Source: Bradyrhizobiaceae bacterium PARB1 (GTDB taxonomy: Bacteria; Pseudomonadota; Alphaproteobacteria; Rhizobiales; Xanthobacteraceae). From it: a DNA stretch of 64,000 nt. The stretch covers positions 1 through 64,000 of the forward strand of contig NKIY01000017.1 in the NCBI GenBank assembly GCA_002256345.1, written 5' to 3'. Below the pieces are notes generated by a model. That model had not been told where the DNA came from. It did no database searches and saw nothing but the letters and a program-made list of their open reading frames with translations. The translations under genes were made by a program, and so were the position numbers. Below, one piece after another: positions 1-64,000 of this stretch. Numbering within the stretch: the stretch's first letter is position 1; every line of letters begins with the position of its first letter.

Positions 1-3000
1 AGCGTGATCGCCTCTGCCGGCTCGCTGGCGCAGGCCAAGGCAGGGCTCGTTACCGGCACCGCACGGCTCGGCGTCGATCGCGTCGCAGCCGGCGGTTTCG
101 GCACCCTGTCGCTGCTGTCGGGCGGCCTGATCTCGTTCGATGGCGACGTCAACCTTGCCATGAACCAGAGTCTGAGCCTTTACGCAGGCGTCTTCGCCCT
201 CGGCGCCAATGCCGATATCAATTCGCGGGTGGCGTTGTCGGCGCCCTATCTGCGGCTCGCAGGTGCCACGCATTTCGGCAAGGATGGCTACACGCTGCCT
301 GCCGCCCGGTGGGACTTTGGCACCCCGACGCAACTGGCAAGTAACGCCGTCCTCTCGGTCAACGCCGATCTCCTCGATATCCGCGACCGTGTCGTCTTCG
401 GCATACGCCAGGGATTCGACACCAAAGCTGAAACCTACACCGTCGATCGTCGCGGCTTCGCGCTGCTCGATCTTTTCAGCCGCGGCGATATTCGCCTGCT
501 CGGCGCTCGGTACGCGTTCGGGACTGCGCTGCAGTCGCCGGGCAACATCACACTGACTGCCGCGCAGATCTATCCGGCAACGGGCGCATTCGCGTCCGTC
601 ACGGCAGGCTATACGGCCGTCGACAATATGATCCGTGCCGGCAGCGTGCTCGATATCCGGCGTTATGGGGATACGATTCCCGACATGCCCTATTCCGCCT
701 TCGGCGTGCTCACGCTTGCGGGCGATACGATCAACCAGGGCGGCGTGGTGCGTGCGCCGTTCGGTAGTATCGGTCTCGGCAGCAAGTCGTCCGGCGGCGC
801 ACCGCAAGCGGATTCGGTTCATCTCCTGCCGGGCAGCCTCACATCGGTGAGCGGTGCGGGACTGGTGATGCCCTATGGCGGCACGCTCGACGGCATCACC
901 TATAATTACAACGGCGCGAGCGTGCGGCTCAGCGGTGCAGGACTTATGGGCGGCGTCGGTATCTCGGCGCTGCATCTCGACGCGCAGGCAGGCTCAGTGC
1001 TCGACCTGTCGGGTGGCGGCGAGCTGACTGGTGCCGGCTTCGTGTCGGGCCGCGGCGGTTCGGTGAATATCCTGACCACGCCACTCGTCAATTCCAATCC
1101 CGGCTATCGCTACAGCGCGAAGGGCAACGAGGTCTATGCCATCGTGCCGAGCCGCTCCGACGCCAATGCGCCGGTTGTGCAGGAAGCGGGCTACGGCCTG
1201 CCGTCGGTCGGGCGCCAGATCACCATTCCCGACGGCGTGCCGGGTCTTGCGGCCGGCACCTATACGCTGATGCCAGCGACCTATGCGCTGCTGCCGGGCG
1301 CCTATCGCGTCGAGCTGGGCGGCAACGTTAGTCCGGCAGCGACCGGCGTCGTCCCGACCGGCAACGGTTCGCATCTCGTGAGCGCCACGCTCGGCGTCGC
1401 TAATACCGCGATCCGCGCGTCGCTACCGAGCCAGGTCATTATTACGCCGGCGAACACGGTTCGTGCGCATTCGTCTTACAACGAGACGGGCTATGATGCC
1501 TTCGTGCTGGCGGATGCCGCGCGCGTCGGCGTGCCACGGGCGGCGATGACCATCGATGCGCGCATGCTCGATATCCTGCTGGCCAAGCCGCGCAATGCGG
1601 ACGGTCGCTCGCAACTGCAGTTCGATGGCGAGTTGCGCAGCGGAGCCCGGGCCGGCAGCGACGGCTTCGGCAGTACCGTCCAGCTTCGCGGCCTCAGCGA
1701 AATTCTGGCAACCGGCCAGGTCGCGACGCCCGGCATGGCGGCAGCCTCCGTCTATGCCGACGAGATCAGCAAGTTCGTAGCACCGCGCCTGGTGCTCAAC
1801 GGCTCCGTGACCGTTGCCTATGGCCAGGCCGGCCGCTTCGCCAGCATCGAGGGTGACTATGGTTCGGTCATCCTGCGTAGCGGTGCGCATCTTTCGGCGG
1901 CGGAGGTGATCTTCGCTGGCAGGGGAACAGGCCCCGACGACAAGGGGACCATCACGATCGAAGAAGGTGCGTCGGTCAACACCATCGGCCGCGGCCGTGC
2001 CAGCTTCGATTCGCGCGATGGATATGTTTTCGTCGGGGCCGGCGTGCTGATGGTTTCCAACGGCCAGATCAATTTGCTGCTGGGCGAGACGCAGGCGGAT
2101 GACGGTACCGACGTCAATATCACGATTGGCGGCTGCATCACCTCGGCCTGCAATCTGACCACCAGGATGGTCTCCGAAGGCACGATCGCTGTAGCGACGG
2201 CCGGTGCGTTTACGATTGCCGACAACGTGTCCTACGGCACGCGGAATCTCGTGCTCGGGCTGTCTGCGATCAATCTCGGCGAGGATGCCAGCCTCGCGGC
2301 GGCCGCGACGTCGGGCCGTCTGCCGGCCGGGCTTGCCCTCAATGGCAGCGTGCTGGCCAATCTGCTCGCCGGCAATACGGCGATCGGTGCGCCGGCGCTC
2401 GAAACCCTCGCGCTCACTGCGCGCGATGCGGTGAACGTGTTCGGTTCGGTGACCCTCGATGCCTCGAAGGTGGGCCGGCTCGTCCTGGGAACACCGGCGA
2501 TCTACGGTTATGGCGCTGGCGGCGACGTCGCGACGATCCGCGCCGGCGAATTCGTCTGGACCGGTTCGACGACGGCGCCGGGTGCGGCGATGGCCGACAT
2601 GCTCGGCGACAGCAGGTTGAACATCGCGGCCAATCGGGTCGTGTTCGGCTACGGACCCCTTTCGCAGCCGAGCAACACCGTCATCGACAACCGTCTCGCG
2701 CTCGGCTTCGCCGACGTCACCATCACCGCCGCCGAATATGTGACATCGACCAACAGGAGCACGCTCGGCGTCTATCATCGGCAGGGCGCTTATACGCCGG
2801 CGAGTGGCTATCAATACACCGGCGGCAATCTGACGATTTCAGCGCCGCTGCTCATGGGGGCAGCCGGCTCGAGCAACAGGATAACGGCCGGCGGCGATAT
2901 CCGCGTGGTCGGAACGGGCGCCGCTGCGGGCACCGTCGATGCGCTCGGTGCCCAGCTCAAGCTGAGCGGCGCCAATATCGTCATCTACACCAGCGTCGTA

Positions 3001-6000
3001 TTGCCATCGGGGCGGCTGGCGCTGACCGCAACGGGCGACATCGTGCTCGGCGACGCCTCGCGCATCGATCTGGCGGGCCGCGCGGTGCCGATGTTCGATG
3101 TCACCAAATATAGCTGGGGCGGCGATTTGGTGCTGACCAGCAGTGCCGGCAGTATCCGGCAGGATGCGGGTTCGGTGGTTGACCTCTCAGCGCAGTATAA
3201 TCGCGGTGGCACCGCGACGATCACGGCGCTTGGTGCGGGCGCGGGTCACGTCGATCTCGACGGCACGGTCCGTGGCAGCACAACGGGTCTCTACGATGCC
3301 GGCGGCACGCTGGTGCCCTACGATGCGGCTGAATTCACCGTGCAGGCGCAGACGCTCGCCGACTTCGCGGGATTGAACGCGCGTCTCAACGCCGGCGGCG
3401 TGTTCGGCGCACGCAAATTCCAGATCAAGCAGGGCAATCTGGTCGTCGGCAATGAAGTGAAGGCGCGCAATGTCGAAATCATCGTCGATGGCGGCAGCCT
3501 AACGGTGAACGGCACCATCGATGCCAGCGGCTTCCAGGTCGGCAGTATCCGCCTTGCGGCGATGAACGATCTCGTCATCAACGGCACACTCGATGCCCAC
3601 GGCACCGGCATGCGCTTTGACAGCTACGGCAAGATCATCGATGCGCCGAACCGCGCGATCATCGATCTGACGACGCGCATGGGGATGCTGACGATCGGCG
3701 GCCATGCCGCGTTCGATCTGCGTGCCGGCACGAATGTGGCGATGGGGGCGGGCGCCGGCCACAACGATGGCGTGGCACGCGGCACGCTGACGCTGAACGC
3801 TCCGCGTGTCGGAGCCAATGACGTTGCCGTCAACGTGGCAGGTGTGCCGTCGATCTCGGGCGCGAAGACGGTCGCAGTCTACGGGTATCGCACCTATGAC
3901 GATGCGCCGGAGGCGTTGGTGCCGGATGTCACCGGCCATACGCCACAGGAGATCACACAGAGCTATCTCGACACAATCCACGGTCATAGCGATGCCTTCA
4001 TCGATGCAGCGCGCGCCAATGCCGCACTGAGCGGCAGGCTCGCGGGACTTGGCACCTATCGCCTGCGCCCTGGCGTCGATATCGTCAGCAAGGTCACCGC
4101 GACCAATCCGAACGGCGATCTCACGATCGCCGGCGATCTCGATCTGTCGAAGTATCGCTACGCGCCGAATGCCGATGTCACACCAGGGTCGCCGACCTAT
4201 GGCTTCGGCGAGCCCGGCGCGATCAATTTCCGCGCTGCCGGCAATCTCAACATCCGTGGCTCCATCAATGACGGTTTCGCGCCACCGCCGACGACGGACA
4301 GCGACAATGGTTGGGTGCTCGGCGAGGGCGTCGTGCCCTATGGCGGCGATCTCGTGCTGCCGATTGCCGTCACGCTCGAAGCCGGCACGGTGTTCAAGAA
4401 GGGCGCCAAGCTTAATTACGATCTGCCGGCCAGGTTCGGTGCTCCACCGCTCGATCCGGCCGATCCGTTCATTCCCGCCCTCTTGCCGGCGGGCACGGTG
4501 TTGCCGGTACGTGCAACGCTGGGAGACGTGCTCGCACTGCCCGCGGGCACCGTCGTCCAGGCGACCATCTACAATGCGAACGGTTCGGTGGCCTATGCCG
4601 CCGGCACGGTCCTGCCGACTGCGGTAACGCTGACCGCGGGCATGCAACTCGATGCTGGCACGGTGCTGCGCAGTGCGGCCAGCTTCGCGGCGCTGATCTG
4701 GCCGAAAGGCGTGCCGCTGCCGGTGGACATGACGTCCACGGGTGCAATGACGCTGGCGGCGGGATCGCTGATCCCGTCCATGACCAATGTCAAACTTGCG
4801 GGCGGCCAGCAGATCGAATTGCGCGCGGCGACCGGCGACCGGCAGGGAGCGAACTGGGCCGTTGCACCAATGCTCGGCGCCGGCGCGACGTCGTGGGACA
4901 TGCAGTTCACCGCCGGCGCCGATCTCGGCTCGGCCGATGTGCGGGCACGCAACAGCCAGCGCAAGGGCAATATCGTACTCGCCGACAGCCACTATGTGTC
5001 TCGGACCCAACCGGGTGGCATTCGCGAGACTCTGAGCGAAGCCGGTGCGGATGTTCTCGGTGACTATTTTCTGCCGAACGGGATCACCGACAAGAGACAG
5101 TTGATCGGTAAATCAAAGGCCGAACTTCTTGCCCTTTACGATATTGCGAACTGGGATGATTTAGGAGCTCCCAGCGGGTTCTGGGATCCTGCAGCGGGCA
5201 ATGTCCAATTGGGCCTGAACAGGCATGGGCTCGATGTTCTTATGACGGCTATGGGCGGCTACCTTCCGGACGGAATGACCGATCCGGCTGGCTTGCTACA
5301 CAAGAGCCAGAGCGAGATCTTCGCACTCTATGGGCTCGATTCGAGCTATACATGGGAGATCGGCTTCGGGCTGCCAAACAATTTCATGCACTTCGATCAA
5401 GGCAACGCCGATCCCATCAACCTGCCGCGGGTGACCACCCACGCCGCGCCATCTTTCAGCGTGATCCGCACCGGCACAGGTAACCTGTCGCTGACGGCTG
5501 CCGGCAATATCCGCATGGATTCGCTCTACGGCGTCTACACCGCCGGCACCGCCACCGCGGTCGATCCGGCCTACGCATCTGCGGCGGCAACCTACAAGGC
5601 CTGGTACCCCGACCAGGGCGGCAATGTGTTGATCTCGGCCGGCGGCAATCTCGTCGGCGACATCTACGGCCAGTCCGTGCGGCAGAGCCCGTCGAGCGTC
5701 ATCACCGGCAACTGGCTGTGGCGCCAGGGCACGGGCTCGACAGCGGTCGATACGACAGTGCCCACCTCGTGGTGGATCAATTTCGGCACTTACGTGCCCA
5801 ACACGTCGTTGCTGAATACGTCCGGGTTGCCAGACCTTGTCGGTTTTACCGGAATCGGCGCGCTCGGCGGTGGCAATGTCGCGATTCGCGTCGGCGGCGA
5901 GGCAGGCGCCATCACGCTGCGCGGCAGCCAGGGACAGCAAAATACGGGCGAAGAGAGAAGCCAGGGTCTGGTGGTTGCAGTCGGCGGTACCGGACGCGTC

Positions 6001-8550
6001 GGCGCCGACGGGTCGCTGGCGCTGACCGGCGGCGGCGATATCGACATGCGGATCGCCGGCGCGCTCAATCCGAATCTCGCGCTCACCAGCGTCACCGAAA
6101 AACATGCTTTGCCGGGTGCGCTGATAAATGTTCGCGGTGCGATACAGGTGAACGCAGAGACGATCGGCAGCATCAAGCTTGTCTACCGCCTCGGGGATGG
6201 GGCGAGAGACGCTTTCGATCCGCGCGGGTACGATCCCTATGTGGCGACCTCATCTGAAGCGCGGTCCGGCGTCACCGTGGTGCCCGGCGATTCCGCGGTC
6301 TATCTGCAGACGCTAGGCGATCTCGTGCTCGGAGGCGCCGGGGATCCCGGTCGCTCCGTCTCGACAAATGCGACTGTCTTCAAGGTCGGTGGGGTCGACT
6401 ACAGCGGCTCCAGCTGGTTCTCGCTATGGACCGACCACACTGCGATCAACCTGATCTCTGCGGGCGGCAGTCTGACGCCGACAACATCCACGGCTGAAGT
6501 GTTTCGCGGGTCTGCAAACCTGAACAGCGACCAGAACAGTACCGATGGAACATTCACTTACCCGTCCATTCTGCGCGCTGCAGCGCTGACCGGCAGCATT
6601 TATTACGGTGCCAATGCGCTGCCATTCATGCGCAGTAGCGGTGTACTCGATTATCCCAACGTGACTCTGGCCCCGTCCGCTCATGGCACGTTGGAAATGC
6701 TGGCGGGCAATTCGATCTATGGCGGGCAATATACATTCAGTCCGTCCGGCACGGGAACACCGCTACCGACGCCGTTCAATCCGGCCTTCATGGGCGGCGG
6801 ATTGGTGAGTGGCAAGATAAGATTCACCAACGGATCGGTGCTTGGAACCGTCGATCCGAGCTTCAATCCGGTCCCGTTGTCGCTGTTCGTGTTCGGTCCC
6901 AACACCGCTGTGCTTCCCGTCGGCCGCGCGCCCAATGCGGATCCCGTGCGCTTCTATGCACTCACCGGGGATATCGTCGGTCTGAACACCGGCGAGACGT
7001 TGACGATTACCAGGACGGACGGAGTCTTCACCTGGCGGAATGCCGGGGCTCCGATCAGGGTCCGTGCGGGTCGCGATATCGTCGGTGCTGGTTTCGCACC
7101 GAACACGACGCAGCAAAGCGGAGTTCCCAACGCGACGACTCGCGGCAATCTGATCGTGCACAGCGATCCGAACGACGTTTCGATCATCTCCGCCGGCCGC
7201 GACATCATCTATGCCAATTTCGACATCGCCGGTCCCGGCACACTTGAAGTCTCGGCCGGTCGCAATCTGTATCAGGCGGACAAGGGCTCGTTCACCAGTA
7301 TCGGACCGATCGCGATCGGGGATACGCGTCCCGGCACGAGCATCGCAATACTGGCCGGCGTCGGTGCGACAGGACCGGATTACGAGAGACTGGCCTCGCT
7401 CTATCTCGATCCGCGAAATCTGGCTGCTGCGGGCGCGCCGCTCGCCGACCAGCCGGGCAAGGTCGCCAGGACCTATGAGAAGGAGCTCGCGGCATGGCTG
7501 AAGGACCGCTACGGATTTGCCGGTCTCGATACCGAAGCGCTGGCGTATTTTGACACGCTGGCGCCCGAGCAACAGTACATCTTCCTGCGCGTAGTGTATT
7601 TCGCTGAACTTACTGCGGGCGGCCGTGAATATAACGACGCAAACAACGCGCGTTTCGGCAGCTATCTGCGAGGACGTAATGCCATTGCAGCACTGTTCCC
7701 GAATGCATCGGCCTATGACGGCGATATCACAATGTTCGGAGGCTCCGGCGTGCGTACATTGTCGGGCGGCGACGTCCAGTTGTTCTCGCCGGGCGGTCGC
7801 ACCGTCATCGGCGTCGAAGGGCAGGTACCGCCGGCGTCGTCGGGCCTGGTCACGCAGGGCAGGGGTGACATCCAGATCTACTCGCAGGGCAGTATCCTGT
7901 TGGGCCTGTCGCGCATCATGACGACCTTCGGCGGCGATATCATCGCGTGGTCTGCGGAAGGCGACATCAATGCCGGCCGCGGCTCGAAGACGACGGTGAT
8001 CTACACACCGCCGAAGCGTGTCTATGACAAATATGGCCACGCAGTGCTGTCACCGCAGGTGCCGTCATCGGGGGCCGGCATCGCAACCCTGAATCCGATT
8101 GCGGAGGTGGAGCCGGGCGATATCGATCTGATCGCGCCGCTGGGCACCATCGATGCAGGCGAAGCCGGCATCCGTGTCTCCGGCAACGTCAACCTGGCGG
8201 CGCTGCAGATCATCAACGCAGCGAACATCCAGGTGCAGGGTACGAGCTCCGGTATTCCGACCGTGCAGGCGCCGAGCATCAGCGCTGCGCTGTCGACCTC
8301 GAACGCCGCCGCAGCATCACAGCAGACCGCGACGCCGACCCAGGGCAGCGGCAACGCGCAACCCTCGGTGATCATCGTCGAAGTGCTCGGTTACGGCGGC
8401 GGAGCGGATACGGGCAAAGAAGAAGACGATCGTCCGCGTAGCCGCTCCGGTCAGCAAACCTATAACACCGACAGTGCCGTACAGATCGTTGGCTCCGGCA
8501 CCATGAACGATGAACAGCGACAGCGCCTGATCGACCGGGGGGCGCTGTAA
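1..8550 (+). CDS. Filamentous haemagglutinin-like giant secreted protein, DUF3739 family (5' partial)
   Basis: The reading frame is open from the first base, so the true start lies upstream; 2849 codons are visible. The protein is very rich in Gly, Ala, Ser, Asn and short beta-strand repeats of the kind that form a right-handed beta-helix in two-partner-secreted adhesins. Residues about 2470-2610 look like the DUF3739 region, with a helical stretch rich in YEKEL/FAEL and then an ITMFGG...LSGGDVQLFSPGG segment. The tail after about residue 2740 is Ala/Ser/Gln-rich, then charged. The likely role is a cell-surface or released adhesin. Secretion signal and partner porin are not in the window. Two oddities: an AGTV-repeat block (about 4370-4790) and a lower-GC tandem-repeat insert (about 5050-5420). 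Confidence 0.85.
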   Translation, partial: SVIASAGSLAQAKAGLVTGTARLGVDRVAAGGFGTLSLLSGGLISFDGDVNLAMNQSLSLYAGVFALGANADINSRVALSAPYLRLAGATHFGKDGYTLPAARWDFGTPTQLASNAVLSVNADLLDIRDRVVFGIRQGFDTKAETYTVDRRGFALLDLFSRGDIRLLGARYAFGTALQSPGNITLTAAQIYPATGAFASVTAGYTAVDNMIRAGSVLDIRRYGDTIPDMPYSAFGVLTLAGDTINQGGVVRAPFGSIGLGSKSSGGAPQADSVHLLPGSLTSVSGAGLVMPYGGTLDGITYNYNGASVRLSGAGLMGGVGISALHLDAQAGSVLDLSGGGELTGAGFVSGRGGSVNILTTPLVNSNPGYRYSAKGNEVYAIVPSRSDANAPVVQEAGYGLPSVGRQITIPDGVPGLAAGTYTLMPATYALLPGAYRVELGGNVSPAATGVVPTGNGSHLVSATLGVANTAIRASLPSQVIITPANTVRAHSSYNETGYDAFVLADAARVGVPRAAMTIDARMLDILLAKPRNADGRSQLQFDGELRSGARAGSDGFGSTVQLRGLSEILATGQVATPGMAAASVYADEISKFVAPRLVLNGSVTVAYGQAGRFASIEGDYGSVILRSGAHLSAAEVIFAGRGTGPDDKGTITIEEGASVNTIGRGRASFDSRDGYVFVGAGVLMVSNGQINLLLGETQADDGTDVNITIGGCITSACNLTTRMVSEGTIAVATAGAFTIADNVSYGTRNLVLGLSAINLGEDASLAAAATSGRLPAGLALNGSVLANLLAGNTAIGAPALETLALTARDAVNVFGSVTLDASKVGRLVLGTPAIYGYGAGGDVATIRAGEFVWTGSTTAPGAAMADMLGDSRLNIAANRVVFGYGPLSQPSNTVIDNRLALGFADVTITAAEYVTSTNRSTLGVYHRQGAYTPASGYQYTGGNLTISAPLLMGAAGSSNRITAGGDIRVVGTGAAAGTVDALGAQLKLSGANIVIYTSVVLPSGRLALTATGDIVLGDASRIDLAGRAVPMFDVTKYSWGGDLVLTSSAGSIRQDAGSVVDLSAQYNRGGTATITALGAGAGHVDLDGTVRGSTTGLYDAGGTLVPYDAAEFTVQAQTLADFAGLNARLNAGGVFGARKFQIKQGNLVVGNEVKARNVEIIVDGGSLTVNGTIDASGFQVGSIRLAAMNDLVINGTLDAHGTGMRFDSYGKIIDAPNRAIIDLTTRMGMLTIGGHAAFDLRAGTNVAMGAGAGHNDGVARGTLTLNAPRVGANDVAVNVAGVPSISGAKTVAVYGYRTYDDAPEALVPDVTGHTPQEITQSYLDTIHGHSDAFIDAARANAALSGRLAGLGTYRLRPGVDIVSKVTATNPNGDLTIAGDLDLSKYRYAPNADVTPGSPTYGFGEPGAINFRAAGNLNIRGSINDGFAPPPTTDSDNGWVLGEGVVPYGGDLVLPIAVTLEAGTVFKKGAKLNYDLPARFGAPPLDPADPFIPALLPAGTVLPVRATLGDVLALPAGTVVQATIYNANGSVAYAAGTVLPTAVTLTAGMQLDAGTVLRSAASFAALIWPKGVPLPVDMTSTGAMTLAAGSLIPSMTNVKLAGGQQIELRAATGDRQGANWAVAPMLGAGATSWDMQFTAGADLGSADVRARNSQRKGNIVLADSHYVSRTQPGGIRETLSEAGADVLGDYFLPNGITDKRQLIGKSKAELLALYDIANWDDLGAPSGFWDPAAGNVQLGLNRHGLDVLMTAMGGYLPDGMTDPAGLLHKSQSEIFALYGLDSSYTWEIGFGLPNNFMHFDQGNADPINLPRVTTHAAPSFSVIRTGTGNLSLTAAGNIRMDSLYGVYTAGTATAVDPAYASAAATYKAWYPDQGGNVLISAGGNLVGDIYGQSVRQSPSSVITGNWLWRQGTGSTAVDTTVPTSWWINFGTYVPNTSLLNTSGLPDLVGFTGIGALGGGNVAIRVGGEAGAITLRGSQGQQNTGEERSQGLVVAVGGTGRVGADGSLALTGGGDIDMRIAGALNPNLALTSVTEKHALPGALINVRGAIQVNAETIGSIKLVYRLGDGARDAFDPRGYDPYVATSSEARSGVTVVPGDSAVYLQTLGDLVLGGAGDPGRSVSTNATVFKVGGVDYSGSSWFSLWTDHTAINLISAGGSLTPTTSTAEVFRGSANLNSDQNSTDGTFTYPSILRAAALTGSIYYGANALPFMRSSGVLDYPNVTLAPSAHGTLEMLAGNSIYGGQYTFSPSGTGTPLPTPFNPAFMGGGLVSGKIRFTNGSVLGTVDPSFNPVPLSLFVFGPNTAVLPVGRAPNADPVRFYALTGDIVGLNTGETLTITRTDGVFTWRNAGAPIRVRAGRDIVGAGFAPNTTQQSGVPNATTRGNLIVHSDPNDVSIISAGRDIIYANFDIAGPGTLEVSAGRNLYQADKGSFTSIGPIAIGDTRPGTSIAILAGVGATGPDYERLASLYLDPRNLAAAGAPLADQPGKVARTYEKELAAWLKDRYGFAGLDTEALAYFDTLAPEQQYIFLRVVYFAELTAGGREYNDANNARFGSYLRGRNAIAALFPNASAYDGDITMFGGSGVRTLSGGDVQLFSPGGRTVIGVEGQVPPASSGLVTQGRGDIQIYSQGSILLGLSRIMTTFGGDIIAWSAEGDINAGRGSKTTVIYTPPKRVYDKYGHAVLSPQVPSSGAGIATLNPIAEVEPGDIDLIAPLGTIDAGEAGIRVSGNVNLAALQIINAANIQVQGTSSGIPTVQAPSISAALSTSNAAAASQQTATPTQGSGNAQPSVIIVEVLGYGGGADTGKEEDDRPRSRSGQQTYNTDSAVQIVGSGTMNDEQRQRLIDRGAL

Positions 8551-8566
8551 TTAGGAAATTTCACGA

Positions 8567-9487
8567 TCAATCACGTCGATGATGCGCCGCGGGCCTGGAT
8601 CGATACCGCAGGGCTTCGACGAGCAATGCGAATGCCGGGGAAATCTGTCGTCTGCTGGGGTAATAGAGGTGATAGCCAGCATAGGGTTCGCACCAGTCGG
8701 CGAGCACTCGGATGAGGCGGCCCTCGGCCAGATAAGGACGTACCTGACCTTCCTGCAGATAAGCGAGGCCGAAGCCCTGAAGCGCGCCGGCAAGCAAGGC
8801 GCTCGCGCTGTTGAAGGTCAACTGGCCATCCACCTTGACGTTCAGGGGGCGTCCAGCCTTTTCGAACTCCCACGCGTAGAGACCGCCATGCGAGGGCAGG
8901 CGGAGATTGAGGCAGTTGTGCTGCGTCAGGTCTCGCGGCACTTTCGGTTTCTTCCTGTCGGCGAAGTATTCCGGTGAACCTACGATCGCCATTCGCAGAT
9001 CCGGGCTGATCCGGACGGCGATCATGTCCTTGTCCACGAGTTCGCCGGGACGGATGCCGGCGTCGTACTGGTCCGCCACGATGTTGGACAGACCGTAGTC
9101 CACGATGACCTCGACCTTGATATCGGGATAGTTCGGCAAGAACTTCTTGAGTGCCGGCAACAGGATGGCCTGCGAGGCGTATTCGGTCGCCGTAATCCGA
9201 AGATTGCCCGCCGGCTTGTCGCGCAACTCACCGAGCGCTTCCATCGCAAGATCGATCTCGTCAAACCTGCTTCCGATGGTTGCGATGAGTTTTTGCCCGG
9301 CCTCCGTCGGCGAAACACTGCGTGTTGTCCGGTTCAAAAGTCTTACGCCGAGCCGCTCTTCCAACGAACGAATGAGATGGCTGAGCGCGGAGGACGAGAT
9401 GCCGAGCTTGACCGAGGCGGCAGTAAAGCTGGCCGCACGCGCGACGGCGAGGAAAGCAACGAGATCGCCGGCGTCCTGACGTTCCAT
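8567..9487 (-). CDS. LysR-family transcriptional regulator
   Basis: This 306-residue protein is full length for the family. A winged helix-turn-helix occupies residues 1-65 (FLAVARAASFTAAS, then SSALSHLIRSLEERLG, then LLNRTTR). The effector-binding domain runs from about residue 90 to 295. The N-terminus fits the LysR consensus, which supports the ATG at 9487. It is divergent from the carboxymuconolactone-decarboxylase-like gene, 103 bases away, so it probably controls that gene and perhaps the cupin and paoABC genes beyond, as LysR proteins usually act on the divergent neighbour. The effector cannot be read from sequence. Confidence 0.93.
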   Translation of the reverse strand: MERQDAGDLVAFLAVARAASFTAASVKLGISSSALSHLIRSLEERLGVRLLNRTTRSVSPTEAGQKLIATIGSRFDEIDLAMEALGELRDKPAGNLRITATEYASQAILLPALKKFLPNYPDIKVEVIVDYGLSNIVADQYDAGIRPGELVDKDMIAVRISPDLRMAIVGSPEYFADRKKPKVPRDLTQHNCLNLRLPSHGGLYAWEFEKAGRPLNVKVDGQLTFNSASALLAGALQGFGLAYLQEGQVRPYLAEGRLIRVLADWCEPYAGYHLYYPSRRQISPAFALLVEALRYRSRPAAHHRRD

Positions 9488-9523
9488 TCCTGAATGTCCT
9501 GCAATAATTCATCCTGTTTATCC

Positions 9524-9541
9524 CATCTAATGACAAAGATG
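9524..9541. promoter_or_regulatory. Candidate LysR-type operator
   Basis: Five-base arms CATCT and AGATG flank an 8-base spacer (9529-9536) in the divergent gap between the LysR gene and its neighbour. Symmetry and position suit a LysR site, but arms this short occur often by chance. Confidence 0.3.
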
Positions 9542-9590
9542 GAGGATGACTAGTCTTTCTGCCATCGATGATGGTGGCGGAGGAGGGCGC

Positions 9591-10364
9591 ATGCGAGCGA
9601 CTGCAAGAGCATTGGTATCTCTTTGTTTGGCCGCCGCCTTCGCCGGAACCGGCGCGTCAGCGCGTGACGAAGGATCAAGACAGATGGATTTGCAGGCAGT
9701 TGCTCCCGATCTGGCGAAGTACCGCGAGGACATCGTGCTCGGCGATCTCTGGAAACGCCCGCATCTTTCGCCGCGTGATCGCGGCATCGTTACCGTGTCG
9801 GCATTGATTGCGCGGGACCAGACGATCGAATTACGGCGCTACATGGAGATGGCGCTCGATAACGGGGTGAAGCCGTCGGAGATCTCCGAGATCATCACCC
9901 ATCTCGCTTTTTATTCGGGATCCGGCAATGCAATGGATGCTGTCGCGGTCGCTGCCGAAGTGTTCAAGGCGCGCGGGATCAACGCAGCCGCGCTGCAATC
10001 TAGCGCGAATCCCTTGCCATTGAACGAAGCGTCGGAAGCCGAACGTGCAAAGCGCAACGATGATATGTTCGGCGCCATCGCTCCCGGACTTCTGAAATAC
10101 ACGACCGAGGTTCTGTTTCGGGATCTATGGTTGAGGCCTGACCTCTCTCCGCGAGATCGCAGCCTCGTCACGGTCAGCGCGCTGATTGCTTCGGGGCAGG
10201 TCGCGCAGATCACCTATCACCTCAACCGGGCGATGGATAACGGGCTGACGCGCGCGGAGGCTGGCGAGATGCTCGCTCATCTCGCGTTCTATGCCGGGTG
10301 GCCGAAGGCTTTCTCGGCGCTGCCGGTCGTGAAAGACGTGCTGGCGAAGCGCGCCGACAAATGA
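9591..10364 (+). CDS. Exported carboxymuconolactone decarboxylase-like protein, two domains
   Basis: The protein has 257 residues. Start chosen at ATG 9591 because a strong GGAGGAGGG ribosome site precedes it and the first 25 residues form a signal peptide ending near ASA-RD; the frame is open further upstream without such support. Two similar CMD/AhpD-fold halves follow, each with an LSPRDR...VTVSALIA strand and an 'EI..HLAFY.G' helix. The CxxC pair of AhpD peroxidases is absent from both halves, so thiol peroxidase activity is unlikely; a decarboxylase or isomerase-like role is possible. It is the first gene of a probable operon with the cupin 16 bases downstream. Confidence 0.85.
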   Translation: MRATARALVSLCLAAAFAGTGASARDEGSRQMDLQAVAPDLAKYREDIVLGDLWKRPHLSPRDRGIVTVSALIARDQTIELRRYMEMALDNGVKPSEISEIITHLAFYSGSGNAMDAVAVAAEVFKARGINAAALQSSANPLPLNEASEAERAKRNDDMFGAIAPGLLKYTTEVLFRDLWLRPDLSPRDRSLVTVSALIASGQVAQITYHLNRAMDNGLTRAEAGEMLAHLAFYAGWPKAFSALPVVKDVLAKRADK

Positions 10365-10380
10365 TTGCGATGAGGACCAG

Positions 10381-10845
10381 ATGAACAAGAAGATCGTAGC
10401 CGCGACGCTGGGTGTTCTCAGCGCTACTCCGGCCGGCGCGCAGACGATCGAAATCGTCGCAAATGGATCGCCGAAGTCGGCGCCGGGATCGTCGCAGTAT
10501 TTCGGCGGCCATGCCGTCGTTACGCCATTGCTGGCACCGAACGAGACGACGAAGGCAAGTCTGGGCCTGGTGACTTTCTCTCCGGGGGCAAGAACCGCCT
10601 GGCACACGCATCCGGCCGGTCAGCTCCTGATTGTCTCGGCCGGGCAGGGTTGGTTGCAGCAGGAGGGGCAGGAGCGGCGCACGATCAATGCCGGCGATGT
10701 CGTTTGGATTCCGGCGGGAGTGAAGCATTGGCACGGCGCGACGGCAACGAGTCCGATGAGCCACTACGCCATGACCTATTTCGCCGGAGACAAGAATGTC
10801 GACTGGATGGAGCAGGTTGCCGACAAGCAATACGAGGCCCCGTGA
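10381..10845 (+). CDS. Exported cupin-domain protein
   Basis: A 154-residue protein with a short signal peptide (MNKKIVAATLGVLSATPAGA) and one cupin barrel. Cupin motif 1 is visible as WHTHPAGQLLIVSAGQG and motif 2 as AGDVVWIPAGVKHWHGA, giving a metal site of His residues plus Gln or Glu. Small cupins of this type often travel with CMD-family proteins and include the manganese hydroxynitrile-lyase-like group, but substrate and reaction are unknown. It follows the CMD-like gene closely and precedes paoABC by 243 bases, so it may share the LysR circuit. Confidence 0.85.
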   Translation: MNKKIVAATLGVLSATPAGAQTIEIVANGSPKSAPGSSQYFGGHAVVTPLLAPNETTKASLGLVTFSPGARTAWHTHPAGQLLIVSAGQGWLQQEGQERRTINAGDVVWIPAGVKHWHGATATSPMSHYAMTYFAGDKNVDWMEQVADKQYEAP

Positions 10846-11088
10846 CGGAGCGAAGACTCACTCATCCGTGATCGCGCGAGAGCGCTTCCGGAGTTTTCGC
10901 AGCGGCATTCGGTGAAACCGATCCGGCTGAATGTCGTTGAACAAATCTAATCGGGCGGAACAGCCCGTATCAATACCACCCGTCTCGAAATCGCAGGAAC
11001 ACCACACGGTGTGCGGGCTGCCGTAAGCACCCGGCCGGAACAACCTTCTAGCGCCTGCCAATCGATACTGCATATGGAGTGATGACGG

Positions 11089-11751
11089 ATGACAAATGCG
11101 GACCCGACCGATATCTCGCGACGCCATCTCTTGATCGTCGCGGGAGCCTCAGCAGCCATTGGGGCTAGCCCGTTTCGCGACGAGGCCACTGCGGCTCCTG
11201 CGGCAAAACAGGTCGCCCCCTCCATGCCTTCTCCCGTTCACACGGCGAAAGTCTCGCTGCAGATCAACGGATCGGTGCATGATCTGACGCTCGATACCCG
11301 GACAACGCTGCTCGATGCATTGCGCGAGCATCTTCATCTGACAGGTACGAAGAAGGGATGCGACCACGGCCAGTGCGGTGCCTGCACGGTGATGGTCGAT
11401 GGTCAGCGGATCAATTCCTGCCTGACCCTTGCGGTGATGCATGAGGGCGCCAAGGTCACGACGATCGAAGGTCTGGGCACGCCCGAAAACCTGCATCCGA
11501 TGCAGGCGGCGTTTGTCAGGCATGACGGCTATCAGTGCGGATATTGCACGCCGGGCCAGGTTTGCTCGGCTGTGGCCGTTCTGGACGAGATCAAGTCCGG
11601 CATTCCGAGCCATGTCACGGGTGATCTCAATGCCGAGCCGCAGGTGACCGCTCTGGAAATGCGCGAACGCATGAGCGGCAACATCTGTCGCTGTGGCGCC
11701 TATTCCAACATCGTCGATGCCATGACTGAAGTTGCCGGGAGCCGCGCATGA
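11089..11751 (+). CDS. paoA: Periplasmic aldehyde oxidoreductase, [2Fe-2S] subunit PaoA
   Basis: This 220-residue protein is the small iron-sulfur subunit of a xanthine-oxidase-family aldehyde oxidase. A Tat signal ([17 protein letters not shown]) is followed by a plant-type ferredoxin domain with [12 protein letters not shown] and a later SC, then the helical second domain with CGYCTPGQ and CRCGAY. Size and Tat signal match E. coli PaoA (YagT). It passes electrons from the molybdenum centre to FAD. The gene overlaps paoB by 4 bases (ATGA), so the subunits are translationally coupled. The Tat signal on this subunit probably carries the whole complex to the periplasm. Confidence 0.93.
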
Positions 11752-12698
11752 AGCCCTTTACTTATGAGCGTGCCGCATCCCCGGCGGCAGCTGCCGCAGC
11801 AGGGGCGAAGAGCGACAACGCGAAATTCATCGCGGGCGGGACGAATCTGCTCGATCTGATGAAGCTGGAGATCGAAACACCGGCACATCTGATCGATGTG
11901 AACGGGCTGGCTTTCGACAAGATCGAGCCGGCCGCGGACGGAGGGCTCCGCATCGGCGCCATGGTTCGGAACACCGCATTGGCTGCCGATGCGCGTGTTC
12001 GCCGCGACTACGGCGTTCTGTCGCGGGCACTCCTCGCGGGAGCGTCGGGGCAGCTCCGGAACAAGGCCACCACCGCCGGCAATCTGTTGCAGCGGACACG
12101 CTGTCCGTATTTCTACGACACCAATATGGCGTGCAACAAACGCAAGCCCGGCTCCGGTTGCTCCGCGATCGGCGGCGTCACCCGGTCGCTTGCCGTGATC
12201 GGCGCCAGCGAGGCGTGCATTGCCACGCATCCGAGCGACATGGCGGTGGCCATGCGCGTCCTCGATGCCAAGGTCGAGACCGTGACGCCGGATGGTAACA
12301 CGCGGACGATACCGATCGCCGATTTCCATCGTCTGCCCGGCAACGCGCCCGAGCGCGAGACGGCGCTGGAGCAAGGCGAGTTGATCACTGCGGTAACACT
12401 GCCGAAGCCAGTTGGTGGCACGCATATTTATCGCAAGGTTCGTGATCGCGCGTCATACGCATTTGCGTTGGTGTCCGTCGCGGCGGTCGTCCAGCGCGAC
12501 GGCAGCGGAAGCGTGGCGCTCGGCGGCGTTGCCCACAAGCCGTGGCGGATCGAAGCGGCGGAACGCGAATTAGCGCGTGGCGCCAAACCGACGATGGATC
12601 GGTTGCTCGATGGCGCCAGGCCGACCCACGACAACAAATTCAAGCTGGCACTCGCGGAGCGCACACTGGCTGCCGTTCTCAACGAGGCGAAAGGCTGA
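11748..12698 (+). CDS. paoB: Periplasmic aldehyde oxidoreductase, FAD-binding subunit PaoB
   Basis: The 316-residue length matches E. coli PaoB (YagS). The N-terminal half is a FAD-binding PCMH fold ([26 protein letters not shown]), the C-terminal part the CO-dehydrogenase flavoprotein domain. Cysteines in [12 protein letters not shown]...SGC (about residues 119-138) match the extra [4Fe-4S] cluster insertion typical of PaoB and related hydroxybenzoyl-CoA-reductase-like flavoproteins. It has no signal peptide, as expected if it is exported bound to PaoA. Only three bases separate it from paoC. Confidence 0.93.
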
Positions 12699-12701
12699 AC
12701 G

Positions 12702-14909
12702 ATGAAATTCGACACTCCCGCCACCACCAATCCGATCGATCAACTCAAGGTTATCGGTCACGCAACAGATCGTATCGACGGACCGCGCAAAACGACCGGC
12801 ACAGCCGTCTATGCCTATGAGCATCACGACATCGCGAACACGGCTTATGGCTATGTCGTCGGCTCCGCGATCGCCAAGGGACGGATCACCTCGATCGATC
12901 TCGCGCGGGCCAAGGCCGCTCCGGGTGTTCTGACGATCGTCACTGCTGAGACTGCCGGCAAACTCGGCAAGGGTGGACGGAATGCGGCCAAGCTGCTCGC
13001 CGGTCCTGAGATCGAACATTATCATCAGGCTGTCGCAGTCGTGGTCGCCGAGACCTTCGAGCAGGCGCGCGCTGCGGCGCAACTCGTGCGCATCGACTAT
13101 GCGCAGGAACAGGGGAGTTTCGATCTTGCCGCGAGCCGGGACAAGGCGGTCAAACCGAAGGCGAGCGGTGTCGGTGGCGAACCGGAGACAACGGTCGGAG
13201 ACTTTGCCGGTGCGTTCGCGCAGGCTCAGGTGCAGCTCGATGCCACCTATACGACTCCGGACCACGCCCATGCGATGATGGAGCCGCACGCCTCGATTGC
13301 TGCGTGGGAAGGCGACAAGCTGACGCTCTGGACCTCCAATCAGATGATCGCGTGGGGGGCCGGTGATGTGGCGACCACACTCGGTATCGACCGCAAGAAC
13401 GTTCGGTTGATATCGCCTTATGTCGGCGGCGGGTTTGGCGGCAAGCTTTTCCTGCGCTCCGATGCCGTTCTGGCTGCCCTCGGCGCCAAGGCTGCAAATC
13501 GTCCGGTCAAGCTGGCTCTGACGCGTCCGTTCATCTTCAACAACACCACCCATCGTCCGGCGACGATCCAGCGCATCCGTATCGGTGCGACGCGCGAAGG
13601 CAAGATCACCGCCATCGCTCATGAAAGTCTGTCGGGAAATCTGCCCGGTGGCGGACCGGAGACGGCCGTGCAGCAGACACGGCTTCTCTACGCGGGCGAA
13701 AACCGCATGACGGCGCTCCGCCTGTCCAGTCTCGATCTTCCTGAAGGCAATGCCATGCGCGCACCCGGCGAAGCGCCAGGCATGATGGCGCTCGAAATCG
13801 CCATCGACGAAATGGCCGAGCGCCTCCATCTCGATCCCATCGCATTCCGCAACATGAACGACACGCAGGTTGATCCGGAAAATCCGCAGCGGCCTTACTC
13901 GCAACGCCAGTTGATCGAATGCATGCGGATCGGTGCAGAGAAGTTCGGATGGGACCAGCGGCAGGGCGCACCAGCGTCACGCAGGGAAGGGGGCTGGCTC
14001 GTCGGCATGGGCGTTGCTGCCGCCTTCCGTAACAATCTCCTGATGAAATCCGGTGCGCGCGTGCGTCTGACCCGAGACGGACGGGTCGCGGTCGAAACCG
14101 ACATGACCGATATCGGCACCGGGACCTATACGATCATCGCGCAGACTGCCGCCGAGATGATGGGCCTTCCGCTGGACAGGATCGACGTCAGGCTGGGCGA
14201 CTCCTCGTTCCCGGTGTCGGCGGGCTCAGGCGGACAATGGGGCGCCAACAACTCCACGGCCGGTGTCTATGCCGCTTGCGTCAAGTTGCGGGAGGCTGTG
14301 GCGCAGAAACTCGGCTTCAATTCGGCCGACATCGCGTTTGCCGATGGGCAGGTCACGTCCGGCAATCGTGGAGCGCCGCTTGCACAGGCAGCGAGCGACG
14401 GGGAGATCGTGGCGGAAGATGCGATCGAATACGGCGATCTTGCCAAGACGCATCAGCAATCGACTTTCGGCGCACATTTTGTCGAGCTTGGCGTCGATAT
14501 CGCGACGGCGGAAATCCGCGTGCGCCGCATGCTGGCGGTTTGCGCAGCCGGCCGTATTCTCAATCCCAAGTCCGCACGTAGCCAGGTCATCGGTGCGATG
14601 ACCATGGGCGTTGGCGCTGCCTTGATGGAAGAACTGGCGGTGGACAAGCGTTTCGGCATGTTCGTCAATCACGACCTCGCCGGATACGAAGTTCCGGTGC
14701 ATGCCGACATCCCGCATCAGGAAGTCATCTTTCTCGACGAGACCGACCCGATGTCGTCGCCCATGAAAGCCAAGGGCGTCGGCGAGCTTGGCATTTGCGG
14801 CGTCGGCGCGGCGGTCGCGAACGCCATATACAATGCGACGGGCATCCGTGTTCGCGAATATCCGATCACGCTCGACAAGCTGATTGATCGTCTGCCAGCC
14901 GTCGGCTGA
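12702..14909 (+). CDS. paoC: Periplasmic aldehyde oxidoreductase, molybdenum cofactor subunit PaoC
   Basis: The 735-residue protein is close in length to E. coli PaoC. It has the aldehyde oxidase/xanthine dehydrogenase a/b-hammerhead domain (about residues 25-135) followed by the Moco-binding region, with GGGFGGK around residue 245 and the C-terminal GVGELGICG, whose Glu is the expected catalytic base. It oxidises aldehydes to acids, probably aromatic ones, which would detoxify or use lignin-type aldehydes. The maturation factor PaoD/XdhC is not in the window and must be supplied elsewhere. Confidence 0.93.
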   Translation: MKFDTPATTNPIDQLKVIGHATDRIDGPRKTTGTAVYAYEHHDIANTAYGYVVGSAIAKGRITSIDLARAKAAPGVLTIVTAETAGKLGKGGRNAAKLLAGPEIEHYHQAVAVVVAETFEQARAAAQLVRIDYAQEQGSFDLAASRDKAVKPKASGVGGEPETTVGDFAGAFAQAQVQLDATYTTPDHAHAMMEPHASIAAWEGDKLTLWTSNQMIAWGAGDVATTLGIDRKNVRLISPYVGGGFGGKLFLRSDAVLAALGAKAANRPVKLALTRPFIFNNTTHRPATIQRIRIGATREGKITAIAHESLSGNLPGGGPETAVQQTRLLYAGENRMTALRLSSLDLPEGNAMRAPGEAPGMMALEIAIDEMAERLHLDPIAFRNMNDTQVDPENPQRPYSQRQLIECMRIGAEKFGWDQRQGAPASRREGGWLVGMGVAAAFRNNLLMKSGARVRLTRDGRVAVETDMTDIGTGTYTIIAQTAAEMMGLPLDRIDVRLGDSSFPVSAGSGGQWGANNSTAGVYAACVKLREAVAQKLGFNSADIAFADGQVTSGNRGAPLAQAASDGEIVAEDAIEYGDLAKTHQQSTFGAHFVELGVDIATAEIRVRRMLAVCAAGRILNPKSARSQVIGAMTMGVGAALMEELAVDKRFGMFVNHDLAGYEVPVHADIPHQEVIFLDETDPMSSPMKAKGVGELGICGVGAAVANAIYNATGIRVREYPITLDKLIDRLPAVG

Positions 14910-14959
14910 CAGGCGTCGGGAAAACCCCGCGGGACGCTTCCGTCAACCCTCGGCGCCCA

Positions 14960-16150
14960 TCAGGCGGCCAGATGAAAATCCGAAATATGGACCCGGTTGC
15001 GGCCGTCAGACTTGGCGCGGTAGAGCGCTGCGTCCGCGCGGTTGAGCAGGGCCTGCAAGGTTTCCGGTTCGGATGAGCGGATGGCGACGCCGACACTGAC
15101 TGTGGCCTTGATCGTCCCAACGGGAGTTTGAAACGCCAGCCCTTCCAGCGTGACGCGAATCCGTTCGGCGACGGACGAAGCGGCTTTTGGGCTCGACGAT
15201 GGCAGCAGGATGCAAAATTCCTCGCCGCCCAGGCGTGCAGCGACATCATGGGCGCGGATGTTAGAGAAGATCACTTCGGCGAAGACGCGCAGCACGCGGT
15301 CGCCGGCGGCGTGGCCGAATTTGTCGTTGATCGCCTTGAAGTGATCGAGATCCATCAACAGGATCGCCGTGTTCTGCGGCATCTCCTGTGTCCGGTCGTG
15401 GAATAGCGCGCGGCGGTTGAGCAGGCCGGTCAGCGGGTCGGTCATCGCATCCGACTTGTGCCGGTTGGTGGTGCGGATCTGGTTGATGGTGAGCGACAGT
15501 GCGCCGATGCCGGTGAGGCCGACAATCACCATCAGCGAGTTGAATTCCTCGGCCCAGTTCGATGGACGCGCGGTCAGCACATATTGGCCATTGGCGAGCA
15601 GCACGTAACCGCATGCGGCAAAGGACAGTGCCGTGATGAGATAGAGCAGCGCATTGGTGATCATCAGCAGCGGCGCTTCCGAGCGCGCATTCCAGTATTG
15701 ATGCGCAGCAAGCGTCGTCAGCAGAGCGATCGCGAAATTGGCGGAAGCGGTGCCGATGCCGGTATAGCCGGTTGCGAAGGCCAAAGTCGTCGGCACCAGT
15801 CCGAGTACAGTCACTATGACCGTCAATGTCCAGCTCGACCGATGCGTGCAGAACTGGATAGTGCCGCGATAGATCAGGCTGAAGCCGAGGATCAGCAGAG
15901 TGAAGGAGACGAGTTGATAGGTCGGCTCGTAGCGTTCAATGCCGAGATAGAACAGTAGCGCCAGAACGGTCAGCGTCAGCCCGGTGGACCAGGTCAGCAG
16001 ATAGGTCTCGGACCGCGCAACGATCCAGGTCGCAAGCAACGTAAATGCAAGCGCAGTGCAGGACACGCCGATGGCAATGAAAAGAGAGAGCTGATCGAGA
16101 AACATGACACGAGGCAATGAAATGATCTGAGTTAGCGCGTGATACGCCAT
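14960..16150 (-). CDS. Membrane-anchored diguanylate cyclase (GGDEF)
   Basis: The N-terminal ~200 residues contain about six hydrophobic membrane segments. A GGDEF domain follows at about 225-390, with DPLTGLLNRRA at its start and the active-site motif GGEEF. An RxxD inhibitory site (RAHD) lies five residues before GGEEF, so an active enzyme with product inhibition by cyclic di-GMP is predicted. No EAL domain is present. Start is uncertain: ATG 16150 is used, but ATG 16105 (MFLDQLSLF) also fits and neither has a clear ribosome site. It is convergent with paoC and stands alone. Confidence 0.88.
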   Translation of the reverse strand: MAYHALTQIISLPRVMFLDQLSLFIAIGVSCTALAFTLLATWIVARSETYLLTWSTGLTLTVLALLFYLGIERYEPTYQLVSFTLLILGFSLIYRGTIQFCTHRSSWTLTVIVTVLGLVPTTLAFATGYTGIGTASANFAIALLTTLAAHQYWNARSEAPLLMITNALLYLITALSFAACGYVLLANGQYVLTARPSNWAEEFNSLMVIVGLTGIGALSLTINQIRTTNRHKSDAMTDPLTGLLNRRALFHDRTQEMPQNTAILLMDLDHFKAINDKFGHAAGDRVLRVFAEVIFSNIRAHDVAARLGGEEFCILLPSSSPKAASSVAERIRVTLEGLAFQTPVGTIKATVSVGVAIRSSEPETLQALLNRADAALYRAKSDGRNRVHISDFHLAA

Positions 16151-16433
16151 CAACTCTTAGCACCTGACTACCGCCGTGCCATTCGAATTCTATGGTGAGG
16201 AAATTGTTACGGTGATCGCCGACGCCTGGCTGTGAGGCGCCGCATGTCATTGAAATGTCTTCGAACATGGCGCTCACACGGCGTTCGACCGCGGGCCAAC
16301 TCGCAATTGTCGTCATCGCGGTAACCAACTCTAGAGACCCGTCAGCTATGACTTTGAGGGGGATCTCTCGGTGACCTCCGGGACAACAGCCGAGGTCGGG
16401 GCATTGCGCTCCGAGGAACAGGGCAGGGCGCAG

Positions 16434-17381
16434 ATGAATTTGGCAGCAGCCACGATCGCAGGCGGTGTCGGCACCATCTTTTTCGCCGCTGCATCGGTAT
16501 TTTATTATCAGCCGTCCTTCATCAAGCCGGAAAAGGTGATGGACGCGGTGCTGACCACCAATCAGTCCAAGGCCCGCACGGCGGTGTCGCGGCTGCTGCT
16601 CAATCCGTCGTCGGCGGAGTTCGACGGGCTGCGCTCGGTGGAGGCCGACGGCAAGAAATATGTCTGCGGCAGCGTGAGCGCCAAAGATCGCAGCGGCACC
16701 TATGCCGGGCATCGTGCCTTTGTCTACACCGTGGCCATCGACTTCGCCCGCATCGACGATGACGGAACCATCGCACAGCGGCACGATGCCTATCGCAGCT
16801 GCCCGGTGACCGAGGAAGAAGAGCGCGTCGCGCAGTTGCGGTTGTCTGGCTCACCGGGCGGAGCCGCTGCCGTGAAGGCTATGCAGAAGGCAATGCCCGG
16901 TGCCGGCACAAGTACGACCGTGCTTTCGAACCTCGCAGGCGGTTCGTCCAATGTGAGCACCGGCGGTGTCGGCGGCACCATGCAGCAGCAGTTGCAGCAT
17001 TTCTCCGGGCAGCAGACGGCGCCTTGGGTTGGGCAGGAGGGTGGTTCGTTCAAGGTGGCTTCGGCCAAGCCTGTGATCGGTGATGAGACCGAGTGGCGAC
17101 AGGACAAGCCGCCAGCGGCATGGCCGGCGTTTCCGCCGGAACACGAACTGTCCAAGTCCGGGCCGAAACTCAGCAATGCCGATGCGCTGGCATTGGCGGG
17201 GGACGTTGAGCAGCGCTGGGTGCAGCACAAGGCCGGCACGGCGAAGACGCGTCCGTCACTGGACGACATCCGCAACGCTGAGCGCGCCCTGCTGACGATC
17301 GACGCCAAGGGGCCCGACTTCCGGGCAGCATGGGCAGCGTTTGTTCGGCTGCGCGCGGTCGAGCGCGAAGCGACAACCTGA
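16434..17381 (+). CDS. Hypothetical membrane-anchored protein
   Basis: No family recognised. Starting at ATG 16434 gives 315 residues with one N-terminal transmembrane segment (NLAAATIAGGVGTIFFAAAS), then a conserved-looking region (about 30-130) containing VCGSV and FVYTVAIDF that resembles small domains in which two Cys flank a beta-sheet. Gly/Ser/Gln-rich linkers follow (about 150-210), then a helical C-terminus. A longer start at GTG 16371, preceded by GGGGG, would add 21 polar residues. It probably faces the periplasm on its single anchor. It is divergent from the cyclase gene. Confidence 0.6.
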   Translation: MNLAAATIAGGVGTIFFAAASVFYYQPSFIKPEKVMDAVLTTNQSKARTAVSRLLLNPSSAEFDGLRSVEADGKKYVCGSVSAKDRSGTYAGHRAFVYTVAIDFARIDDDGTIAQRHDAYRSCPVTEEEERVAQLRLSGSPGGAAAVKAMQKAMPGAGTSTTVLSNLAGGSSNVSTGGVGGTMQQQLQHFSGQQTAPWVGQEGGSFKVASAKPVIGDETEWRQDKPPAAWPAFPPEHELSKSGPKLSNADALALAGDVEQRWVQHKAGTAKTRPSLDDIRNAERALLTIDAKGPDFRAAWAAFVRLRAVEREATT

Positions 17382-17487
17382 CGACAGTTCGGTAGAAATC
17401 GCATTCCGAGTTATCGCATCGCTGTCGGTTCCGGAACAGGACGGGATATGGGGCGTTTTCCTTTCAATCAGGGAAAGGTGCGGTGTC

Positions 17488-17787
17488 ATGAAGAAAGTAT
17501 TGGCAATCACATCGGCGATTTTGCTGGCTGCGAGCTTCGTCACGACCGCTGCGTCGGCGAAGAAGGTCAAGCGTAGCCACCACGCGTATCACCAAAGTCA
17601 TTATTACGGTGGCGGCTATGGCTACCATCGGGGGCCGGCCTATGGCTCGTACGGCATGATGCGCGGGCGCGGGACACCGTATTACCCCGGCTATGGCGCA
17701 TCCATGCAGGGCAACAACGGCAATTCCGCCTTCGGTAACAATTCGCTCGGCCATATCGAAGGCGGCAATATCGGCGGCGGCAAATAG
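17488..17787 (+). CDS. Small secreted Gly/Tyr/His-rich protein
   Basis: A 99-residue protein from ATG 17488 (GGGAAAGGTG lies just upstream). A clear signal peptide (MKKVLAITSAILLAASFVTTAASA) precedes a low-complexity mature part rich in Gly, Tyr, His and Asn (HHAYHQSHYYGGGYGYH, then NSAFGNNSLGHIEGGNIGGG). No domain is recognised. Such small exported Gly-rich proteins are common in this bacterial group and are mostly uncharacterised. The frame is open further upstream, but the signal peptide decides the start. Confidence 0.7.
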   Translation: MKKVLAITSAILLAASFVTTAASAKKVKRSHHAYHQSHYYGGGYGYHRGPAYGSYGMMRGRGTPYYPGYGASMQGNNGNSAFGNNSLGHIEGGNIGGGK

Positions 17788-17812
17788 CGGCGGAAATGGT
17801 GGAGCGGCCGCC

Positions 17813-18253
17813 TCAGGCGTCCGCGTCTTCCTTGATCTCGTACCGGTCTCGAAACAGCAGGACGACGGCCTGCAAGCGGGCACGCCAGCCATCTACGTTC
17901 ACCGAGCCTGCAGCGGGTGTGACGCGCAACATGGCATTCCAGGGGCGCGAGCCGTAGACGGTGATCTCGAAGCCGCGACTTGGATATCCTTCGCTGGCCC
18001 TCAGCGCCTTGACGATGAGATCGGCGAGTTCGGTGCGGGTGACATCGCGCGTGCTCTCGATGGAGAGTTGTGGTTCGAGCGAAACCGGTGCCTTTTCTTC
18101 GGGAACGATGGGATCCAGCCCTTCGCCCGCGCCATCATCGGGGGCGGCGGGTTTGGGCGCGTCAAACGGTTTCGTGGCCACGCTGGCGCCCGGCCGTTTC
18201 ACCAGCCGATCGATCAGGCTGAGCAGCCCACGGTCGCGTTCGGTCTCGCTCAC
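17813..18253 (-). CDS. Hypothetical protein
   Basis: From the GTG at 18253 this is a 146-residue soluble protein with no recognised family. The N-terminal third is helical (LLSLIDRLVKR), the middle is Pro/Ala-rich and acidic, and the C-terminal half (about 65-146) looks like a small alpha/beta domain containing FEITVYGSRPWNAMLRV. No signal peptide is seen. Upstream in-frame codons to 18355 encode unlikely sequence, so the GTG is preferred although its ribosome site is weak. It is transcribed away from the ABC operon on the other strand. Confidence 0.55.
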   Translation of the reverse strand: MSETERDRGLLSLIDRLVKRPGASVATKPFDAPKPAAPDDGAGEGLDPIVPEEKAPVSLEPQLSIESTRDVTRTELADLIVKALRASEGYPSRGFEITVYGSRPWNAMLRVTPAAGSVNVDGWRARLQAVVLLFRDRYEIKEDADA

Positions 18254-18373
18254 GCTGAGTCTCTTTTTGTTCCAGCAGACGATCTGATCATCGGCAGCGG
18301 GGTATGTCGATAGGGAAGGCGTGCCGGGCGGCCTCTTCAGCACGGCCGTGCACAATTATGCTGCGGGTTAGCT

Positions 18374-18405
18374 TTGTCGCAAAAGTTTCATGGGCGGCCT
18401 ATAGT
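18374..18405 (+). promoter_or_regulatory. Candidate PHO box and -10 element for the GpdQ-ABC operon
   Basis: Two heptamers 11 bases apart, TTGTCGC (18374-18380) and GTTTCAT (18385-18391), separated by AAAA, agree with the PHO-box pattern CTGTCAT-N4-CTGTCAT at 9 of 14 positions. A TATAGT -10-like hexamer lies 8 bases further on (18400-18405), close to the spacing in PhoB-dependent promoters. The operon ends in a phosphodiesterase, which makes phosphate control reasonable. Identified by eye only. Confidence 0.4.
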
Positions 18406-18477
18406 GGGGCGGCACGCATTCCCTCACGCCTCAAGCTGCGCCGGCATCACGCCCGCGCCAGGATGGAGACGATCGCC

Positions 18478-19485
18478 GTGAAATCCACCCGCCTGTTGTT
18501 TGCCCTGTCCGCTCTGGCGCTTGCCGCCGTGGCGCAGCCGGCCCGCGCTGCCGACGTGATCTGCTACAACTGTCCGCCGGAATGGGCCGACTGGGCGTCG
18601 ATGATCAAGGCGGTCAAGGCCGACCTCAATATCGAGATGCCACACGACAACAAGAATTCCGGCCAGGCGCTGGCACAGATTCTGGCTGAGAAGGCAAATC
18701 CGGTTGGCGATATCGGCTATTTCGGCGTCACCTTTGGGATGAAGGCGAAGGCGCAGGATGCGCTCGAGCCCTACAAGCCCGCGGGCTGGGATCAGGTCGA
18801 TGCCGGCCTGAAGGATTCCGAGGGCTACTGGACCACGATCCATTCGGGCACGCTTGGCTTCTTCGTCAACAAGGATGCACTCGGCGGCAAGCCAGTGCCG
18901 AAGTGCTGGAAGGATCTCACCAAGCCCGACTACAAGGGCATGGTCGGTTATCTCGATCCGACCTCGGCCGCCGTCGGCTACGTCGGTGCCGTCGCCGCCA
19001 ATCTCGCACTCGGCGGCTCGGACACCAATTTCGATCCGGCCATCGCCTTCTTCAAGGAGCTGAAGAAGAACGACGCCATGGTGCCGAAGCAGACCTCCTA
19101 CGCCCGCGTCGTCTCCGGCGAGATGCCGATCCTGTTCGACTACGACTTCAACGCCTATCGCGCCAAGTATTCGGAGAAGGGCAATTTCGAATTCGTGATT
19201 CCCTGCGAGGGCACCGTGGTGTTCCCCTATGTCGTCGGCCTCGTGAAGAACGCGCCGCACAAGGACAAGGCCAAGCAGGTCATGGACTATCTGCTCTCGG
19301 ACAAGGGACAGGCGATCTGGACCAATGCGTATCTGCGTCCGGCCCGCAAGATCGATCTGCCGGAAGCGGTGAAGGCCAAGTTCCTGCCCGACAGCGAATA
19401 TGCCCGCGCCAGGAGCGTGGACTGGGGCAAGATGGAGCTGGCCCAGAAGGGCTTTAGCGACCGCTATCTCGCCGAAGTCCGTTGA
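18478..19485 (+). CDS. ABC transporter periplasmic solute-binding protein
   Basis: A 335-residue type-2 periplasmic binding protein of the iron/spermidine/putrescine-receptor superfamily. GTG 18478 is chosen because GGAG lies nine bases upstream and a signal peptide begins at once (ending VAQPARA-AD). The mature N-terminus carries an unusual Cys pair (CYNCPP). Two alpha/beta lobes follow, with GTLGFFVNKDALGG and a late helical region. It starts a five-gene operon whose last product is a GpdQ-like phosphodiesterase, so a phosphodiester or another organophosphate is the suggested ligand; this rests on context. Confidence 0.88.
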   Translation: MKSTRLLFALSALALAAVAQPARAADVICYNCPPEWADWASMIKAVKADLNIEMPHDNKNSGQALAQILAEKANPVGDIGYFGVTFGMKAKAQDALEPYKPAGWDQVDAGLKDSEGYWTTIHSGTLGFFVNKDALGGKPVPKCWKDLTKPDYKGMVGYLDPTSAAVGYVGAVAANLALGGSDTNFDPAIAFFKELKKNDAMVPKQTSYARVVSGEMPILFDYDFNAYRAKYSEKGNFEFVIPCEGTVVFPYVVGLVKNAPHKDKAKQVMDYLLSDKGQAIWTNAYLRPARKIDLPEAVKAKFLPDSEYARARSVDWGKMELAQKGFSDRYLAEVR

Positions 19486-19527
19486 TGCACAATGGTGCCC
19501 CTGAACAGGGGCACCACCTTACACCCG

Positions 19528-20343
19528 ATGTCTCATAGAACCTTCATTTCGGTCTGCCTGCTGCCGCTCGTGGTGGTGACTGCAGCCTTCTTCGTTCTGC
19601 CGATGGCGCAACTGGTCGCCGTCGGTGCCGATGGGCCGCGCGGCGTCGGTGCCTACCTCGCGATCCTCACCGAGCCGCGCTATCGCGCAACGCTGATCAA
19701 TACCGTGGTGCTCGCCGCGGCGACGACGATCGCTACGCTGGTCATCGCCACCATCGCCGGCCTGTTCCTGCAAAGGCACCGCTTTCCCGGCCGCACCGTG
19801 CTGATTGCGATGCTGACATTTCCGCTCGCTTTTCCCGGCGTCGTGGTCGGCTTCCTCATCATCCTGCTCGCCGGGCGGCAAGGCCTCATTGGCGCGATCA
19901 CACAGGCGATGTCGGGCGAGAAAGTGGTGTTCGCCTATTCCATCTTCGGCCTGTTTCTCGGCTATCTCTATTTCTCGATCCCGCGCGTGATCCTCACCAT
20001 CATGGCTGCCGTGCAGAAGCTCGATATGGGGCTGGAAGAGGCGGCGCGCTCGCTTGGCGCAAGCCCGTGGGAAGTGCAGCGCGACGTGGTGCTGCCGGCG
20101 CTGGTGCCGGCCTTCGTCGCTTCGGGCGCGATTGCCTTTGCCACTGCGATGGGCGCATTCGGCACGGCCTTCACGCTCGCCACCAATATCGATGTGCTGC
20201 CGATGCTGATCTATACGGAGTTCACGCTGGCGGCGAATTTCGCCATCTCGGCGGCACTCTCCATCGGCCTCGGCGTCATCGCCTGGGCGATCCTCGCGCT
20301 CGCGCGCACGATGACCGGCGGCACCGTCGCCGCGGCGGGGTGA
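19528..20343 (+). CDS. ABC transporter permease, first subunit
   Basis: The 271-residue protein has about six membrane spans and the binding-protein-dependent permease signature EAARSLGASPWEVQRDVVLPAL (EAA loop, shown here in part: EAARSLGASPWEV), which contacts the ATPase. ATG 19528 (MSHRTFISVCLL) gives a normal N-terminus; the in-frame ATG at 19492 lies only six bases after the receptor stop. It pairs with the permease 4 bases downstream to form the heterodimeric channel, like PotBC or PhnUV-type systems. Confidence 0.9.
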   Translation: MSHRTFISVCLLPLVVVTAAFFVLPMAQLVAVGADGPRGVGAYLAILTEPRYRATLINTVVLAAATTIATLVIATIAGLFLQRHRFPGRTVLIAMLTFPLAFPGVVVGFLIILLAGRQGLIGAITQAMSGEKVVFAYSIFGLFLGYLYFSIPRVILTIMAAVQKLDMGLEEAARSLGASPWEVQRDVVLPALVPAFVASGAIAFATAMGAFGTAFTLATNIDVLPMLIYTEFTLAANFAISAALSIGLGVIAWAILALARTMTGGTVAAAG

Positions 20344-20347
20344 CGAT

Positions 20348-21133
20348 ATGCGCGATCGCTTGATCTTCGCCGGACAGCTCGGCTTCACGCTCCTTGTCGC
20401 GGCGTTCCTCGTCGTGCCGGTGATGCTGTCGATCTCCGCCGGCATCACCGTCAACTACTTCCGCGGCATCCAGTCCGGCGTGACGCTGCAATGGGTCGTG
20501 CAGGTCTGGGGGCTGTACAAGAGCGAGATCGGCCTGTCGTTCCTGATCGCCTTCGCGACGCTGATCGTGACGCTGGTCGTTGGCGTGCCCGCGGCCTATG
20601 CGCTGCATGTGCGGGGCGGGCGGTTGTCGCGGGTGATCGAGGAGGTCATCACGTTGCCGCTGGCCATTCCTGGTCTCGCCATTGCGCTGGCGCTGCTGCT
20701 CACTTATGGCGGCTTCGGCAGCTTTCGGCAGTCATGGTTGTTCATTCTTGCTGGCCATGCGGTTTTCACGATGCCCTTCATGGTGCGGTCGGTGATGGCC
20801 GTGTTCGCCTCGGTGGACATCAAGACGCTGGACGAGGGGGCTGCCTCGCTTGGCGCCTCGCCATGGACGCGCTTTCGCAATGTGATCGTGCCCAATGCGA
20901 TGCCCGGCATTCTCGCGGGATCGCTGATGGTGATCACGCTGTCGCTCGGCGAATTCAATCTCACCTGGATGCTGCACACGCCGCTCACCAAGACGCTGCC
21001 CGTCGGCCTTGCCGACAGCTATGCCTCGATGCGGCTGGAAGTGGCCTCCGCCTATACGCTGATCTTCTTCATCATGATCGTGCCCCTCTTGGTGGCGATG
21101 CAGATGTTTGCCGACAAGAGCCAGACCCGATGA
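20348..21133 (+). CDS. ABC transporter permease, second subunit
   Basis: The 261-residue membrane protein has about six spans and an EAA loop (EGAASLGASPWTRFRNVI). It starts 4 bases after the first permease and its stop overlaps the ATPase start (ATGA at 21130). Translational coupling and the matching EAA loops indicate that the two permeases form one channel in the inner membrane. Confidence 0.9.
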   Translation: MRDRLIFAGQLGFTLLVAAFLVVPVMLSISAGITVNYFRGIQSGVTLQWVVQVWGLYKSEIGLSFLIAFATLIVTLVVGVPAAYALHVRGGRLSRVIEEVITLPLAIPGLAIALALLLTYGGFGSFRQSWLFILAGHAVFTMPFMVRSVMAVFASVDIKTLDEGAASLGASPWTRFRNVIVPNAMPGILAGSLMVITLSLGEFNLTWMLHTPLTKTLPVGLADSYASMRLEVASAYTLIFFIMIVPLLVAMQMFADKSQTR

Positions 21134-22191
21134 GCACCATCCCCTCGCATGGCGCCGCCGTGCATGTCGTCAATTGCGGCAAGACCTTTCCCGACGGCAC
21201 GCAGGCGCTGGCGCCGGCTTCGCTGGACATCGTGGCCGGTGAGACGCTGGTGCTGCTCGGCCCTTCCGGCTGCGGCAAGACCACGATGCTGCGCATCATC
21301 GCCGGCCTTGAGACGCCGGATGCGGGCGGTCGCATCCTGTTCGACAAGACCGATGTCACGGCGATGCCGATCGAGCAGCGTCATGTGGGCATGGTGTTCC
21401 AGTCCTATGCGCTGTTTCCGAACATGACCGTGGCCGAGAATATCGGCTATGGCCTCAAGATCCGCGGCGTCGGCAAGACGGAGCGCGCCGCACGTGTCGC
21501 CGAGATGGTGGCGCTCACCAATATCGGCGGGCTTGAAGACCGCCGCATCGACCAGCTCTCGGGCGGCCAGCGGCAGCGCGTGGCGCTTGCACGCGCCGTC
21601 GCCGTGCGTCCGCGCGTGCTGCTGCTCGACGAGCCGCTCACCGCGCTCGACGCCTCGCTGCGCGACCGGCTGCGCAGCGAGCTCAACCGGCTGCTGCGCG
21701 AGCTCGGCATCACCGCGATCTATGTCACTCATGATCAGGCCGAGGCGATGGAACTCGGCGACCGCATCGTGGTGATGCGCAAGGGCGCCATTGCCCAGAT
21801 CGGCACGCCGCGCGAGATCTATTTCGAACCGCAGAATCGTTTCGTCGCCGAATTCGTCGGTGCCGCCAATATCGTCGAAGGCCCGATCGCCGGCGGACGA
21901 ATGACGCTGCCCGGTGGCTGGCTCGCGCTCAACGATGTGGCCGACGCTATGGCGGCGGTGGCGATGATCCGGCCAGAGACCATCGGCATCGTACCCGAAG
22001 GCGAGGCATTTTTGCGCGGCAGCGTCGAAAGCGTCAGCTTCATCGGCGACCGCCAGCGCGTCATTGTGACCAGTGCGGCGAACAGGCCGTTGACGGTCGA
22101 CGCGCCAAACAGGATCAATGTACGGGCAGGGGAGCGCATCGGCCTGCAGATCGCGCCGGACGCCGTGCGCGTGTTGCCGAAAGAAGATTGA
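21130..22191 (+). CDS. ABC transporter ATP-binding protein
   Basis: This 353-residue ATPase is of the MalK/PotA/FbpC type. Visible motifs are Walker A GPSGCGKTT, the Q-loop region VFQSYALFPNMTV, signature LSGGQRQRVALARA, Walker B VLLLDEPLTALD and H-loop THDQAEA. A C-terminal TOBE-like regulatory region follows from about residue 240. ATG 21130 overlaps the permease stop; the frame extends upstream inside the permease gene only by chance. The stop overlaps the phosphodiesterase start (TGATG at 22189). Confidence 0.93.
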   Translation: MSTIPSHGAAVHVVNCGKTFPDGTQALAPASLDIVAGETLVLLGPSGCGKTTMLRIIAGLETPDAGGRILFDKTDVTAMPIEQRHVGMVFQSYALFPNMTVAENIGYGLKIRGVGKTERAARVAEMVALTNIGGLEDRRIDQLSGGQRQRVALARAVAVRPRVLLLDEPLTALDASLRDRLRSELNRLLRELGITAIYVTHDQAEAMELGDRIVVMRKGAIAQIGTPREIYFEPQNRFVAEFVGAANIVEGPIAGGRMTLPGGWLALNDVADAMAAVAMIRPETIGIVPEGEAFLRGSVESVSFIGDRQRVIVTSAANRPLTVDAPNRINVRAGERIGLQIAPDAVRVLPKED

Positions 22192-23027
22192 TGTCCATAC
22201 CCACCATCATCGCGCAGATTTCCGATCTGCACATCAAGACGCCGGGCGAACTGGCCTATAACAAGGTCGATACGGCCAAGGCGCTGGAGCGCTGCGTTGC
22301 CGAGCTCAATGCGCTGGATCCGCGGCCGGATCTCGTCGTCATCTCTGGCGATCTCGTCGATACGCCGACGCCGGGCGAGTACGAGCATCTGTGGCGCTTG
22401 CTGGCGCCGCTGAAGATTCCGTTCATCGGCGTGCCCGGCAATCACGATGCCCGCGACATGATGCGCGCGGCGTTTCCTGACTTCGCCTATGCGCATGCAT
22501 CCGGTCCGCTCGATCAGGCGCGCACCGTCGGCCCGCTCGATGTGCTGCTGCTCGACTCCCATGTGCCCGGCAAGCCCTATGGCACGCTGGAGCCGGCGAC
22601 GCTCGACTGGCTCGATGCCACGCTGGGCTCGTCGCACGATCGCCCGGCGCTGCTGTTCCTGCATCACCCGCCGTTCCGGACCGGCATCGCCCATATGGAT
22701 GTGCAGAACCTGCACAACGCCGCCGATCTCGCCGAGATCGTCTGCAAGCATCCGCGCATCCGGATCGTCGCCGCCGGCCATGTCCATCGCGCCACGCTGA
22801 CGACGTTCGCCGGCACTGCCGCGACCATTTGCCCGGCGCCGAACCATGCGGTGGATCTCGATCTCGCCGAGCTGCGCGTGCCGTCGTTCCGCGTCGAGCC
22901 GCCGGCGTTTCATCTGCATGTCTGGTTTCCGGATGGCGAGGGTGGCCACCTCGTGACCCATCAGGTGCCGATCGGCGACTTCGATGGTCCGCATCCGTTC
23001 TTCGGAGCGGATGGGAAGTTGCTCTGA
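22191..23027 (+). CDS. GpdQ-like cyclic-nucleotide/glycerophosphodiester phosphodiesterase
   Basis: The 278-residue protein is a binuclear-metal phosphoesterase of the class III cyclic-nucleotide/GpdQ family; Enterobacter GpdQ has a similar length. Metal-binding motifs in order: QISDLHI (8-14), SGDLVDTPTPGEY, GNHDARD, FLHHPPF and AGHVHR. The DTPTPGEY stretch resembles the GpdQ group more than CpdA-type cAMP esterases. It is cytosolic, with no signal peptide. Translational overlap with the transporter ATPase suggests that it hydrolyses what the importer brings in, releasing phosphate or a phosphomonoester. Confidence 0.87.
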   Translation: MSIPTIIAQISDLHIKTPGELAYNKVDTAKALERCVAELNALDPRPDLVVISGDLVDTPTPGEYEHLWRLLAPLKIPFIGVPGNHDARDMMRAAFPDFAYAHASGPLDQARTVGPLDVLLLDSHVPGKPYGTLEPATLDWLDATLGSSHDRPALLFLHHPPFRTGIAHMDVQNLHNAADLAEIVCKHPRIRIVAAGHVHRATLTTFAGTAATICPAPNHAVDLDLAELRVPSFRVEPPAFHLHVWFPDGEGGHLVTHQVPIGDFDGPHPFFGADGKLL

Positions 23028-24497
23028 TTAGACCAGCGCATTCGCCGCAATCAGCTTGCGATAGAACTCCGCGCTCAGTTTCGGCGTGCGCTTCTGCGTC
23101 TGGAAATCGACGTGATACAGACCGAAGCGCTTTTCAAAGCCGTCGATCCATTCAAAATTGTCCATCAGGCTCCAGTGGAAATAGCCCTGGACCGGCACGC
23201 CCTCTGATGTCGCGCGCTGCAATTGCCCGAGATAGGCGCGCAGATACATGATGCGGTCGAGATCGAAGATGCGGCCGTCCGGTGCCGGCTTGTCCGATGC
23301 AGACGCGCCGTTCTCGGTGATAAAAATCTTCTTCACGTTCCAGAGTTTTGCGACATTGCGCGGCGCCCAATACATCGCTTCCGGGCCGACGCGCAGCCAG
23401 TCTGACGCCATACGTGGAAACGACGCCGGCTCTGGTATCAGCGCGAAGCCAGCCGCATCGGCAGGTGCTGCGACGTAGTGTTGCGGCATGTAGATGTTGA
23501 GGCCGAGGAAATCGATGGGCGAGCCGATGATCTTCAGGTCTTCCTCGGTGAAGACGGGTGCATTGCCTCCGGCATAAGCGAGAAAGGCATCCGTGTATCG
23601 GCCTTCCATGATCACGGTGAGATAGCCGCCATTCATCTCGCGTGTGGCGATCTCCGAGGCGCGGATGTGCTCGGGCGTCTCGATCACCGGAATGCAGGAC
23701 GCAAGGTTCTCCGCAACGCCAACTTCGGTGCCGGGGCGCCCTTGCGACCGGACCGCCTGCACCGCGAGGCCATGGCCGAGCGCGACGTGGTGGCGGATCT
23801 GGTTCAGCTCCTTCTGCGTGGACTTGATGCCCGGTGCCATCTCGATCGGCGCAACGCCATAGCCGAAATCCACGAAGGTCGCGCATTCATTGATGGTGAA
23901 GACGTGTTTCACGCGATCGGTGATGTGCTTTGCGACATAACCGGCATAGTCCCCGAAGGCCTTCGATGTCTCGCGTGAGGCCCAGCCGCCGACACGATCC
24001 TGCAGCGCCTGCGGCAGGTCCCAGTGATACAGCGTCGCATACGGCGTGATGCCGTTCGCCAGCAATTCGTCGATCAGGCGGTTGTAGAAATCGAGGCCCT
24101 TCGGATTCGGTGTTCCGGTGCCGTCGGGAAACACGCGCGGCCACGCGATGGAGAAGCGATAGGCCGTGGTGCCCAGCTCCTTCATCAGCGCGACGTCTTG
24201 CTTGTAGCGCGCAAAATGCTCGTTGGCGCGGTCGCCATTGCTGTTGTCGCGGATCTTGTTCGGCAGGCGCGTATAGGTATCCCAGATCGAACGCCCGCGG
24301 CCTTCGGCATCGATGGCGCCTTCGATCTGATAGGCTGATGTCGCCGTGCCCCAGACGAAATTTGGCGGAAAGGCGCGGGGCGTGCCGCCTGGCAGTGCAA
24401 CTGCCGCTTGTTGCGCCTCGGCCGTTGGTATGGCGAGACCGGCGGCGAGGGCGCCTGCGCCTCCGACGAGATGACGGCGCGTGAAACGATGGGACAC
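23028..24497 (-). CDS. Tat-exported GH1 beta-glucosidase
   Basis: A 489-residue family 1 glycoside hydrolase. GTG 24497 is chosen because AGGAG lies 5 bases upstream and it opens a Tat signal (RRHLVGGAGALAAGLAIPTAEA). Family features are WGTATSAYQIEGA near the start of the barrel, the acid/base Glu in TINECATF (family norm is NEP; here NEC) and the nucleophile Glu in FITENGAS. It probably releases glucose from beta-glucosides in the periplasm; aglycone preference is unknown. Its stop directly abuts the gpdQ-like stop on the other strand, with no intergenic base. Confidence 0.92.
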   Translation of the reverse strand: MSHRFTRRHLVGGAGALAAGLAIPTAEAQQAAVALPGGTPRAFPPNFVWGTATSAYQIEGAIDAEGRGRSIWDTYTRLPNKIRDNSNGDRANEHFARYKQDVALMKELGTTAYRFSIAWPRVFPDGTGTPNPKGLDFYNRLIDELLANGITPYATLYHWDLPQALQDRVGGWASRETSKAFGDYAGYVAKHITDRVKHVFTINECATFVDFGYGVAPIEMAPGIKSTQKELNQIRHHVALGHGLAVQAVRSQGRPGTEVGVAENLASCIPVIETPEHIRASEIATREMNGGYLTVIMEGRYTDAFLAYAGGNAPVFTEEDLKIIGSPIDFLGLNIYMPQHYVAAPADAAGFALIPEPASFPRMASDWLRVGPEAMYWAPRNVAKLWNVKKIFITENGASASDKPAPDGRIFDLDRIMYLRAYLGQLQRATSEGVPVQGYFHWSLMDNFEWIDGFEKRFGLYHVDFQTQKRTPKLSAEFYRKLIAANALV

Positions 24498-24654
24498 TGC
24501 AACTCCTGTGAAGCGATTGCCGGAGAGATAGCGCTCCGCCCGCGGCAATGACAGGGGACATGAGGCCTCAGCGTGGCCGCATTGGACATTCGGCCGCGGC
24601 TGCGACAAAAAGAGAGTGAGCGGCAATAACGTCGGCGTGAACGGGATAGCAGGG

Positions 24655-25476
24655 ATGAGCATGCAAACGGCATCGGTGGCGCGCGTCGCCGTGGTTGGTC
24701 TGGGCGGGATCGGGCAGAAGGTCGTCGAAGCGCTCGACCAGGGCATCAAAGGCCTCAGCCTTGCGGCGGTCTCCGTGCAGAACCCGGACAAGCATGCGGC
24801 CTTTTTGTCGAAGCTCAGCACGACCCCGCCGGTGCTCGATATCGCCGAGCTCGAAGCCGTTGCCGATATCGTGATCGAATGCGCGCCGGCAAAGCTGCTG
24901 CCCGACATCGTTCGCCCCTTTGTGATCAAGGGCAAGACCGCCATCGTCCTGAGCGCCGGGGCCCTGCTGTTCAACGAGGATCTGATCGAACTCGCCAAGG
25001 CTCATGGCGGTCAGATCGTGGTGCCGACCGGCGCATTGATCGGCCTCGATGCGGTGACGGCCGCAGCCGAAGGCAAGATCAATTCGGTGACGATGGTGAC
25101 GCGCAAGCCGGTGAAGGGGCTCGCCGGTGCGCCCTACATCGTCGAGAACAAGATCGACATCGAGAGCATTACCGAGCCGCTGAAGATCTTCGAGGGGTCG
25201 GCCCGCGAGGCCGCGAAGGGCTTTCCCGCCAATCTCAATGTTGCCGTTGCACTGTCGCTGGCCGGTGTCGGGCCGGATGCGACGACGCTGCAGATCTGGG
25301 CCGATCCGGCGCTGACCCGCAACGTCCATCGCGTTGAGGTGGATTCGGATTCGGCGCGCTTCTCGATGCAGATCGAGAACATCCCGTCGGAGAATCCGAA
25401 GACCGGGCGCATCACCGCGCTGTCGGTGATCGCGTTGCTACGCAAGCAAGGCGCGGCGCTGCGGGTGGGGACGTAG
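24655..25476 (+). CDS. nadX: Aspartate dehydrogenase-like protein (NadX family)
   Basis: A protein of about 273 residues with an N-terminal Rossmann fold (VAVVGLGGIGQKVVEAL) and the DUF108 C-terminal domain (about 165-255) typical of L-aspartate dehydrogenase. The family oxidises aspartate to iminoaspartate with NAD(P), the first step of NAD synthesis, or works in catabolism. No nadA or nadC is adjacent, so the physiological role is open. ATG 24655 and ATG 24661 are both plausible; AGGG before 24661 favours either by a few bases. Confidence 0.83.
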   Translation: MSMQTASVARVAVVGLGGIGQKVVEALDQGIKGLSLAAVSVQNPDKHAAFLSKLSTTPPVLDIAELEAVADIVIECAPAKLLPDIVRPFVIKGKTAIVLSAGALLFNEDLIELAKAHGGQIVVPTGALIGLDAVTAAAEGKINSVTMVTRKPVKGLAGAPYIVENKIDIESITEPLKIFEGSAREAAKGFPANLNVAVALSLAGVGPDATTLQIWADPALTRNVHRVEVDSDSARFSMQIENIPSENPKTGRITALSVIALLRKQGAALRVGT

Positions 25477-25495
25477 TCGTCCCACAACTCTGCCG

Positions 25496-25599
25496 TCATG
25501 GTGAGGAGCGCGCCGCCCGGCGCGCGTCTCGAACCATGAATGGAGTGCGCCGCCATCCTTCGAGACGCCGCGCTTTGCGCGGCTCCTCAGGATGAGGGG
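25496..25599. repeat. Dispersed intergenic palindromic repeat
   Basis: The segment has imperfect inverted structure: TCATGGTGAGGAGCGCGCC near the left end answers GGCTCCTCAGGATGAGG at the right, with CTTCGAGACGCCGCG and its partner between. It lies in the gap between two convergent genes and contains no coding potential. Elements of this look are common in the intergenic DNA of Bradyrhizobium relatives. Confidence 0.55.
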
Positions 25600-25614
25600 A
25601 GAGTCGGCGGCGGC

Positions 25615-26286
25615 CTACCGCCCCTTCTCCACCTGCTGCGCGGTCTCGATACCCTGTGTCCGCGCAATCCGCGCCAGTTCACAGCCTTCGCAATAGCGAC
25701 GGTCCTTGTAGTCGATCCAGTTGTGGGCGAAGACGCGCTCGTTCGGGATGTCATAGCGCGTCTGCAGCACGCGGACGAGGACGCGCCACGCGGCGATCTG
25801 CGCTTCCGTCGGAGGCTTGCGGACATTCGGATAGTTGCCGACGAATTCGACGCCGATCGTGCTTTCATTGTCGATCTGCTGATACGTCGATGAATTGTCG
25901 ATATACTTGTTGTCGTTGCGGTTGCCGCGATTGAGATGGTTCGGCACCGCCCATTCCGGCGTCGACCAATAGACCGTGCCGTCGGTTTCGACCCAGATGG
26001 CGACGCCGCGGCGGTCGGGCTTCTGCATTTGGGCGACGGCATTCCGCCAGGCCGAACCGACTGCGCCCTCCGATTGGTGCACCACGATGTAGCGCCATTC
26101 GCGGGCGAGGCGGAGATCAGTCCATGGCCGCAGCCAGACCATGTTGAGGCCGGGAATGTCCGGTGTGCCGCGGGAGCGGGCGGCGATCTCGAAGCTTGAC
26201 GGCGCAGATGTTGAGGCAGTCTGGGCGGTGGCCGATGTGGTTAACGCGCACAAACCCAACAATGCGACGACGATCCGGGTGCTCAT
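25615..26286 (-). CDS. Exported N-acetylmuramoyl-L-alanine amidase (PGRP/AmpD fold)
   Basis: A 223-residue protein with a signal peptide (MSTRIVVALLGLCALTTSATA) and an amidase-2/peptidoglycan-recognition domain at about 60-215. Likely zinc-site residues are the His in IVVHQSEG and the His in VFAHNWID, with the DRRYCEGC end supplying Asp and Cys. It would cut the bond between muramic acid and the stem peptide in the periplasm, for recycling or cell separation. GAGGAT precedes ATG 26286. It is convergent with nadX and not in an obvious operon. Confidence 0.85.
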   Translation of the reverse strand: MSTRIVVALLGLCALTTSATAQTASTSAPSSFEIAARSRGTPDIPGLNMVWLRPWTDLRLAREWRYIVVHQSEGAVGSAWRNAVAQMQKPDRRGVAIWVETDGTVYWSTPEWAVPNHLNRGNRNDNKYIDNSSTYQQIDNESTIGVEFVGNYPNVRKPPTEAQIAAWRVLVRVLQTRYDIPNERVFAHNWIDYKDRRYCEGCELARIARTQGIETAQQVEKGR

Positions 26287-26375
26287 ATCCTCGCTTCCGC
26301 GGGCATCTCGTGATGCCCTTGGGAAAGCGTAGCCGAGCGGCGCCGGGAGTCAAATCAGGCCGGAGTGAACGTCGG

Positions 26376-26413
26376 CCGTAGGGCGGATTAGCGTAGCGTA
26401 ATCCGCCCTACGG
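26376..26413. repeat. Short REP-like palindrome
   Basis: A near-perfect inverted repeat with arms CCGTAGGGCGGATTA and TAATCCGCCCTACGG around a short GCGTAGCG centre, lying 12 bases past the 3' end of the MetQ-like gene. This palindrome type is widespread in related genomes. It could also act as a transcript 3'-end stabiliser for the MetQ-like operon. Confidence 0.65.
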
Positions 26414-26425
26414 TTACGGCGGCGT

Positions 26426-27238
26426 TCAGTTAAAGTATTCCGGTAGCGTAAATCCCGCATAGAACTTGTCGTTGCGGATCGCGGTCTTGAACGTGTCGGA
26501 CTGATAGGCCGCGACGATGTCCTTGGCCCATGGCGCCTCCGCATTGCCGCGGCGGACGGCAACGACATTGGTGTAGGGTTTTGTCATCTTCTCCAGCGCA
26601 AAAGCCTCCGTGAGCTTCAGCCCGCTATAGATCGCGAAATTGCCCTGCACGGCGGCGAAGTCGGCATCGCCGAGCGCGCGCGGGGCCTGGGCGTTTTCCA
26701 GCGGCACGATCTTGATGCCCTTCGGGTTCTTCACGACGTCGAGTTCGGTGACATCGACAGGGTTGTTGTCCTTGATCTCGATCCAGCCGAGATCGCGCAG
26801 AATCCACAATGCGCGCTGCAGGTTCACAGGATCGTTCGGTACCACCACGGTGGCGCCGGCTTTCACGTCCTCGGCCCTTTTGTGCTTGGTGGAGTAGAGG
26901 CCCATCGGCGGCGTCGGCACGGTGATGATGCCGGTGAGGTCGGTCTTCTGACGCTGATTGTAGCTGTCGAGGAACACCGTGTGCTGCATCACATTGGCGT
27001 CGATGTCGTTCTTGAACACCGCCGTGTTGGCTTCGAGACCGGTGGAGAACTCGTAGTATTTGACCGTGTAGCCCTTCTTCTTCAGCTCGGGCTCCACGCC
27101 GGCCTTGAACCCGTCGATGTAAGGGCCGGGCACGAAACCGACCTTGATTTCAGTCTTGGCGGGCGACTGTGCGAGCGCGCCGGTGAAAGGGGCGAGCGTG
27201 ATGGCAGCGGCGGCGAGCGCCGAGAGCAGGGACTTCAT
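26426..27238 (-). CDS. MetQ/NlpA-family ABC substrate-binding protein (orphan)
   Basis: A 270-residue receptor with a signal peptide (ending FTGALAQ-SP) and the NlpA/MetQ fold: EIKVGFVPGPY at the mature start, VMQHTVFLDSYN, VVVPNDPVNLQRAL and a late FAAVQGNFAIYSGL. The family binds methionine or related sulfur compounds. No lipobox Cys is visible, so it is probably soluble. It is the second gene of a two-gene operon after an SsuA-like receptor and has no permease of its own here; it may feed the MetNI transporter 2.5 kb away. It is a diverged paralogue of the MetQ at 31581. Confidence 0.87.
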   Translation of the reverse strand: MKSLLSALAAAAITLAPFTGALAQSPAKTEIKVGFVPGPYIDGFKAGVEPELKKKGYTVKYYEFSTGLEANTAVFKNDIDANVMQHTVFLDSYNQRQKTDLTGIITVPTPPMGLYSTKHKRAEDVKAGATVVVPNDPVNLQRALWILRDLGWIEIKDNNPVDVTELDVVKNPKGIKIVPLENAQAPRALGDADFAAVQGNFAIYSGLKLTEAFALEKMTKPYTNVVAVRRGNAEAPWAKDIVAAYQSDTFKTAIRNDKFYAGFTLPEYFN

Positions 27239-27263
27239 GACGTGAGCTTTCAGTGAGCGAGGA

Positions 27264-28256
27264 TTATTTCGGCGACCAGATTTTTACGTCGGCTGCATCG
27301 ACCTTCACGGGTATCAGTTTTTCGTTGAAGAAGGCGTCGGCGATGGTCTGCTGTTCGGAGAGGCCGGCTTTGGTGACGGCGCCGACCTTGTAGGAGCGAT
27401 GGCTGTTGGCTTCCTCGACGGTGGCGGCGTCGATGCCCCACAGGCCGGAGAGCAGCTTGGCTGCTTCCTTCGGCTCGGCTTTCACCCATTTTCCGGTCTC
27501 GACGAGCTTGCTGTAAATCGTGTTCAGCACATCGCCACGCTTGTCCGCATAGGCGGCCGAGGAGAGATAGTAGCGCTTGTAGCTGGCGAGACCGCCCGAG
27601 CCATCGGCCAGCACGCGGGCATTGCTCTGGCGTTGCGCACTGGTGAGGAACGGATCCCACGCTACCCACGCATCGACATTGCCGCCGACGAAAGCGATGC
27701 GGCCATCGGCGGGTGGCAGATAGGCGGGCTGGATGTCCTTGAAGTTCAGGCCGGCCTTGCTGAGCGCGGCGAGCAGCAGGAAGTGGCTGCCGGCGCCCTT
27801 GGTGACGGCGACCTTTTTGCCCTTGAGATCGGCGACCGTCTTCAGTGGTGATTCCGCCGGCACCACGATCGCTTGCGCTGCGGGCGAGGCGGCTTCCTCG
27901 GCGACATAAGCGAGCTTGGCGCCCGCGGCCTGCGCGAACAGCGGCACGGTGTCGGCGACATCGGCGCCGAAATCCACATTGCCGGTGTTGATGGCCTCGA
28001 GCAGTGGCAAGCCGCTGGTGAATTCATGCCAGGCGATCTTCACGCCGAGCGGCGCCAGCGCCTTCTCGAGTTCGCCATTCGTCTTCAGCATCGCGATCAG
28101 CGTCGATGACTTCTGATAGCCGATCCGCACCGTGTCTGCCGTCTGCGCGCAGGCGAAAGACGTCGACAGCATGGTCGCGAGGGCGGCCATCTGCAGCGCG
28201 CGGGTGCGGCGGCGCAGATAGCGGTTGAGGAAATGCGAGAGAAGGATCGGGAGCAT
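27264..28256 (-). CDS. SsuA-like aliphatic sulfonate ABC substrate-binding protein (orphan 1)
   Basis: From ATG 28256 this is a 330-residue receptor of the SsuA/TauA family. A basic N-region (RYLRRRTR) and hydrophobic core form a signal peptide ending SFACAQ-TA. Family features include VRIGYQKSSTLI, INTGNVDFGADVAD and NVDAWVAWDPF. It probably binds an alkylsulfonate or related organosulfur compound. A TTG 18 bases upstream is possible, but it lies within an inverted repeat. The gene is 25 bases upstream of the MetQ-like gene. No sulfonate permease, ATPase or monooxygenase is present. Confidence 0.87.
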   Translation of the reverse strand: MLPILLSHFLNRYLRRRTRALQMAALATMLSTSFACAQTADTVRIGYQKSSTLIAMLKTNGELEKALAPLGVKIAWHEFTSGLPLLEAINTGNVDFGADVADTVPLFAQAAGAKLAYVAEEAASPAAQAIVVPAESPLKTVADLKGKKVAVTKGAGSHFLLLAALSKAGLNFKDIQPAYLPPADGRIAFVGGNVDAWVAWDPFLTSAQRQSNARVLADGSGGLASYKRYYLSSAAYADKRGDVLNTIYSKLVETGKWVKAEPKEAAKLLSGLWGIDAATVEEANSHRSYKVGAVTKAGLSEQQTIADAFFNEKLIPVKVDAADVKIWSPK

Positions 28257-28598
28257 GATGATGCCGTTCTGCAAATAACAAATCGAGGTTTGCAGAGGGT
28301 GGGAGAGCGACCGGTTCCAGTCAATGAAATGGGAAACTGTAGTTGGAGGCGCGGCGATACAGGCGTTCTTCCAGAAATGGGCGGCGGAGCGAAACGTTCT
28401 CTGGCCGCCCGGGAGCTACCGTTTGCGACGGAATAATTTTCTGCATGCGGAGATGAAAGCTGCTCCCGATGCGGCGGCGCGGATCGCAAATCTTGCCAAG
28501 CGCCGCTCACCTTTGAAAACACAATCTTCGCGATCTCGCCTAGCGTTTCACCATCACGTCGGCGCATCGGGCGCGACGCATACGGAGCGGGAAAGTCC
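28257..28598. other. Divergent intergenic region between two SsuA-like genes
   Basis: A 342-base gap holding the promoters of both orphan SsuA-like genes. The only clear element is the inverted repeat near its left end. A reading frame on the + strand across 28324-28611 has no ribosome site or recognisable composition and is not called. Confidence 0.6.
28268..28296. promoter_or_regulatory. Inverted repeat upstream of SsuA-like gene, candidate operator
   Basis: Perfect 8-base arms TCTGCAAA (28268-28275) and TTTGCAGA (28289-28296) flank a 13-base spacer, starting 12 bases upstream of the SsuA-like ATG. Position suits a repressor or LysR-type (Cbl/CysB-like) site, or a leader hairpin. The regulator is unknown. 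Confidence 0.45.
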
Positions 28599-29570
28599 AT
28601 GTCAGAGTTGAAGCCGAGGTCGAGACGTATCGTGCTGGCTACCATCGCTGCCACGTTGCTGTTGTCGCAGTTCACCAGCAAGGCGCCGGCGGCGGAACAG
28701 CCGAAGGAAATCCGCATCGGCTTCCAGAAGGCCGGCATCTTCCCGGCGGTGAAGCAACGCGGAACGCTGGAGAAGGTGTTCAAGGCGCGGGGCATCGACG
28801 TCAGATGGGTCGAATTCCAGTTCGGGCCGCCGATCCTGGAGGCCATCAACACCGGCAATGTGGATTTCGGCTATACCGGCGATGCCCCGCCGATCTTTGC
28901 GCAGGCTGCCCGCGCCAATCTGCTTTATGTGGCAGCCGTGCCGTCGATCGGATTCAATCAGGGGATCGTCGTTCCCGACAGTTCTCCGATCAAGACGCTC
29001 AAGGATCTGAAGGGCAAGAAAGTCGGCTTCGGCAAGGGATCGAGCGCGCATAACACGATCATCGCCGCGCTGGAGAAGGCAGGCCTGACCTACGCCGACA
29101 TCACGCCGGTCTATCTCGGCCCCGCCGATGCGGTCGCCGCCTTTGCCGGCGGCAATATCGATGCGTGGTCGATCTGGGATCCCTATCTGTCGCTCGCCGA
29201 GATCAAGGGGGCCCGTGTCGTCGCCTTCTCGAAGGACGTCCAGGAATCCAATTCCTTCTTCCTGGCCAACAAGGATTTTGCCGGCAAGCATGGCGACATC
29301 GTTGCGCTGCTCAACAAGACCTTTGCCGATGAGGGCAAATGGGGCACTGCCAATCGCGCGGAAATCGCGGCGCGCTTGCAGGAGGCGACCGGTGTCGACA
29401 AGGCCGCGACCACCAAGGCGGTGGAGCGCTCCGAATACAATGTGGTCCCGATCAACGAGAAGATAATCGCGACCCAGCAGGAGACGGCCGACCGGTTCTT
29501 CAAGCTCGGGCTGATCCCGAAGCCGGTGCAGGTGAAGGACATCGTCTGGGAGTGGAAACAGGGCTCCTGA
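28599..29570 (+). CDS. SsuA-like aliphatic sulfonate ABC substrate-binding protein (orphan 2)
   Basis: A 323-residue receptor, divergent from the first SsuA-like gene. The signal peptide (IVLATIAATLLLSQFTSKAPA) is followed by EIRIGFQKAGIFPAV, INTGNVDFGYTGDAPP and NIDAWSIWDPYL. It is closer to classical SsuA (YTGDAPP) than its neighbour and likely binds an alkylsulfonate. It has no cognate permease nearby; the next genes encode the MetNIQ transporter. A hairpin lies 14 bases after its stop, so it is probably a single-gene transcript. Confidence 0.89.
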   Translation: MSELKPRSRRIVLATIAATLLLSQFTSKAPAAEQPKEIRIGFQKAGIFPAVKQRGTLEKVFKARGIDVRWVEFQFGPPILEAINTGNVDFGYTGDAPPIFAQAARANLLYVAAVPSIGFNQGIVVPDSSPIKTLKDLKGKKVGFGKGSSAHNTIIAALEKAGLTYADITPVYLGPADAVAAFAGGNIDAWSIWDPYLSLAEIKGARVVAFSKDVQESNSFFLANKDFAGKHGDIVALLNKTFADEGKWGTANRAEIAARLQEATGVDKAATTKAVERSEYNVVPINEKIIATQQETADRFFKLGLIPKPVQVKDIVWEWKQGS

Positions 29571-29583
29571 CCCCGCGTTATGG

Positions 29584-29621
29584 CCGGGAGGCGAATGGTG
29601 CTGTCCAACGTCGTCTCCCGG
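29584..29621 (+). terminator. Possible Rho-independent terminator after ssuA-like gene
   Basis: Arms CCGGGAGGCGA (29584-29594) and TCGTCTCCCGG (29611-29621) pair at 10 of 11 positions and are followed by TAATTTTCT. The loop is 16 bases, longer than usual, so strength is uncertain. Confidence 0.5.
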
Positions 29622-29777
29622 TAATTTTCTGCTCCGCCAGCCCGTTGAAAGCACTGCAATTTTCCGTTTTGTGCAGTGCGGTTGAAATATGTCCCGAAAT
29701 CAGTCATTTACGACCAAACGGCGCCCGCGAACCGCAGGCCGGCCCCGTGCTTCACATCTGCGCAGAAACATCATTCT

Positions 29778-30884
29778 ATGAACGCTCCCGTGTCCAATCC
29801 GGTCGGAGCGCCCGTGCCAGTTATTGAACCGCAGGGGCGTGCCATCATCTCCTTCGATGGCGTCAGCAAGATCTTTCCGCCCAGGAAAGACTCCGCCGAG
29901 GTGAAGGCTTGCGACAATATCGACCTCGTCGTACCCGAAGGCGCCATTGTCGGCGTGATCGGCAAGAGCGGCGCCGGCAAGTCGACGCTCATTCGCCTCA
30001 TCAACGGTCTCGAACTGCCGACCAAGGGCACGGTCACCGTCGATGGCCTCGACATCGGGGCACTCGATGAGCGCGCGCTGCGCCAGGCGCGCCGCTCCAT
30101 CGGCATGATTTTCCAGCACTTCAACCTGCTGTCGTCACGCACAGCCTTCGACAATATCGCGCTGCCGCTGGAGATCGCCGGCACGCCGCGCAAGGCTATC
30201 CCCGGCATCGTCGAGCCGCTGCTGGAAATGGTGGGCCTCGCCGACAAGCGCGATCGTTATCCGGCCGAACTCTCCGGTGGTCAGAAGCAGCGCGTCGGCA
30301 TCGCGCGTGCGCTGGCGACGAAGCCGAAGGTGCTGCTGTCGGACGAAGCCACCTCGGCGCTCGATCCCGAGACCACCGCCCAGATCATCGCGCTGCTCAG
30401 GCAGATCAATGCCGAGCTCAATCTCACCATTCTCTTCATCACGCATGAAATGAGTGTGGTGAAGAAACTCGCCCAGCGCGTCGCCGTGATGGAAGGTGGC
30501 AAGATCATCGAGCAGGGGACCACCTACGAGATCTTCTCGAAGCCCCAGCACGCGACGACAAAACGTTTTGTCGGCGAAGTCACCGGCGGCAATGTGCCGG
30601 ACTGGCTGCAGGCGCGTTTGCTCGCCGATTATGCGCCGGGCCGTCAGGCGGTGATCCGCATCGCCTTCACTGGCGCCGATGCGGACGAGCCCGTGTTGTC
30701 GCGGCTGACGCGCGCTTACGGCGTCGACTTCAACATCATGCATGGGCAGATCGAATATGTCGCCGATCATCCGTTCGGCACGCTGATCGCCTCCGTCGCC
30801 GCCGAGCCCGAGCTGCAGGCGAAGCTGATCGCCGATCTCAGGGCCACCCGCAACACCGTGGAGCATCTCGGCTATGTCGCCTGA
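29778..30884 (+). CDS. metN: Methionine ABC transporter ATP-binding protein MetN
   Basis: The 368-residue ATPase has Walker [11 protein letters not shown]-loop [15 protein letters not shown] (a strong MetN hallmark), signature [15 protein letters not shown], Walker [13 protein letters not shown] and H-loop ITHEMSVV. The last ~75 residues form the NIL domain, which in E. coli MetN binds methionine and shuts the transporter. ATG 29778 is chosen on homology; the frame is open further upstream without MetN-like sequence, and no strong ribosome site is seen. It overlaps metI by 11 bases. Confidence 0.94.
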
Positions 30885-31539
30885 ACTCATCAACATGATC
30901 GCGTCGTCGACGCTGGACACGCTGGTGATGGTGGCGCTGGCCGGCATTTTCGGCACGCTGGCCGGATTGCCGCTCGGTATCTTCCTCGCCACCAGCCGCA
31001 GCGGTGAGTTGTTTCCGGCACCGAACGTCAATCGTCTGCTCGGCCTCGTCGTCAATGCCACGCGCTCGACGCCGTTCATCATTCTCGTCGTCGCCATCGT
31101 GCCACTCACGCGGCTGATCGCCGGCACGTCCATCGGTACCAGTGCCGCCGTCGTGCCGCTGACCATCGCCGCGACGCCGTTCATCGCCCGCGTTATCGAA
31201 GGTGCCATCCGCGAAGTCGATCAGGGCCTCGTCGAGGCCGCGCGCGCCTTCGGCGCCAGCCCTCTGCAGATCGTCTGGAAGGTGCTGTTGCCCGAGGCGA
31301 TGCCGGCAGTGACGCTCGCGCTCACTCTCGCGACTGTCAGCCTGATCGGCTATTCGGCCATGGTCGGCGCCGTCGGCGGCGGCGGCCTCGGCGATCTCGG
31401 TATCCGCTACGGCTATCAGCGCTTCATGCCGGAAGTGATGGCGACGGTGGTCGCCGTGCTGATCTGCCTCGTGCAGGGCGTGCAGAGCCTCGGCGATTTC
31501 ATCTCGCGCCGCCTCGACAAGCGCACCCGGAAATCCTGA
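30874..31539 (+). CDS. metI: Methionine ABC transporter permease MetI
   Basis: The 221-residue membrane protein with five predicted spans has the MetI hallmark [16 protein letters not shown] and the EAA-type loop [20 protein letters not shown]. As a homodimer it forms the channel energised by MetN. It overlaps the metN end and lies 41 bases upstream of metQ, so metNIQ form one operon. Confidence 0.94.
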
Positions 31540-31580
31540 GCGGCAACGCTCACTCTCGTTTCTTCACAATGGAAAACAGT

Positions 31581-32363
31581 ATGTCTCTTCGTCGTCTACT
31601 TCTCTCCGTCGCCGCCTTTGCTGCCTTCACCAGCGCTGCCAGCGCCGAGACCATCAAGGTCGGCGTCACGCCCGGTCCGCATGCCCAGGTGCTGGAAGCC
31701 GCCAAGGCTGTCGCCGCCAAGAAGGGCCTCGACATCCAGATCGTCGAGTTCTCCGACTATGTGGTGCCGAATGCAGCGCTGGAAGCCGGCGATCTGCAGG
31801 CCAATTCGTTCCAGCATCAGCCTTACCTCGACAACCAGGTGGCCGATCGCAAGTACAAGATCGTCTCGGTGGGCAACACCATCAACTTCCCGATGGGCAT
31901 CTATTCGAAGAAGGTGAAGAGCTGGGACGAGGTGAAGACGGGCGCCACGCTGGCGATCCCGAACGATCCGACCAATGGCGGCCGCGTGCTGATCCTGCTG
32001 CGCGACAAGGGCGTCATCAAGCTGAAGGACGGTGTCGGCTTCAAGCCCACGCTGCTCGACATCACCGACAATCCGAAGAAGCTGAAGATCACCGAAGTCG
32101 ATGCCGCGCAGCTGCCGCGCACGCTGCCTGACGTCGATGTCGCCGGGATCAACACCAACTACGCCTCGCAGGCCGGCCTCGATCCGGTGAAGGACGCGAT
32201 CCTGCGCGAGGACCCGAAGGGGCCGTATGCCAACATCATCGCCGTGCGCACCGCCGACAAGGACAAGCCCTGGGTGAAGACGCTGGTGGAGAGCTATCAG
32301 TCGCCGGAAGTGAAGGCGTTCATCGAGGAGAAGTTCAAGGGCTCAGTGCTCGCGACCTGGTAA
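31581..32363 (+). CDS. metQ: Methionine ABC transporter substrate-binding protein MetQ
   Basis: A 260-residue NlpA/MetQ receptor. ATG 31581 is preferred over ATG 31569 because GGA lies seven bases before it. The signal peptide (LLLSVAAFAAFTSAASA) lacks a lipobox Cys. Hallmarks are IKVGVTPGPHAQVLE, NSFQHQPYLDNQ, FPMGIYSKK, IPNDPTNGGRVLILL and GINTNYASQAGL, with the Asn that grips the methionine backbone in the family. It is the last gene of metNIQ. It is closer to classical MetQ than the orphan paralogue at 26426-27238. Confidence 0.94.
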   Translation: MSLRRLLLSVAAFAAFTSAASAETIKVGVTPGPHAQVLEAAKAVAAKKGLDIQIVEFSDYVVPNAALEAGDLQANSFQHQPYLDNQVADRKYKIVSVGNTINFPMGIYSKKVKSWDEVKTGATLAIPNDPTNGGRVLILLRDKGVIKLKDGVGFKPTLLDITDNPKKLKITEVDAAQLPRTLPDVDVAGINTNYASQAGLDPVKDAILREDPKGPYANIIAVRTADKDKPWVKTLVESYQSPEVKAFIEEKFKGSVLATW

Positions 32364-32373
32364 GGTCTTTCTT

Positions 32374-32560
32374 TTCCCTCCCCCCTGGCGCGGCATAGCC
32401 GCGCGACGCGGGGAGGGTGGATCGAACGCCTTGGCGAAGCGGAGCTTCGCTTGGGCGTTCGAGACGGGTGGGGTGCTTCCCCACACTCCGTCCTTCGTGG
32501 GGACAGACCCCACCCCGGCCCTCCCCACTGCGCCGCTTCGCGGCTTGGGGAGGGAGCACT
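32374..32560. repeat. GC-rich hairpin-rich dispersed repeat
   Basis: Contains opposed CCCTCCCC and GGGGAGGG blocks at its ends and internal hairpins such as GCGAAGCGGAGCTTCGC and GGGTGGGGTGCTTCCCCAC. It begins 11 bases after the metQ stop, so it also forms the 3' end of the metNIQ transcript. Resembles dispersed elements of the Bradyrhizobium group. Confidence 0.55.
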
Positions 32561-32706
32561 GCTCTCGGCGCTTTGTGCGCTCAGCGCATCGTTCCCGATC
32601 AACCTGTCAAACAGCCTCGTACATTCCTGAACTCACGCGATCGCCTTCTCGCGGCGCTTTCGCGCCCGAGTTTTGCGCATTCCCTTCGCCCTCTCCTTAA
32701 AGAGGG

Positions 32707-32820
32707 CGTGCGGAACGCCGGGTGCCGAGCACCCGTTGGTGCCTGATGCCGATGCGGTACTCCGCAAGGATATGCATCAGGACTTTCCGGAATGCCGGGC
32801 AAGGCCCTGCGTTCCGCACG
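32707..32820. repeat. Multi-stem structured noncoding element
   Basis: A perfect 12-base outer stem (CGTGCGGAACGC 32707-32718 with GCGTTCCGCACG 32809-32820) encloses three further stems: GGGTGC/GCACCC (32720-32734, loop CGA), CCTGATGC/GCATCAGG (32742-32749 with 32774-32781) which itself encloses TGCGG/CCGCA (32753-32757 with 32762-32766), and CCGG/CCGG near 32787-32798. The nesting implies a folded RNA or a mobile palindromic unit. No coding function is seen. Confidence 0.6.
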
Positions 32821-33197
32821 CGGTGTTCGGGGGCTGCTGCCTGCCCAGGGGGCGGTCCGATCCCCGTTATTTGGCCCAAGGCGAGGGGCCGGGGGACGCA
32901 GCAGTAAGAATCCCAGACGCCTCGGCAACGGTCGTCCGTCATGCGATCGACGAGATTGCTCTACCGGCCTTGGTCGAGCCGTTCCGATGCCGGCATGGCA
33001 CCGATCCGTCCCTCCCGCAGCCTGCGGAGGTCTCCCTTCTTTCGCGTGACGCCGCAACTCCGGCATCCACCGCATCCAGCCCCGCGAACGTGACGATCGC
33101 GCTCGCCCCTCTCATCGAAGCCGGACGGAGGAGATAATAATCCTTGAAAGAATGTCGTCAAGAATAAAATAGGAAAACTGTCATCGCGCGCGCCATC

Positions 33198-33298
33198 TGT
33201 CGTCCCCGCGAAAGCCGGGATCCGGTAGACACCGGCAAAGCGTTTTCACCCGCGCGGCCTGAGTTTACCGGGTTGCCCGGTCGAGCCGGGCAACGACA
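33198..33298. repeat. Dispersed intergenic repeat (TGTCGTCCCCGCG type)
   Basis: Starts TGTCGTCCCCGCGAAAGCCG and ends with GGGTTGCCCGGTCGAGCCGG and CAACGACA, so the ends are inverted relative to each other. A related element lies at 58715-58816. Immediately precedes the tRNA-Gly gene. Confidence 0.55.
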
Positions 33299-33371
33299 AG
33301 GCAGGAGGCTTGGGGACTTCGCCCGCAGAGAGGTTGAGACCCCCGGCGCAACGTGTTACCTGACGCGGCAT

Positions 33372-33445
33372 GCGGGTATAGCTCAATGGTAGAGCAGCAG
33401 CCTTCCAAGCTGAATACGAGGGTTCGATTCCCTCTACCCGCTCCA
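33372..33445 (+). tRNA. tRNA-Gly (anticodon UCC)
   Basis: Complete cloverleaf. The acceptor arm GCGGGTA (33372-33378) pairs with TACCCGC (33435-33441), the D-arm is GCTC...GAGC, the anticodon loop CTTCCAA reads UCC at positions 34-36 (Gly, GGA codons), and the T-arm is GAGGGTTCGATTCCCTC. Discriminator U and an encoded CCA follow (33442-33445). The anticodon stem ends in a G-A mismatch at its outer pair. It sits between the repeat tract and the sulfur-oxidation genes. Confidence 0.96.
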
Positions 33446-33596
33446 AACTCCGAAATCGCTGTTTTGTGGAACGATATTGGCCATTTCGGCCTTGCTTTGG
33501 CATGTTTTTCTGTCTCGACGTCCGGGACTGGACGGCGCTGAAACCGGTCGGTATCGAGGCCGAAGTTTTTCATCATTCTCGTTTCTGGAGCGTTTC

Positions 33597-34646
33597 ATGC
33601 CAGCCACTCCGGTCATTGCCGGTTTTGCGATCGGCGTCGTTTTCGGTGTCGTCGGCTTGTTGAGTGGCTTCTGTCTCATGAGCAGTCTGCGCGACTGGTG
33701 GACGCGCGGCGATGGCCGGAGGATTCGCAGCTACGCGCTCGCTGTCGCCGTCGCCATTTGCGGAACTCAGCTGATCGCCGGCTATGGCCTGATCGACATC
33801 GCGAAATCGCTGTATCTGCAACCGTCGTTTTCGGGGCCGCTGATTTTCATCGGCGGATTGTTGTTCGGGCTCGGCATGGTGTTGTCGAATGGTTGCGCGT
33901 CCAGGGCCGTGGTGTTGCTGGGGAAGGGGAACCTGCGATCGCTGGCTGTTCTCGCGATCATCGGCGTCACCGCGCAGATGACTTTGAAAGGCCTTCTCGC
34001 GCCGGCACGGCTGGCGATCATGCAATGGACACAGATGACACCGTCGGTGAATTCCGTGCCTGCGCTGTTTGATCGTTTCGGTTTGAATGAAGGGGCCGCC
34101 CGCATCGCTGCCGCGTTGATCGTCGGCGGTGCGCTTTTGGTTTTCGCTCTGGCGCATCGCGAGCTCCGTCGCTCGCCGGGCCAGGTGCTCGCGGGCATTG
34201 CGATGGGTCTGCTGGTGATCGCCGGTTGGCTCGCTACGGGTTGGCTCGGTGCTGACGAGTTCGATCCAATTCAGGTGGCGTCGCTGACATTCATTTCGCC
34301 GGTCGCCGACACCCTGCAATTCATCATGCTGTCGACCGGCATGACGCTGAATTTTGGTATCGCACTGGTCGCCGGCGTTCTAACCGGCAGTTTGCTGACC
34401 GCGCTGTTGACGGGCCGCTTCGAATTCGAGGGATACACGTCTGCGGGCCATACCGGGCGTTCGATGGCAGGCGCGGCGTTGATGGGGATCGGTGGCGCGA
34501 TGGCCTATGGCTGTTCGATCGGCCAGGGATTGACCGGCCTTTCCACGCTCGCATTGCCATCCTTTGTCGCGGTCGCCGGCATTCTTGCCGGTGCTGCATT
34601 GGCGCTTCGCGGGCTGACAGTGCGCGCCGCTTTTGCGGCGCAATAA
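33597..34646 (+). CDS. YeeE/YedE-family permease (thiosulfate/sulfur-compound transport type), copy 1
   Basis: A 349-residue protein with 9-10 membrane spans and two copies of the sulfur-transport domain. ATG 33597 is chosen for its GGAG six bases upstream. Conserved Cys-bearing turns of the family are LLSGFCLMSS, LSNGCASRAV and YGCSIGQG; in thiosulfate permease TsuA such cysteines line the substrate path. It is the first gene of a three-gene + strand group with two exported DsrE-like proteins. Substrate is probably thiosulfate, sulfite or a sulfane-sulfur carrier, inferred from family and setting. Confidence 0.87.
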   Translation: MPATPVIAGFAIGVVFGVVGLLSGFCLMSSLRDWWTRGDGRRIRSYALAVAVAICGTQLIAGYGLIDIAKSLYLQPSFSGPLIFIGGLLFGLGMVLSNGCASRAVVLLGKGNLRSLAVLAIIGVTAQMTLKGLLAPARLAIMQWTQMTPSVNSVPALFDRFGLNEGAARIAAALIVGGALLVFALAHRELRRSPGQVLAGIAMGLLVIAGWLATGWLGADEFDPIQVASLTFISPVADTLQFIMLSTGMTLNFGIALVAGVLTGSLLTALLTGRFEFEGYTSAGHTGRSMAGAALMGIGGAMAYGCSIGQGLTGLSTLALPSFVAVAGILAGAALALRGLTVRAAFAAQ

Positions 34647-34733
34647 CAGCGTCCAGCCGATTTCTTTAGTTCGATTGCGCCTGCGCCTGACGGTTGCTAA
34701 TCAATCTCTGGATCGGCAGAGGTTTGACGCGCG

Positions 34734-35207
34734 ATGAACAGGCGAGGCTACATTCAAGCACTGTCGGTCCTCGTCTTCGCCTGGGCTGCGATAGGACCGC
34801 TCGCTGCGCAGACGCGCCCGGTGAAGCCGGATGCTGCACCCGACAAGCCTTTCGCCGAACATTTTATCGCATTGCAGCTCTCGGATGCCGATGCGAAAAA
34901 AGAACGGCTCGTTCTCAGCGTCGCCAGCAATGTCCTGAAGGCCTACGGGCCCGACAAGGTCGCTGTGGAAGTCGTGACGTTCGGCCCGGGCATCGATCTC
35001 TTGCGGGCCACAAACGAGCATCGCGTGCTGGTCGATAGTCTGGTGAGCCAGGGGGTGCGCTTTAACTTTTGCGGCAATACGCTGGACAGTATCGAGCGCG
35101 AGACCGGCAAGCGCCCGACCATGAATCCTCATGCGCATGAAGTGCAGGTTGGCGTCGGCCATATGCTGGATCTGGCAGAGCGCGGTTTTACGATTGTACG
35201 TCCTTGA
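34734..35207 (+). CDS. Exported DsrE-family protein, copy 1
   Basis: A 157-residue protein with a signal peptide (YIQALSVLVFAWAAIGPLAA) and a DsrE/DsrF-like alpha/beta domain (about 45-155). Core features are VEVVTFGPGIDLL and FNFCGNTLDSIER; the Cys of CGNT is the only Cys in the mature protein and lies where DsrE/TusD-type proteins carry sulfur. Classical DsrE proteins are cytoplasmic, so the signal peptide is notable. The neighbouring gene starts 15 bases after its stop and encodes a paralogue. Confidence 0.85.
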   Translation: MNRRGYIQALSVLVFAWAAIGPLAAQTRPVKPDAAPDKPFAEHFIALQLSDADAKKERLVLSVASNVLKAYGPDKVAVEVVTFGPGIDLLRATNEHRVLVDSLVSQGVRFNFCGNTLDSIERETGKRPTMNPHAHEVQVGVGHMLDLAERGFTIVRP

Positions 35208-35221
35208 AAAGGAGCTTTGAG

Positions 35222-35671
35222 ATGCGATCGATATTGGGAGCTATTTCCGGCATCATTCTGTTTGCGCTGACCTTGTCGGCAGGCCATGCCGCGGACAAGG
35301 AGCACCGCGTCGCCATTCAGGTCAATCAGAACGATCCGGCGGTGATGAATCTGGCGCTCAACAATGCCACCAATGTCATGGAGTTCTACAAGGCGAAGGG
35401 CGAGGTCGTTCAGGTCGAAATCGTCACATTCGGTCCGGGCCTGCACATGCTGCGTGACGATACGTCGCCGGTGAAGGATCGCATCAAGCAGATCGTCGAT
35501 GCGAGCTTTCCCTCCAATGTCAAATTCATCGCTTGCGGCAATACCAAGGAAGGGATGGAGAAGCGTGAGGGCAAGCCGGTCAGCATGATCTCCGATGCCA
35601 CGGTGGTGCCATCGGGCGCGGTGCGGCTGATCGAGTTGCAGGAAGCCGGCTGGAGCTATCTCAAGCCGTGA
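35222..35671 (+). CDS. Exported DsrE-family protein, copy 2
   Basis: A 149-residue paralogue of the preceding gene. ATG 35222 has AGGAG seven bases upstream and a signal peptide (GIILFALTLSAGHA). Shared core: VEIVTFGPGLHML and IACGNTKEGMEK, again with a single mature Cys in CGNT, then VPSGAVRLIELQEAGW. It may carry persulfide sulfur in the periplasm between the Sox proteins and the YeeE/YedE permeases; direct evidence is lacking. It is convergent, with a 6-base gap, with the second YeeE/YedE gene. Confidence 0.85.
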   Translation: MRSILGAISGIILFALTLSAGHAADKEHRVAIQVNQNDPAVMNLALNNATNVMEFYKAKGEVVQVEIVTFGPGLHMLRDDTSPVKDRIKQIVDASFPSNVKFIACGNTKEGMEKREGKPVSMISDATVVPSGAVRLIELQEAGWSYLKP

Positions 35672-35677
35672 TGGTGC

Positions 35678-36787
35678 TTACTTGGACGGCGGCACCTTGC
35701 GCGCCAGCAGCATCCAGTTGCGCTGGATGATCTCGCGCGGCGATCCGTCGACAAGAATCGCGATGCCGATCCGTGCGCCGAGCATGATGCCGATGACGGC
35801 AATCGGCCAGGACAGCGCCAGCAGCGATCCGGCGCTGATGCCCTGACCGATGGTGCAACCGCCGGCCAGAATGCCGCCAACTCCCATCAGGCACGCGCCG
35901 AGCAAATGACGGCGCATTTCATGATCGTCGTCGAATGCTTCCCACCGCAGCTCGGCCGCAAACCATGCGGCGGCCCACGCACCTGCGATGACGCCGAACA
36001 CGCTGCCGACGCCAAAATCCGCGAAATTCGTGACGTTCAACACGCCGGCATAGAGCGCCTTTCCAATGGTCGAGACGAAGGTCAGGCTTTGCGGACGCGG
36101 CGGTCCTGCGAAGTCATCATTCAATCCCACCGTGGCGATCCAGCCAGCAACGATCAGCAGACCGAGCGTCACGCCGGCCGTCAGCAGGCGCGGCGCACGG
36201 CGCAGGCGTTTGTCGGTCAGCGCCAGCCAGCACAGGCTGCCGCCGATCAGCACGGCAAGGGGCAGGCGTAGGTCATGACCGGTTGCCTGCGTGAGCCAGG
36301 AGGCAAAGTCGGCGCGGGTACTATCGGGCATCTGGATCGACAAGGGCTCGATCACGCCGATGCGTAGATCGGCGAACAGGCCGCGGAGCGTCGCATAGGC
36401 GGTTGCGCCCAGCACGAGGATGACGACGAGGCTTTTGAGATCGCCGGTGCCAAACCGGACGAGCGAGCCAAAGCCGCAGGTGCCGACCATGGCCATGCCC
36501 ATGCCGAACATCAGGCTGCCGATGACGATGGCGACAAGGGGAAGGGCGGTCGGAATGAATGTGGTGAGTTCGGGCGCCAGAAAACCGGTGAGCACCAGAG
36601 CCTGGGTGCCGAGCATGGCAATGCCTAGCGCTAATCCAAACACCTTGAGACGGCGACCATCGCCGCCCATCAGCGCGTCCTCGATCGCACCGAACGTGCA
36701 AAGGCGTGCGCGTTGCACGGCGAAGCCCGCAACACCGCCAATGGCAAAGCCAGCCAGCGCAGATAACCAGGCAGACATATTCTGCAT
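35678..36787 (-). CDS. YeeE/YedE-family permease, copy 2
   Basis: The 369-residue membrane protein has two sulfur-transport domains and about ten spans. Cys turns are QRARLCTFGA, VGTCGFGSLV and GGCTIGQG, matching the positions in copy 1 but with different flanking residues, so the two copies may handle different species. It is the last gene of the minus-strand set soxS-soxR-yedE, 69 bases after the regulator, suggesting control by the persulfide sensor. Confidence 0.89.
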   Translation of the reverse strand: MQNMSAWLSALAGFAIGGVAGFAVQRARLCTFGAIEDALMGGDGRRLKVFGLALGIAMLGTQALVLTGFLAPELTTFIPTALPLVAIVIGSLMFGMGMAMVGTCGFGSLVRFGTGDLKSLVVILVLGATAYATLRGLFADLRIGVIEPLSIQMPDSTRADFASWLTQATGHDLRLPLAVLIGGSLCWLALTDKRLRRAPRLLTAGVTLGLLIVAGWIATVGLNDDFAGPPRPQSLTFVSTIGKALYAGVLNVTNFADFGVGSVFGVIAGAWAAAWFAAELRWEAFDDDHEMRRHLLGACLMGVGGILAGGCTIGQGISAGSLLALSWPIAVIGIMLGARIGIAILVDGSPREIIQRNWMLLARKVPPSK

Positions 36788-36856
36788 GGGTTTCCTCCTG
36801 ATGTGAGGCGATGCGACCTTACGGGCCGTCGCCTCCGCCTGCCGGGTTCGGCGGCG

Positions 36857-37234
36857 TTATTTTTTCTTTGTCGGCGCCGGTGTGGCGCAGAAGATATCGT
36901 AGATGACCGAGATAACGCGTCGCACATCGTCGTTGGCGAGGCTGTAATAGATCGTCTTGCCGTCGCGGCGCGTCTCGACCATGCCGTCATAGCGCAAGCG
37001 CGCGAGCTGTTGCGACACCGCGGACTGCCGCAGCGACAGGATGTTTTCGAGTTCGGACACCGAGCGTTCACGCTCGGCCAGCAGGCACAGCAGCAGCAGG
37101 CGGTTCTCGTGCGAGATCGCTTTCAGGAAATTGCTGGCCTTGCGGGCCTTGCGCATCAACTGGTCGAGTTCGGGGGAATATTCCGCCCCGTCCCGCAATT
37201 CGTCTTCGAGTTCGGATGAGATGATGGAAGCCAT
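36857..37234 (-). CDS. soxR: ArsR-family persulfide-responsive repressor (SoxR/BigR/SqrR type)
   Basis: A 125-residue winged-helix protein. The recognition region is LSLRQSAVSQQLARL (67-81) and the wing follows at about 83-97 (RRDGKTIYYSL). It has just two Cys, C50 in LLLLCLLAE and C116 in DIFCATP, 66 residues apart; this equals the spacing of the sensor pair in BigR and SqrR, which form a tetrasulfide with reactive sulfur and then release DNA. It most likely represses the sox and yedE genes until thiosulfate or sulfide is present. Confidence 0.9.
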   Translation of the reverse strand: MASIISSELEDELRDGAEYSPELDQLMRKARKASNFLKAISHENRLLLLCLLAERERSVSELENILSLRQSAVSQQLARLRYDGMVETRRDGKTIYYSLANDDVRRVISVIYDIFCATPAPTKKK

Positions 37235-37266
37235 AGGGAAGCGCGTGTCCCGCGAATGTTGGAGCG

Positions 37267-37665
37267 TCAGGAACGATTGGCGTTGGGCTGTGAGGTCGTC
37301 AGTCTGGCGGCATACTTTCCGAGCAAGCCCCAGAAGGATTCGTCATTCATGTAACCGGTGATGCGGCCGATCTCGTGGCCATCATCGACGATTACAAAGG
37401 TCGGCGTGAAACGCACCGGCGATGCCAGCGTGAAGCCCGGCGCCTTGTCGCGATCCATGTTGATGCGGCGCAGCGGAAGCACCTTGGCTTCGTCGGTCTT
37501 GTCGTAACTGGGGGCGATCTCGCGATTCCATCGCGCGCACCAGACGCAGCCGTCGCGCTCGAACATCACGAGCTCGGACGCCGCGGCGCTGCCGGACGCC
37601 AGCGCGGCGGTCATCATCAGCAAGGCTGCGATCAGCGAAGTTTTCAGCGCCAGTCTTGACATCAT
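37267..37665 (-). CDS. soxS: SoxS-like periplasmic thioredoxin-fold protein
   Basis: A protein of 132 residues or one fewer (adjacent ATGs at 37665 and 37662) with a signal peptide ending SGSAAAS and a thioredoxin domain whose active site is CVWC (in FERDGCVWCARW). The cis-Pro region VRFTPTFVIVDDG is present. In Paracoccus, SoxS is a periplasmic thiol-disulfide protein that keeps SoxYZ active. It starts 49 bases from soxV on the opposite strand and lies 32 bases upstream of soxR, with which it is probably co-transcribed. Confidence 0.82.
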   Translation of the reverse strand: MMSRLALKTSLIAALLMMTAALASGSAAASELVMFERDGCVWCARWNREIAPSYDKTDEAKVLPLRRINMDRDKAPGFTLASPVRFTPTFVIVDDGHEIGRITGYMNDESFWGLLGKYAARLTTSQPNANRS

Positions 37666-37674
37666 GTGATACAT

Positions 37675-37692
37675 ATACACGAATTCGAATAT
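37675..37692. promoter_or_regulatory. Candidate SoxR/BigR operator between soxS and soxV
   Basis: An AT-rich imperfect palindrome, ATACACGAATTCGAATAT, matches its own reverse complement at 14 of 18 positions. It is centred in the 49-base gap between the divergent soxS and soxV starts, where one bound repressor could block both promoters. BigR-type regulators are known to prefer AT-rich palindromes that overlap promoters. Confidence 0.5.
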
Positions 37693-37714
37693 TTATACCA
37701 GAGTCGGGCTCGCC

Positions 37715-38458
37715 GTGCTGTCATCGATCTCATTGCTTGGAGCACTCGGCGCAGGTCTGTTGTCGTTCCTGTCGCCATGCGTGCTGCCGCTGGTGCCGCC
37801 CTATCTCTGCTTTCTCGCGGGCGTCAGCCTGGACGAACTCGACGATCGTGGCGGGCAGGACGGCTGGCGGCCGAATATGCGGGTCGTGGTGCTGTCCTTT
37901 GCATTCGTACTGGGCTTCGCCACGGTCTTCGTTGCGCTCGGCGCGTCGGCATCGCTGATCGGCAAGGCCATCACGGCGCATTTCGAAACGCTTGGCATCA
38001 TTGCGGGTGCGCTGATCGTCGTGCTCGGACTGCATTTTCTTGGCGTCTTCCGCATCGGATTGCTGTTTCGGGAGGCGCGCTTTCAGGCCGCGCGCAAGCC
38101 GGCCGGTTTTCTCGGCGCCTATGTCGTGGGGCTGGCTTTTGCCTTTGGCTGGACACCATGTGTGGGGCCTGTGCTGGCGGCGATCCTGATGGTGGCAGGC
38201 GCCGAGAGCGCCCCCGTGCAGGGCGCGCTGCTGCTTGCGGCCTATGCGCTCGGGATTGGTATCCCTTTCATGCTGGCCTCGCTGTTTTCAGGGCCTTTCA
38301 TCCGCCTGATGATGCGGCTGCGCCGGCACATGCCCGTGATCGAGAAGGTGATTGGTGGCGGGCTTGTCGTGACCGGCATTCTGTTTTTGACTGGCGGCAT
38401 GCCGCGGATTTCAGGCTGGATGCTGGAAACCTTTCCAGCGATCGGGACCCTTGGGTGA
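37715..38458 (+). CDS. soxV: SoxV, CcdA-like thiol-reductant membrane transporter
   Basis: This 247-residue CcdA/DsbD-type protein has six membrane spans. The redox Cys pair sits in SPCVLPLVPPYL (first span) and GWTPCVGPVLA (fourth span). It carries electrons from cytoplasmic thioredoxin across the membrane to SoxW. Start GTG 37715 is chosen because hydrophobic CcdA-like sequence begins there. The stop lies 19 bases before the soxW start. Confidence 0.9.
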   Translation: MLSSISLLGALGAGLLSFLSPCVLPLVPPYLCFLAGVSLDELDDRGGQDGWRPNMRVVVLSFAFVLGFATVFVALGASASLIGKAITAHFETLGIIAGALIVVLGLHFLGVFRIGLLFREARFQAARKPAGFLGAYVVGLAFAFGWTPCVGPVLAAILMVAGAESAPVQGALLLAAYALGIGIPFMLASLFSGPFIRLMMRLRRHMPVIEKVIGGGLVVTGILFLTGGMPRISGWMLETFPAIGTLG

Positions 38459-38477
38459 TGCGGATCGGGAGGATCGG

Positions 38478-39056
38478 ATGAGCGGTGGAATGACGAGGCG
38501 GCATGCGCTTGCGGCGATCGGCATCGGCATAACCGCGCTGCGGAGCGCGCCGGCATCGGCGAAGGCGACGCTGGGTGACGACGGGCTCTACCAGATGGAC
38601 TGGTATCTCGAGAGTTTTCTCGATCTCGGCGAGGATCTCGCAGGCGCGACAGCCAAGGGCAAACGCTTCGCCATCATGTGGGGCCTCAAGGGCTGTCCCT
38701 CATGCAAGCGTCTGCACGAAAGCTATATGACCGATCCGAAAATCGAGACCTACATCCGCGACAATTTCGAGATCCTGCATCTCAATCATATCGGCTCCCG
38801 CGAGGTCACCGATTTCGACGGTCGCAAGCGCGGCGAGAAGGCCTTTGGCGAAGCTTATGGCATTCGCTTTACGCCGACGATCCAGTTCTTCCCGGAGACA
38901 GCAGCGGGTCTCGCTGCGAAGAGCGGGCAGGCGCGTGAAGTCGCCCGCATGCCCGGATTGCTGGAGCCCACGGAATTTCTCGCGATGTTCCGTTATGTCC
39001 GTGAAAAGGGCTATGAAACGGCGCCATTTCCGGAGTGGCTGAAGAAACAGGCCTGA
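38478..39056 (+). CDS. soxW: SoxW, periplasmic thioredoxin
   Basis: From ATG 38478 (GGAGG five bases upstream) this is a 192-residue protein with a Tat-type signal (TRRHALAAIGIGITALRSAPASA) and a thioredoxin-like domain with active site KGCPSCKRLH and cis-Pro region IRFTPTIQFF. It accepts electrons from SoxV and is thought to reduce Sox proteins in the periplasm. It is the end of the short + strand unit soxVW. Confidence 0.88.
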   Translation: MSGGMTRRHALAAIGIGITALRSAPASAKATLGDDGLYQMDWYLESFLDLGEDLAGATAKGKRFAIMWGLKGCPSCKRLHESYMTDPKIETYIRDNFEILHLNHIGSREVTDFDGRKRGEKAFGEAYGIRFTPTIQFFPETAAGLAAKSGQAREVARMPGLLEPTEFLAMFRYVREKGYETAPFPEWLKKQA

Positions 39057-39096
39057 TTACGAGGCCGGTCTGCTGAGGCGTATTTGAATAGAACCC

Positions 39097-39220
39097 TGTC
39101 CCGGACGCGCCGCAGCGTGAAACGCTGCTGCGCAGAGCCGGGACCGTACCAGGCGCCGGAGTTTGTAACGGTCCCGGCTCTGCGAAGCGGCATGAGAATG
39201 CCGCGTCGCGTCCGGGACAC
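39097..39220. repeat. Dispersed palindromic repeat TGTCCCGGACGCG, full copy 1
   Basis: A 124-base element bounded by TGTCCCGGACGCG and CGCGTCCGGGACA, with inner arms AGAGCCGGGACCGT and ACGGTCCCGGCTCT. A second full copy lies at 49069-49193 and a collapsed copy at 54379-54424. It sits between the convergent soxW and GlcG-like genes. Confidence 0.8.
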
Positions 39221-39244
39221 CCCCATCTGTTTAACGAAGCTCGT

Positions 39245-39745
39245 TCAGAAGTCGAGCTTGTCCTGGATCGCGGCAATGCCGGCCTTGGCACATGCTTCAT
39301 CTGCATCGCCGCCGGGCGCGCCGGACACGCCGATGGCGCCGAGCGTCGCGCCGCCGCTTTCGATCATGAGGCCGCCACCGATGATCACGACGTTCGGCAG
39401 ATTGCGCAGGCCTGCCTGCATCATGCCGGGCTGGCTGATCGCGTTGAGTTCCGTGGTGCTGTTGCGGAAAGTCGCTGAAGTCCATGCCTTGCCGGTGGCG
39501 GTCGGCGGTGTGTGAGGTCCGGCAAAGCGGTCGCGCAGCAGCACTTGCGGCGTGCCGAAGCGATCGACCACAGCGACGGCGACCTGATAGCCGCGCTTCT
39601 GGCAATCCTTTAGTGCGGCCCGCGCCGCATCGAGCGCCAGCTCAAGTCCGAGCGACTTGTAGCTGACCACGGCTTCTTCCGCGCGCGCCATCGATGATGC
39701 GGCGATCGACAGCGCAATGGCAGCCACCAGGGTTTTCATTGTCAT
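39245..39745 (-). CDS. Exported GlcG/HbpS-family protein in the sox cluster
   Basis: A 166-residue protein with a signal peptide (LVAAIALSIAASSMARA) and a GlcG/HbpS (PduO-C-like) domain, showing VAVVDRFGTPQVLLRDRFAG and a Gly-rich VVIIGGGLMIESGGATLGAIGVSG. Members of this fold bind haem or cobalamin-like ligands; the function here is unknown. It is the last gene of soxA-soxX-glcG-like, 21 bases after soxX, so it belongs to the thiosulfate-oxidation transcript. Confidence 0.82.
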   Translation of the reverse strand: MTMKTLVAAIALSIAASSMARAEEAVVSYKSLGLELALDAARAALKDCQKRGYQVAVAVVDRFGTPQVLLRDRFAGPHTPPTATGKAWTSATFRNSTTELNAISQPGMMQAGLRNLPNVVIIGGGLMIESGGATLGAIGVSGAPGGDADEACAKAGIAAIQDKLDF

Positions 39746-39766
39746 GTCGATCGACGCTTTCTCTTG

Positions 39767-40396
39767 TTACTTGTTGATCGGCGATTCCGGGTCGAACAGG
39801 AATGCGATGATGTCCTTGATCTGCTGCTCGTTCAGCACCTTGTTGACGCCGAAGCGCGGCATGTTGGAGCAGGCGAACACGGCCTGGGAATTGTACACCT
39901 TGGTATAGGCGTTCTTGATTTCCGCCGGATCATATTTGCGATCCTTGCCGTAATTGGTCAGGCTCGGCCCGAGCGTGCCGTAGCTGACTTCCTTCTGCTC
40001 CATCTGGTGGCAGGCGTAGCAGTTGCCGCCACTGACGGTGTCGGGTGGATCCGAGAACTGGCCGCCGCGGCCATTATTGGCGATCTTGGCACCTTCCTTC
40101 CAGTTGCCGAGAAATTTGCCATCGGCGGGATAGACGACCCGCGCCAGTTCACGCGCGACGATCTTGTCGGCCTCCGCGCTGGGAACGTCGTTATGATAGG
40201 CGTTGCAGGTCTTGAGCGTCTCGTCCGGCTCGATCCGTGCCTGCCATTCCGGTGGCGCCTTGCCGAAAGTCGATTTCATATAACGATCGACGAGAGCGGG
40301 ATCGGGGCCCTTGGCCGCGGTCTGTGCGAATGCCGTTGTCATCATCCATGAGCTTGCGACGAGAGCGAGCGTGGCGACTGCGAGAGATCGGTTCAT
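39767..40396 (-). CDS. soxX: SoxX, c-type cytochrome subunit of L-cysteine S-thiosulfotransferase
   Basis: The 209-residue protein starts at ATG 40396 (AAGGAG eight bases upstream). Signal peptide ends TTAFAQ. A single haem site CYACH follows GGN, and ACSNMPRFG supplies the likely Met axial ligand. With SoxA it oxidatively couples thiosulfate to the SoxY C-terminal Cys. An extra Cys at KTCNAYHN in the N-terminal extension may be structural. It is 11 bases downstream of soxA. Confidence 0.93.
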   Translation of the reverse strand: MNRSLAVATLALVASSWMMTTAFAQTAAKGPDPALVDRYMKSTFGKAPPEWQARIEPDETLKTCNAYHNDVPSAEADKIVARELARVVYPADGKFLGNWKEGAKIANNGRGGQFSDPPDTVSGGNCYACHQMEQKEVSYGTLGPSLTNYGKDRKYDPAEIKNAYTKVYNSQAVFACSNMPRFGVNKVLNEQQIKDIIAFLFDPESPINK

Positions 40397-40407
40397 CTCA
40401 AAACTCC

Positions 40408-41232
40408 TTATCGCTTGATCGACGGCACGTTGAGTTCGCCGGCCGATGCTTGCTTCTGGAGGAATACGGTGAGGGCGGTGATGGCGTCGGAGCCATATTC
40501 CGGCACGGGCCAGCGCTGCTGACGGAAGCAATCCCACAGACGATGCTGCATGGTGCGCAGCGCGCCTTGCGAGACGCGATAGGTCGGCCAGCCGCCCATG
40601 GTTTCCTGCGCGGGTTTGCCGGGCTTGGAAAAGTTCGGCAGGCCCTGCAGACGGATGCGCTTGCCTTCGTCGGCGTGGCAGGTGGCGCAGGAGAAATCGT
40701 TGACGCCGCCGCGGCGATAGAACAGCGCCTCGCCGACGGCGAGCATTTCCTGCTCCTTGGGATGGGCGAGCGGGATATCGATCTTCATGCCATTCGACTT
40801 GTTGGCAATGAAAGCGACAAGATCTTCCATGTCGGACGCCCGGCCCGGCCCGGAGAAGCGCCGTGCGATCACGTCCTTGGTATCGAGGCCCTGGACGTTT
40901 TGCATGCACCACAGCAGCCGCTGCTCGAGATCCATGACTTTGTCGGCATCGGCGAAGTAGCGTGGAAGTTTTGCGAAGGCGCCTTCGAGTTTCCCTGCGC
41001 CAAGACCGAGATCGCATGTTTCCAACGAAACATTCTTGGTGCCGCGAGCCTCGCTCCACAACGCTTCGCCGCGATCGACGGCCAGGTAACCCGGATTGGA
41101 CATCGGGTCGGAGATCATCTCGCGATAGCGTTCGATCTCCTTCTCACTGGCGTCCTGAGCGCTGGCGCCAAGCCCCATCGCGCAGAATGCCAGAACGGCC
41201 GCTGCCGCAGACCAAATCGCGGTCTTCCTCAT
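40408..41232 (-). CDS. soxA: SoxA, catalytic subunit of L-cysteine S-thiosulfotransferase (monohaem type)
   Basis: From ATG 41232 (GGAGGGG just upstream) SoxA has 274 residues and a signal peptide ending MGLGASAQ. Only one CxxCH haem site, CATCH, is present, in the C-terminal domain. In the N-terminal domain the first haem site of dihaem SoxA is replaced by two single Cys (ETCDLG and LLWCMQN), probably a disulfide. [10 protein letters not shown] carries the catalytic Cys ligand. It is the first gene of soxA-soxX-glcG-like and is divergent from soxY. Confidence 0.93.
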
Positions 41233-41284
41233 CTGTCCCCTCCCACACCGCCGTCTCTGCGGCATTCGTGCATTTCAGATCTTT

Positions 41285-41304
41285 ACATTCAAGAAAAAGA
41301 ATAT
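41285..41304. promoter_or_regulatory. Candidate regulator site in the soxA-soxY divergent promoter
   Basis: Arms ACATTC (41285-41290) and GAATAT (41299-41304) pair at 5 of 6 positions around an AAGAAAAA spacer, inside a strikingly AT-rich stretch (41280-41335) between the divergent soxA and soxY genes. GAATAT also ends the palindrome at the soxS-soxV promoter, so both may bind the same SoxR repressor. Confidence 0.35.
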
Positions 41305-41395
41305 AATGATATGTGCAGATAAGATAGATCAGACTTGCAATCGTCAAGCGATACTATCGTAAAGGGGTGATCCAAATCCCCCAGGAGGATGTGCC

Positions 41396-41860
41396 ATGGT
41401 TCTGAAGTCGGCCGAAATGACCCGTCGCGATACGCTGGCAATGGCCGCGATTGCAGGGCTTGCCGCAGTCCTCGCCCCCCGAATGTCGTTTGCCGACGAA
41501 AAGGCCGTCGCCGAAGAAATCAAGAAACTCTACGGCGACAAGAAGTTCGAGAGCGGCAAGATCAAGCTCGATGTCCCCGAAATCGCCGAGAACGGACTCG
41601 TGGTGCCGATCAACGTCGATGTCGAGAGCCCGATGACCGACGCCGACCATGTGAAGTCGGTGCATGTGTTTGCCGAAGGCAACCCGCTGCCCGGCGTTGT
41701 GAGCTATAAGTTCACGCCGGCTTGCGGCAAGGCGTCGGCCTCGACCCGCATGCGTCTCGCCGAAACCCAGAACATCGTCTGCATCGCCGAAATGTCCAAC
41801 GGCAAGCTCTATATGGCGAAAGCCAATGTGAAGGTCACGATCGGCGGCTGCGGCGGCTAG
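41396..41860 (+). CDS. soxY: SoxY, sulfur-carrier subunit
   Basis: A 154-residue protein with AGGAGG before ATG 41396 and a Tat signal (TRRDTLAMAAIAGLAAVLAP). The Ig-like domain ends in the swinging-arm sequence TIGGCGG, whose Cys carries the thiosulfate-derived sulfur through SoxXA, SoxB and SoxCD. SoxZ has no signal peptide and is exported with SoxY. soxZ follows 48 bases downstream. Confidence 0.95.
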   Translation: MVLKSAEMTRRDTLAMAAIAGLAAVLAPRMSFADEKAVAEEIKKLYGDKKFESGKIKLDVPEIAENGLVVPINVDVESPMTDADHVKSVHVFAEGNPLPGVVSYKFTPACGKASASTRMRLAETQNIVCIAEMSNGKLYMAKANVKVTIGGCGG

Positions 41861-41908
41861 TCCCGCAAGGCCGTTCGAACAACCCATTTATCAGGCGAGG
41901 ACTTTCCC

Positions 41909-42238
41909 ATGGCAACCAAACCCACCCCGCGCGTTCGTGTCCCGTCCCAGGCCAAGGCCGGCGAGATGATCGAAATCAAGACGCTGATCTCTCACGAAAT
42001 GGAATCGGGCCAGCGCAAGGATGCGTCCGGCAAGGTCGTGCCGCGCAAGATCATCAACAAGTTCACCGCGGCCTTCAACGGCAAGACGGTGTTCGAGGCC
42101 GACTGGAATCCTGCCATCTCGGCCAATCCCTATCAGTCGTTTTTCTACAAGGCTTCGGAGTCCGGCGAATTCACCTTCACTTGGAAGGATGACGACGGCT
42201 CCGACTATGTCGCCACCAACAAGCTGACCGTGGCCTGA
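41909..42238 (+). CDS. soxZ: SoxZ, partner of sulfur carrier SoxY
   Basis: The 109-residue beta-sandwich protein without signal peptide matches SoxZ: PRVRVPSQAKAGEMIEIKTL at the start, EMESGQRKD, IINKFTAAFNGKTVF and FTFTWKDDDGS. It forms the SoxYZ heterodimer that travels by the SoxY Tat signal. It sits between soxY and soxB on the main + strand transcript. Confidence 0.95.
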   Translation: MATKPTPRVRVPSQAKAGEMIEIKTLISHEMESGQRKDASGKVVPRKIINKFTAAFNGKTVFEADWNPAISANPYQSFFYKASESGEFTFTWKDDDGSDYVATNKLTVA

Positions 42239-42288
42239 CGTTCGTCTGAACATTCACCCTTCCGGCTGGAAGGGATCATAGGTGACCA

Positions 42289-43986
42289 ATGATATCGAGG
42301 CGGGATTTCCTGCAAGCGACGGCGGCTGCGTCGGCGCTAACGATCGGTGGCGGCCTTGGCCCATTGGGCCGCGCCGCAGCACAGCAGCGCCTGACCCAGG
42401 CCGATATCCTGCGGTTCGATCCGCTGGGCACTGTGACGATCCTCTATGTCGCTGATACGCATGCGCAGCTGATGCCGCTGCATTTCCGCGAGCCTTCGGT
42501 GAATCTCGGCGTGGGCGAGGCCAAAGGCAAGCCGCCGCATCTGACCGATGCGGAATTTCGGAAGTACTTCAATATCGCCGCGGGCTCGGCAGATGCCTTT
42601 GCACTGACTGCCGATGACTTCGCGTCGCTCGCCAGGAATTACGGCCGGATGGGCGGCATGGATCGCATTGCCACGCTGATCGGTGCGGTCCGCGCCGAGC
42701 GCGGCGAGGACAAGGTGTTGCTGCTCGATGGCGGCGATAGCTGGCAGGGCAGCTGGACGTCGTTGCAGACCAAGGCTCAGGACATGGTCGATGTCATGTC
42801 CGCGCTGAAGCTCGATGCCATGGTCGGGCATTGGGAATTCACTTACGGCGCCGAGCGCGTCAAGCAGATCGCCGATAGCGCGCCCTTTGCATTTCTCGCG
42901 CAGAACATTCGCGACAATGAATGGCAGGAACCTGTCTTCGAAGCGCGAAAAATGTTTGAGCGTGGCGGCGCAAAGATCGCCGTCATCGGCCAGGCGCTGC
43001 CGCGTACGGCAGTTGCCAATCCGCGCTGGATGTTTCCGAACTGGGAGTTCGGCATTCGCGAGGAAGACATCCAGAAGCAGGTCGATGAAGCGCGCGCGGC
43101 AGGGGCGTCCATCGTCGTGCTGCTCTCGCATAACGGCTTCGATGTCGATCACAAGCTGGCCGGCCGCGTGAAGGGGCTCGACGTCATCCTCACCGCGCAT
43201 ACCCATGACGCGATGCCAGGCCTGATCAAGGTCGGCAACACCGTCCTGGTCGCGACGGGATCGCACGGCAAATTCGTCTCGCGCCTCGATATCGAGGTGA
43301 AGGACAAGAAGGTCTCCGATATCCGCTTCAAGCTGATGCCGGTGTTCGCCGATGCGATCAAACCCGATCCGGCGATGACGGCGCTGATCGACAAGGTGAG
43401 GGCGCCCTTCGCCAAGGATCTGGCGCGCGAGATCGGCAAGACGGATTCGCTGCTGTATCGCCGCGGTAATTTCAACGGCACCTTCGACGATCTGATCTGC
43501 AACGCCATGATGGCGGAGCGCGACGCCGAGATCGTGCTGTCGCCGGGATTCCGCTGGGGCGGCACGCTGATTCCAGGTGATGCCATCACCTGGGAGCAGA
43601 TCACCAACGCCACCGCGATCACCTATCCGAACTGCTATCGCAACCAGATGACGGGCGCACAGATCAAGGAAGTGCTCGAGGACGTGGCTGACAATATTTT
43701 CCATCCCGATCCGTATTTCCAGGGCGGCGGCGACATGGTCCGCATGGGCGGCATGGGCTATGCGATCGACGTCTCCAAGCCGATGGGCTCGCGCATCTCC
43801 GCGATGACACATCTGAAATCCGGCAAGCCGATTGAGGCGAGCAAGACCTACACGGTCTCCGGCTGGGCCAGCGTCAACGAGAACACGCAGGGGCCGCCGA
43901 TCTGGGACGTGGTGGCCGCGCATGTGTCGAAGGTCTCGACCGTGAAGATCGAACCGAACACGGCGGTCAAGGTGACCGGCGCCTGA
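42289..43986 (+). CDS. soxB: SoxB, SoxYZ-thiosulfonate sulfohydrolase
   Basis: A 565-residue Tat-exported dimanganese hydrolase (signal SRRDFLQATAAASALTIGGG) of the 5'-nucleotidase superfamily. Metal-site motifs in order are VADTHAQLMP, LDGGDSW, VGHWEFTYG, LSHNGFD and TAHTHDAMP. The C-terminal domain (about 385-560) holds the SoxY-arm channel. It releases sulfate from SoxY-bound thiosulfonate. Length is normal for the family. Confidence 0.96.
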   Translation: MISRRDFLQATAAASALTIGGGLGPLGRAAAQQRLTQADILRFDPLGTVTILYVADTHAQLMPLHFREPSVNLGVGEAKGKPPHLTDAEFRKYFNIAAGSADAFALTADDFASLARNYGRMGGMDRIATLIGAVRAERGEDKVLLLDGGDSWQGSWTSLQTKAQDMVDVMSALKLDAMVGHWEFTYGAERVKQIADSAPFAFLAQNIRDNEWQEPVFEARKMFERGGAKIAVIGQALPRTAVANPRWMFPNWEFGIREEDIQKQVDEARAAGASIVVLLSHNGFDVDHKLAGRVKGLDVILTAHTHDAMPGLIKVGNTVLVATGSHGKFVSRLDIEVKDKKVSDIRFKLMPVFADAIKPDPAMTALIDKVRAPFAKDLAREIGKTDSLLYRRGNFNGTFDDLICNAMMAERDAEIVLSPGFRWGGTLIPGDAITWEQITNATAITYPNCYRNQMTGAQIKEVLEDVADNIFHPDPYFQGGGDMVRMGGMGYAIDVSKPMGSRISAMTHLKSGKPIEASKTYTVSGWASVNENTQGPPIWDVVAAHVSKVSTVKIEPNTAVKVTGA

Positions 43987-44028
43987 TCCAGACGCCATCG
44001 ACGTGCAGAGACAAGGGAAGCTTGCCGC

Positions 44029-45309
44029 ATGACCAATCAGACTTCAGGGGAAACGCTCAGCCGCCGCCGCTTTCTCGGTGCCGCCGGTCTGGCCGGTGCG
44101 GGCAGTGCGCTCGCCACCATCCCCGCGCTTGCAGGCGAGACGGCGAAATCCGAAGCGCTGATCACCGACGTACAGGACTGGCAGCGCTATCTCGGCGACG
44201 GCGTCGATAAACATCCTTACGGCCTGCCGTCGAAATTCGAGAAGAATGTGATCCGGCGCGATGTGCCCTGGCTCACGGCATCGGCAGAATCATCAGTCAA
44301 TTTCACGCCGCTGCATGAACTCGACGGCATCATCACGCCGTCCGGCCTTTGCTTCGAGCGTCATCATGGCGGCGTCGCCGAGATCAATCCGGCGGATCAT
44401 CGGCTGATGATCAACGGGCTGGTGGACAAGCCGCTGGTCTTCACCATGGACGACATCAAGCGGATGCCGCGTGTCAACAAGGTGTATTTTCTGGAATGTG
44501 CCGCCAATTCCGGCATGGAATGGCGCGGCAGCCAGCTCAATGGCTGCCAGTTCACGCACGGCATGATTCACAATGTGATGTATACCGGCGTGCCGCTGAA
44601 AGTGCTACTCGACGAGGCTGGACTGAAGCCGAACGCCAAATGGCTGATGCTGGAGGGCGCTGATTCCGCGGGGATGAACCGGTCGCTGCCGATCGAGAAA
44701 GCGCTGAACGATGTCATGCTCGCTTTCGCCATGAATGGCGAGGCGCTGCGGCCGGAGCAGGGCTATCCGCTTCGTGCGGTCATTCCCGGTTGGGAAGGCA
44801 ATCTCTGGGTCAAGTGGCTGCGCCGCATCGAGGCCGGCGATCAGCCATGGCAGACGCGCGAGGAAACGTCGAAATATACCGACCTGCTCGCCGATGGCAC
44901 CTCGCGAAAGCATACTTTCGTGATGGACGCGAAATCCGTCGTCACCAATCCGTCGCCACAGGCGCCTTTGAAGCATAAAGGCCGCAATGTTCTCAGTGGT
45001 CTCGCCTGGTCCGGCCGGGGCACTGTCAAGCGAGTCGATGTTTCGCTGGATGGCGGGCGCAACTGGCAGACGGTGCGGATCGATGGTCCGGTCTTCGATA
45101 AGTCCGTGGTGCGCTTCTATGTCGATTTCGAATGGAACGGGCAGGAGCTGATGATCCAGTCGCGCGCCATCGACTCTACCGGCTACGTGCAGCCGTCGAA
45201 GGACGAGCTGCGCAAGGTGCGCGGTGTCAATTCGATCTACCACAATAACGGCATTCAGACCTGGCTGGTGCGCTCAAGCGGGGAGACTGAAAATGTCGAA
45301 ATCGGCTAG
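44029..45309 (+). CDS. soxC: SoxC, molybdenum subunit of sulfane dehydrogenase
   Basis: A 426-residue sulfite-oxidase-family protein with a Tat signal ([20 protein letters not shown]). The Moco-binding domain includes [14 protein letters not shown] with the molybdenum-ligand Cys; the C-terminal dimerisation domain is at about 290-420. With SoxD it removes six electrons from the sulfane sulfur on SoxY, so thiosulfate can be oxidised fully to sulfate without sulfur globules. It overlaps soxD by 17 bases. Confidence 0.95.
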
Positions 45310-45994
45310 TGCCCTGGCGCTTGCGCTGGCAGCGGTCCTGCTCGGCGGCATTGTGGGCGAAGGCACCGCACAGCAGGTCGCCAATCGCGAGTTGGCAAAA
45401 CCGGCCGTGAAGCTCGGGCTCGGACGTCCCGCGACGGCCGATGAAATTGCCGCATGGGACACCGACGTACGTCCCGATGGCCGTGGTCTTCCGGTCGGCA
45501 AAGGGACGGTGAAGCAGGGCGACGAACTGTTTCAGGAAAAGTGCGCATCCTGTCACGGCGAATTCGGACAAGGCGTCGGCCGATGGCCGGTTCTCGCAGG
45601 TGGTGCAGGCACCCTGAAGGCGGATCGGCCCGACAAGACCGTCGGATCATTCTGGCCGGATGCGTCCACCCTGTTCGATTACATCAAGCGCGCGATGCCC
45701 TATGGCAACGCACAGTCTCTCACCAATGACGAAGTCTACGCGCTGACAGCTTATGTGCTCAGCATGAACGATGTCATCAAAGATGAGAACTTCGAGCTGA
45801 ATGACAAGAATTTCACGTCGATCAAGATGCCGAATGCATCAGCCTTCTTCGAGGATGATCGCGAGACATCCGAGAAGCAGTTCTGGAACAAGAATCCCTG
45901 CATGAAGGATTGCCGGCCGGCGCCGAAGGTGACGGGACGTGCGATGGCGATCGACGTGACGCCCGATGGAAAATCGGGACCCAAGGTCGAGTAA
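45293..45994 (+). CDS. soxD: SoxD, cytochrome c subunit of sulfane dehydrogenase (short form)
   Basis: From ATG 45293 (GGGGAG upstream, inside soxC) it has 233 residues and a signal peptide ending GEGTAQ. One haem site, [11 protein letters not shown], and [17 protein letters not shown] match the N-terminal half of SoxD. Paracoccus SoxD is a dihaem protein of nearly 400 residues; here the second haem domain is missing and the sequence ends after [13 protein letters not shown] separate cytochrome c gene begins 56 bases downstream and may replace it. Confidence 0.92.
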
Positions 45995-46050
45995 TCCACG
46001 GCAGCCGTTCGGCCTGCTCTGACCATCACTCCAATCGAGGTTTGACCAGA

Positions 46051-46440
46051 ATGATGTTTCGTTCCTTGCTGCTTGCTGTCCCGCTGATCGGATTGACTGC
46101 CAACGCCATGGCGCAGGATGTCGCCGCGGGCGAGAAATCCTTCAACAAATGCCGTGCATGCCACCAGGTCGGCGAGACCGCAAAGAATACGGTCGGGCCG
46201 ATTCTGAATGGACTGTTCGGTCGCAAGTCCGGCACGATCGCGGGATACAACTATTCAGAGGCCAACAAGAATTCCGGCCTCACGTGGGATGATGCGGTGT
46301 TCTCCGACTACATCAAGGATCCGAAGGGCAAGATCCCGGGGACCAAGATGAGCTTCTCCGGCATCAAGAACGAGCAGGAAATCAAGGATCTCACTGCCTT
46401 CCTCAAGCAATTCGCTGCCGATGGAAAGAAGGGAGGGTGA
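46051..46440 (+). CDS. Cytochrome c2-type protein at the end of the sox operon
   Basis: A 129-residue class I cytochrome c with its own signal peptide (MMFRSLLLAVPLIGLTANAMA), haem site KCRACHQVGE, the class sequence NTVGPILNGLFGRKSGTIAGYNYS and a Met-ligand region IPGTKMSFSG. It resembles the C-terminal haem domain of dihaem SoxD and also soluble c2/c550 carriers. It is probably either the physically separate second haem of SoxCD or the electron acceptor that feeds the terminal oxidase. It is the last gene of soxYZBCD-cytochrome. Confidence 0.9.
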   Translation: MMFRSLLLAVPLIGLTANAMAQDVAAGEKSFNKCRACHQVGETAKNTVGPILNGLFGRKSGTIAGYNYSEANKNSGLTWDDAVFSDYIKDPKGKIPGTKMSFSGIKNEQEIKDLTAFLKQFAADGKKGG

Positions 46441-46593
46441 CAACTTTCTCGATATAGGCCCGCACCGAGAGCTGCTTGTGCGCTGTGCGCAAAGCCGACA
46501 ACGGGCAAGTGCTGATGTCGCCCGCCTACCATGAGCGAGACAAGATCTTTCCGGCGGTCAGGTTGTTCAAACCGGCGCCGCTTGTCCGAGTAA

Positions 46594-47655
46594 TCAAGCA
46601 CGTACTTCAAAGATCATGTTGAAAGGCGTCTCGGTCGCGCGGCGGAAGCGCTTGAACCCTGCCTCCGTTGCGACCTGACGCAACTTGCTTTCGCCTGCCT
46701 GGGCACCGAGCCCCAATCCGACCTCCTGAGAGAGCGACGCGGGCGTACAGATGAATGTTGATGCGTGATAGAAGATGGACCCGACCGGGTTCAGATTATC
46801 CTTGAGATTGTCATGAGCAAACGGCTCGACGACCATCCACACCCCGTCTTTGGCCAGCGTTTCCTTGACATGCTTGCCCGCACCGACGGGGTCCCCCATG
46901 TCATGCAGGCAATCGAAGAACGCCACCAGATCGTAGTCTTTTGCCGGAAAATCCTTGGCGCTGGCCTGCGTGAATTCAATTCGGTCTCCGACCCCCGCTT
47001 CTTTGGCCAGAACCTTTGCGCGTTCGATCGAAGGTTTGTGGTAATCGAACCCGAAGAACTCTGATTTGGGATACGCCTGCGCCATGACGATGGTGGAGGC
47101 GCCGTGGCCGCATCCGACATCGGCCACCTTGGCGCCCGCTTTCAGTTTAGCTTCGATACCTTCGAGTGTCGGAATCCAGTTCGAAACCAGGTTGGCATTA
47201 TAGCCCGGCCTGAAGAAGCGTTCGGTACCCGAGAAAAGGCACTTTGAATGCTCATGCCAGCCGACGCCCTTTCCTGTTCGAAATGCTTCGGCGACCTTTG
47301 GTTCGTCGAGATAGGTGGACTGTACGACATCGAACGCGCCGGCGAAGAAAGCTGGCGACCCTTCCTCTGCGAACGCCATCGCTTGTTCAGCCGAGAGCGA
47401 GAACGCATTTTTTTCGGGGTGATAGTCGATGTAACCAGAGGCGGCCTGGCCGGAGAGCCATTCGCGGACATAACGCTCATGCAGGCCGGTCTTCTTGGCG
47501 AGTTCGGACGGAGTGACGACATCTCCATCCGCCATTGCCTTGTAAAGGCCGAGACGATCGCCGATCAGTATGCTGGCACCGCCGAGTGAAACGCCGAGAT
47601 CGCCGACCAGTTTTCCTACGAGTGCGTTCAGCTTTTCAAGATTTGGTTCGCGCAT
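46594..47655 (-). CDS. Class I SAM-dependent methyltransferase with N-terminal winged helix
   Basis: A 353-residue protein starting at ATG 47655, with GGAGG eight bases upstream. The N-terminal ~100 residues form a winged-helix dimerisation domain (SELAKKTGLHERYVREWLSG). The Rossmann methyltransferase domain follows, with motif I VADVGCGHGAST near residue 180, FGFDYHKPSIERAK and FDCLHDMGDP. The arrangement resembles Mycobacterium Rv2258c-like and O-methyltransferase-type enzymes; the acceptor is unknown. It is convergent with the sox operon and probably unrelated to it. Confidence 0.86.
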   Translation of the reverse strand: MREPNLEKLNALVGKLVGDLGVSLGGASILIGDRLGLYKAMADGDVVTPSELAKKTGLHERYVREWLSGQAASGYIDYHPEKNAFSLSAEQAMAFAEEGSPAFFAGAFDVVQSTYLDEPKVAEAFRTGKGVGWHEHSKCLFSGTERFFRPGYNANLVSNWIPTLEGIEAKLKAGAKVADVGCGHGASTIVMAQAYPKSEFFGFDYHKPSIERAKVLAKEAGVGDRIEFTQASAKDFPAKDYDLVAFFDCLHDMGDPVGAGKHVKETLAKDGVWMVVEPFAHDNLKDNLNPVGSIFYHASTFICTPASLSQEVGLGLGAQAGESKLRQVATEAGFKRFRRATETPFNMIFEVRA

Positions 47656-47932
47656 TGCGGCATCCTCCACTTTGTGAAGAACAGCCCCTCGCTTAGTTAA
47701 GCACGACTGGCGGATTACAAGTGGGGGCAGAGCGCCGCTTGATGTCAGATTTAGGACGATGCAGGATTGGCCGCACAGGGTACCGAGCGAGTGTCTCGGA
47801 CTCCTCATTTAAAACTCGACTGCCTCAATCCGCTCCAGCTGCGCGCCCGAAGATCGCGCCGTAACCGGTTGCCGTCGCTTTCCACTCGGTCAATAACACG
47901 TGCCGTGTTGCCCAAAGCGAGCTTGATCCCAC

Positions 47933-49060
47933 ATGACTGAGTCACGTTATTTCCCGTCCAGCGGAAACGCCTGGGACAAAATCGATCCGCAAGCGGCCGG
48001 CTATGCGCCGGACAAGCTCGCTGAGGCCGTGGCCTTTGCACGGGCGAATGAGACGCCGTGGCCGCGCGGTTTCTATTATGACGATGGCCGCTACGCGCCG
48101 AATGTGGACTGGAATGAAACCGGGCCATGGAGCGCGGTGCTCGGGCCGGTGCGCGAGCGCGGCGGTTCGGCCGGCATGGTGCTGCAAGGCGGGCGCCTGC
48201 TGGCATCGTGGGGCGATGTCGCGCGCACGGACATGACCTTCTCCATCGCCAAGAGCTATCTCGCCACGCTGACGGGTCTCGCGGTGGATGGCGGGCTGAT
48301 CGGGGATATTGACGAACCCGTCGCCAGGCGCGTGCCGGGGCCGCTGTTTGCGGATGCGCATAATGCTCCGATCACCTGGCGGCATCTGCTGCAGCAGACC
48401 AGCGAATGGCGCGGCGAGCTGTTCGGCAAGCCGGATCAAATCGATCACAACCGCCTGGTGGCGCCGAATGCCGATAACAGCCGCAAGGGCGAGCTGCGCG
48501 CATGGCAAAAACCCGGCAGCTTCTACGAATATAACGATGTGCGCGTGAACCTGCTGTCGCTCTGCCTGCTGCACCTGTTCAAGCGGCCGCTGCCGGATGT
48601 GCTGCGCGAACGGATCATGGATCCGATCGGTGCGTCGCCCGACTGGAGCTGGCACGGCTATAACAATTCCTTCGTCGAGATCGACGGCCGGCGGATGCAG
48701 TCGGTGCCGGGCGGCGGCCATTGGGGCGGCGGCATGTTCATCGGCGCGGACGACCACGCGCGCTTCGGCCTGTTGATGGCGCGGGGCGGCGAGTGGGGCG
48801 GCCAGCGGCTGCTGTCGCAGAGCTGGATCGATGCGATGTGGACGCAGTCGGCGCTGCAACCGAATTACGGTTTCCTGTGGTGGCTGAACCGCGGACCGCA
48901 CGCGAACAAGAACGCGCCGGCGACGGCGGTGTATGCGCTCGGCGCCGGCGGCAACATGATCTGGATTGATCGCGAGGCTGACATGATCGCCGTGACACGC
49001 TGGCTGCCCAGTGCGAAGGCCCCGGAGTTTGTCAGGCAGTTGATTGCGGCGCGAGAGTAG
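47933..49060 (+). CDS. Serine hydrolase, beta-lactamase/class C PBP family
   Basis: A 375-residue protein of the beta-lactamase superfamily without a signal peptide. The nucleophile motif SxxK appears as SIAKS (about residue 103), the YxN motif as YEYNDVR and a late Gly-rich motif as LGAGGNM. Members include esterases, D-aminopeptidases and 6-aminohexanoate-dimer hydrolases; activity cannot be chosen. A second enzyme of this superfamily is truncated at the window end. The ribosome site is weak. It ends beside a dispersed repeat and a shared terminator. Confidence 0.82.
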   Translation: MTESRYFPSSGNAWDKIDPQAAGYAPDKLAEAVAFARANETPWPRGFYYDDGRYAPNVDWNETGPWSAVLGPVRERGGSAGMVLQGGRLLASWGDVARTDMTFSIAKSYLATLTGLAVDGGLIGDIDEPVARRVPGPLFADAHNAPITWRHLLQQTSEWRGELFGKPDQIDHNRLVAPNADNSRKGELRAWQKPGSFYEYNDVRVNLLSLCLLHLFKRPLPDVLRERIMDPIGASPDWSWHGYNNSFVEIDGRRMQSVPGGGHWGGGMFIGADDHARFGLLMARGGEWGGQRLLSQSWIDAMWTQSALQPNYGFLWWLNRGPHANKNAPATAVYALGAGGNMIWIDREADMIAVTRWLPSAKAPEFVRQLIAARE

Positions 49061-49068
49061 CGGACTCG

Positions 49069-49193
49069 TGTCCCGGACGCGATGCGGCGCGAAGTGTCGC
49101 TTCGCTGAGCCGGGACCGTTGCGAACTCCGGTGTTTGATACGATCCCGGCTCTGCGAAGCGGCATGAAAAATGCCGCATCGTGTCCGGGATAC
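49069..49193. repeat. Dispersed palindromic repeat TGTCCCGGACGCG, full copy 2
   Basis: A 125-base element matching the copy at 39097-39220 along its length in the same orientation, with most differences in the two arms. Shared blocks include GAGCCGGGACCGT and TCCCGGCTCTGCGAAGCGGC. It begins 8 bases after the serine-hydrolase stop. Confidence 0.8.
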
Positions 49194-49214
49194 GAAAGTT
49201 AAAGGCCAAAAAAG

Positions 49215-49248
49215 AAACCCCGACGGCGCTGGCGCACCGTCGGGGTTT
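49215..49248. terminator. Bidirectional Rho-independent terminator
   Basis: Perfect 12-base arms AAACCCCGACGG (49215-49226) and CCGTCGGGGTTT (49237-49248) with a 10-base loop. The + strand reads into TTTTGTCTTG, the minus strand into TTTCTTTTTT. It lies between the convergent serine-hydrolase and aminotransferase genes and can end both transcripts. Confidence 0.85.
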
Positions 49249-49269
49249 TGTCTTGTGTGCTGATGCCGC

Positions 49270-50601
49270 TTAGGCGACGCGTTTGATGGCGGCGCTGAGG
49301 ATCGTCATCATGTCGTCGATATGGTTCTTCTCGACGGTGAGCGGGGGCGACATCGCAAAGGCGTCGCCGCTCTGGCGCAGATAGAGGCCGGTGTTGAAGC
49401 AATCCACCATCACCTCGTAGCCGCGCGCGCCCGGCGCATCTTTGCGGGGGGCGAGTTCGACGGCGCCCATCAGGCCGCAATTGCGGATGTCGATGACATT
49501 CGGCAGGCCCTTCAGCGCATGCAGGCTGTCGCGCCAGTATTCGGCCATGGTCGCGGCGCGGGTGAGCAGGCCTTCGTTCTGGTAGATGTCGAGCGTGGCG
49601 ATGCCGGCGGCGCAGGCGACCGGATGTGCCGAATAGGTGTAGCCGTGGAACAGCTCGATCTGGCTTTCTGGGCCGGTCATCAGGCCGTCATAGACCTTGC
49701 GGCTGGCGAAAACGGCGCCGCACGGCACGGTACCGTTGGTGATGCCCTTGGCAGTGGTCATGATGTCCGGCGTCACGCCGAAGAACTGCGCCGCGAAGGG
49801 CGCGCCGAGACGGCCAAAGCCGGTGATGACTTCGTCGAAAATGAGCAGGATGCCGTGCTTGGTGCACAGCTCGCGCAGGCGCTCGAGATAACCCTTTGGC
49901 GGCGGCAGCACGCCGGTGGAGCCCGGCACCGGCTCGACGATCACGGCGGCGATGGTGTCGGCGCCATGCAGCGCCACCAGACGCTCGACGTCATCGGCGA
50001 ATTCGGCGCCGTATTCGGGCTGATCCTTGGCAAAGGCGTTGCGCGCGAGATCGTGGGTATGGCGGATGTGGTCGATGCCCGGGAGCTGGGCCGAGACGAA
50101 GGCGCGGCGGTTGTTGACCATGCCGCCCACCGAAGTGCCGCCGAAGCCGACGCCGTGATAGCCGCGCTCGCGGCCGATCAGGCGCGTGCGCGTGGCCTGG
50201 CCGATGGCGCGCTGATAGGCGATCGCGATCTTCAGCGCGGTGTCGCCGGACTCAGAGCCGGAATTCGTGAAGAAGATGCGGTCGAGGCCGGCGGGGGCGA
50301 TTTCGGCGAGACGGTTGGCGAATTCGAAGGCCAGCGGATGGCCCATCTGGAAGGCCGGGGCGAAGTCGAGGGTGGAGAGCTGCTTCTCGACGGCGGTGGC
50401 GATCTCGCGGCGGCCGTGGCCGGCATTGGTGCACCACAGGCCGGCCGAGCCGTCGATCACCTGGCGACCATCTTCGGTGGTGTAATACATGCCCTTCGCC
50501 GAGGCGAACATGCGCGGCGCGGCCTTGAACTGACGGTTGGCCGTAAACGGCATCCAGAACGTGTCGAGCTGCAGGCTGTTCGGAATCTGATGGACGGTCA
50601 C
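49270..50601 (-). CDS. Omega-amino acid:pyruvate aminotransferase (class III, PLP)
   Basis: A 443-residue class III aminotransferase; length and LDTFWMPFTANRQF at the N-terminus fit beta-alanine:pyruvate aminotransferases. GTG 50601 is chosen because GGGAG lies six bases upstream. Features: NSGSESGDTALKIA, RERGYHGVGFGGTSVGG, LIFDEVITGFGR and the PLP Lys in TTAKGITNG. It transfers the amino group of beta-alanine or other omega-amino acids to pyruvate. It is divergent from a PuuR-like regulator that probably controls it. Confidence 0.9.
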   Translation of the reverse strand: MTVHQIPNSLQLDTFWMPFTANRQFKAAPRMFASAKGMYYTTEDGRQVIDGSAGLWCTNAGHGRREIATAVEKQLSTLDFAPAFQMGHPLAFEFANRLAEIAPAGLDRIFFTNSGSESGDTALKIAIAYQRAIGQATRTRLIGRERGYHGVGFGGTSVGGMVNNRRAFVSAQLPGIDHIRHTHDLARNAFAKDQPEYGAEFADDVERLVALHGADTIAAVIVEPVPGSTGVLPPPKGYLERLRELCTKHGILLIFDEVITGFGRLGAPFAAQFFGVTPDIMTTAKGITNGTVPCGAVFASRKVYDGLMTGPESQIELFHGYTYSAHPVACAAGIATLDIYQNEGLLTRAATMAEYWRDSLHALKGLPNVIDIRNCGLMGAVELAPRKDAPGARGYEVMVDCFNTGLYLRQSGDAFAMSPPLTVEKNHIDDMMTILSAAIKRVA

Positions 50602-50687
50602 GTCGCGCTCCCAAGGGTGATTGTCAGGCGGCTTTCGGCTGATTTTCGCATCTGGATCATGTTCGTAACATTGCAACAAGTCCTTTT

Positions 50688-50702
50688 CTTGATCTGATCA
50701 AG
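50688..50702. promoter_or_regulatory. Candidate operator of the XRE-cupin regulator
   Basis: CTTGATCTGATCAAG is a perfect 15-base palindrome about a central T. It lies in the 169-base divergent gap between the aminotransferase and its presumed regulator, close to where both promoters must be. A dyad of this size fits a dimeric XRE repressor. Confidence 0.55.
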
Positions 50703-50770
50703 CTATTGATTTCGCTGGCTGGGCCAAGCCATATTTGTTCGATCCGCAACACGAGCAACAGGATTTTGGC

Positions 50771-51319
50771 GTGAGCATCGATCTCGGCGAACGGCTGCGC
50801 TTCGTGCGTGGGCGCCACAAGCTCTCCCAGCGCGAGCTGGCCAAGCGCGCGGGCGTCACCAATTCTACGATCTCGCTGATCGAGTCCGGCCAGATGAACC
50901 CTTCGGTCGGTGCGCTGAAACGCATTCTGGACGGCATCCCGATGGGACTCGCCGAGTTCTTCGCCATCGAGCCGGACCGGCCGCGCAAGGCGTTCTACCG
51001 CGCGGATGAGCTGACCGAGATCGGCAAGTCGCCGATCTCCTATCGCCAGGTCGGCGACAACCTGTTCGGTCGCGCTTTGCAGATCCTGAAAGAGCGCTAC
51101 GAGCCGGGCAGCGACACCGGCCGCGTGCCGCTGGTGCATGACGGGGAGGAGGGCGGCGTCGTGATCTCCGGCCGTCTGGAGGTGATCGTCGATGACGAGC
51201 GCCGCATCCTCGATCCCGGCGATGCGTATTACTTCGAAAGCCGCCGCCCGCATCGGTTTCGCTGCGTCGGTGCGAAGGCATGCGAAGTGGTGAGCGCGTG
51301 CACGCCGCCGTCGTTTTGA
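50771..51319 (+). CDS. XRE-cupin transcriptional regulator (PuuR-like)
   Basis: A 182-residue protein from GTG 50771 (AGGA seven bases upstream; an in-frame TTG lies at 50735). The helix-turn-helix at about 5-60 reads LRFVRGRHKLSQRELAKRAG then NSTISLIESGQ. The cupin sensor is at about 105-178 (GEEGGVVISGRLEVIVDDE, LDPGDAYYFES). PuuR-type proteins repress putrescine or omega-amino-acid catabolism and release DNA on binding an amine-derived ligand. It is divergent from the aminotransferase gene. Confidence 0.9.
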   Translation: MSIDLGERLRFVRGRHKLSQRELAKRAGVTNSTISLIESGQMNPSVGALKRILDGIPMGLAEFFAIEPDRPRKAFYRADELTEIGKSPISYRQVGDNLFGRALQILKERYEPGSDTGRVPLVHDGEEGGVVISGRLEVIVDDERRILDPGDAYYFESRRPHRFRCVGAKACEVVSACTPPSF

Positions 51320-51326
51320 TGCGATC

Positions 51327-52016
51327 CTAGCGTGCGCCCATCTCGTCCAGCAGCGCCTGCGCCAGGCCTTTCTGTTCACTCGGAAGGCTACGCTGCCGGG
51401 CGGCCTGTTCGAGCGCGAAGGTCGCCTCCATGTGGATGCGATAATGCGCCGCGTTCTGTTCGACGCCCGAGCCGTCCGCGACATCGCCGAAAACGACATC
51501 GTTGCAGTGCGCCACCGAGCGCGAGGTGAAGGCGCGGCAGGACAACGGGCGGACGTCATAGACGGTGCAACGATTGTCGTCGCCGAGCAGCGGGCAGCGG
51601 TGGCGGAGTTTTGCCGGGTCGGTGGTGTCGCGGGCTGCAGCGGCTGCGATTTCGAGCCGGCCGTGCAGCGCATCGCGCTCGGCCGGCGAGAAACGAGCAG
51701 TGATGTGATCGGCCATCATCCGCGCGATGCCGGGCGGCACTTGCACATAGAGATGACAGCAGGCGGCGCAGCCGCTGGCACAGGCGAGCGGCGGCTGGTT
51801 CGGTATGTGCGCGTAAACACTGGCGCTGGCGGCGCCCGCGAGGTCGGCGATGTCGCGCGCGGCGGCGTGCAGGCTCGGCGCGCGTTCGCAAACGACGCCG
51901 CAAGCCGCGCGAAAATTGCCGAAGATGCCTTCATAGCGGCCGGACAGCGAGCGCATCAGCTCGCCCACCTCGGCGATGTTGTCCGATACGAAGTCGATGG
52001 CGTCCTGTGCGCTCAT
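51327..52016 (-). CDS. YkgJ-family cysteine-cluster protein
   Basis: A 229-residue soluble protein with the YkgJ/CxxCxxCC metal-binding domain at about 75-185: CASGCAACCHLYVQV, CPLLGDDNRCTVYDVRPLSCR. These cysteines probably bind zinc or an iron-sulfur cluster. The N-terminal 70 residues are helical and the C-terminus polar. The biochemical role of the family is unknown. Its stop is 7 bases from that of the convergent XRE-cupin gene. Confidence 0.83.
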   Translation of the reverse strand: MSAQDAIDFVSDNIAEVGELMRSLSGRYEGIFGNFRAACGVVCERAPSLHAAARDIADLAGAASASVYAHIPNQPPLACASGCAACCHLYVQVPPGIARMMADHITARFSPAERDALHGRLEIAAAAARDTTDPAKLRHRCPLLGDDNRCTVYDVRPLSCRAFTSRSVAHCNDVVFGDVADGSGVEQNAAHYRIHMEATFALEQAARQRSLPSEQKGLAQALLDEMGAR

Positions 52017-52048
52017 GACAGCGGCATACGCCGCGAATCGGGCGATGG

Positions 52049-52137
52049 GTAGCCCGGATGGAGCGAAGCGTAATCCGGGAACCAGCGATATGAGGCACGT
52101 CTGAATCCCGGATTGCGCTGCGCTCCATCCGGGCTAC
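52049..52137. repeat. Dispersed palindromic repeat GTAGCCCGGATGGAGCG
   Basis: Inverted ends GTAGCCCGGATGGAGCGAAG and a right half CGCTCCATCCGGGCTAC, with paired internal TAATCCGGGA and TCCCGGATT blocks. This REP-type element is widespread in Bradyrhizobium relatives. It lies in the gap between the TetR and YkgJ genes, upstream of the latter. Confidence 0.75.
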
Positions 52138-52148
52138 GACGGCTAAGG

Positions 52149-52796
52149 CTACGCCCGTGCCTTCGCCCGCGCTGGTTTTCCCATCAGCGCCGTCACCGCA
52201 ACATTCACCACGCGGTCGATGATCGCCTGCACGTCGTCGAGATCGCACAGGCCGTCGGACATGCGGGTCAGGCGTTCGGTGTCGCGGATGGTCTGGTGCG
52301 CCATCGCGAGGGCGAAGTGCAAGGACCAGAAGATGTCCGCGGGATCGTGATCGGGGAGGGCGCGGCGCAGCGCAGCGGCGAAGCGCTTGAGATGGTCGAC
52401 CTCGCGGTTCTTGATCTTGCGGATTGGCGGGACGCTCTCGATCGAGGCGCGGATCATGAAGCGCGCGGCATCGGAGCGCTGTTTCTCCGGGCCGAGGCAA
52501 CCGCGCAAGGTCGGGCCGACAAGGGCGGTGAAGATGTCCTTCGGCGAAGCGCGGCCGCCGCCGGCCTCCTCCAGCGCCTTCAATTCGTGCAGACGTTCGC
52601 GATTGGTAGCGAGGCTCCGCGTCACGAACAATTCGGCGATCAACTCGTCCTTCGAACCGAAGTGATAATTCACGGCGGCGAGATTGACGTCGGCGGCCGC
52701 GACGATGTCGCGCATCGTCACATCCGCAAAGCCGCGCTCGGCATAGAGCCGTTCGGCTGCGGTGATGATGGCGGTGCGGGTGCGGTCTGCTGCCAT
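52149..52796 (-). CDS. TetR-family transcriptional regulator
   Basis: A 215-residue regulator from ATG 52796. The N-terminal helix-turn-helix at about 5-50 is typical (IITAAERLYAERGFADVTMRDIVAAADVNLAAVNYHFGSK in the genome; key residues TMRDIV and NYHFGSK). The C-terminal ligand domain resembles CerR/AcrR-type regulators of fatty-acid or acyl-CoA genes. It is divergent from an acyl-CoA dehydrogenase gene with 314 bases between, where a candidate operator is visible, so it likely represses that gene and the kinase downstream until an acyl-CoA ligand appears. Confidence 0.9.
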   Translation of the reverse strand: MAADRTRTAIITAAERLYAERGFADVTMRDIVAAADVNLAAVNYHFGSKDELIAELFVTRSLATNRERLHELKALEEAGGGRASPKDIFTALVGPTLRGCLGPEKQRSDAARFMIRASIESVPPIRKIKNREVDHLKRFAAALRRALPDHDPADIFWSLHFALAMAHQTIRDTERLTRMSDGLCDLDDVQAIIDRVVNVAVTALMGKPARAKARA

Positions 52797-53110
52797 GCCT
52801 TGATTCCGGACAAATTCCTTCCTGTGCAATCGGCTCCGAGGAACATGGCGCCATGCGGCGAGCGCGCATCGAGACGATTGCTTTTCAAACACGTGTATGA
52901 AACTATCGTTTGAGTGAGCGGAATGTCAATGCGCGCCCGCATCGATGGGCAATCGCAGCGCGGAGACATTGCGTGTCATGCCATCGCCCCCGCGATGCGC
53001 GTTCCGGCGTAAAAGGCGAGCGACGATCCGCGCGCATTTTTCGCTTGCGGACCTGCATCGACGGGACAACAGTGCCGCCAAAGATTTTCAAGAAATAAGA
53101 GGAACGTCCC
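52797..53110. other. Divergent promoter region of TetR and acyl-CoA dehydrogenase genes
   Basis: A 314-base gap with no gene. It holds the candidate TetR operator at 52885-52913 and a ribosome site (AGAGGAACG) just before the dehydrogenase ATG. The rest is GC-rich without recognisable structure. Confidence 0.55.
52885..52913. promoter_or_regulatory. Candidate TetR operator
   Basis: TCAAAC (52885-52890), TGAAAC (52898-52903) and GTTTGA (52908-52913) are three related half-sites. The last two form a 16-base dyad around TATC with 12 of 16 symmetrical positions, and a perfect ACACGTGT palindrome overlaps the first. It lies between the divergent TetR and dehydrogenase genes. Confidence 0.45.
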
Positions 53111-54373
53111 ATGGATTTCACGATGTCGGACCGCCAGCGCGAATGGCTCGAGCGCGTCTCCTCCTTCATGACCAAACATGTCCGCCCGGCCGTGCCGATC
53201 TACAAGCAGCAGGACGCTGAGGGCGAGCGCTGGAAGGTCATTCCGATCGTCGAGGAATTGAAGAAGAAGGCGAAGGCCGAAGGCCTGTGGAACATGTTCA
53301 TGCCGCCGTCGTCGCATGAGGATGACGAATTCCACGGTGCGGGACTGAGCAATCTCGAATATGCGCTGCTGGCCGAACAGATGGGCCATATCGGCTGGGC
53401 GTCGGAAGTGTTCAACTGCTCCGCGCCGGACACCGGCAATATGGAAGTGTTCATGCGCTACGGCTCGAAGGAGCATAAGCAGAAGTGGCTGAAGCCGCTG
53501 ATGAACGGCGAGATCCGCTCGGCCTTCCTGATGACCGAGCCGGCCGTCGCATCGTCGGACGCGACCAATATCGAAACCTCGATCAAGCGCGACGGCGATC
53601 ATTATGTGATCAATGGCCGCAAGTGGTGGTCGTCGGGCGTTGGCGATCCCCGCTGCAAGATCGCGATCCTGATGGGCAAGACCGATCCGTCCGCCGCCAA
53701 GCATCAGGCGCAGTCGCAGATCCTGGTGCCGCTCGACACCCCCGGCATCACCATCGAAAAGATGCTGCCGGTGTTCGGCTTCGACGACGCGCCGCACGGC
53801 CATGCCCAGGTGCTGCTCGAAAACGTGCGCGTGCCGGCCAGCAATATCCTGCTCGGCGAAGGCCGCGGCTTCGAGATCGCGCAGGGCCGTCTCGGTCCGG
53901 GCCGGATCCATCACTGCATGCGCACCATCGGCAAGGCCGAAGAGGCGCTGGAGAAGATGGTGCGCCGCCTGCAGTCGCGCACGGCCTTCGGCAAGAAGAT
54001 CATCGAATATTCGATCTGGGAGCAGCGCATCGCCGAGGCTCGCACCGATATCGAGATGAACCGTCTGCTCTGCCTCAAGGCGGCCGACATGATGGATAAG
54101 GTCGGCAACAAGACCGCCCAGCTCGAAATCGCGATGATCAAGGTCTCCGGCCCGAACATGGCGCTGAAGATCATCGATCATGCGATCCAGGCTTTTGGTG
54201 CGGCTGGCGTGTCGGACGATGCGGGCCTTGCCCGCGACTATGCGTCCATGCGCACCATGCGGCTGGCCGACGGCCCCGATGAAGTGCATAATCGCGCCAT
54301 CGCACGGCTCGAGTTGAAGAAATATGCCAACGCGCCGGACACCTCGATCGAGGCACTCGCCGGACGGCATTGA
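53111..54373 (+). CDS. Acyl-CoA dehydrogenase, ACAD10/11-like
   Basis: A 420-residue FAD flavoprotein with the three dehydrogenase domains. Visible features are [17 protein letters not shown], the mid-domain [34 protein letters not shown] and the C-terminal [18 protein letters not shown] and DGPDEVHNR. The sequence style ([20 protein letters not shown]) fits the ACAD10/11 and LvaC branch more than short-chain enzymes. It sits directly before an APH-like kinase gene, the split counterpart of the fused ACAD10/11 architecture. Confidence 0.9.
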
Positions 54374-54378
54374 TAACT

Positions 54379-54424
54379 TGTCCCGGACGCGGTGCGCGCG
54401 TAGCGTTGCTCCGCGTCCGGGACA
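54379..54424. repeat. Short (collapsed) copy of the TGTCCCGGACGCG repeat
   Basis: TGTCCCGGACGCG and CGCGTCCGGGACA enclose only about 20 bases, so it looks like the two ends of the ~125-base element without its centre. It separates the dehydrogenase from the kinase gene and may affect their relative expression. Confidence 0.75.
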
Positions 54425-54450
54425 TATAAGAAAAAACGTGAGGATACGAC

Positions 54451-55512
54451 GTGACCGATGGTGTGAAGCGCGACGACGAATATAACGGCACGCAACCGGT
54501 GGAAGAGCGCCATCGCTTCGACGAGAAGTCGCTCGAAGCCTGGATGCGCCAGCATGTCGAGGACTTCGAGGGGCCGCTGACGGTTCTTCAGTTCAAGGGC
54601 GGGCAGTCGAACCCGACCTATCGGTTGAACACCCCTAAGCGTTCTTACGTGATGCGGCGCAAGCCGTTCGGCAAGCTTTTGCCATCGGCACATGCCGTCG
54701 ATCGCGAATTCAAGGTGATCGCGGCGCTCGGCAAGCAAGGCTTTCCGGTGGCGCGCGCCTATGCGCTCTGCACCGACGATGCGGTGATCGGCTCGGCGTT
54801 TTATGTAATGTCGATGGAGGAGGGGCGGATCTTCTGGGATCCCGCATTGCCGTCCGTCGACAAGAGCGAACGTCGCGCGATCTTCACCTCGAAGATCGAG
54901 ACGCTGGCGCAGTTGCACAGCTACGATCCCGAAAAGATCGGGCTTGGCGATTTCGGCCGTCCCGGCAACTACTTTGCCCGCCAGGTCGATCGCTGGACCA
55001 AGCAGTATCGCGCGTCGGAGACGCAACTCATTCCCGAGATGGAGCGGCTGATCGAATGGCTGCCGACCTCGGTGCCCGAGCAGGAACGGGTATCGGTGGT
55101 GCATGGCGACTATCGCATCGACAACATGGTGTTCCATGCGACGCAGCCGAAGGTGCAGGCTGTGCTCGACTGGGAGCTATCGACTCTCGGCGATCCCATG
55201 GCCGATTTCACCTATCTCTTGATGCAGTGGATCATGCCGGGCCTTGAGGGGCTCGACTTCAAGGCGCTCGACATCCCGACCATGGACGAGGCGGCGAAGA
55301 TCTATTGCGATCATGCCGGCCGCAAGGAAGTGCCTGATCTCAACTGGTACTACTGTTACAACCTGTTCCGGCTGACCGGCATTCTGCAGGGCATCGCTGG
55401 CCGCGTCCGCGACGGCACCGCGTCGTCGGCGAAGGCGAAGGAATCCATCAAGCGCACGGTGCCGTTGGCACAGGCGTCGTGGAAATACGCACAACTCGCC
55501 GGCGCGAAATAG
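54451..55512 (+). CDS. APH-fold phosphotransferase, ACAD10/11 kinase-domain/LvaA-like
   Basis: The 353-residue protein starts at GTG 54451, with GAGGA upstream. It has the aminoglycoside-phosphotransferase fold: QFKGGQSNPTYRL (nucleotide loop), YVMRRKPFGKLLPSAHAVDRE, the catalytic loop VVHGDYRIDNMVFH and the metal site VLDWELSTLGDPMADF. In LvaA and ACAD10/11 this domain phosphorylates 4-hydroxyacyl-CoA so the partner dehydrogenase can remove the hydroxyl group. Pairing with the dehydrogenase upstream supports that function; antibiotic resistance is unlikely. Confidence 0.88.
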   Translation: MTDGVKRDDEYNGTQPVEERHRFDEKSLEAWMRQHVEDFEGPLTVLQFKGGQSNPTYRLNTPKRSYVMRRKPFGKLLPSAHAVDREFKVIAALGKQGFPVARAYALCTDDAVIGSAFYVMSMEEGRIFWDPALPSVDKSERRAIFTSKIETLAQLHSYDPEKIGLGDFGRPGNYFARQVDRWTKQYRASETQLIPEMERLIEWLPTSVPEQERVSVVHGDYRIDNMVFHATQPKVQAVLDWELSTLGDPMADFTYLLMQWIMPGLEGLDFKALDIPTMDEAAKIYCDHAGRKEVPDLNWYYCYNLFRLTGILQGIAGRVRDGTASSAKAKESIKRTVPLAQASWKYAQLAGAK

Positions 55513-55518
55513 CCGATC

Positions 55519-55613
55519 TGTGGGGTGGGCAAAGGCGCGCAGCGCCGTGCCCGCCATCCCATGCAGTGGCGGTCGTGGTGGGCACGGCGCAAACGCGCCT
55601 TTGCCCACCCTAC
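55519..55613. repeat. Dispersed inverted repeat GTGGGCAAAGGCGCG
   Basis: Ends TGTGGGGTGGGCAAAGGCGC and CGCGCCTTTGCCCACCCTACA are inverted copies, with an inner GCCGTGCCCGCC/GTGGGCACGGC pair. It fills the gap between the kinase gene and the first DMT gene. Confidence 0.75.
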
Positions 55614-55632
55614 ATCCTTCCCGGCGGTTATC

Positions 55633-56550
55633 TTGGCGCTCTCTCCCAATCTCACCGGAAGCCTGTTCATGGCCGGGGCCATGGCCAGCTTCTGTGTCAC
55701 CGACGCGATTTCCAAATTTTTGTTGCCTCAGATGAATTTCGGGCAGCTCGTGCTGGTGCGCGGCATCGTGGCGGTGACGTTGATCACCGCGCTGGCGGCA
55801 CATCGCGGCGCGCTGCGGCCGCTGCGCGTGCTGCTTGTACCGCCGGTGGCGCTGCGCATCGTCGGCGAGGTGGGCGGGACGATCCTGTTCCTGCTTGCCA
55901 TCACGCATCTGCCGCTCGCCAATGTGTCGGCGATTATCCTGTCGCTGCCGCTGGCGATCACGCTCGGCGCCGTGCTGATGTTTGGCGAACGCGTCGGCTG
56001 GCGGCGCTGGCTGGCGATCGCAGCGGGGTTTCTCGGTGTGCTGATCATCGTCAGGCCAGGAGCAGCCGGCTTCAATCAGTTGACCTTGCTGGCGCTCGGC
56101 TCCGTGGCGTTCTACGCGTTGCGCGATCTCGCCACCAAGCAGATCCCGGCCGATGTACCGGCGCTGTTCGTGACATTGCTGACCACCATCTCCATGACCG
56201 TCGTCGGCGGCCTGCTGATGATGCCGCTCGGCGGCTGGGCGGCGCCGTCCGCCTCCGCGCTGGTGCTGCTGACAGCGGCGGCGGTGCTGGTGCTGATCGG
56301 CTATCAATGCGTGATCATGGCGCTACGCGTCGGCGACATTTCCGCCGTCGCGCCGTTTCGCTACACGCAGCTGCTGTGGGCGATGCTGCTCGGCTATCTG
56401 ATCTTCGGCGATGTGCCCGATAGCGCGATGATCCTCGGCGCCTCGATCATCGTCGCCTCCGGCCTCTACACGTTCCATCGCGAGCATATTCGCAGTCGCG
56501 AGATGCTGGTGGCTGCAAAGGCGTCCAGCGTGCCGACGGAAGCATCCTGA
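55633..56550 (+). CDS. DMT-superfamily (EamA) transporter, tandem copy 1
   Basis: A 305-residue membrane protein with ten predicted spans in two EamA halves. The start is placed at TTG 55633, where similarity to the two following paralogues begins (LSPNLTGSLFMA); the first ATG is 36 bases further on. Shared blocks with the paralogues: LPLANVSAI, FGERVGWRRWLAIAAGF and APFRYTQLLWAMLLGYLIFGD. The family exports amino acids or metabolites or takes up nucleotide sugars; substrate unknown. No clear ribosome site precedes it. Confidence 0.83.
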   Translation: MALSPNLTGSLFMAGAMASFCVTDAISKFLLPQMNFGQLVLVRGIVAVTLITALAAHRGALRPLRVLLVPPVALRIVGEVGGTILFLLAITHLPLANVSAIILSLPLAITLGAVLMFGERVGWRRWLAIAAGFLGVLIIVRPGAAGFNQLTLLALGSVAFYALRDLATKQIPADVPALFVTLLTTISMTVVGGLLMMPLGGWAAPSASALVLLTAAAVLVLIGYQCVIMALRVGDISAVAPFRYTQLLWAMLLGYLIFGDVPDSAMILGASIIVASGLYTFHREHIRSREMLVAAKASSVPTEAS

Positions 56551-56692
56551 GCGGGTCATGCAGATCTGCGCAGCTCACCGGCGCGTGCGCCGTCTGGCCC
56601 ACCCCGGTGTTTTGGTGCACATGAAGCAGTACCGCCCGCGCTGACTCCGGGATTCCACCGGCAGTCTTTTCCCAGATATCCCGGTGCTCGCT

Positions 56693-57610
56693 TTGCCTCT
56701 TTCTCCCAATATGCGCGGAAGCCTGATGATGGCGGTGGCCATGGCCGGCTTCAGCATGAACGATGCCACGACGAAATATCTCACCGCCGAGATGAATTTC
56801 GGCCAGGTGATGCTGGTACGCGGCTCGATCTCCATCGTGCTGGTGTTTGCGCTCGCCTGGTACCAGCAGGCGCTGCGGCCGGTCAGTGTACTGTTCAAAC
56901 TGCCCGTGGCCCTGCGCGTATGCGGCGAGATCGGCGGTACTGCGACATTCCTCGCTGCGATCACCCATCTGCCGCTCGCCAATGTCTCGGCGATTTTCCA
57001 GTCGCTGTCGCTGGCGATCACGCTGGGTGCGGCGCTCATCTTTGGCGAGCCGGTAGGCTGGCGGCGCTGGCTGGCCATCGTTGCGGGCTTTATCGGCGTG
57101 CTGATCGTGGTGCGGCCTGGGGCAGAGGGTTTCAACCAATTCACCGTGCTGGCCCTGATCTCGGTGTGCTTCTGCGTCGTCCGCGATCTCGCCACCAGCC
57201 GCATCCCGAAAGACATTCCCTCGGTGTTCGTGACGCTGCTCACCACTTTCGTGGTCACGATCGTCGGCGGCTTCCTCATCGTGCCGCTCGGCGGCTGGAC
57301 GCCGATGTCGGGGCGTTCGATGGGCTTCCTGCTGCTCGCCGCGGTGCTGGTGCTGATCGGCTATCAATGCGTGATCATCGCGCTGCGGGCAGGGGAGATC
57401 TCCGCGGTCGCGCCGTTCCGCTACACGCAGCTGCTCTGGGCCATGGGGCTCGGCTATCTCATCTTCGGCGATGTCCCGGACGGCCCGATGGTCATCGGCG
57501 CAGCGGTCATCGTCGGCTCCGGCCTCTATGCGTTCCACCGCGAACGGGTGCGCAACCGGGAGATGCTGGTCGCTGCCAAGGCGTCCGCGCCGCCGACGGA
57601 GGGTGTGTAG
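56693..57610 (+). CDS. DMT-superfamily (EamA) transporter, tandem copy 2
   Basis: This 305-residue paralogue is clearly related to its two neighbours along the full length (LSPNMRGSLMMAVAMAGF, LPLANVSAIFQSLSLAI, GYQCVIIALRAGEISAVAPF). TTG 56693 aligns with the TTG starts of copies 1 and 3; a GTG 9 bases upstream at 56684 is an alternative. It lies 142 bases after copy 1. The C-terminal REMLVAAKASAPPTEG is almost the same as in copy 1. Confidence 0.83.
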   Translation: MPLSPNMRGSLMMAVAMAGFSMNDATTKYLTAEMNFGQVMLVRGSISIVLVFALAWYQQALRPVSVLFKLPVALRVCGEIGGTATFLAAITHLPLANVSAIFQSLSLAITLGAALIFGEPVGWRRWLAIVAGFIGVLIVVRPGAEGFNQFTVLALISVCFCVVRDLATSRIPKDIPSVFVTLLTTFVVTIVGGFLIVPLGGWTPMSGRSMGFLLLAAVLVLIGYQCVIIALRAGEISAVAPFRYTQLLWAMGLGYLIFGDVPDGPMVIGAAVIVGSGLYAFHRERVRNREMLVAAKASAPPTEGV

Positions 57611-57792
57611 GACATACGTTCGGCATCTCCTCGCTGAGACCTTGGGCCAGCTCTGTCATGCGCGACCTATGCTCATAAGACGGGCGTGGCATGCGCATGC
57701 CTCCGGCTTGACCTCTCTGGCGGCCTGCAGCACACAGCACGCTGCGTTGCAGCGTCCCTTGCTGCGGAATATCGCCACGCCCGGACCCCGTC

Positions 57793-58704
57793 TTGCCTCT
57801 CTCTTCCAATCTGCGCGGCAGTCTGTTCATGGCTGTCTCCATGGCCAGTTTCAGCGTCAATGATGCGCTCGCCAAGTTCCTGACATCGCAGATGCATTTC
57901 AGCCAGGTGATGATGCTGCGCGGGGCGTTTGCCAGCGTGCTGATCGGGTTGCTGGTGTTGCATCAGGGCGCGCTGCGGTCGCTGCGCGTGCTGCTGGTGG
58001 CGCCGGTGTCGCTGCGCATCTGCGGGGAGATCGGCGGCTCCGCGCTGTTTCTGGTGGCCGTCTCGTCGCTGCCGCTCGCCAATGTCACGGCCATCGTGCA
58101 GTCGCTGCCGCTGGTGATGACCTGCGGCGCCGTGCTGATCCTTGGCGAGCCGGTGGGGTGGCGGCGCTGGCTGGCAATTGCGGCCGGCTTCATCGGCGTG
58201 CTGATCATCGTGCGGCCCGGCGCCGACGGCTTCAGCCAGTTTACGCTGGTCGCGCTGCTGTCGGTCGGCTTCTACGCCATGCGCGATCTCGTCACCAAGC
58301 GGATCCCAGCGGAGATTCCGACGCTTTATGTCACCTTCCTCACCACGGTGGCGGTGGCTCTGGCGGGCGGGGCGCTCACCTTGCTGCATGGCGACTGGAT
58401 CGTGCCGTCGCTCCCTGTTCTTGGCCTCGTCGTGCTGGCGGCGGTGATCACGCTGATCGGATTTCAGTTCGGAATTCTGGCGCTCCGCGTCGGCGATGTC
58501 GCGTCGGTGGCGCCGGTGCGCTATTCGCAGATGCTGTACGCGATGCTGCTGGGCTATCTGGTCTTCGGTGACGTGCCAGACATTGCGATGATCGTCGGCG
58601 CGAGTGTGATCGTCGTATCCGGCATCTACACGTTCCATCGCGAGCGTGTTCGCAATCGCCTGCTGGCGGCGAATGCGTCGCCATCGCCGCCGGATGGTGT
58701 GTAG
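57793..58704 (+). CDS. DMT-superfamily (EamA) transporter, tandem copy 3
   Basis: A 303-residue paralogue of the two preceding genes. The frame opens at TTG 57793 (LPLSSNLRGSLFMAVSMASF); the next start, ATG 57829, would cut the first conserved block. It is the most diverged copy in the second half (TLYVTFLTTVAVALAGGALT, VRYSQMLYAMLLGYLVFGD). It is 182 bases after copy 2. Substrate unknown. Confidence 0.83.
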   Translation: MPLSSNLRGSLFMAVSMASFSVNDALAKFLTSQMHFSQVMMLRGAFASVLIGLLVLHQGALRSLRVLLVAPVSLRICGEIGGSALFLVAVSSLPLANVTAIVQSLPLVMTCGAVLILGEPVGWRRWLAIAAGFIGVLIIVRPGADGFSQFTLVALLSVGFYAMRDLVTKRIPAEIPTLYVTFLTTVAVALAGGALTLLHGDWIVPSLPVLGLVVLAAVITLIGFQFGILALRVGDVASVAPVRYSQMLYAMLLGYLVFGDVPDIAMIVGASVIVVSGIYTFHRERVRNRLLAANASPSPPDGV

Positions 58705-58714
58705 GCCCCCAGGC

Positions 58715-58816
58715 TGTCGTCGCCCGGTTTGACCGGGCGATCCAGTGGACACTGACGTCGGCGATTCTAAACACGCGCAATGTTTACTGGATTGCCCGCT
58801 TTCGCAGGCAATGACA
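58715..58816. repeat. Dispersed intergenic repeat (TGTCGTCGCCCGG type)
   Basis: Starts TGTCGTCGCCCGGTTTGACC with the hairpin TCGCCCGGTTTGACCGGGCGA and ends GGATTGCCCGCTTTCGCAGG followed by CAATGACA. It is related to the element at 33198-33298 and lies between convergent genes. Confidence 0.6.
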
Positions 58817-58824
58817 TCAAGAGT

Positions 58825-59610
58825 CTAAATCGGCTTGCCTGCATAGGGCATCGATGCTGTGAGGCCGCCATCCACGGGGATCGCCTGACCGTTCACATAG
58901 GACGCTTCATCGCTCGCCAGGAACAGGCCCATGGCCGCAAGCTCATGCGGCTGGCCTGCGCGCTTCAGCGGATTGAGCTGGCCGATCTTGTCCTCGGTGC
59001 CGCGCTGCTTGGCGCGGTCGAAGACCGGCTTGGTCATGCCGGTCTCGATCAGGCCCGGACACACCGCATTGATGCGCACGCCGGTGCCGGAGAGGGAATA
59101 GGCAGTGGTCTGCACGAGGCTGATGACGCCGGCTTTACTTGAAGCATAGGGATGGCCGGAGGCGCCGGACTTGAGGCCAGCAACGGAGGCCGTGCAGATG
59201 ATCGAGCCGTGGCCCTGCTTGATCATGTGCGGCATGGAATGCTTGATGGCGAGGAAAGGGCCGATCAGGTTGATGCGCAGGATTTCCTGCCACTGCTCGA
59301 CGGTCTGCTCCAGCAGCGGCACGAGACCGCCGGAGACGCCGGCATTGGCCCAGATCGCATCCAGCTTGCCATAAGCGGAGACGGCCTTGTCGATGAAGGC
59401 CTTGACGTCGCTCTCGGAGCCGGCATCGGCGGTGACAGCCTGCACCGTGCCGCCGGCGTCGCTGACGAGCTTTGCCGTCTCGTGAATGCTCTCGCTGCGA
59501 TCGACGATGATCAGGCTGCCACCTTCCTTGGCGAACAGCTGTGCTGCGGCGCGGCCGATGCCGCTGCCTGCGCCGGTGATGACGACGGATTTGCCTGCTA
59601 GGCGGCCCAT
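58825..59610 (-). CDS. SDR-family oxidoreductase (classical)
   Basis: A 261-residue short-chain dehydrogenase from ATG 59610, with GGGAGAG upstream. NAD(P) motif VITGAGSGIGRAAA (11-24), NAG motif ANAGVSGG, catalytic Ser in TASVAGLKS and YASSK (Tyr/Lys), then GLIETGM. Asp in IIVDRSES at the end of the second strand suggests NAD rather than NADP. The substrate is unknown; it belongs to the 3-oxoacyl reductase-like group and may serve beta-oxidation with the upstream dehydrogenase and kinase. Confidence 0.9.
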   Translation of the reverse strand: MGRLAGKSVVITGAGSGIGRAAAQLFAKEGGSLIIVDRSESIHETAKLVSDAGGTVQAVTADAGSESDVKAFIDKAVSAYGKLDAIWANAGVSGGLVPLLEQTVEQWQEILRINLIGPFLAIKHSMPHMIKQGHGSIICTASVAGLKSGASGHPYASSKAGVISLVQTTAYSLSGTGVRINAVCPGLIETGMTKPVFDRAKQRGTEDKIGQLNPLKRAGQPHELAAMGLFLASDEASYVNGQAIPVDGGLTASMPYAGKPI

Positions 59611-59780
59611 GTTTCTCTCCCTGTGTTGTTCGTTGTCTATTTCTTGAGCGGACTGCCGCCACATGGAATTCAAGATCTGGAATTCATCATCGCGCGTCAC
59701 ATTTGTGTCGGCGCGAAGATGCTTGAGGCATCGTGCGCTGTGACGTACGACACATGAAACGATATTGAAGGGTGGGTCCG

Positions 59781-60515
59781 ATGTCCAACACCGAAAAACC
59801 GTTCGTGGCGCAGCACACTGTTCCGCAAGGAGTGACAGCGACGCGGTGGTGGTGGGTGCGGCACGCGCCGGTGCGCGGCGACGGCGGCAATATCTACGGC
59901 CAGAAGGACATGGATTGCGATTGCAGCGATCGTGTCGTGTTCGATGCGGTCGGCAAGGTTCTGCCGCGCAACGCGGTCTGGTTCGCGAGCAAATTGAAGC
60001 GCACGCATCAGACCGCGAATGCGATCTGGGCGGCGGGTTTTCCAAAACCCGATGCGATGCCTCACGAAGAAGATTTCAACGAGCAGCATCTCGGCGATTG
60101 GCAGGGCATGAACCGGGCGGCGTTTTTCGCCAACCGTCCCATCGCTGTCGGCAGCTACTGGTTTGCACCGATCGACGAGCGCTCGCCGAATGGCGAAAGC
60201 TTCATGGATCTCTACAATCGCACCCGCCGCGGCATCGATCGTATCAATCGCGAACATGCGGGCAGGGACGTGGTGGTCGTCGCCCATGGCGGCACCATCA
60301 AGTCGGCCATCGGCGTCGCGCTCAACGACCAGCCGGAGCGGGGGCTGGCTTTCACCATCGACAACTGTTCGATCACGCGGCTCGATCATCTCGGCAGCGA
60401 CGGCCATAGCGGCTGGCGTATTCCGATGGTCAACCAGCAGCCCTGGATTGCCGATCCATCGCACGCCGCGATGCATCAGCCGGCAGGGCCGGAGGTGGGA
60501 ACGAAGCTCGCGTGA
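59781..60515 (+). CDS. Histidine phosphatase family protein
   Basis: A 244-residue protein of the phosphoglycerate-mutase/histidine phosphatase fold. The catalytic His lies in WWWVRHAPV (variant of RHG), the next basic site in SKLKRTHQTA and the second His in VVVVAHGGTIKSAIG. ATG 59781 follows GGGTGGG. It is probably a small-molecule phosphatase; substrate unknown. Histidine phosphatases are seen beside APH-like kinase and SDR genes in related bacteria, so it may reset a phosphorylated intermediate of the same acyl pathway; this is an inference. Confidence 0.87.
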   Translation: MSNTEKPFVAQHTVPQGVTATRWWWVRHAPVRGDGGNIYGQKDMDCDCSDRVVFDAVGKVLPRNAVWFASKLKRTHQTANAIWAAGFPKPDAMPHEEDFNEQHLGDWQGMNRAAFFANRPIAVGSYWFAPIDERSPNGESFMDLYNRTRRGIDRINREHAGRDVVVVAHGGTIKSAIGVALNDQPERGLAFTIDNCSITRLDHLGSDGHSGWRIPMVNQQPWIADPSHAAMHQPAGPEVGTKLA

Positions 60516-60518
60516 TGC

Positions 60519-60548
60519 GTCCCCTCGTCCGGCTTACGGAGAGGGGAC
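60519..60548. other. Short hairpin between phosphatase and SDR genes
   Basis: GTCCCCTC (60519-60526) pairs with GAGGGGAC (60541-60548) over a 14-base loop, just after the phosphatase stop. No T tract follows, so it may be a weak terminator or a processing hairpin in a shared transcript. Confidence 0.4.
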
Positions 60549-60601
60549 GACGGCGGTTCACTTAGACGACAACTCATAAACAATCATCAGGGAGAAAACA
60601 C

Positions 60602-61369
60602 ATGAGCCTCTTCGACATGACCGGCAAAGTTGCCGTCATCACCGGATCGACCCGCGGCATCGGCCGCGCCATTGCGGAGCGGATGGCGGAGCATGGCGCC
60701 AAGGTCGTGATCTCTTCGCGCAAGCAGGATGTGTGCGACGAGGTGGCCAAAGAGGTGAACGAGAAGTTCGGCAAGGGCACGGCCGTCGCCATCGCCGCGA
60801 ATATTTCCAGCAAGGAGAACCTGCAGAACCTCGTCGATGAAAGCCGCAAGGCGTTCGGCAGGATCGACGTGCTGGTGTGCAATGCTGCGTCAAATCCGTA
60901 TTACGGGCCGCTGGCTGGCATCTCCGACGATCAGTTCAGCAAGATCCTCAGCAACAACATCGTCGCCAATAACTGGCTGATTTCGATGGTGGTGCCGGAG
61001 ATGATGGCGCGCAATGACGGTTCGATCATCATCGTGTCCTCCATCGGCGGCCTGAAGGGATCAACGACCATCGGCGCCTATTGCGTGTCGAAGGCGGCGG
61101 ACATGCAGCTCGCGCGCAATCTCGCCTGCGAATACGGGCCGCACAATATCCGCGTGAACTGCATTGCGCCCGGCCTCATCAAGACCGATTTCGCCAAGGC
61201 GCTGTGGGACGATCCGGATACGCTGAAGAAATCCACCGCACGCTCGCCGCTCTTGCGCATCGGCATCCCCGACGAAATCGCCGGCGCCGCGGTGTTCATG
61301 GGCTCGGCCGCGGGGAACTTCATGACCGGACAGACCGTGGTGATCGACGGCGGGGCAACGATCAGTTGA
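60602..61369 (+). CDS. SDR-family oxidoreductase
   Basis: A 255-residue classical SDR. Motifs are VITGSTRGIGRAIA (12-25), CNAASNPYYGPL in place of NAG, the catalytic Ser in IIVSSIGGLKG and YCVSK (Tyr/Lys), then CIAPGLIKTDFAKALW and VIDGGATIS at the C-terminus. It resembles DHRS4-like/3-oxoacyl reductases. It lies 86 bases after the phosphatase gene on the same strand and may be co-transcribed. The ribosome site GGGAGAAA precedes the ATG. Confidence 0.9.
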   Translation: MSLFDMTGKVAVITGSTRGIGRAIAERMAEHGAKVVISSRKQDVCDEVAKEVNEKFGKGTAVAIAANISSKENLQNLVDESRKAFGRIDVLVCNAASNPYYGPLAGISDDQFSKILSNNIVANNWLISMVVPEMMARNDGSIIIVSSIGGLKGSTTIGAYCVSKAADMQLARNLACEYGPHNIRVNCIAPGLIKTDFAKALWDDPDTLKKSTARSPLLRIGIPDEIAGAAVFMGSAAGNFMTGQTVVIDGGATIS

Positions 61370-61373
61370 GTTT

Positions 61374-61405
61374 ATGGGCCGCACCGAAACTTCGGTGCGG
61401 CCCAT
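61374..61405. terminator. Strong hairpin between convergent genes, probable terminator
   Basis: ATGGGCCGCACCGAA (61374-61388) and TTCGGTGCGGCCCAT (61391-61405) are perfect 15-base complements. In RNA the loop would open to at least AAACTT. No T tract is seen on either side, so intrinsic termination may be incomplete, but its position 5 bases after the SDR stop and 13 bases from the convergent gene's stop supports that role. Confidence 0.65.
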
Positions 61406-61417
61406 GTCGTGATGTGA

Positions 61418-62065
61418 TCAGCTGCGTGAGCGGCGGAAGTCGAACTTGTCGGTATCCCGGCTGTGCTTCTGGGCGAGACGCCATTCCAGCATCTGCAAAC
61501 GATCCTGCCCCCAGAACAGCTCACCTTCATAAACATAAGTCGGTGCACCGAACACGCCGAGGCGGATCGCTTCGGCTGTGTTGGCTTCGTATTCGTCATG
61601 GACAGCAGCCTGCTGGGTTGCGTCCAGAAGCGCCCTGCCGTCGAAACCGTTCTCGTCGGCGATCGCCACCAGTGTCGGATGATCGGCGATGTTGCGATCC
61701 TCTACCCAGACCGCGCGCAGGACGGCGTTGGTCAGACCGCTCCAGTCGAGACCTTGCTGCATGGCGGCGATCACGAGGTAGCAGGCACGACGATCGGCCA
61801 CTGGATGAAAGGCGGGGTTGAGATTGCAGGGCAGCCCCAGAATCTCGCTCCAGCGCGCGAGTTCGCGGTGCCGGTAATCCTGCCGCTGTTGCGCGCGTTG
61901 CCGGAGCGGCAGACCACCGGATACGGACCAGACCTTATGCAGGTCCATTGGCTTGTGGCGGATGGTCAAGCCGTAGTCGCGTGCGATGGCCTCAAAACGC
62001 CGGTGTCCGAGATAGGTCCAGGGTGACGACATGGCGTCGAAATAGTCGATGAAAGTGTCAGGCAT
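61418..62065 (-). CDS. 2-hydroxychromene-2-carboxylate isomerase-like DsbA-fold protein
   Basis: A 215-residue protein of the GST-kappa/HCCA isomerase branch of the DsbA family, which uses glutathione and lacks the CxxC site. FIDYFDAMSSPWTYLGHRRFE contains the active-site Ser region; VWVEDRNIADHPTL and GVFGAPTYVYEGELFWGQDR are further hallmarks. It may isomerise an aromatic ring-cleavage product or another alpha,beta-unsaturated acid. No other naphthalene-type gene is nearby. ATG 62065 starts the homologous region. Confidence 0.85.
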   Translation of the reverse strand: MPDTFIDYFDAMSSPWTYLGHRRFEAIARDYGLTIRHKPMDLHKVWSVSGGLPLRQRAQQRQDYRHRELARWSEILGLPCNLNPAFHPVADRRACYLVIAAMQQGLDWSGLTNAVLRAVWVEDRNIADHPTLVAIADENGFDGRALLDATQQAAVHDEYEANTAEAIRLGVFGAPTYVYEGELFWGQDRLQMLEWRLAQKHSRDTDKFDFRRSRS

Positions 62066-62144
62066 GTTGCTTGGCCGATGGTGATTAAGGGATGGACGAG
62101 CGACGAGCTTCCGTCGCCCTTGATCATTTTGATAGGCTGTCGTT

Positions 62145-63131
62145 TTACTTCGCGTCGATACGGATGTTCGCGGCCTTGACGATCGGCCACCATTTCTCGA
62201 TCTCGGCTTTCTGATGCGCTGCGAGCGCTTCCGGCGTCTGCTTGTCGAGCGGCGGAATGATCTGTCCAAGCGCTGCGAGTTTGCTCTTGACTGCAGGATC
62301 AGCAAGCGCCTCGCGCACCGCAGCGTTCAGCTTCGCGATCACAGGCCTCGGCGTGCCCTTGGGCGCCCACAAGCCGAACCAGATCGAGACATGCAAGCCG
62401 GGCAGGCCAGCCTCGTCCACGGACGGAATCTCCGGTGCGATATCGATACGATCCTTGGCGGTGACGGCATAAGCGCGGATCTTGCCATCCTTCACATGCG
62501 GTAGCGCATTGGCGACATGGTCGAACATGAAATCGATATTGCCGGCGAGCAGATCCTGCAGGGCCGGAGCCGCGCCACGATAGGGGATATAGTTGAGCTT
62601 CACCCCCGCGATCTTCTCAAAATACACGCCGGCTACATGGGCCGCGCTGCCAAGGCCTATAGTGCCCACAGACGCCTTATCCTGACTGGCTCTTGCCCAG
62701 GCGAGGAACTCCTTGAGGTCCTTCGCCGGCACGTCGTTCTTGCTGACGAGAAGCATCGGATAGCTGGTCAGCAATGCGACCGGCTCGAAATCCGTGAGCA
62801 GATCGTAGTTGAGCGGATAGGCGGCGCCGTTGACCACATGCGTGCTCCAGTGGCCGAAGCTCAGCGTGTAACCATCGGGTGCTGCTTTTGCCACGCGGCC
62901 GACGCCAATCGTGCCGGCGGCGCCGGTGACGTTCTCGACGAGGACGGACTGGCCAAGTGTTTCCCGCATGCGTTCGCCGATGGTGCGGATCAGAGCATCG
63001 GTCGGACCGCCAGCCGAGAATGGGACAATCACGTTGATTGAACGGTCCGGATAGGTCTGTGCAGTCGCTGCGGTGAGCGGTGCGATCAACAGCGCGGCGA
63101 TCAATGCCGCGCGAGAGAAAAGAGAAATCAT
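62145..63131 (-). CDS. Bug-family tripartite tricarboxylate transporter receptor
   Basis: A 328-residue periplasmic receptor (TctC/Bug). Signal peptide (ALIAALLIAPLTAATA) then QTYPDRSINVIVPFSAGGPTD, the family hallmark, plus ENVTGAAGTIGVGRVAK and IPYRGAAPALQDLLAGNIDFMFD. It captures a carboxylic acid for a TctAB-type transporter not present here; orphan Bug receptors are common in this group. It is 79 bases upstream of the isomerase-like gene on the same strand, so the two may form an operon for uptake and use of one acid. Confidence 0.9.
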   Translation of the reverse strand: MISLFSRAALIAALLIAPLTAATAQTYPDRSINVIVPFSAGGPTDALIRTIGERMRETLGQSVLVENVTGAAGTIGVGRVAKAAPDGYTLSFGHWSTHVVNGAAYPLNYDLLTDFEPVALLTSYPMLLVSKNDVPAKDLKEFLAWARASQDKASVGTIGLGSAAHVAGVYFEKIAGVKLNYIPYRGAAPALQDLLAGNIDFMFDHVANALPHVKDGKIRAYAVTAKDRIDIAPEIPSVDEAGLPGLHVSIWFGLWAPKGTPRPVIAKLNAAVREALADPAVKSKLAALGQIIPPLDKQTPEALAAHQKAEIEKWWPIVKAANIRIDAK

Positions 63132-63493
63132 CGTTAGTTGCCCCAGCAAGAAAGCACGTCGTTGGACGACGTGTCGGGGCTGCATAGGCAGGGACTGATG
63201 AGGCGCGCAATGCGTGCCGGAAAACTAAAAAGATTGTTCCGACCGTGCGGTTGAGGACGAATAACTCATGCTGCAAAAGCCGTGATACGGAGACGGGTTC
63301 GCGTGAGTAAAACCGTCGCAGGGGACGACGCTCGGTCGTGGCGCAGGATCAGAAACTCACTGTCATCACCTGCGGAGGTCGGCGATACGTCCGCGCAAAC
63401 CAGCCAGGCGCAAGCTTGCGCGGACCGCAACGTTTCATGGATGCCCCGCTATTGCTGAGCATCCAGAAAATGGGGGAAGGTGCGGTCGAGGCG
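63132..63493. other. Intergenic region
   Basis: A 362-base gap upstream of the Bug receptor gene and downstream of the truncated serine hydrolase gene. It must contain the receptor promoter. No repeat, hairpin or reading frame of note was seen. Confidence 0.5.
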
Positions 63494-64000
63494 CTACTCC
63501 ACCGCCGCGTAAACGAGACTCCGGATCAGCGTCCGGAAATATTCCCGCTGCCCCGGGCCCTGCGACATGAACACCGTGAACAGCTCTTCCTTCGGATCGA
63601 TCCAGAAGAAGGTGCCGGCGACGCCGCTCCAAAAGAACTGGCCGGTGGAGCCCGCATAGGGCGCGAGGCCATCGTCGGTGCGTACGGCAAAGCCGAGGCC
63701 GAAGCTGTGGCCGGGCGGGACGAGATGCGTTTCCAGTTTCACGTTGGGAGCGAGATGGTTCGACGCCATGAAATGCAGCGTGCGGCTGCCGATCACGCGG
63801 TTGCCGTCCAGGGTGCCGCCGTTGAGCAGCATCTGGCAGAAGCGCGCATAGTCCATGGTGGTGGAGACGAGGCCGCCGCCGCCGGATTCCATCTTCGGGA
63901 TCTCCAGCGGATCGAACAGCGCCACCTTGTCGCCGGTCCAGGGATCGGTGGGGAAGGGGTGTGCGATGCGGTCCTTGTTCTCGCTGACGGTGTGAAATCC
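63494..64000 (-). CDS. Serine hydrolase, beta-lactamase family (N-terminal part outside window)
   Basis: The C-terminal 168 codons are visible; the frame runs off the window end, so the gene starts beyond it. LEIPKMESGGGGLVSTTMDYARF and the late FWSGVAGTFFWIDPKEEL (HxG-like motif replaced by SGVAG) match class C beta-lactamase-fold esterases such as EstB and penicillin-binding-protein-like hydrolases. The SxxK and YxN motifs would lie in the missing part. It is a different subfamily from the hydrolase at 47933-49060. Confidence 0.82.
   Translation of the reverse strand, partial: GFHTVSENKDRIAHPFPTDPWTGDKVALFDPLEIPKMESGGGGLVSTTMDYARFCQMLLNGGTLDGNRVIGSRTLHFMASNHLAPNVKLETHLVPPGHSFGLGFAVRTDDGLAPYAGSTGQFFWSGVAGTFFWIDPKEELFTVFMSQGPGQREYFRTLIRSLVYAAVE

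Follow-up and report, generated by a model that had tools for sequence, protein, structure and literature searches.

The adjacent dsrE_A and dsrE_B genes of Bradyrhizobiaceae bacterium PARB1 encode two putative periplasmic acceptors of sulfane sulfur that may belong to the Sox thiosulfate-oxidation system, a reading to which we assign a probability of about 45%. Both genes lie within a stretch of 64,000 nucleotides from contig NKIY01000017.1 (the window). The case for them is sequence-based and comprises the DsrE fold, the position of a single cysteine, signal-like N-termini, and an association with Sox that is both statistical and physical. Because the fold and the key cysteine are combined with a place in a sox cluster and with the company of Sox in many Proteobacteria, the two proteins (A and B) probably handle sulfur as an overlooked component of this system.

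Tandem DsrE-fold genes in a complete sox cluster

The window contains a complete Sox set, with SoxXA, SoxYZ, SoxB, and SoxCD all found by Pfam and NCBIfam searches (Table 1). The order runs soxT_a-dsrE_A-dsrE_B, then soxT_b-soxR-soxS on the opposite strand, followed by soxV, soxW, an HbpS/GlcG-like gene, soxXA, and soxYZBCD; 87 bases separate soxT_a from dsrE_A on the same strand. Both permeases contain a Sulf_transp domain and were identified as SoxT by their conserved cysteines and their place in the sox cluster. Three cysteines of SoxT_a share alignment columns with cysteines of Escherichia coli TsuA, and the SoxT_b cysteines were aligned as well. SoxT_b is SoxT1-like by gene order (soxT-soxR-soxS), SoxY scored over the cut-off of the NCBIfam model SoxY_true_GGCGG, and SoxR gave a BigR-like NCBIfam match under cut-off. 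The names soxB, soxC, and soxD follow gene order and the usual Sox anatomy. A tRNA-Gly (TCC) gene (33372-33445) lies immediately upstream of soxT_a and is itself preceded by MetNIQ-type and NMT1/SsuA-like uptake genes (26426-32363), where the binding proteins are labeled NlpA lipoprotein and NMT1. A promoter scan returned 0 promoter-like sites, and 8 terminator-like sites were found against 4.0 expected, none of them between dsrE_B and soxT_b.

Table 1. Features of the PARB1 locus and of the ECF sigma/anti-sigma::DsrE gene pairs in other genomes
Feature	Position	Strand	Description or best match
soxT_a	33597..34646	+	YeeE/YedE-type permease; PF04143 E 3e-61
dsrE_A	34734..35207	+	DsrE-fold protein, predicted exported, 157 aa; lone Cys113 in CGNT
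dsrE_B	35222..35671	+	DsrE-fold protein, predicted exported, 149 aa; lone Cys105 in CGNT
soxT_b	35678..36787	-	YeeE/YedE-type permease; PF04143 E 2e-53
soxR	36857..37234	-	ArsR-type repressor, two cysteines; HTH_5 E 3e-12
soxS	37267..37680	-	Exported thioredoxin-like; Thioredoxin_2 E 2e-7
soxV	37715..38458	+	CcdA/DsbD-type membrane protein; DsbD_TM E 4e-19
soxW	38451..39056	+	Exported thioredoxin-like; Thioredoxin_2 E 7e-17
HbpS/GlcG-like gene	39245..39745	-	Exported protein; PF03928 E 1e-31
soxX	after soxA, end at 39767		Cytochrom_C E 1e-7
soxA	40408..41265	-	SoxA-TsdA_cyt-c E 3e-35
soxY, soxZ	41396..42238	+	SoxY E 3e-39; SoxZ E 1e-33
soxB, soxC, soxD	42289..45994	+	5_nucleotid_C, Oxidored_molyb/Mo-co_dimer, and Cytochrom_C domains, in order
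ECF sigma, anti-sigma::DsrE	L143:9725-11015	-	
ECF sigma, anti-sigma::DsrE	L138:9252-9965	-	
ECF sigma, anti-sigma::DsrE	L151:8352-9640	+	

Predicted structures of A and B both adopt the DsrE fold. B scored over the Pfam cut-off for PF02635 (25.4 bits vs. 22.7) and is the sole such match in the PARB1 genome; A matched no Pfam family at E 0.01 and is thus a fold-level relative and paralog of B (E 3e-14 between them), not a PF02635 member by Pfam. Each precursor has one cysteine, and MAFFT placed both CGNT cysteines in the column of TusD Cys78. This equivalence draws on the MAFFT alignment and the common fold, as hhalign found no significant match between the family B profile and the one TusD sequence compared. 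Among 119 homologs, the cysteine is kept in 118/118 distinct sequences spanning the site, and 84/119 precursors have one cysteine. Export was scored by a crude test for a hydrophobic stretch, a basic residue before it, and an A-x-A-like site from the most favorable ATG. Signal-like N-termini were the rule, with 104/109 homologs having an ATG start passing this test, which selects the ATG favoring a hydrophobic start. Controls (redundant loci included) gave 5/51 for SoxR, 0/60 for SoxZ, 51/57 for SoxY, and 1/3 for MetN; the test was less sensitive for SoxB (25/63) and SoxC (14/32). For dsrE_B, the ATG at 35222 behind AGGAG is preferable to the TTG at 35204 used in the original prediction. These results bear out that prediction's description of tandem exported DsrE-fold proteins, each with a single CGNT cysteine, between two SoxT/YeeE genes beside sox, and neither of the outcomes it named as fatal, a cytoplasmic location or a non-conserved cysteine, is what the homologs indicate.

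The closest known family is the MTH1491-like branch of the DsrE/DsrF-like proteins (PF02635), which resembles A and B in its fold, its invariant cysteine, and its small single domain. That branch is without characterized function; A and B differ from it in being exported, and A in falling below Pfam detection. With TusBCD/DsrEFH they share the fold, the TusD cysteine position, and the tandem paralogs, but A and B are periplasmic by prediction, form two genes instead of three cytoplasmic subunits, and have no adjoining TusA or DsrC. On another contig, PARB1 also encodes a third exported paralog (G000:C11:72613-73053; L004:1495-2025) with CEAT replacing CGNT. An exported TlpA/thioredoxin-like gene (L004:817-1470) lies close to it, and no sox gene was found in the 19.9-kb stretch around it. 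The genome further holds a second soxB-like gene, 51% identical (G000:C14:45600-47258). A scan of viral contigs detected no relative, and a plasmid search gave 11 records, all below 60% identity.

Co-occurrence with soxB

Exported DsrE genes and soxB were counted in two genome samples. The class sample comprised 289 Alphaproteobacteria genomes (DsrE profile A2, E 1e-5; soxB, E 1e-60); exported DsrE was detected in 21 genomes, soxB in 28, and both in 17, giving soxB in 17/21 DsrE-positive and 11/268 DsrE-negative genomes. With the PARB1 genome removed, the corresponding values were 16/20 and 11/268 (Fisher p 8e-16). This table undercounts the family, since direct reading found a homolog beside sox genes in three genomes scored as DsrE-negative (G101, G132, and G164); it was kept as drawn. 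The phylum sample of 397 Pseudomonadota genomes (DsrE profile A3) had exported DsrE in 58, soxB in 73, and both in 46, that is, soxB in 46/58 DsrE-positive vs. 27/339 DsrE-negative genomes, although the two samples overlap, are phylogenetically non-independent, and were searched with different DsrE profiles. When counted by genus, soxB was present in 31/36 DsrE-positive and 20/195 DsrE-negative genera (p 6e-20). Outside Alphaproteobacteria, all 19 DsrE-positive genomes have soxB, and 7 soxB-positive genomes are without DsrE.

The association has exceptions in both directions. Exported DsrE occurs without soxB at threshold in 12/58 DsrE-positive genomes of the phylum sample and 4/21 of the class sample; together with the PARB1 paralog away from sox genes, these indicate that the family is not exclusive to Sox. 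Eight of the 12 come from one rhizobial-family genus (g267) and are weak matches. Genomes of this genus that lack soxB (G377 type; loci L177-L179) encode a divergent form of exported DsrE whose N-terminus, MRRRDMFRAV, is twin-arginine-like. Conversely, 27/73 soxB-positive genomes of the phylum sample have no detected exported DsrE, which is therefore not indispensable. A link between DsrE and the loss of SoxCD would be expected if DsrE carried sulfur onward for further oxidation. DsrE was found in 7/7 soxC-negative and 10/21 soxC-positive genomes of the class sample (p 0.02), but in 14/19 and 32/54, respectively, of the phylum sample (p 0.41), with a soxC threshold that may take in sulfite dehydrogenase relatives. 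The proposal that DsrE replaces SoxCD as a general rule was rejected because the effect was gone in the larger sample.

Gene neighborhoods and the SoxT permeases

Among 39 named loci, classified by our own gene labels, the exported DsrE gene is beside soxT in a soxT-R-S-V locus in 24, directly behind soxB in 9, in both settings in 1, and in neither in 5. All but one of the 24 SoxT-type loci have soxT_a, dsrE_A, and soxT_b; the remaining one is a contig fragment with soxT_b. The nine loci behind soxB come from Methylobacterium, a Bradyrhizobiaceae genome, Porticoccaceae, and other Gammaproteobacteria. In Thiothrix eikelboomii, the DsrE gene stands between soxT_a and soxB, and G101 has soxB, dsrE, and soxT in tandem. 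Three further regions from the Bradyrhizobiaceae family, encountered in random reading, have the order soxC-D-X-Y-Z-A-B-dsrE_A, one of them with dsrE_B. Among the neighborhoods sampled, a core sox gene is present in only 7/20 taken from the 23 matches that the class sample gave beyond the window, and in only 8/20 taken from matches outside the class. dsrE_B accompanies dsrE_A in 13/23 SoxT-type named loci, and four other loci (L045, L079, L080, and L081) are ordered soxB-A-B. An obligate pair was considered and rejected, as 10/23 SoxT-type loci have no B, and A is missing from L051, which has a B-like gene. The HbpS/GlcG-like gene is a repeat neighbor of exported DsrE genes (also L045 and L079-L081), standing directly behind the soxB-A-B order in L045, L079, and L081.

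A quick tree of 108 domains, built on few columns and rooted at the midpoint, placed A in a 38-row group with support of 99. The outer branches of this group are soxB-adjacent (L137, gammaproteobacterial sequences, Methylobacterium, and L045/L079), and the SoxT-adjacent Afipia/Tardiphaga group is nested inside it with modest support (SH-aLRT 86-88). B falls in a 19-row group (support 96) containing both soxB-adjacent and SoxT-adjacent members, and SoxT adjacency also arose elsewhere (L092, L114, and L139). The constant companion of exported DsrE is thus the Sox core, and SoxT adjacency looks secondary, a derived state on this tree. PF04143 permeases were present in 27/28 of the soxB-positive genomes examined, with or without exported DsrE, and the presence of a permease is thus not discriminating. 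Both observations led us to reject the description of A and B as a permease-specific pair. The original prediction had proposed checking how often permease, exported DsrE, and sox occur together, and had made the permease the defined partner; the tie to sox was borne out physically and phylogenetically, whereas the permease did not discriminate and at least one further context exists besides SoxT adjacency.

A membrane protein with a C-terminal domain of the exported DsrE family is encoded by G509, G542, and G698, all of them non-alphaproteobacterial genomes. The protein is anti-sigma-like, with a weakly zf-HC2-like N-terminus and one membrane stretch. An ECF sigma gene precedes the fusion gene in 3/3 cases (Pfam Sigma70_r4_2, E 3e-17 and 6e-17 in two; L138 by eye). 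In L143, the sigma/anti-sigma pair is inside a sox cluster, flanked by soxY and a second soxZY-soxT set; at L151 and L138, the pair adjoins an exported DsrE gene that is encoded separately. Full-length matches to the fusion protein were confined to these 3/397 genomes; many other matches cover its anti-sigma half alone or its DsrE half alone. The fusion, found once within a sox cluster, favors a role in sensing.

Possible routes for sulfane sulfur

We infer that Cys113 of A and Cys105 of B would take up sulfane sulfur, the likeliest donor being the persulfide that remains on SoxY once SoxB has acted, and would hold it as a persulfide on the CGNT cysteine. The proteins could then serve SoxYZ as a side branch or buffer, with the acceptor set by the neighborhood. 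In PARB1, the SoxT permease beside SoxR is probably the outlet and would signal to this repressor how much sulfane sulfur is present; in other genomes the outlet may be a periplasmic thioredoxin (SoxW) or a membrane anti-sigma factor with a DsrE domain of its own. Bulk import for oxidation is unlikely because SoxCD is present, no cytoplasmic DsrE was detected in the PARB1 genome at Pfam sensitivity (a search that also misses A), and the sole TusA match is distant, on contig C1, with the window on C23. Given this, and the signaling role, not mass import, ascribed by Li et al. to SoxT in complete Sox systems (excerpts of PMC11582611), SoxT-SoxR signaling is the likelier outlet than assimilation. 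The original prediction had A and B form a periplasmic relay handing sulfur to the YeeE permeases for assimilation. The position of soxT_a 87 bases upstream of dsrE_A, an arrangement kept in 23/39 named loci where one contig carries both genes, accords with such a relay, as do YTD clusters, which link YeeE with cytoplasmic DsrE (excerpts of PMC13047784 and PMC13293266). The nesting of SoxT adjacency among soxB-adjacent relatives, the nine named loci directly behind soxB, and the lone TusA on another contig, with nothing tying the pair to assimilation genes, make it very unlikely, and the proposed link to assimilation was not upheld.

Signaling could also be the whole function, with periplasmic sulfane sulfur regulating sox through SoxT_b/SoxR or an ECF sigma/anti-sigma pair and no metabolic flux. 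The gene order soxT-DsrE-DsrE-soxT-soxR-soxS fits this explanation, as does the anti-sigma-like protein with a C-terminal DsrE domain encoded after ECF sigma genes, one of them within a sox cluster; precedents are SoxT1B, the signal unit for SoxR in Hyphomicrobium (excerpts of PMC11582611), and an ECF26 sigma factor of Sinorhizobium that responds to thiosulfate or taurine (excerpts of PMC3511301). We regard it as unlikely, as many homologs follow soxB with neither soxR nor soxT close by, and the fusion form is rare (3/397 genomes). Alternatively, A and B might maintain SoxYZ by stripping excess or misplaced sulfur from SoxY with SoxS, SoxV, or SoxW, keeping the carrier active. A gene for a SoxW-like periplasmic thioredoxin adjoins the exported DsrE gene in three loci of the class sample (L094, L097, and L100), the window cluster itself encodes SoxS, SoxV, and SoxW, and SoxS is said to prevent SoxYZ inactivation (excerpts of PMC10451225). 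The single cysteine of the exported proteins (84/119 precursors) speaks against such a role. To our knowledge, DsrE proteins are sulfur transferases and not reductases, and we judge the maintenance role unlikely. The proteins might instead relay no sulfur and bind or scavenge sulfite, a metal, or another thiol-reactive ligand, as a detoxification alongside Sox. Their nearest solved relatives (1L1S and 2PD2) are of uncharacterized function and homologs also occur in genomes without soxB, yet the conserved cysteine at the TusD relay position renders this explanation very unlikely.

The original prediction knew of no described system with this arrangement, and one precedent qualifies that claim. 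In two Sulfitobacter type strains, orf2 between soxB and soxC is annotated as a "DsrE family protein" (excerpts of PMC11034169); by annotation and place it is probably the same kind of gene. Its authors noted it as unknown and called for its study, and the excerpts contain no comment on its export. The claim otherwise stands within the literature searched, in which no description of a periplasmic DsrE was found; subscription journals were mostly beyond reach, so an earlier mention is possible. The SoxT1A/SoxT1B modules of Hyphomicrobium denitrificans likewise group SoxR and SoxS with YeeE-type permeases in a sox region, but the sulfur presenters proposed for that organism are SoxS and a periplasmic DsbA-like protein, and its DsrE3C is cytoplasmic (excerpts of PMC11582611); in the PARB1 locus, exported DsrE proteins take that place. 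YTD clusters (YeeE, TusA, and DsrE-like) share a YeeE-type gene beside DsrE-type genes (excerpts of PMC13047784 and PMC13293266), whereas the window locus falls outside their definition, being without TusA and having exported DsrE proteins.

Returning to A and B as acceptors of Sox sulfane sulfur, a broader and more tentative proposal is that exported single-domain DsrE proteins are an unrecognized Sox accessory across Pseudomonadota, a periplasmic counterpart of TusD/DsrE. They might take sulfane sulfur from SoxYZ and determine whether it is oxidized by SoxCD, passes through SoxT, or serves in signaling, and in some lineages the domain, mounted on a transmembrane anti-sigma factor, might sense periplasmic sulfane sulfur on behalf of an ECF sigma factor. 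We know of DsrE/TusD chemistry only from the cytoplasm, and an exported DsrE would move it into the periplasm. The exit of sulfane sulfur from SoxYZ and the sensing of external sulfur by regulators have been called poorly understood (excerpts of PMC11582611). A conserved sulfur-transferase fold, exported and found together with soxB in many genera, would be a directly testable candidate for that exit.
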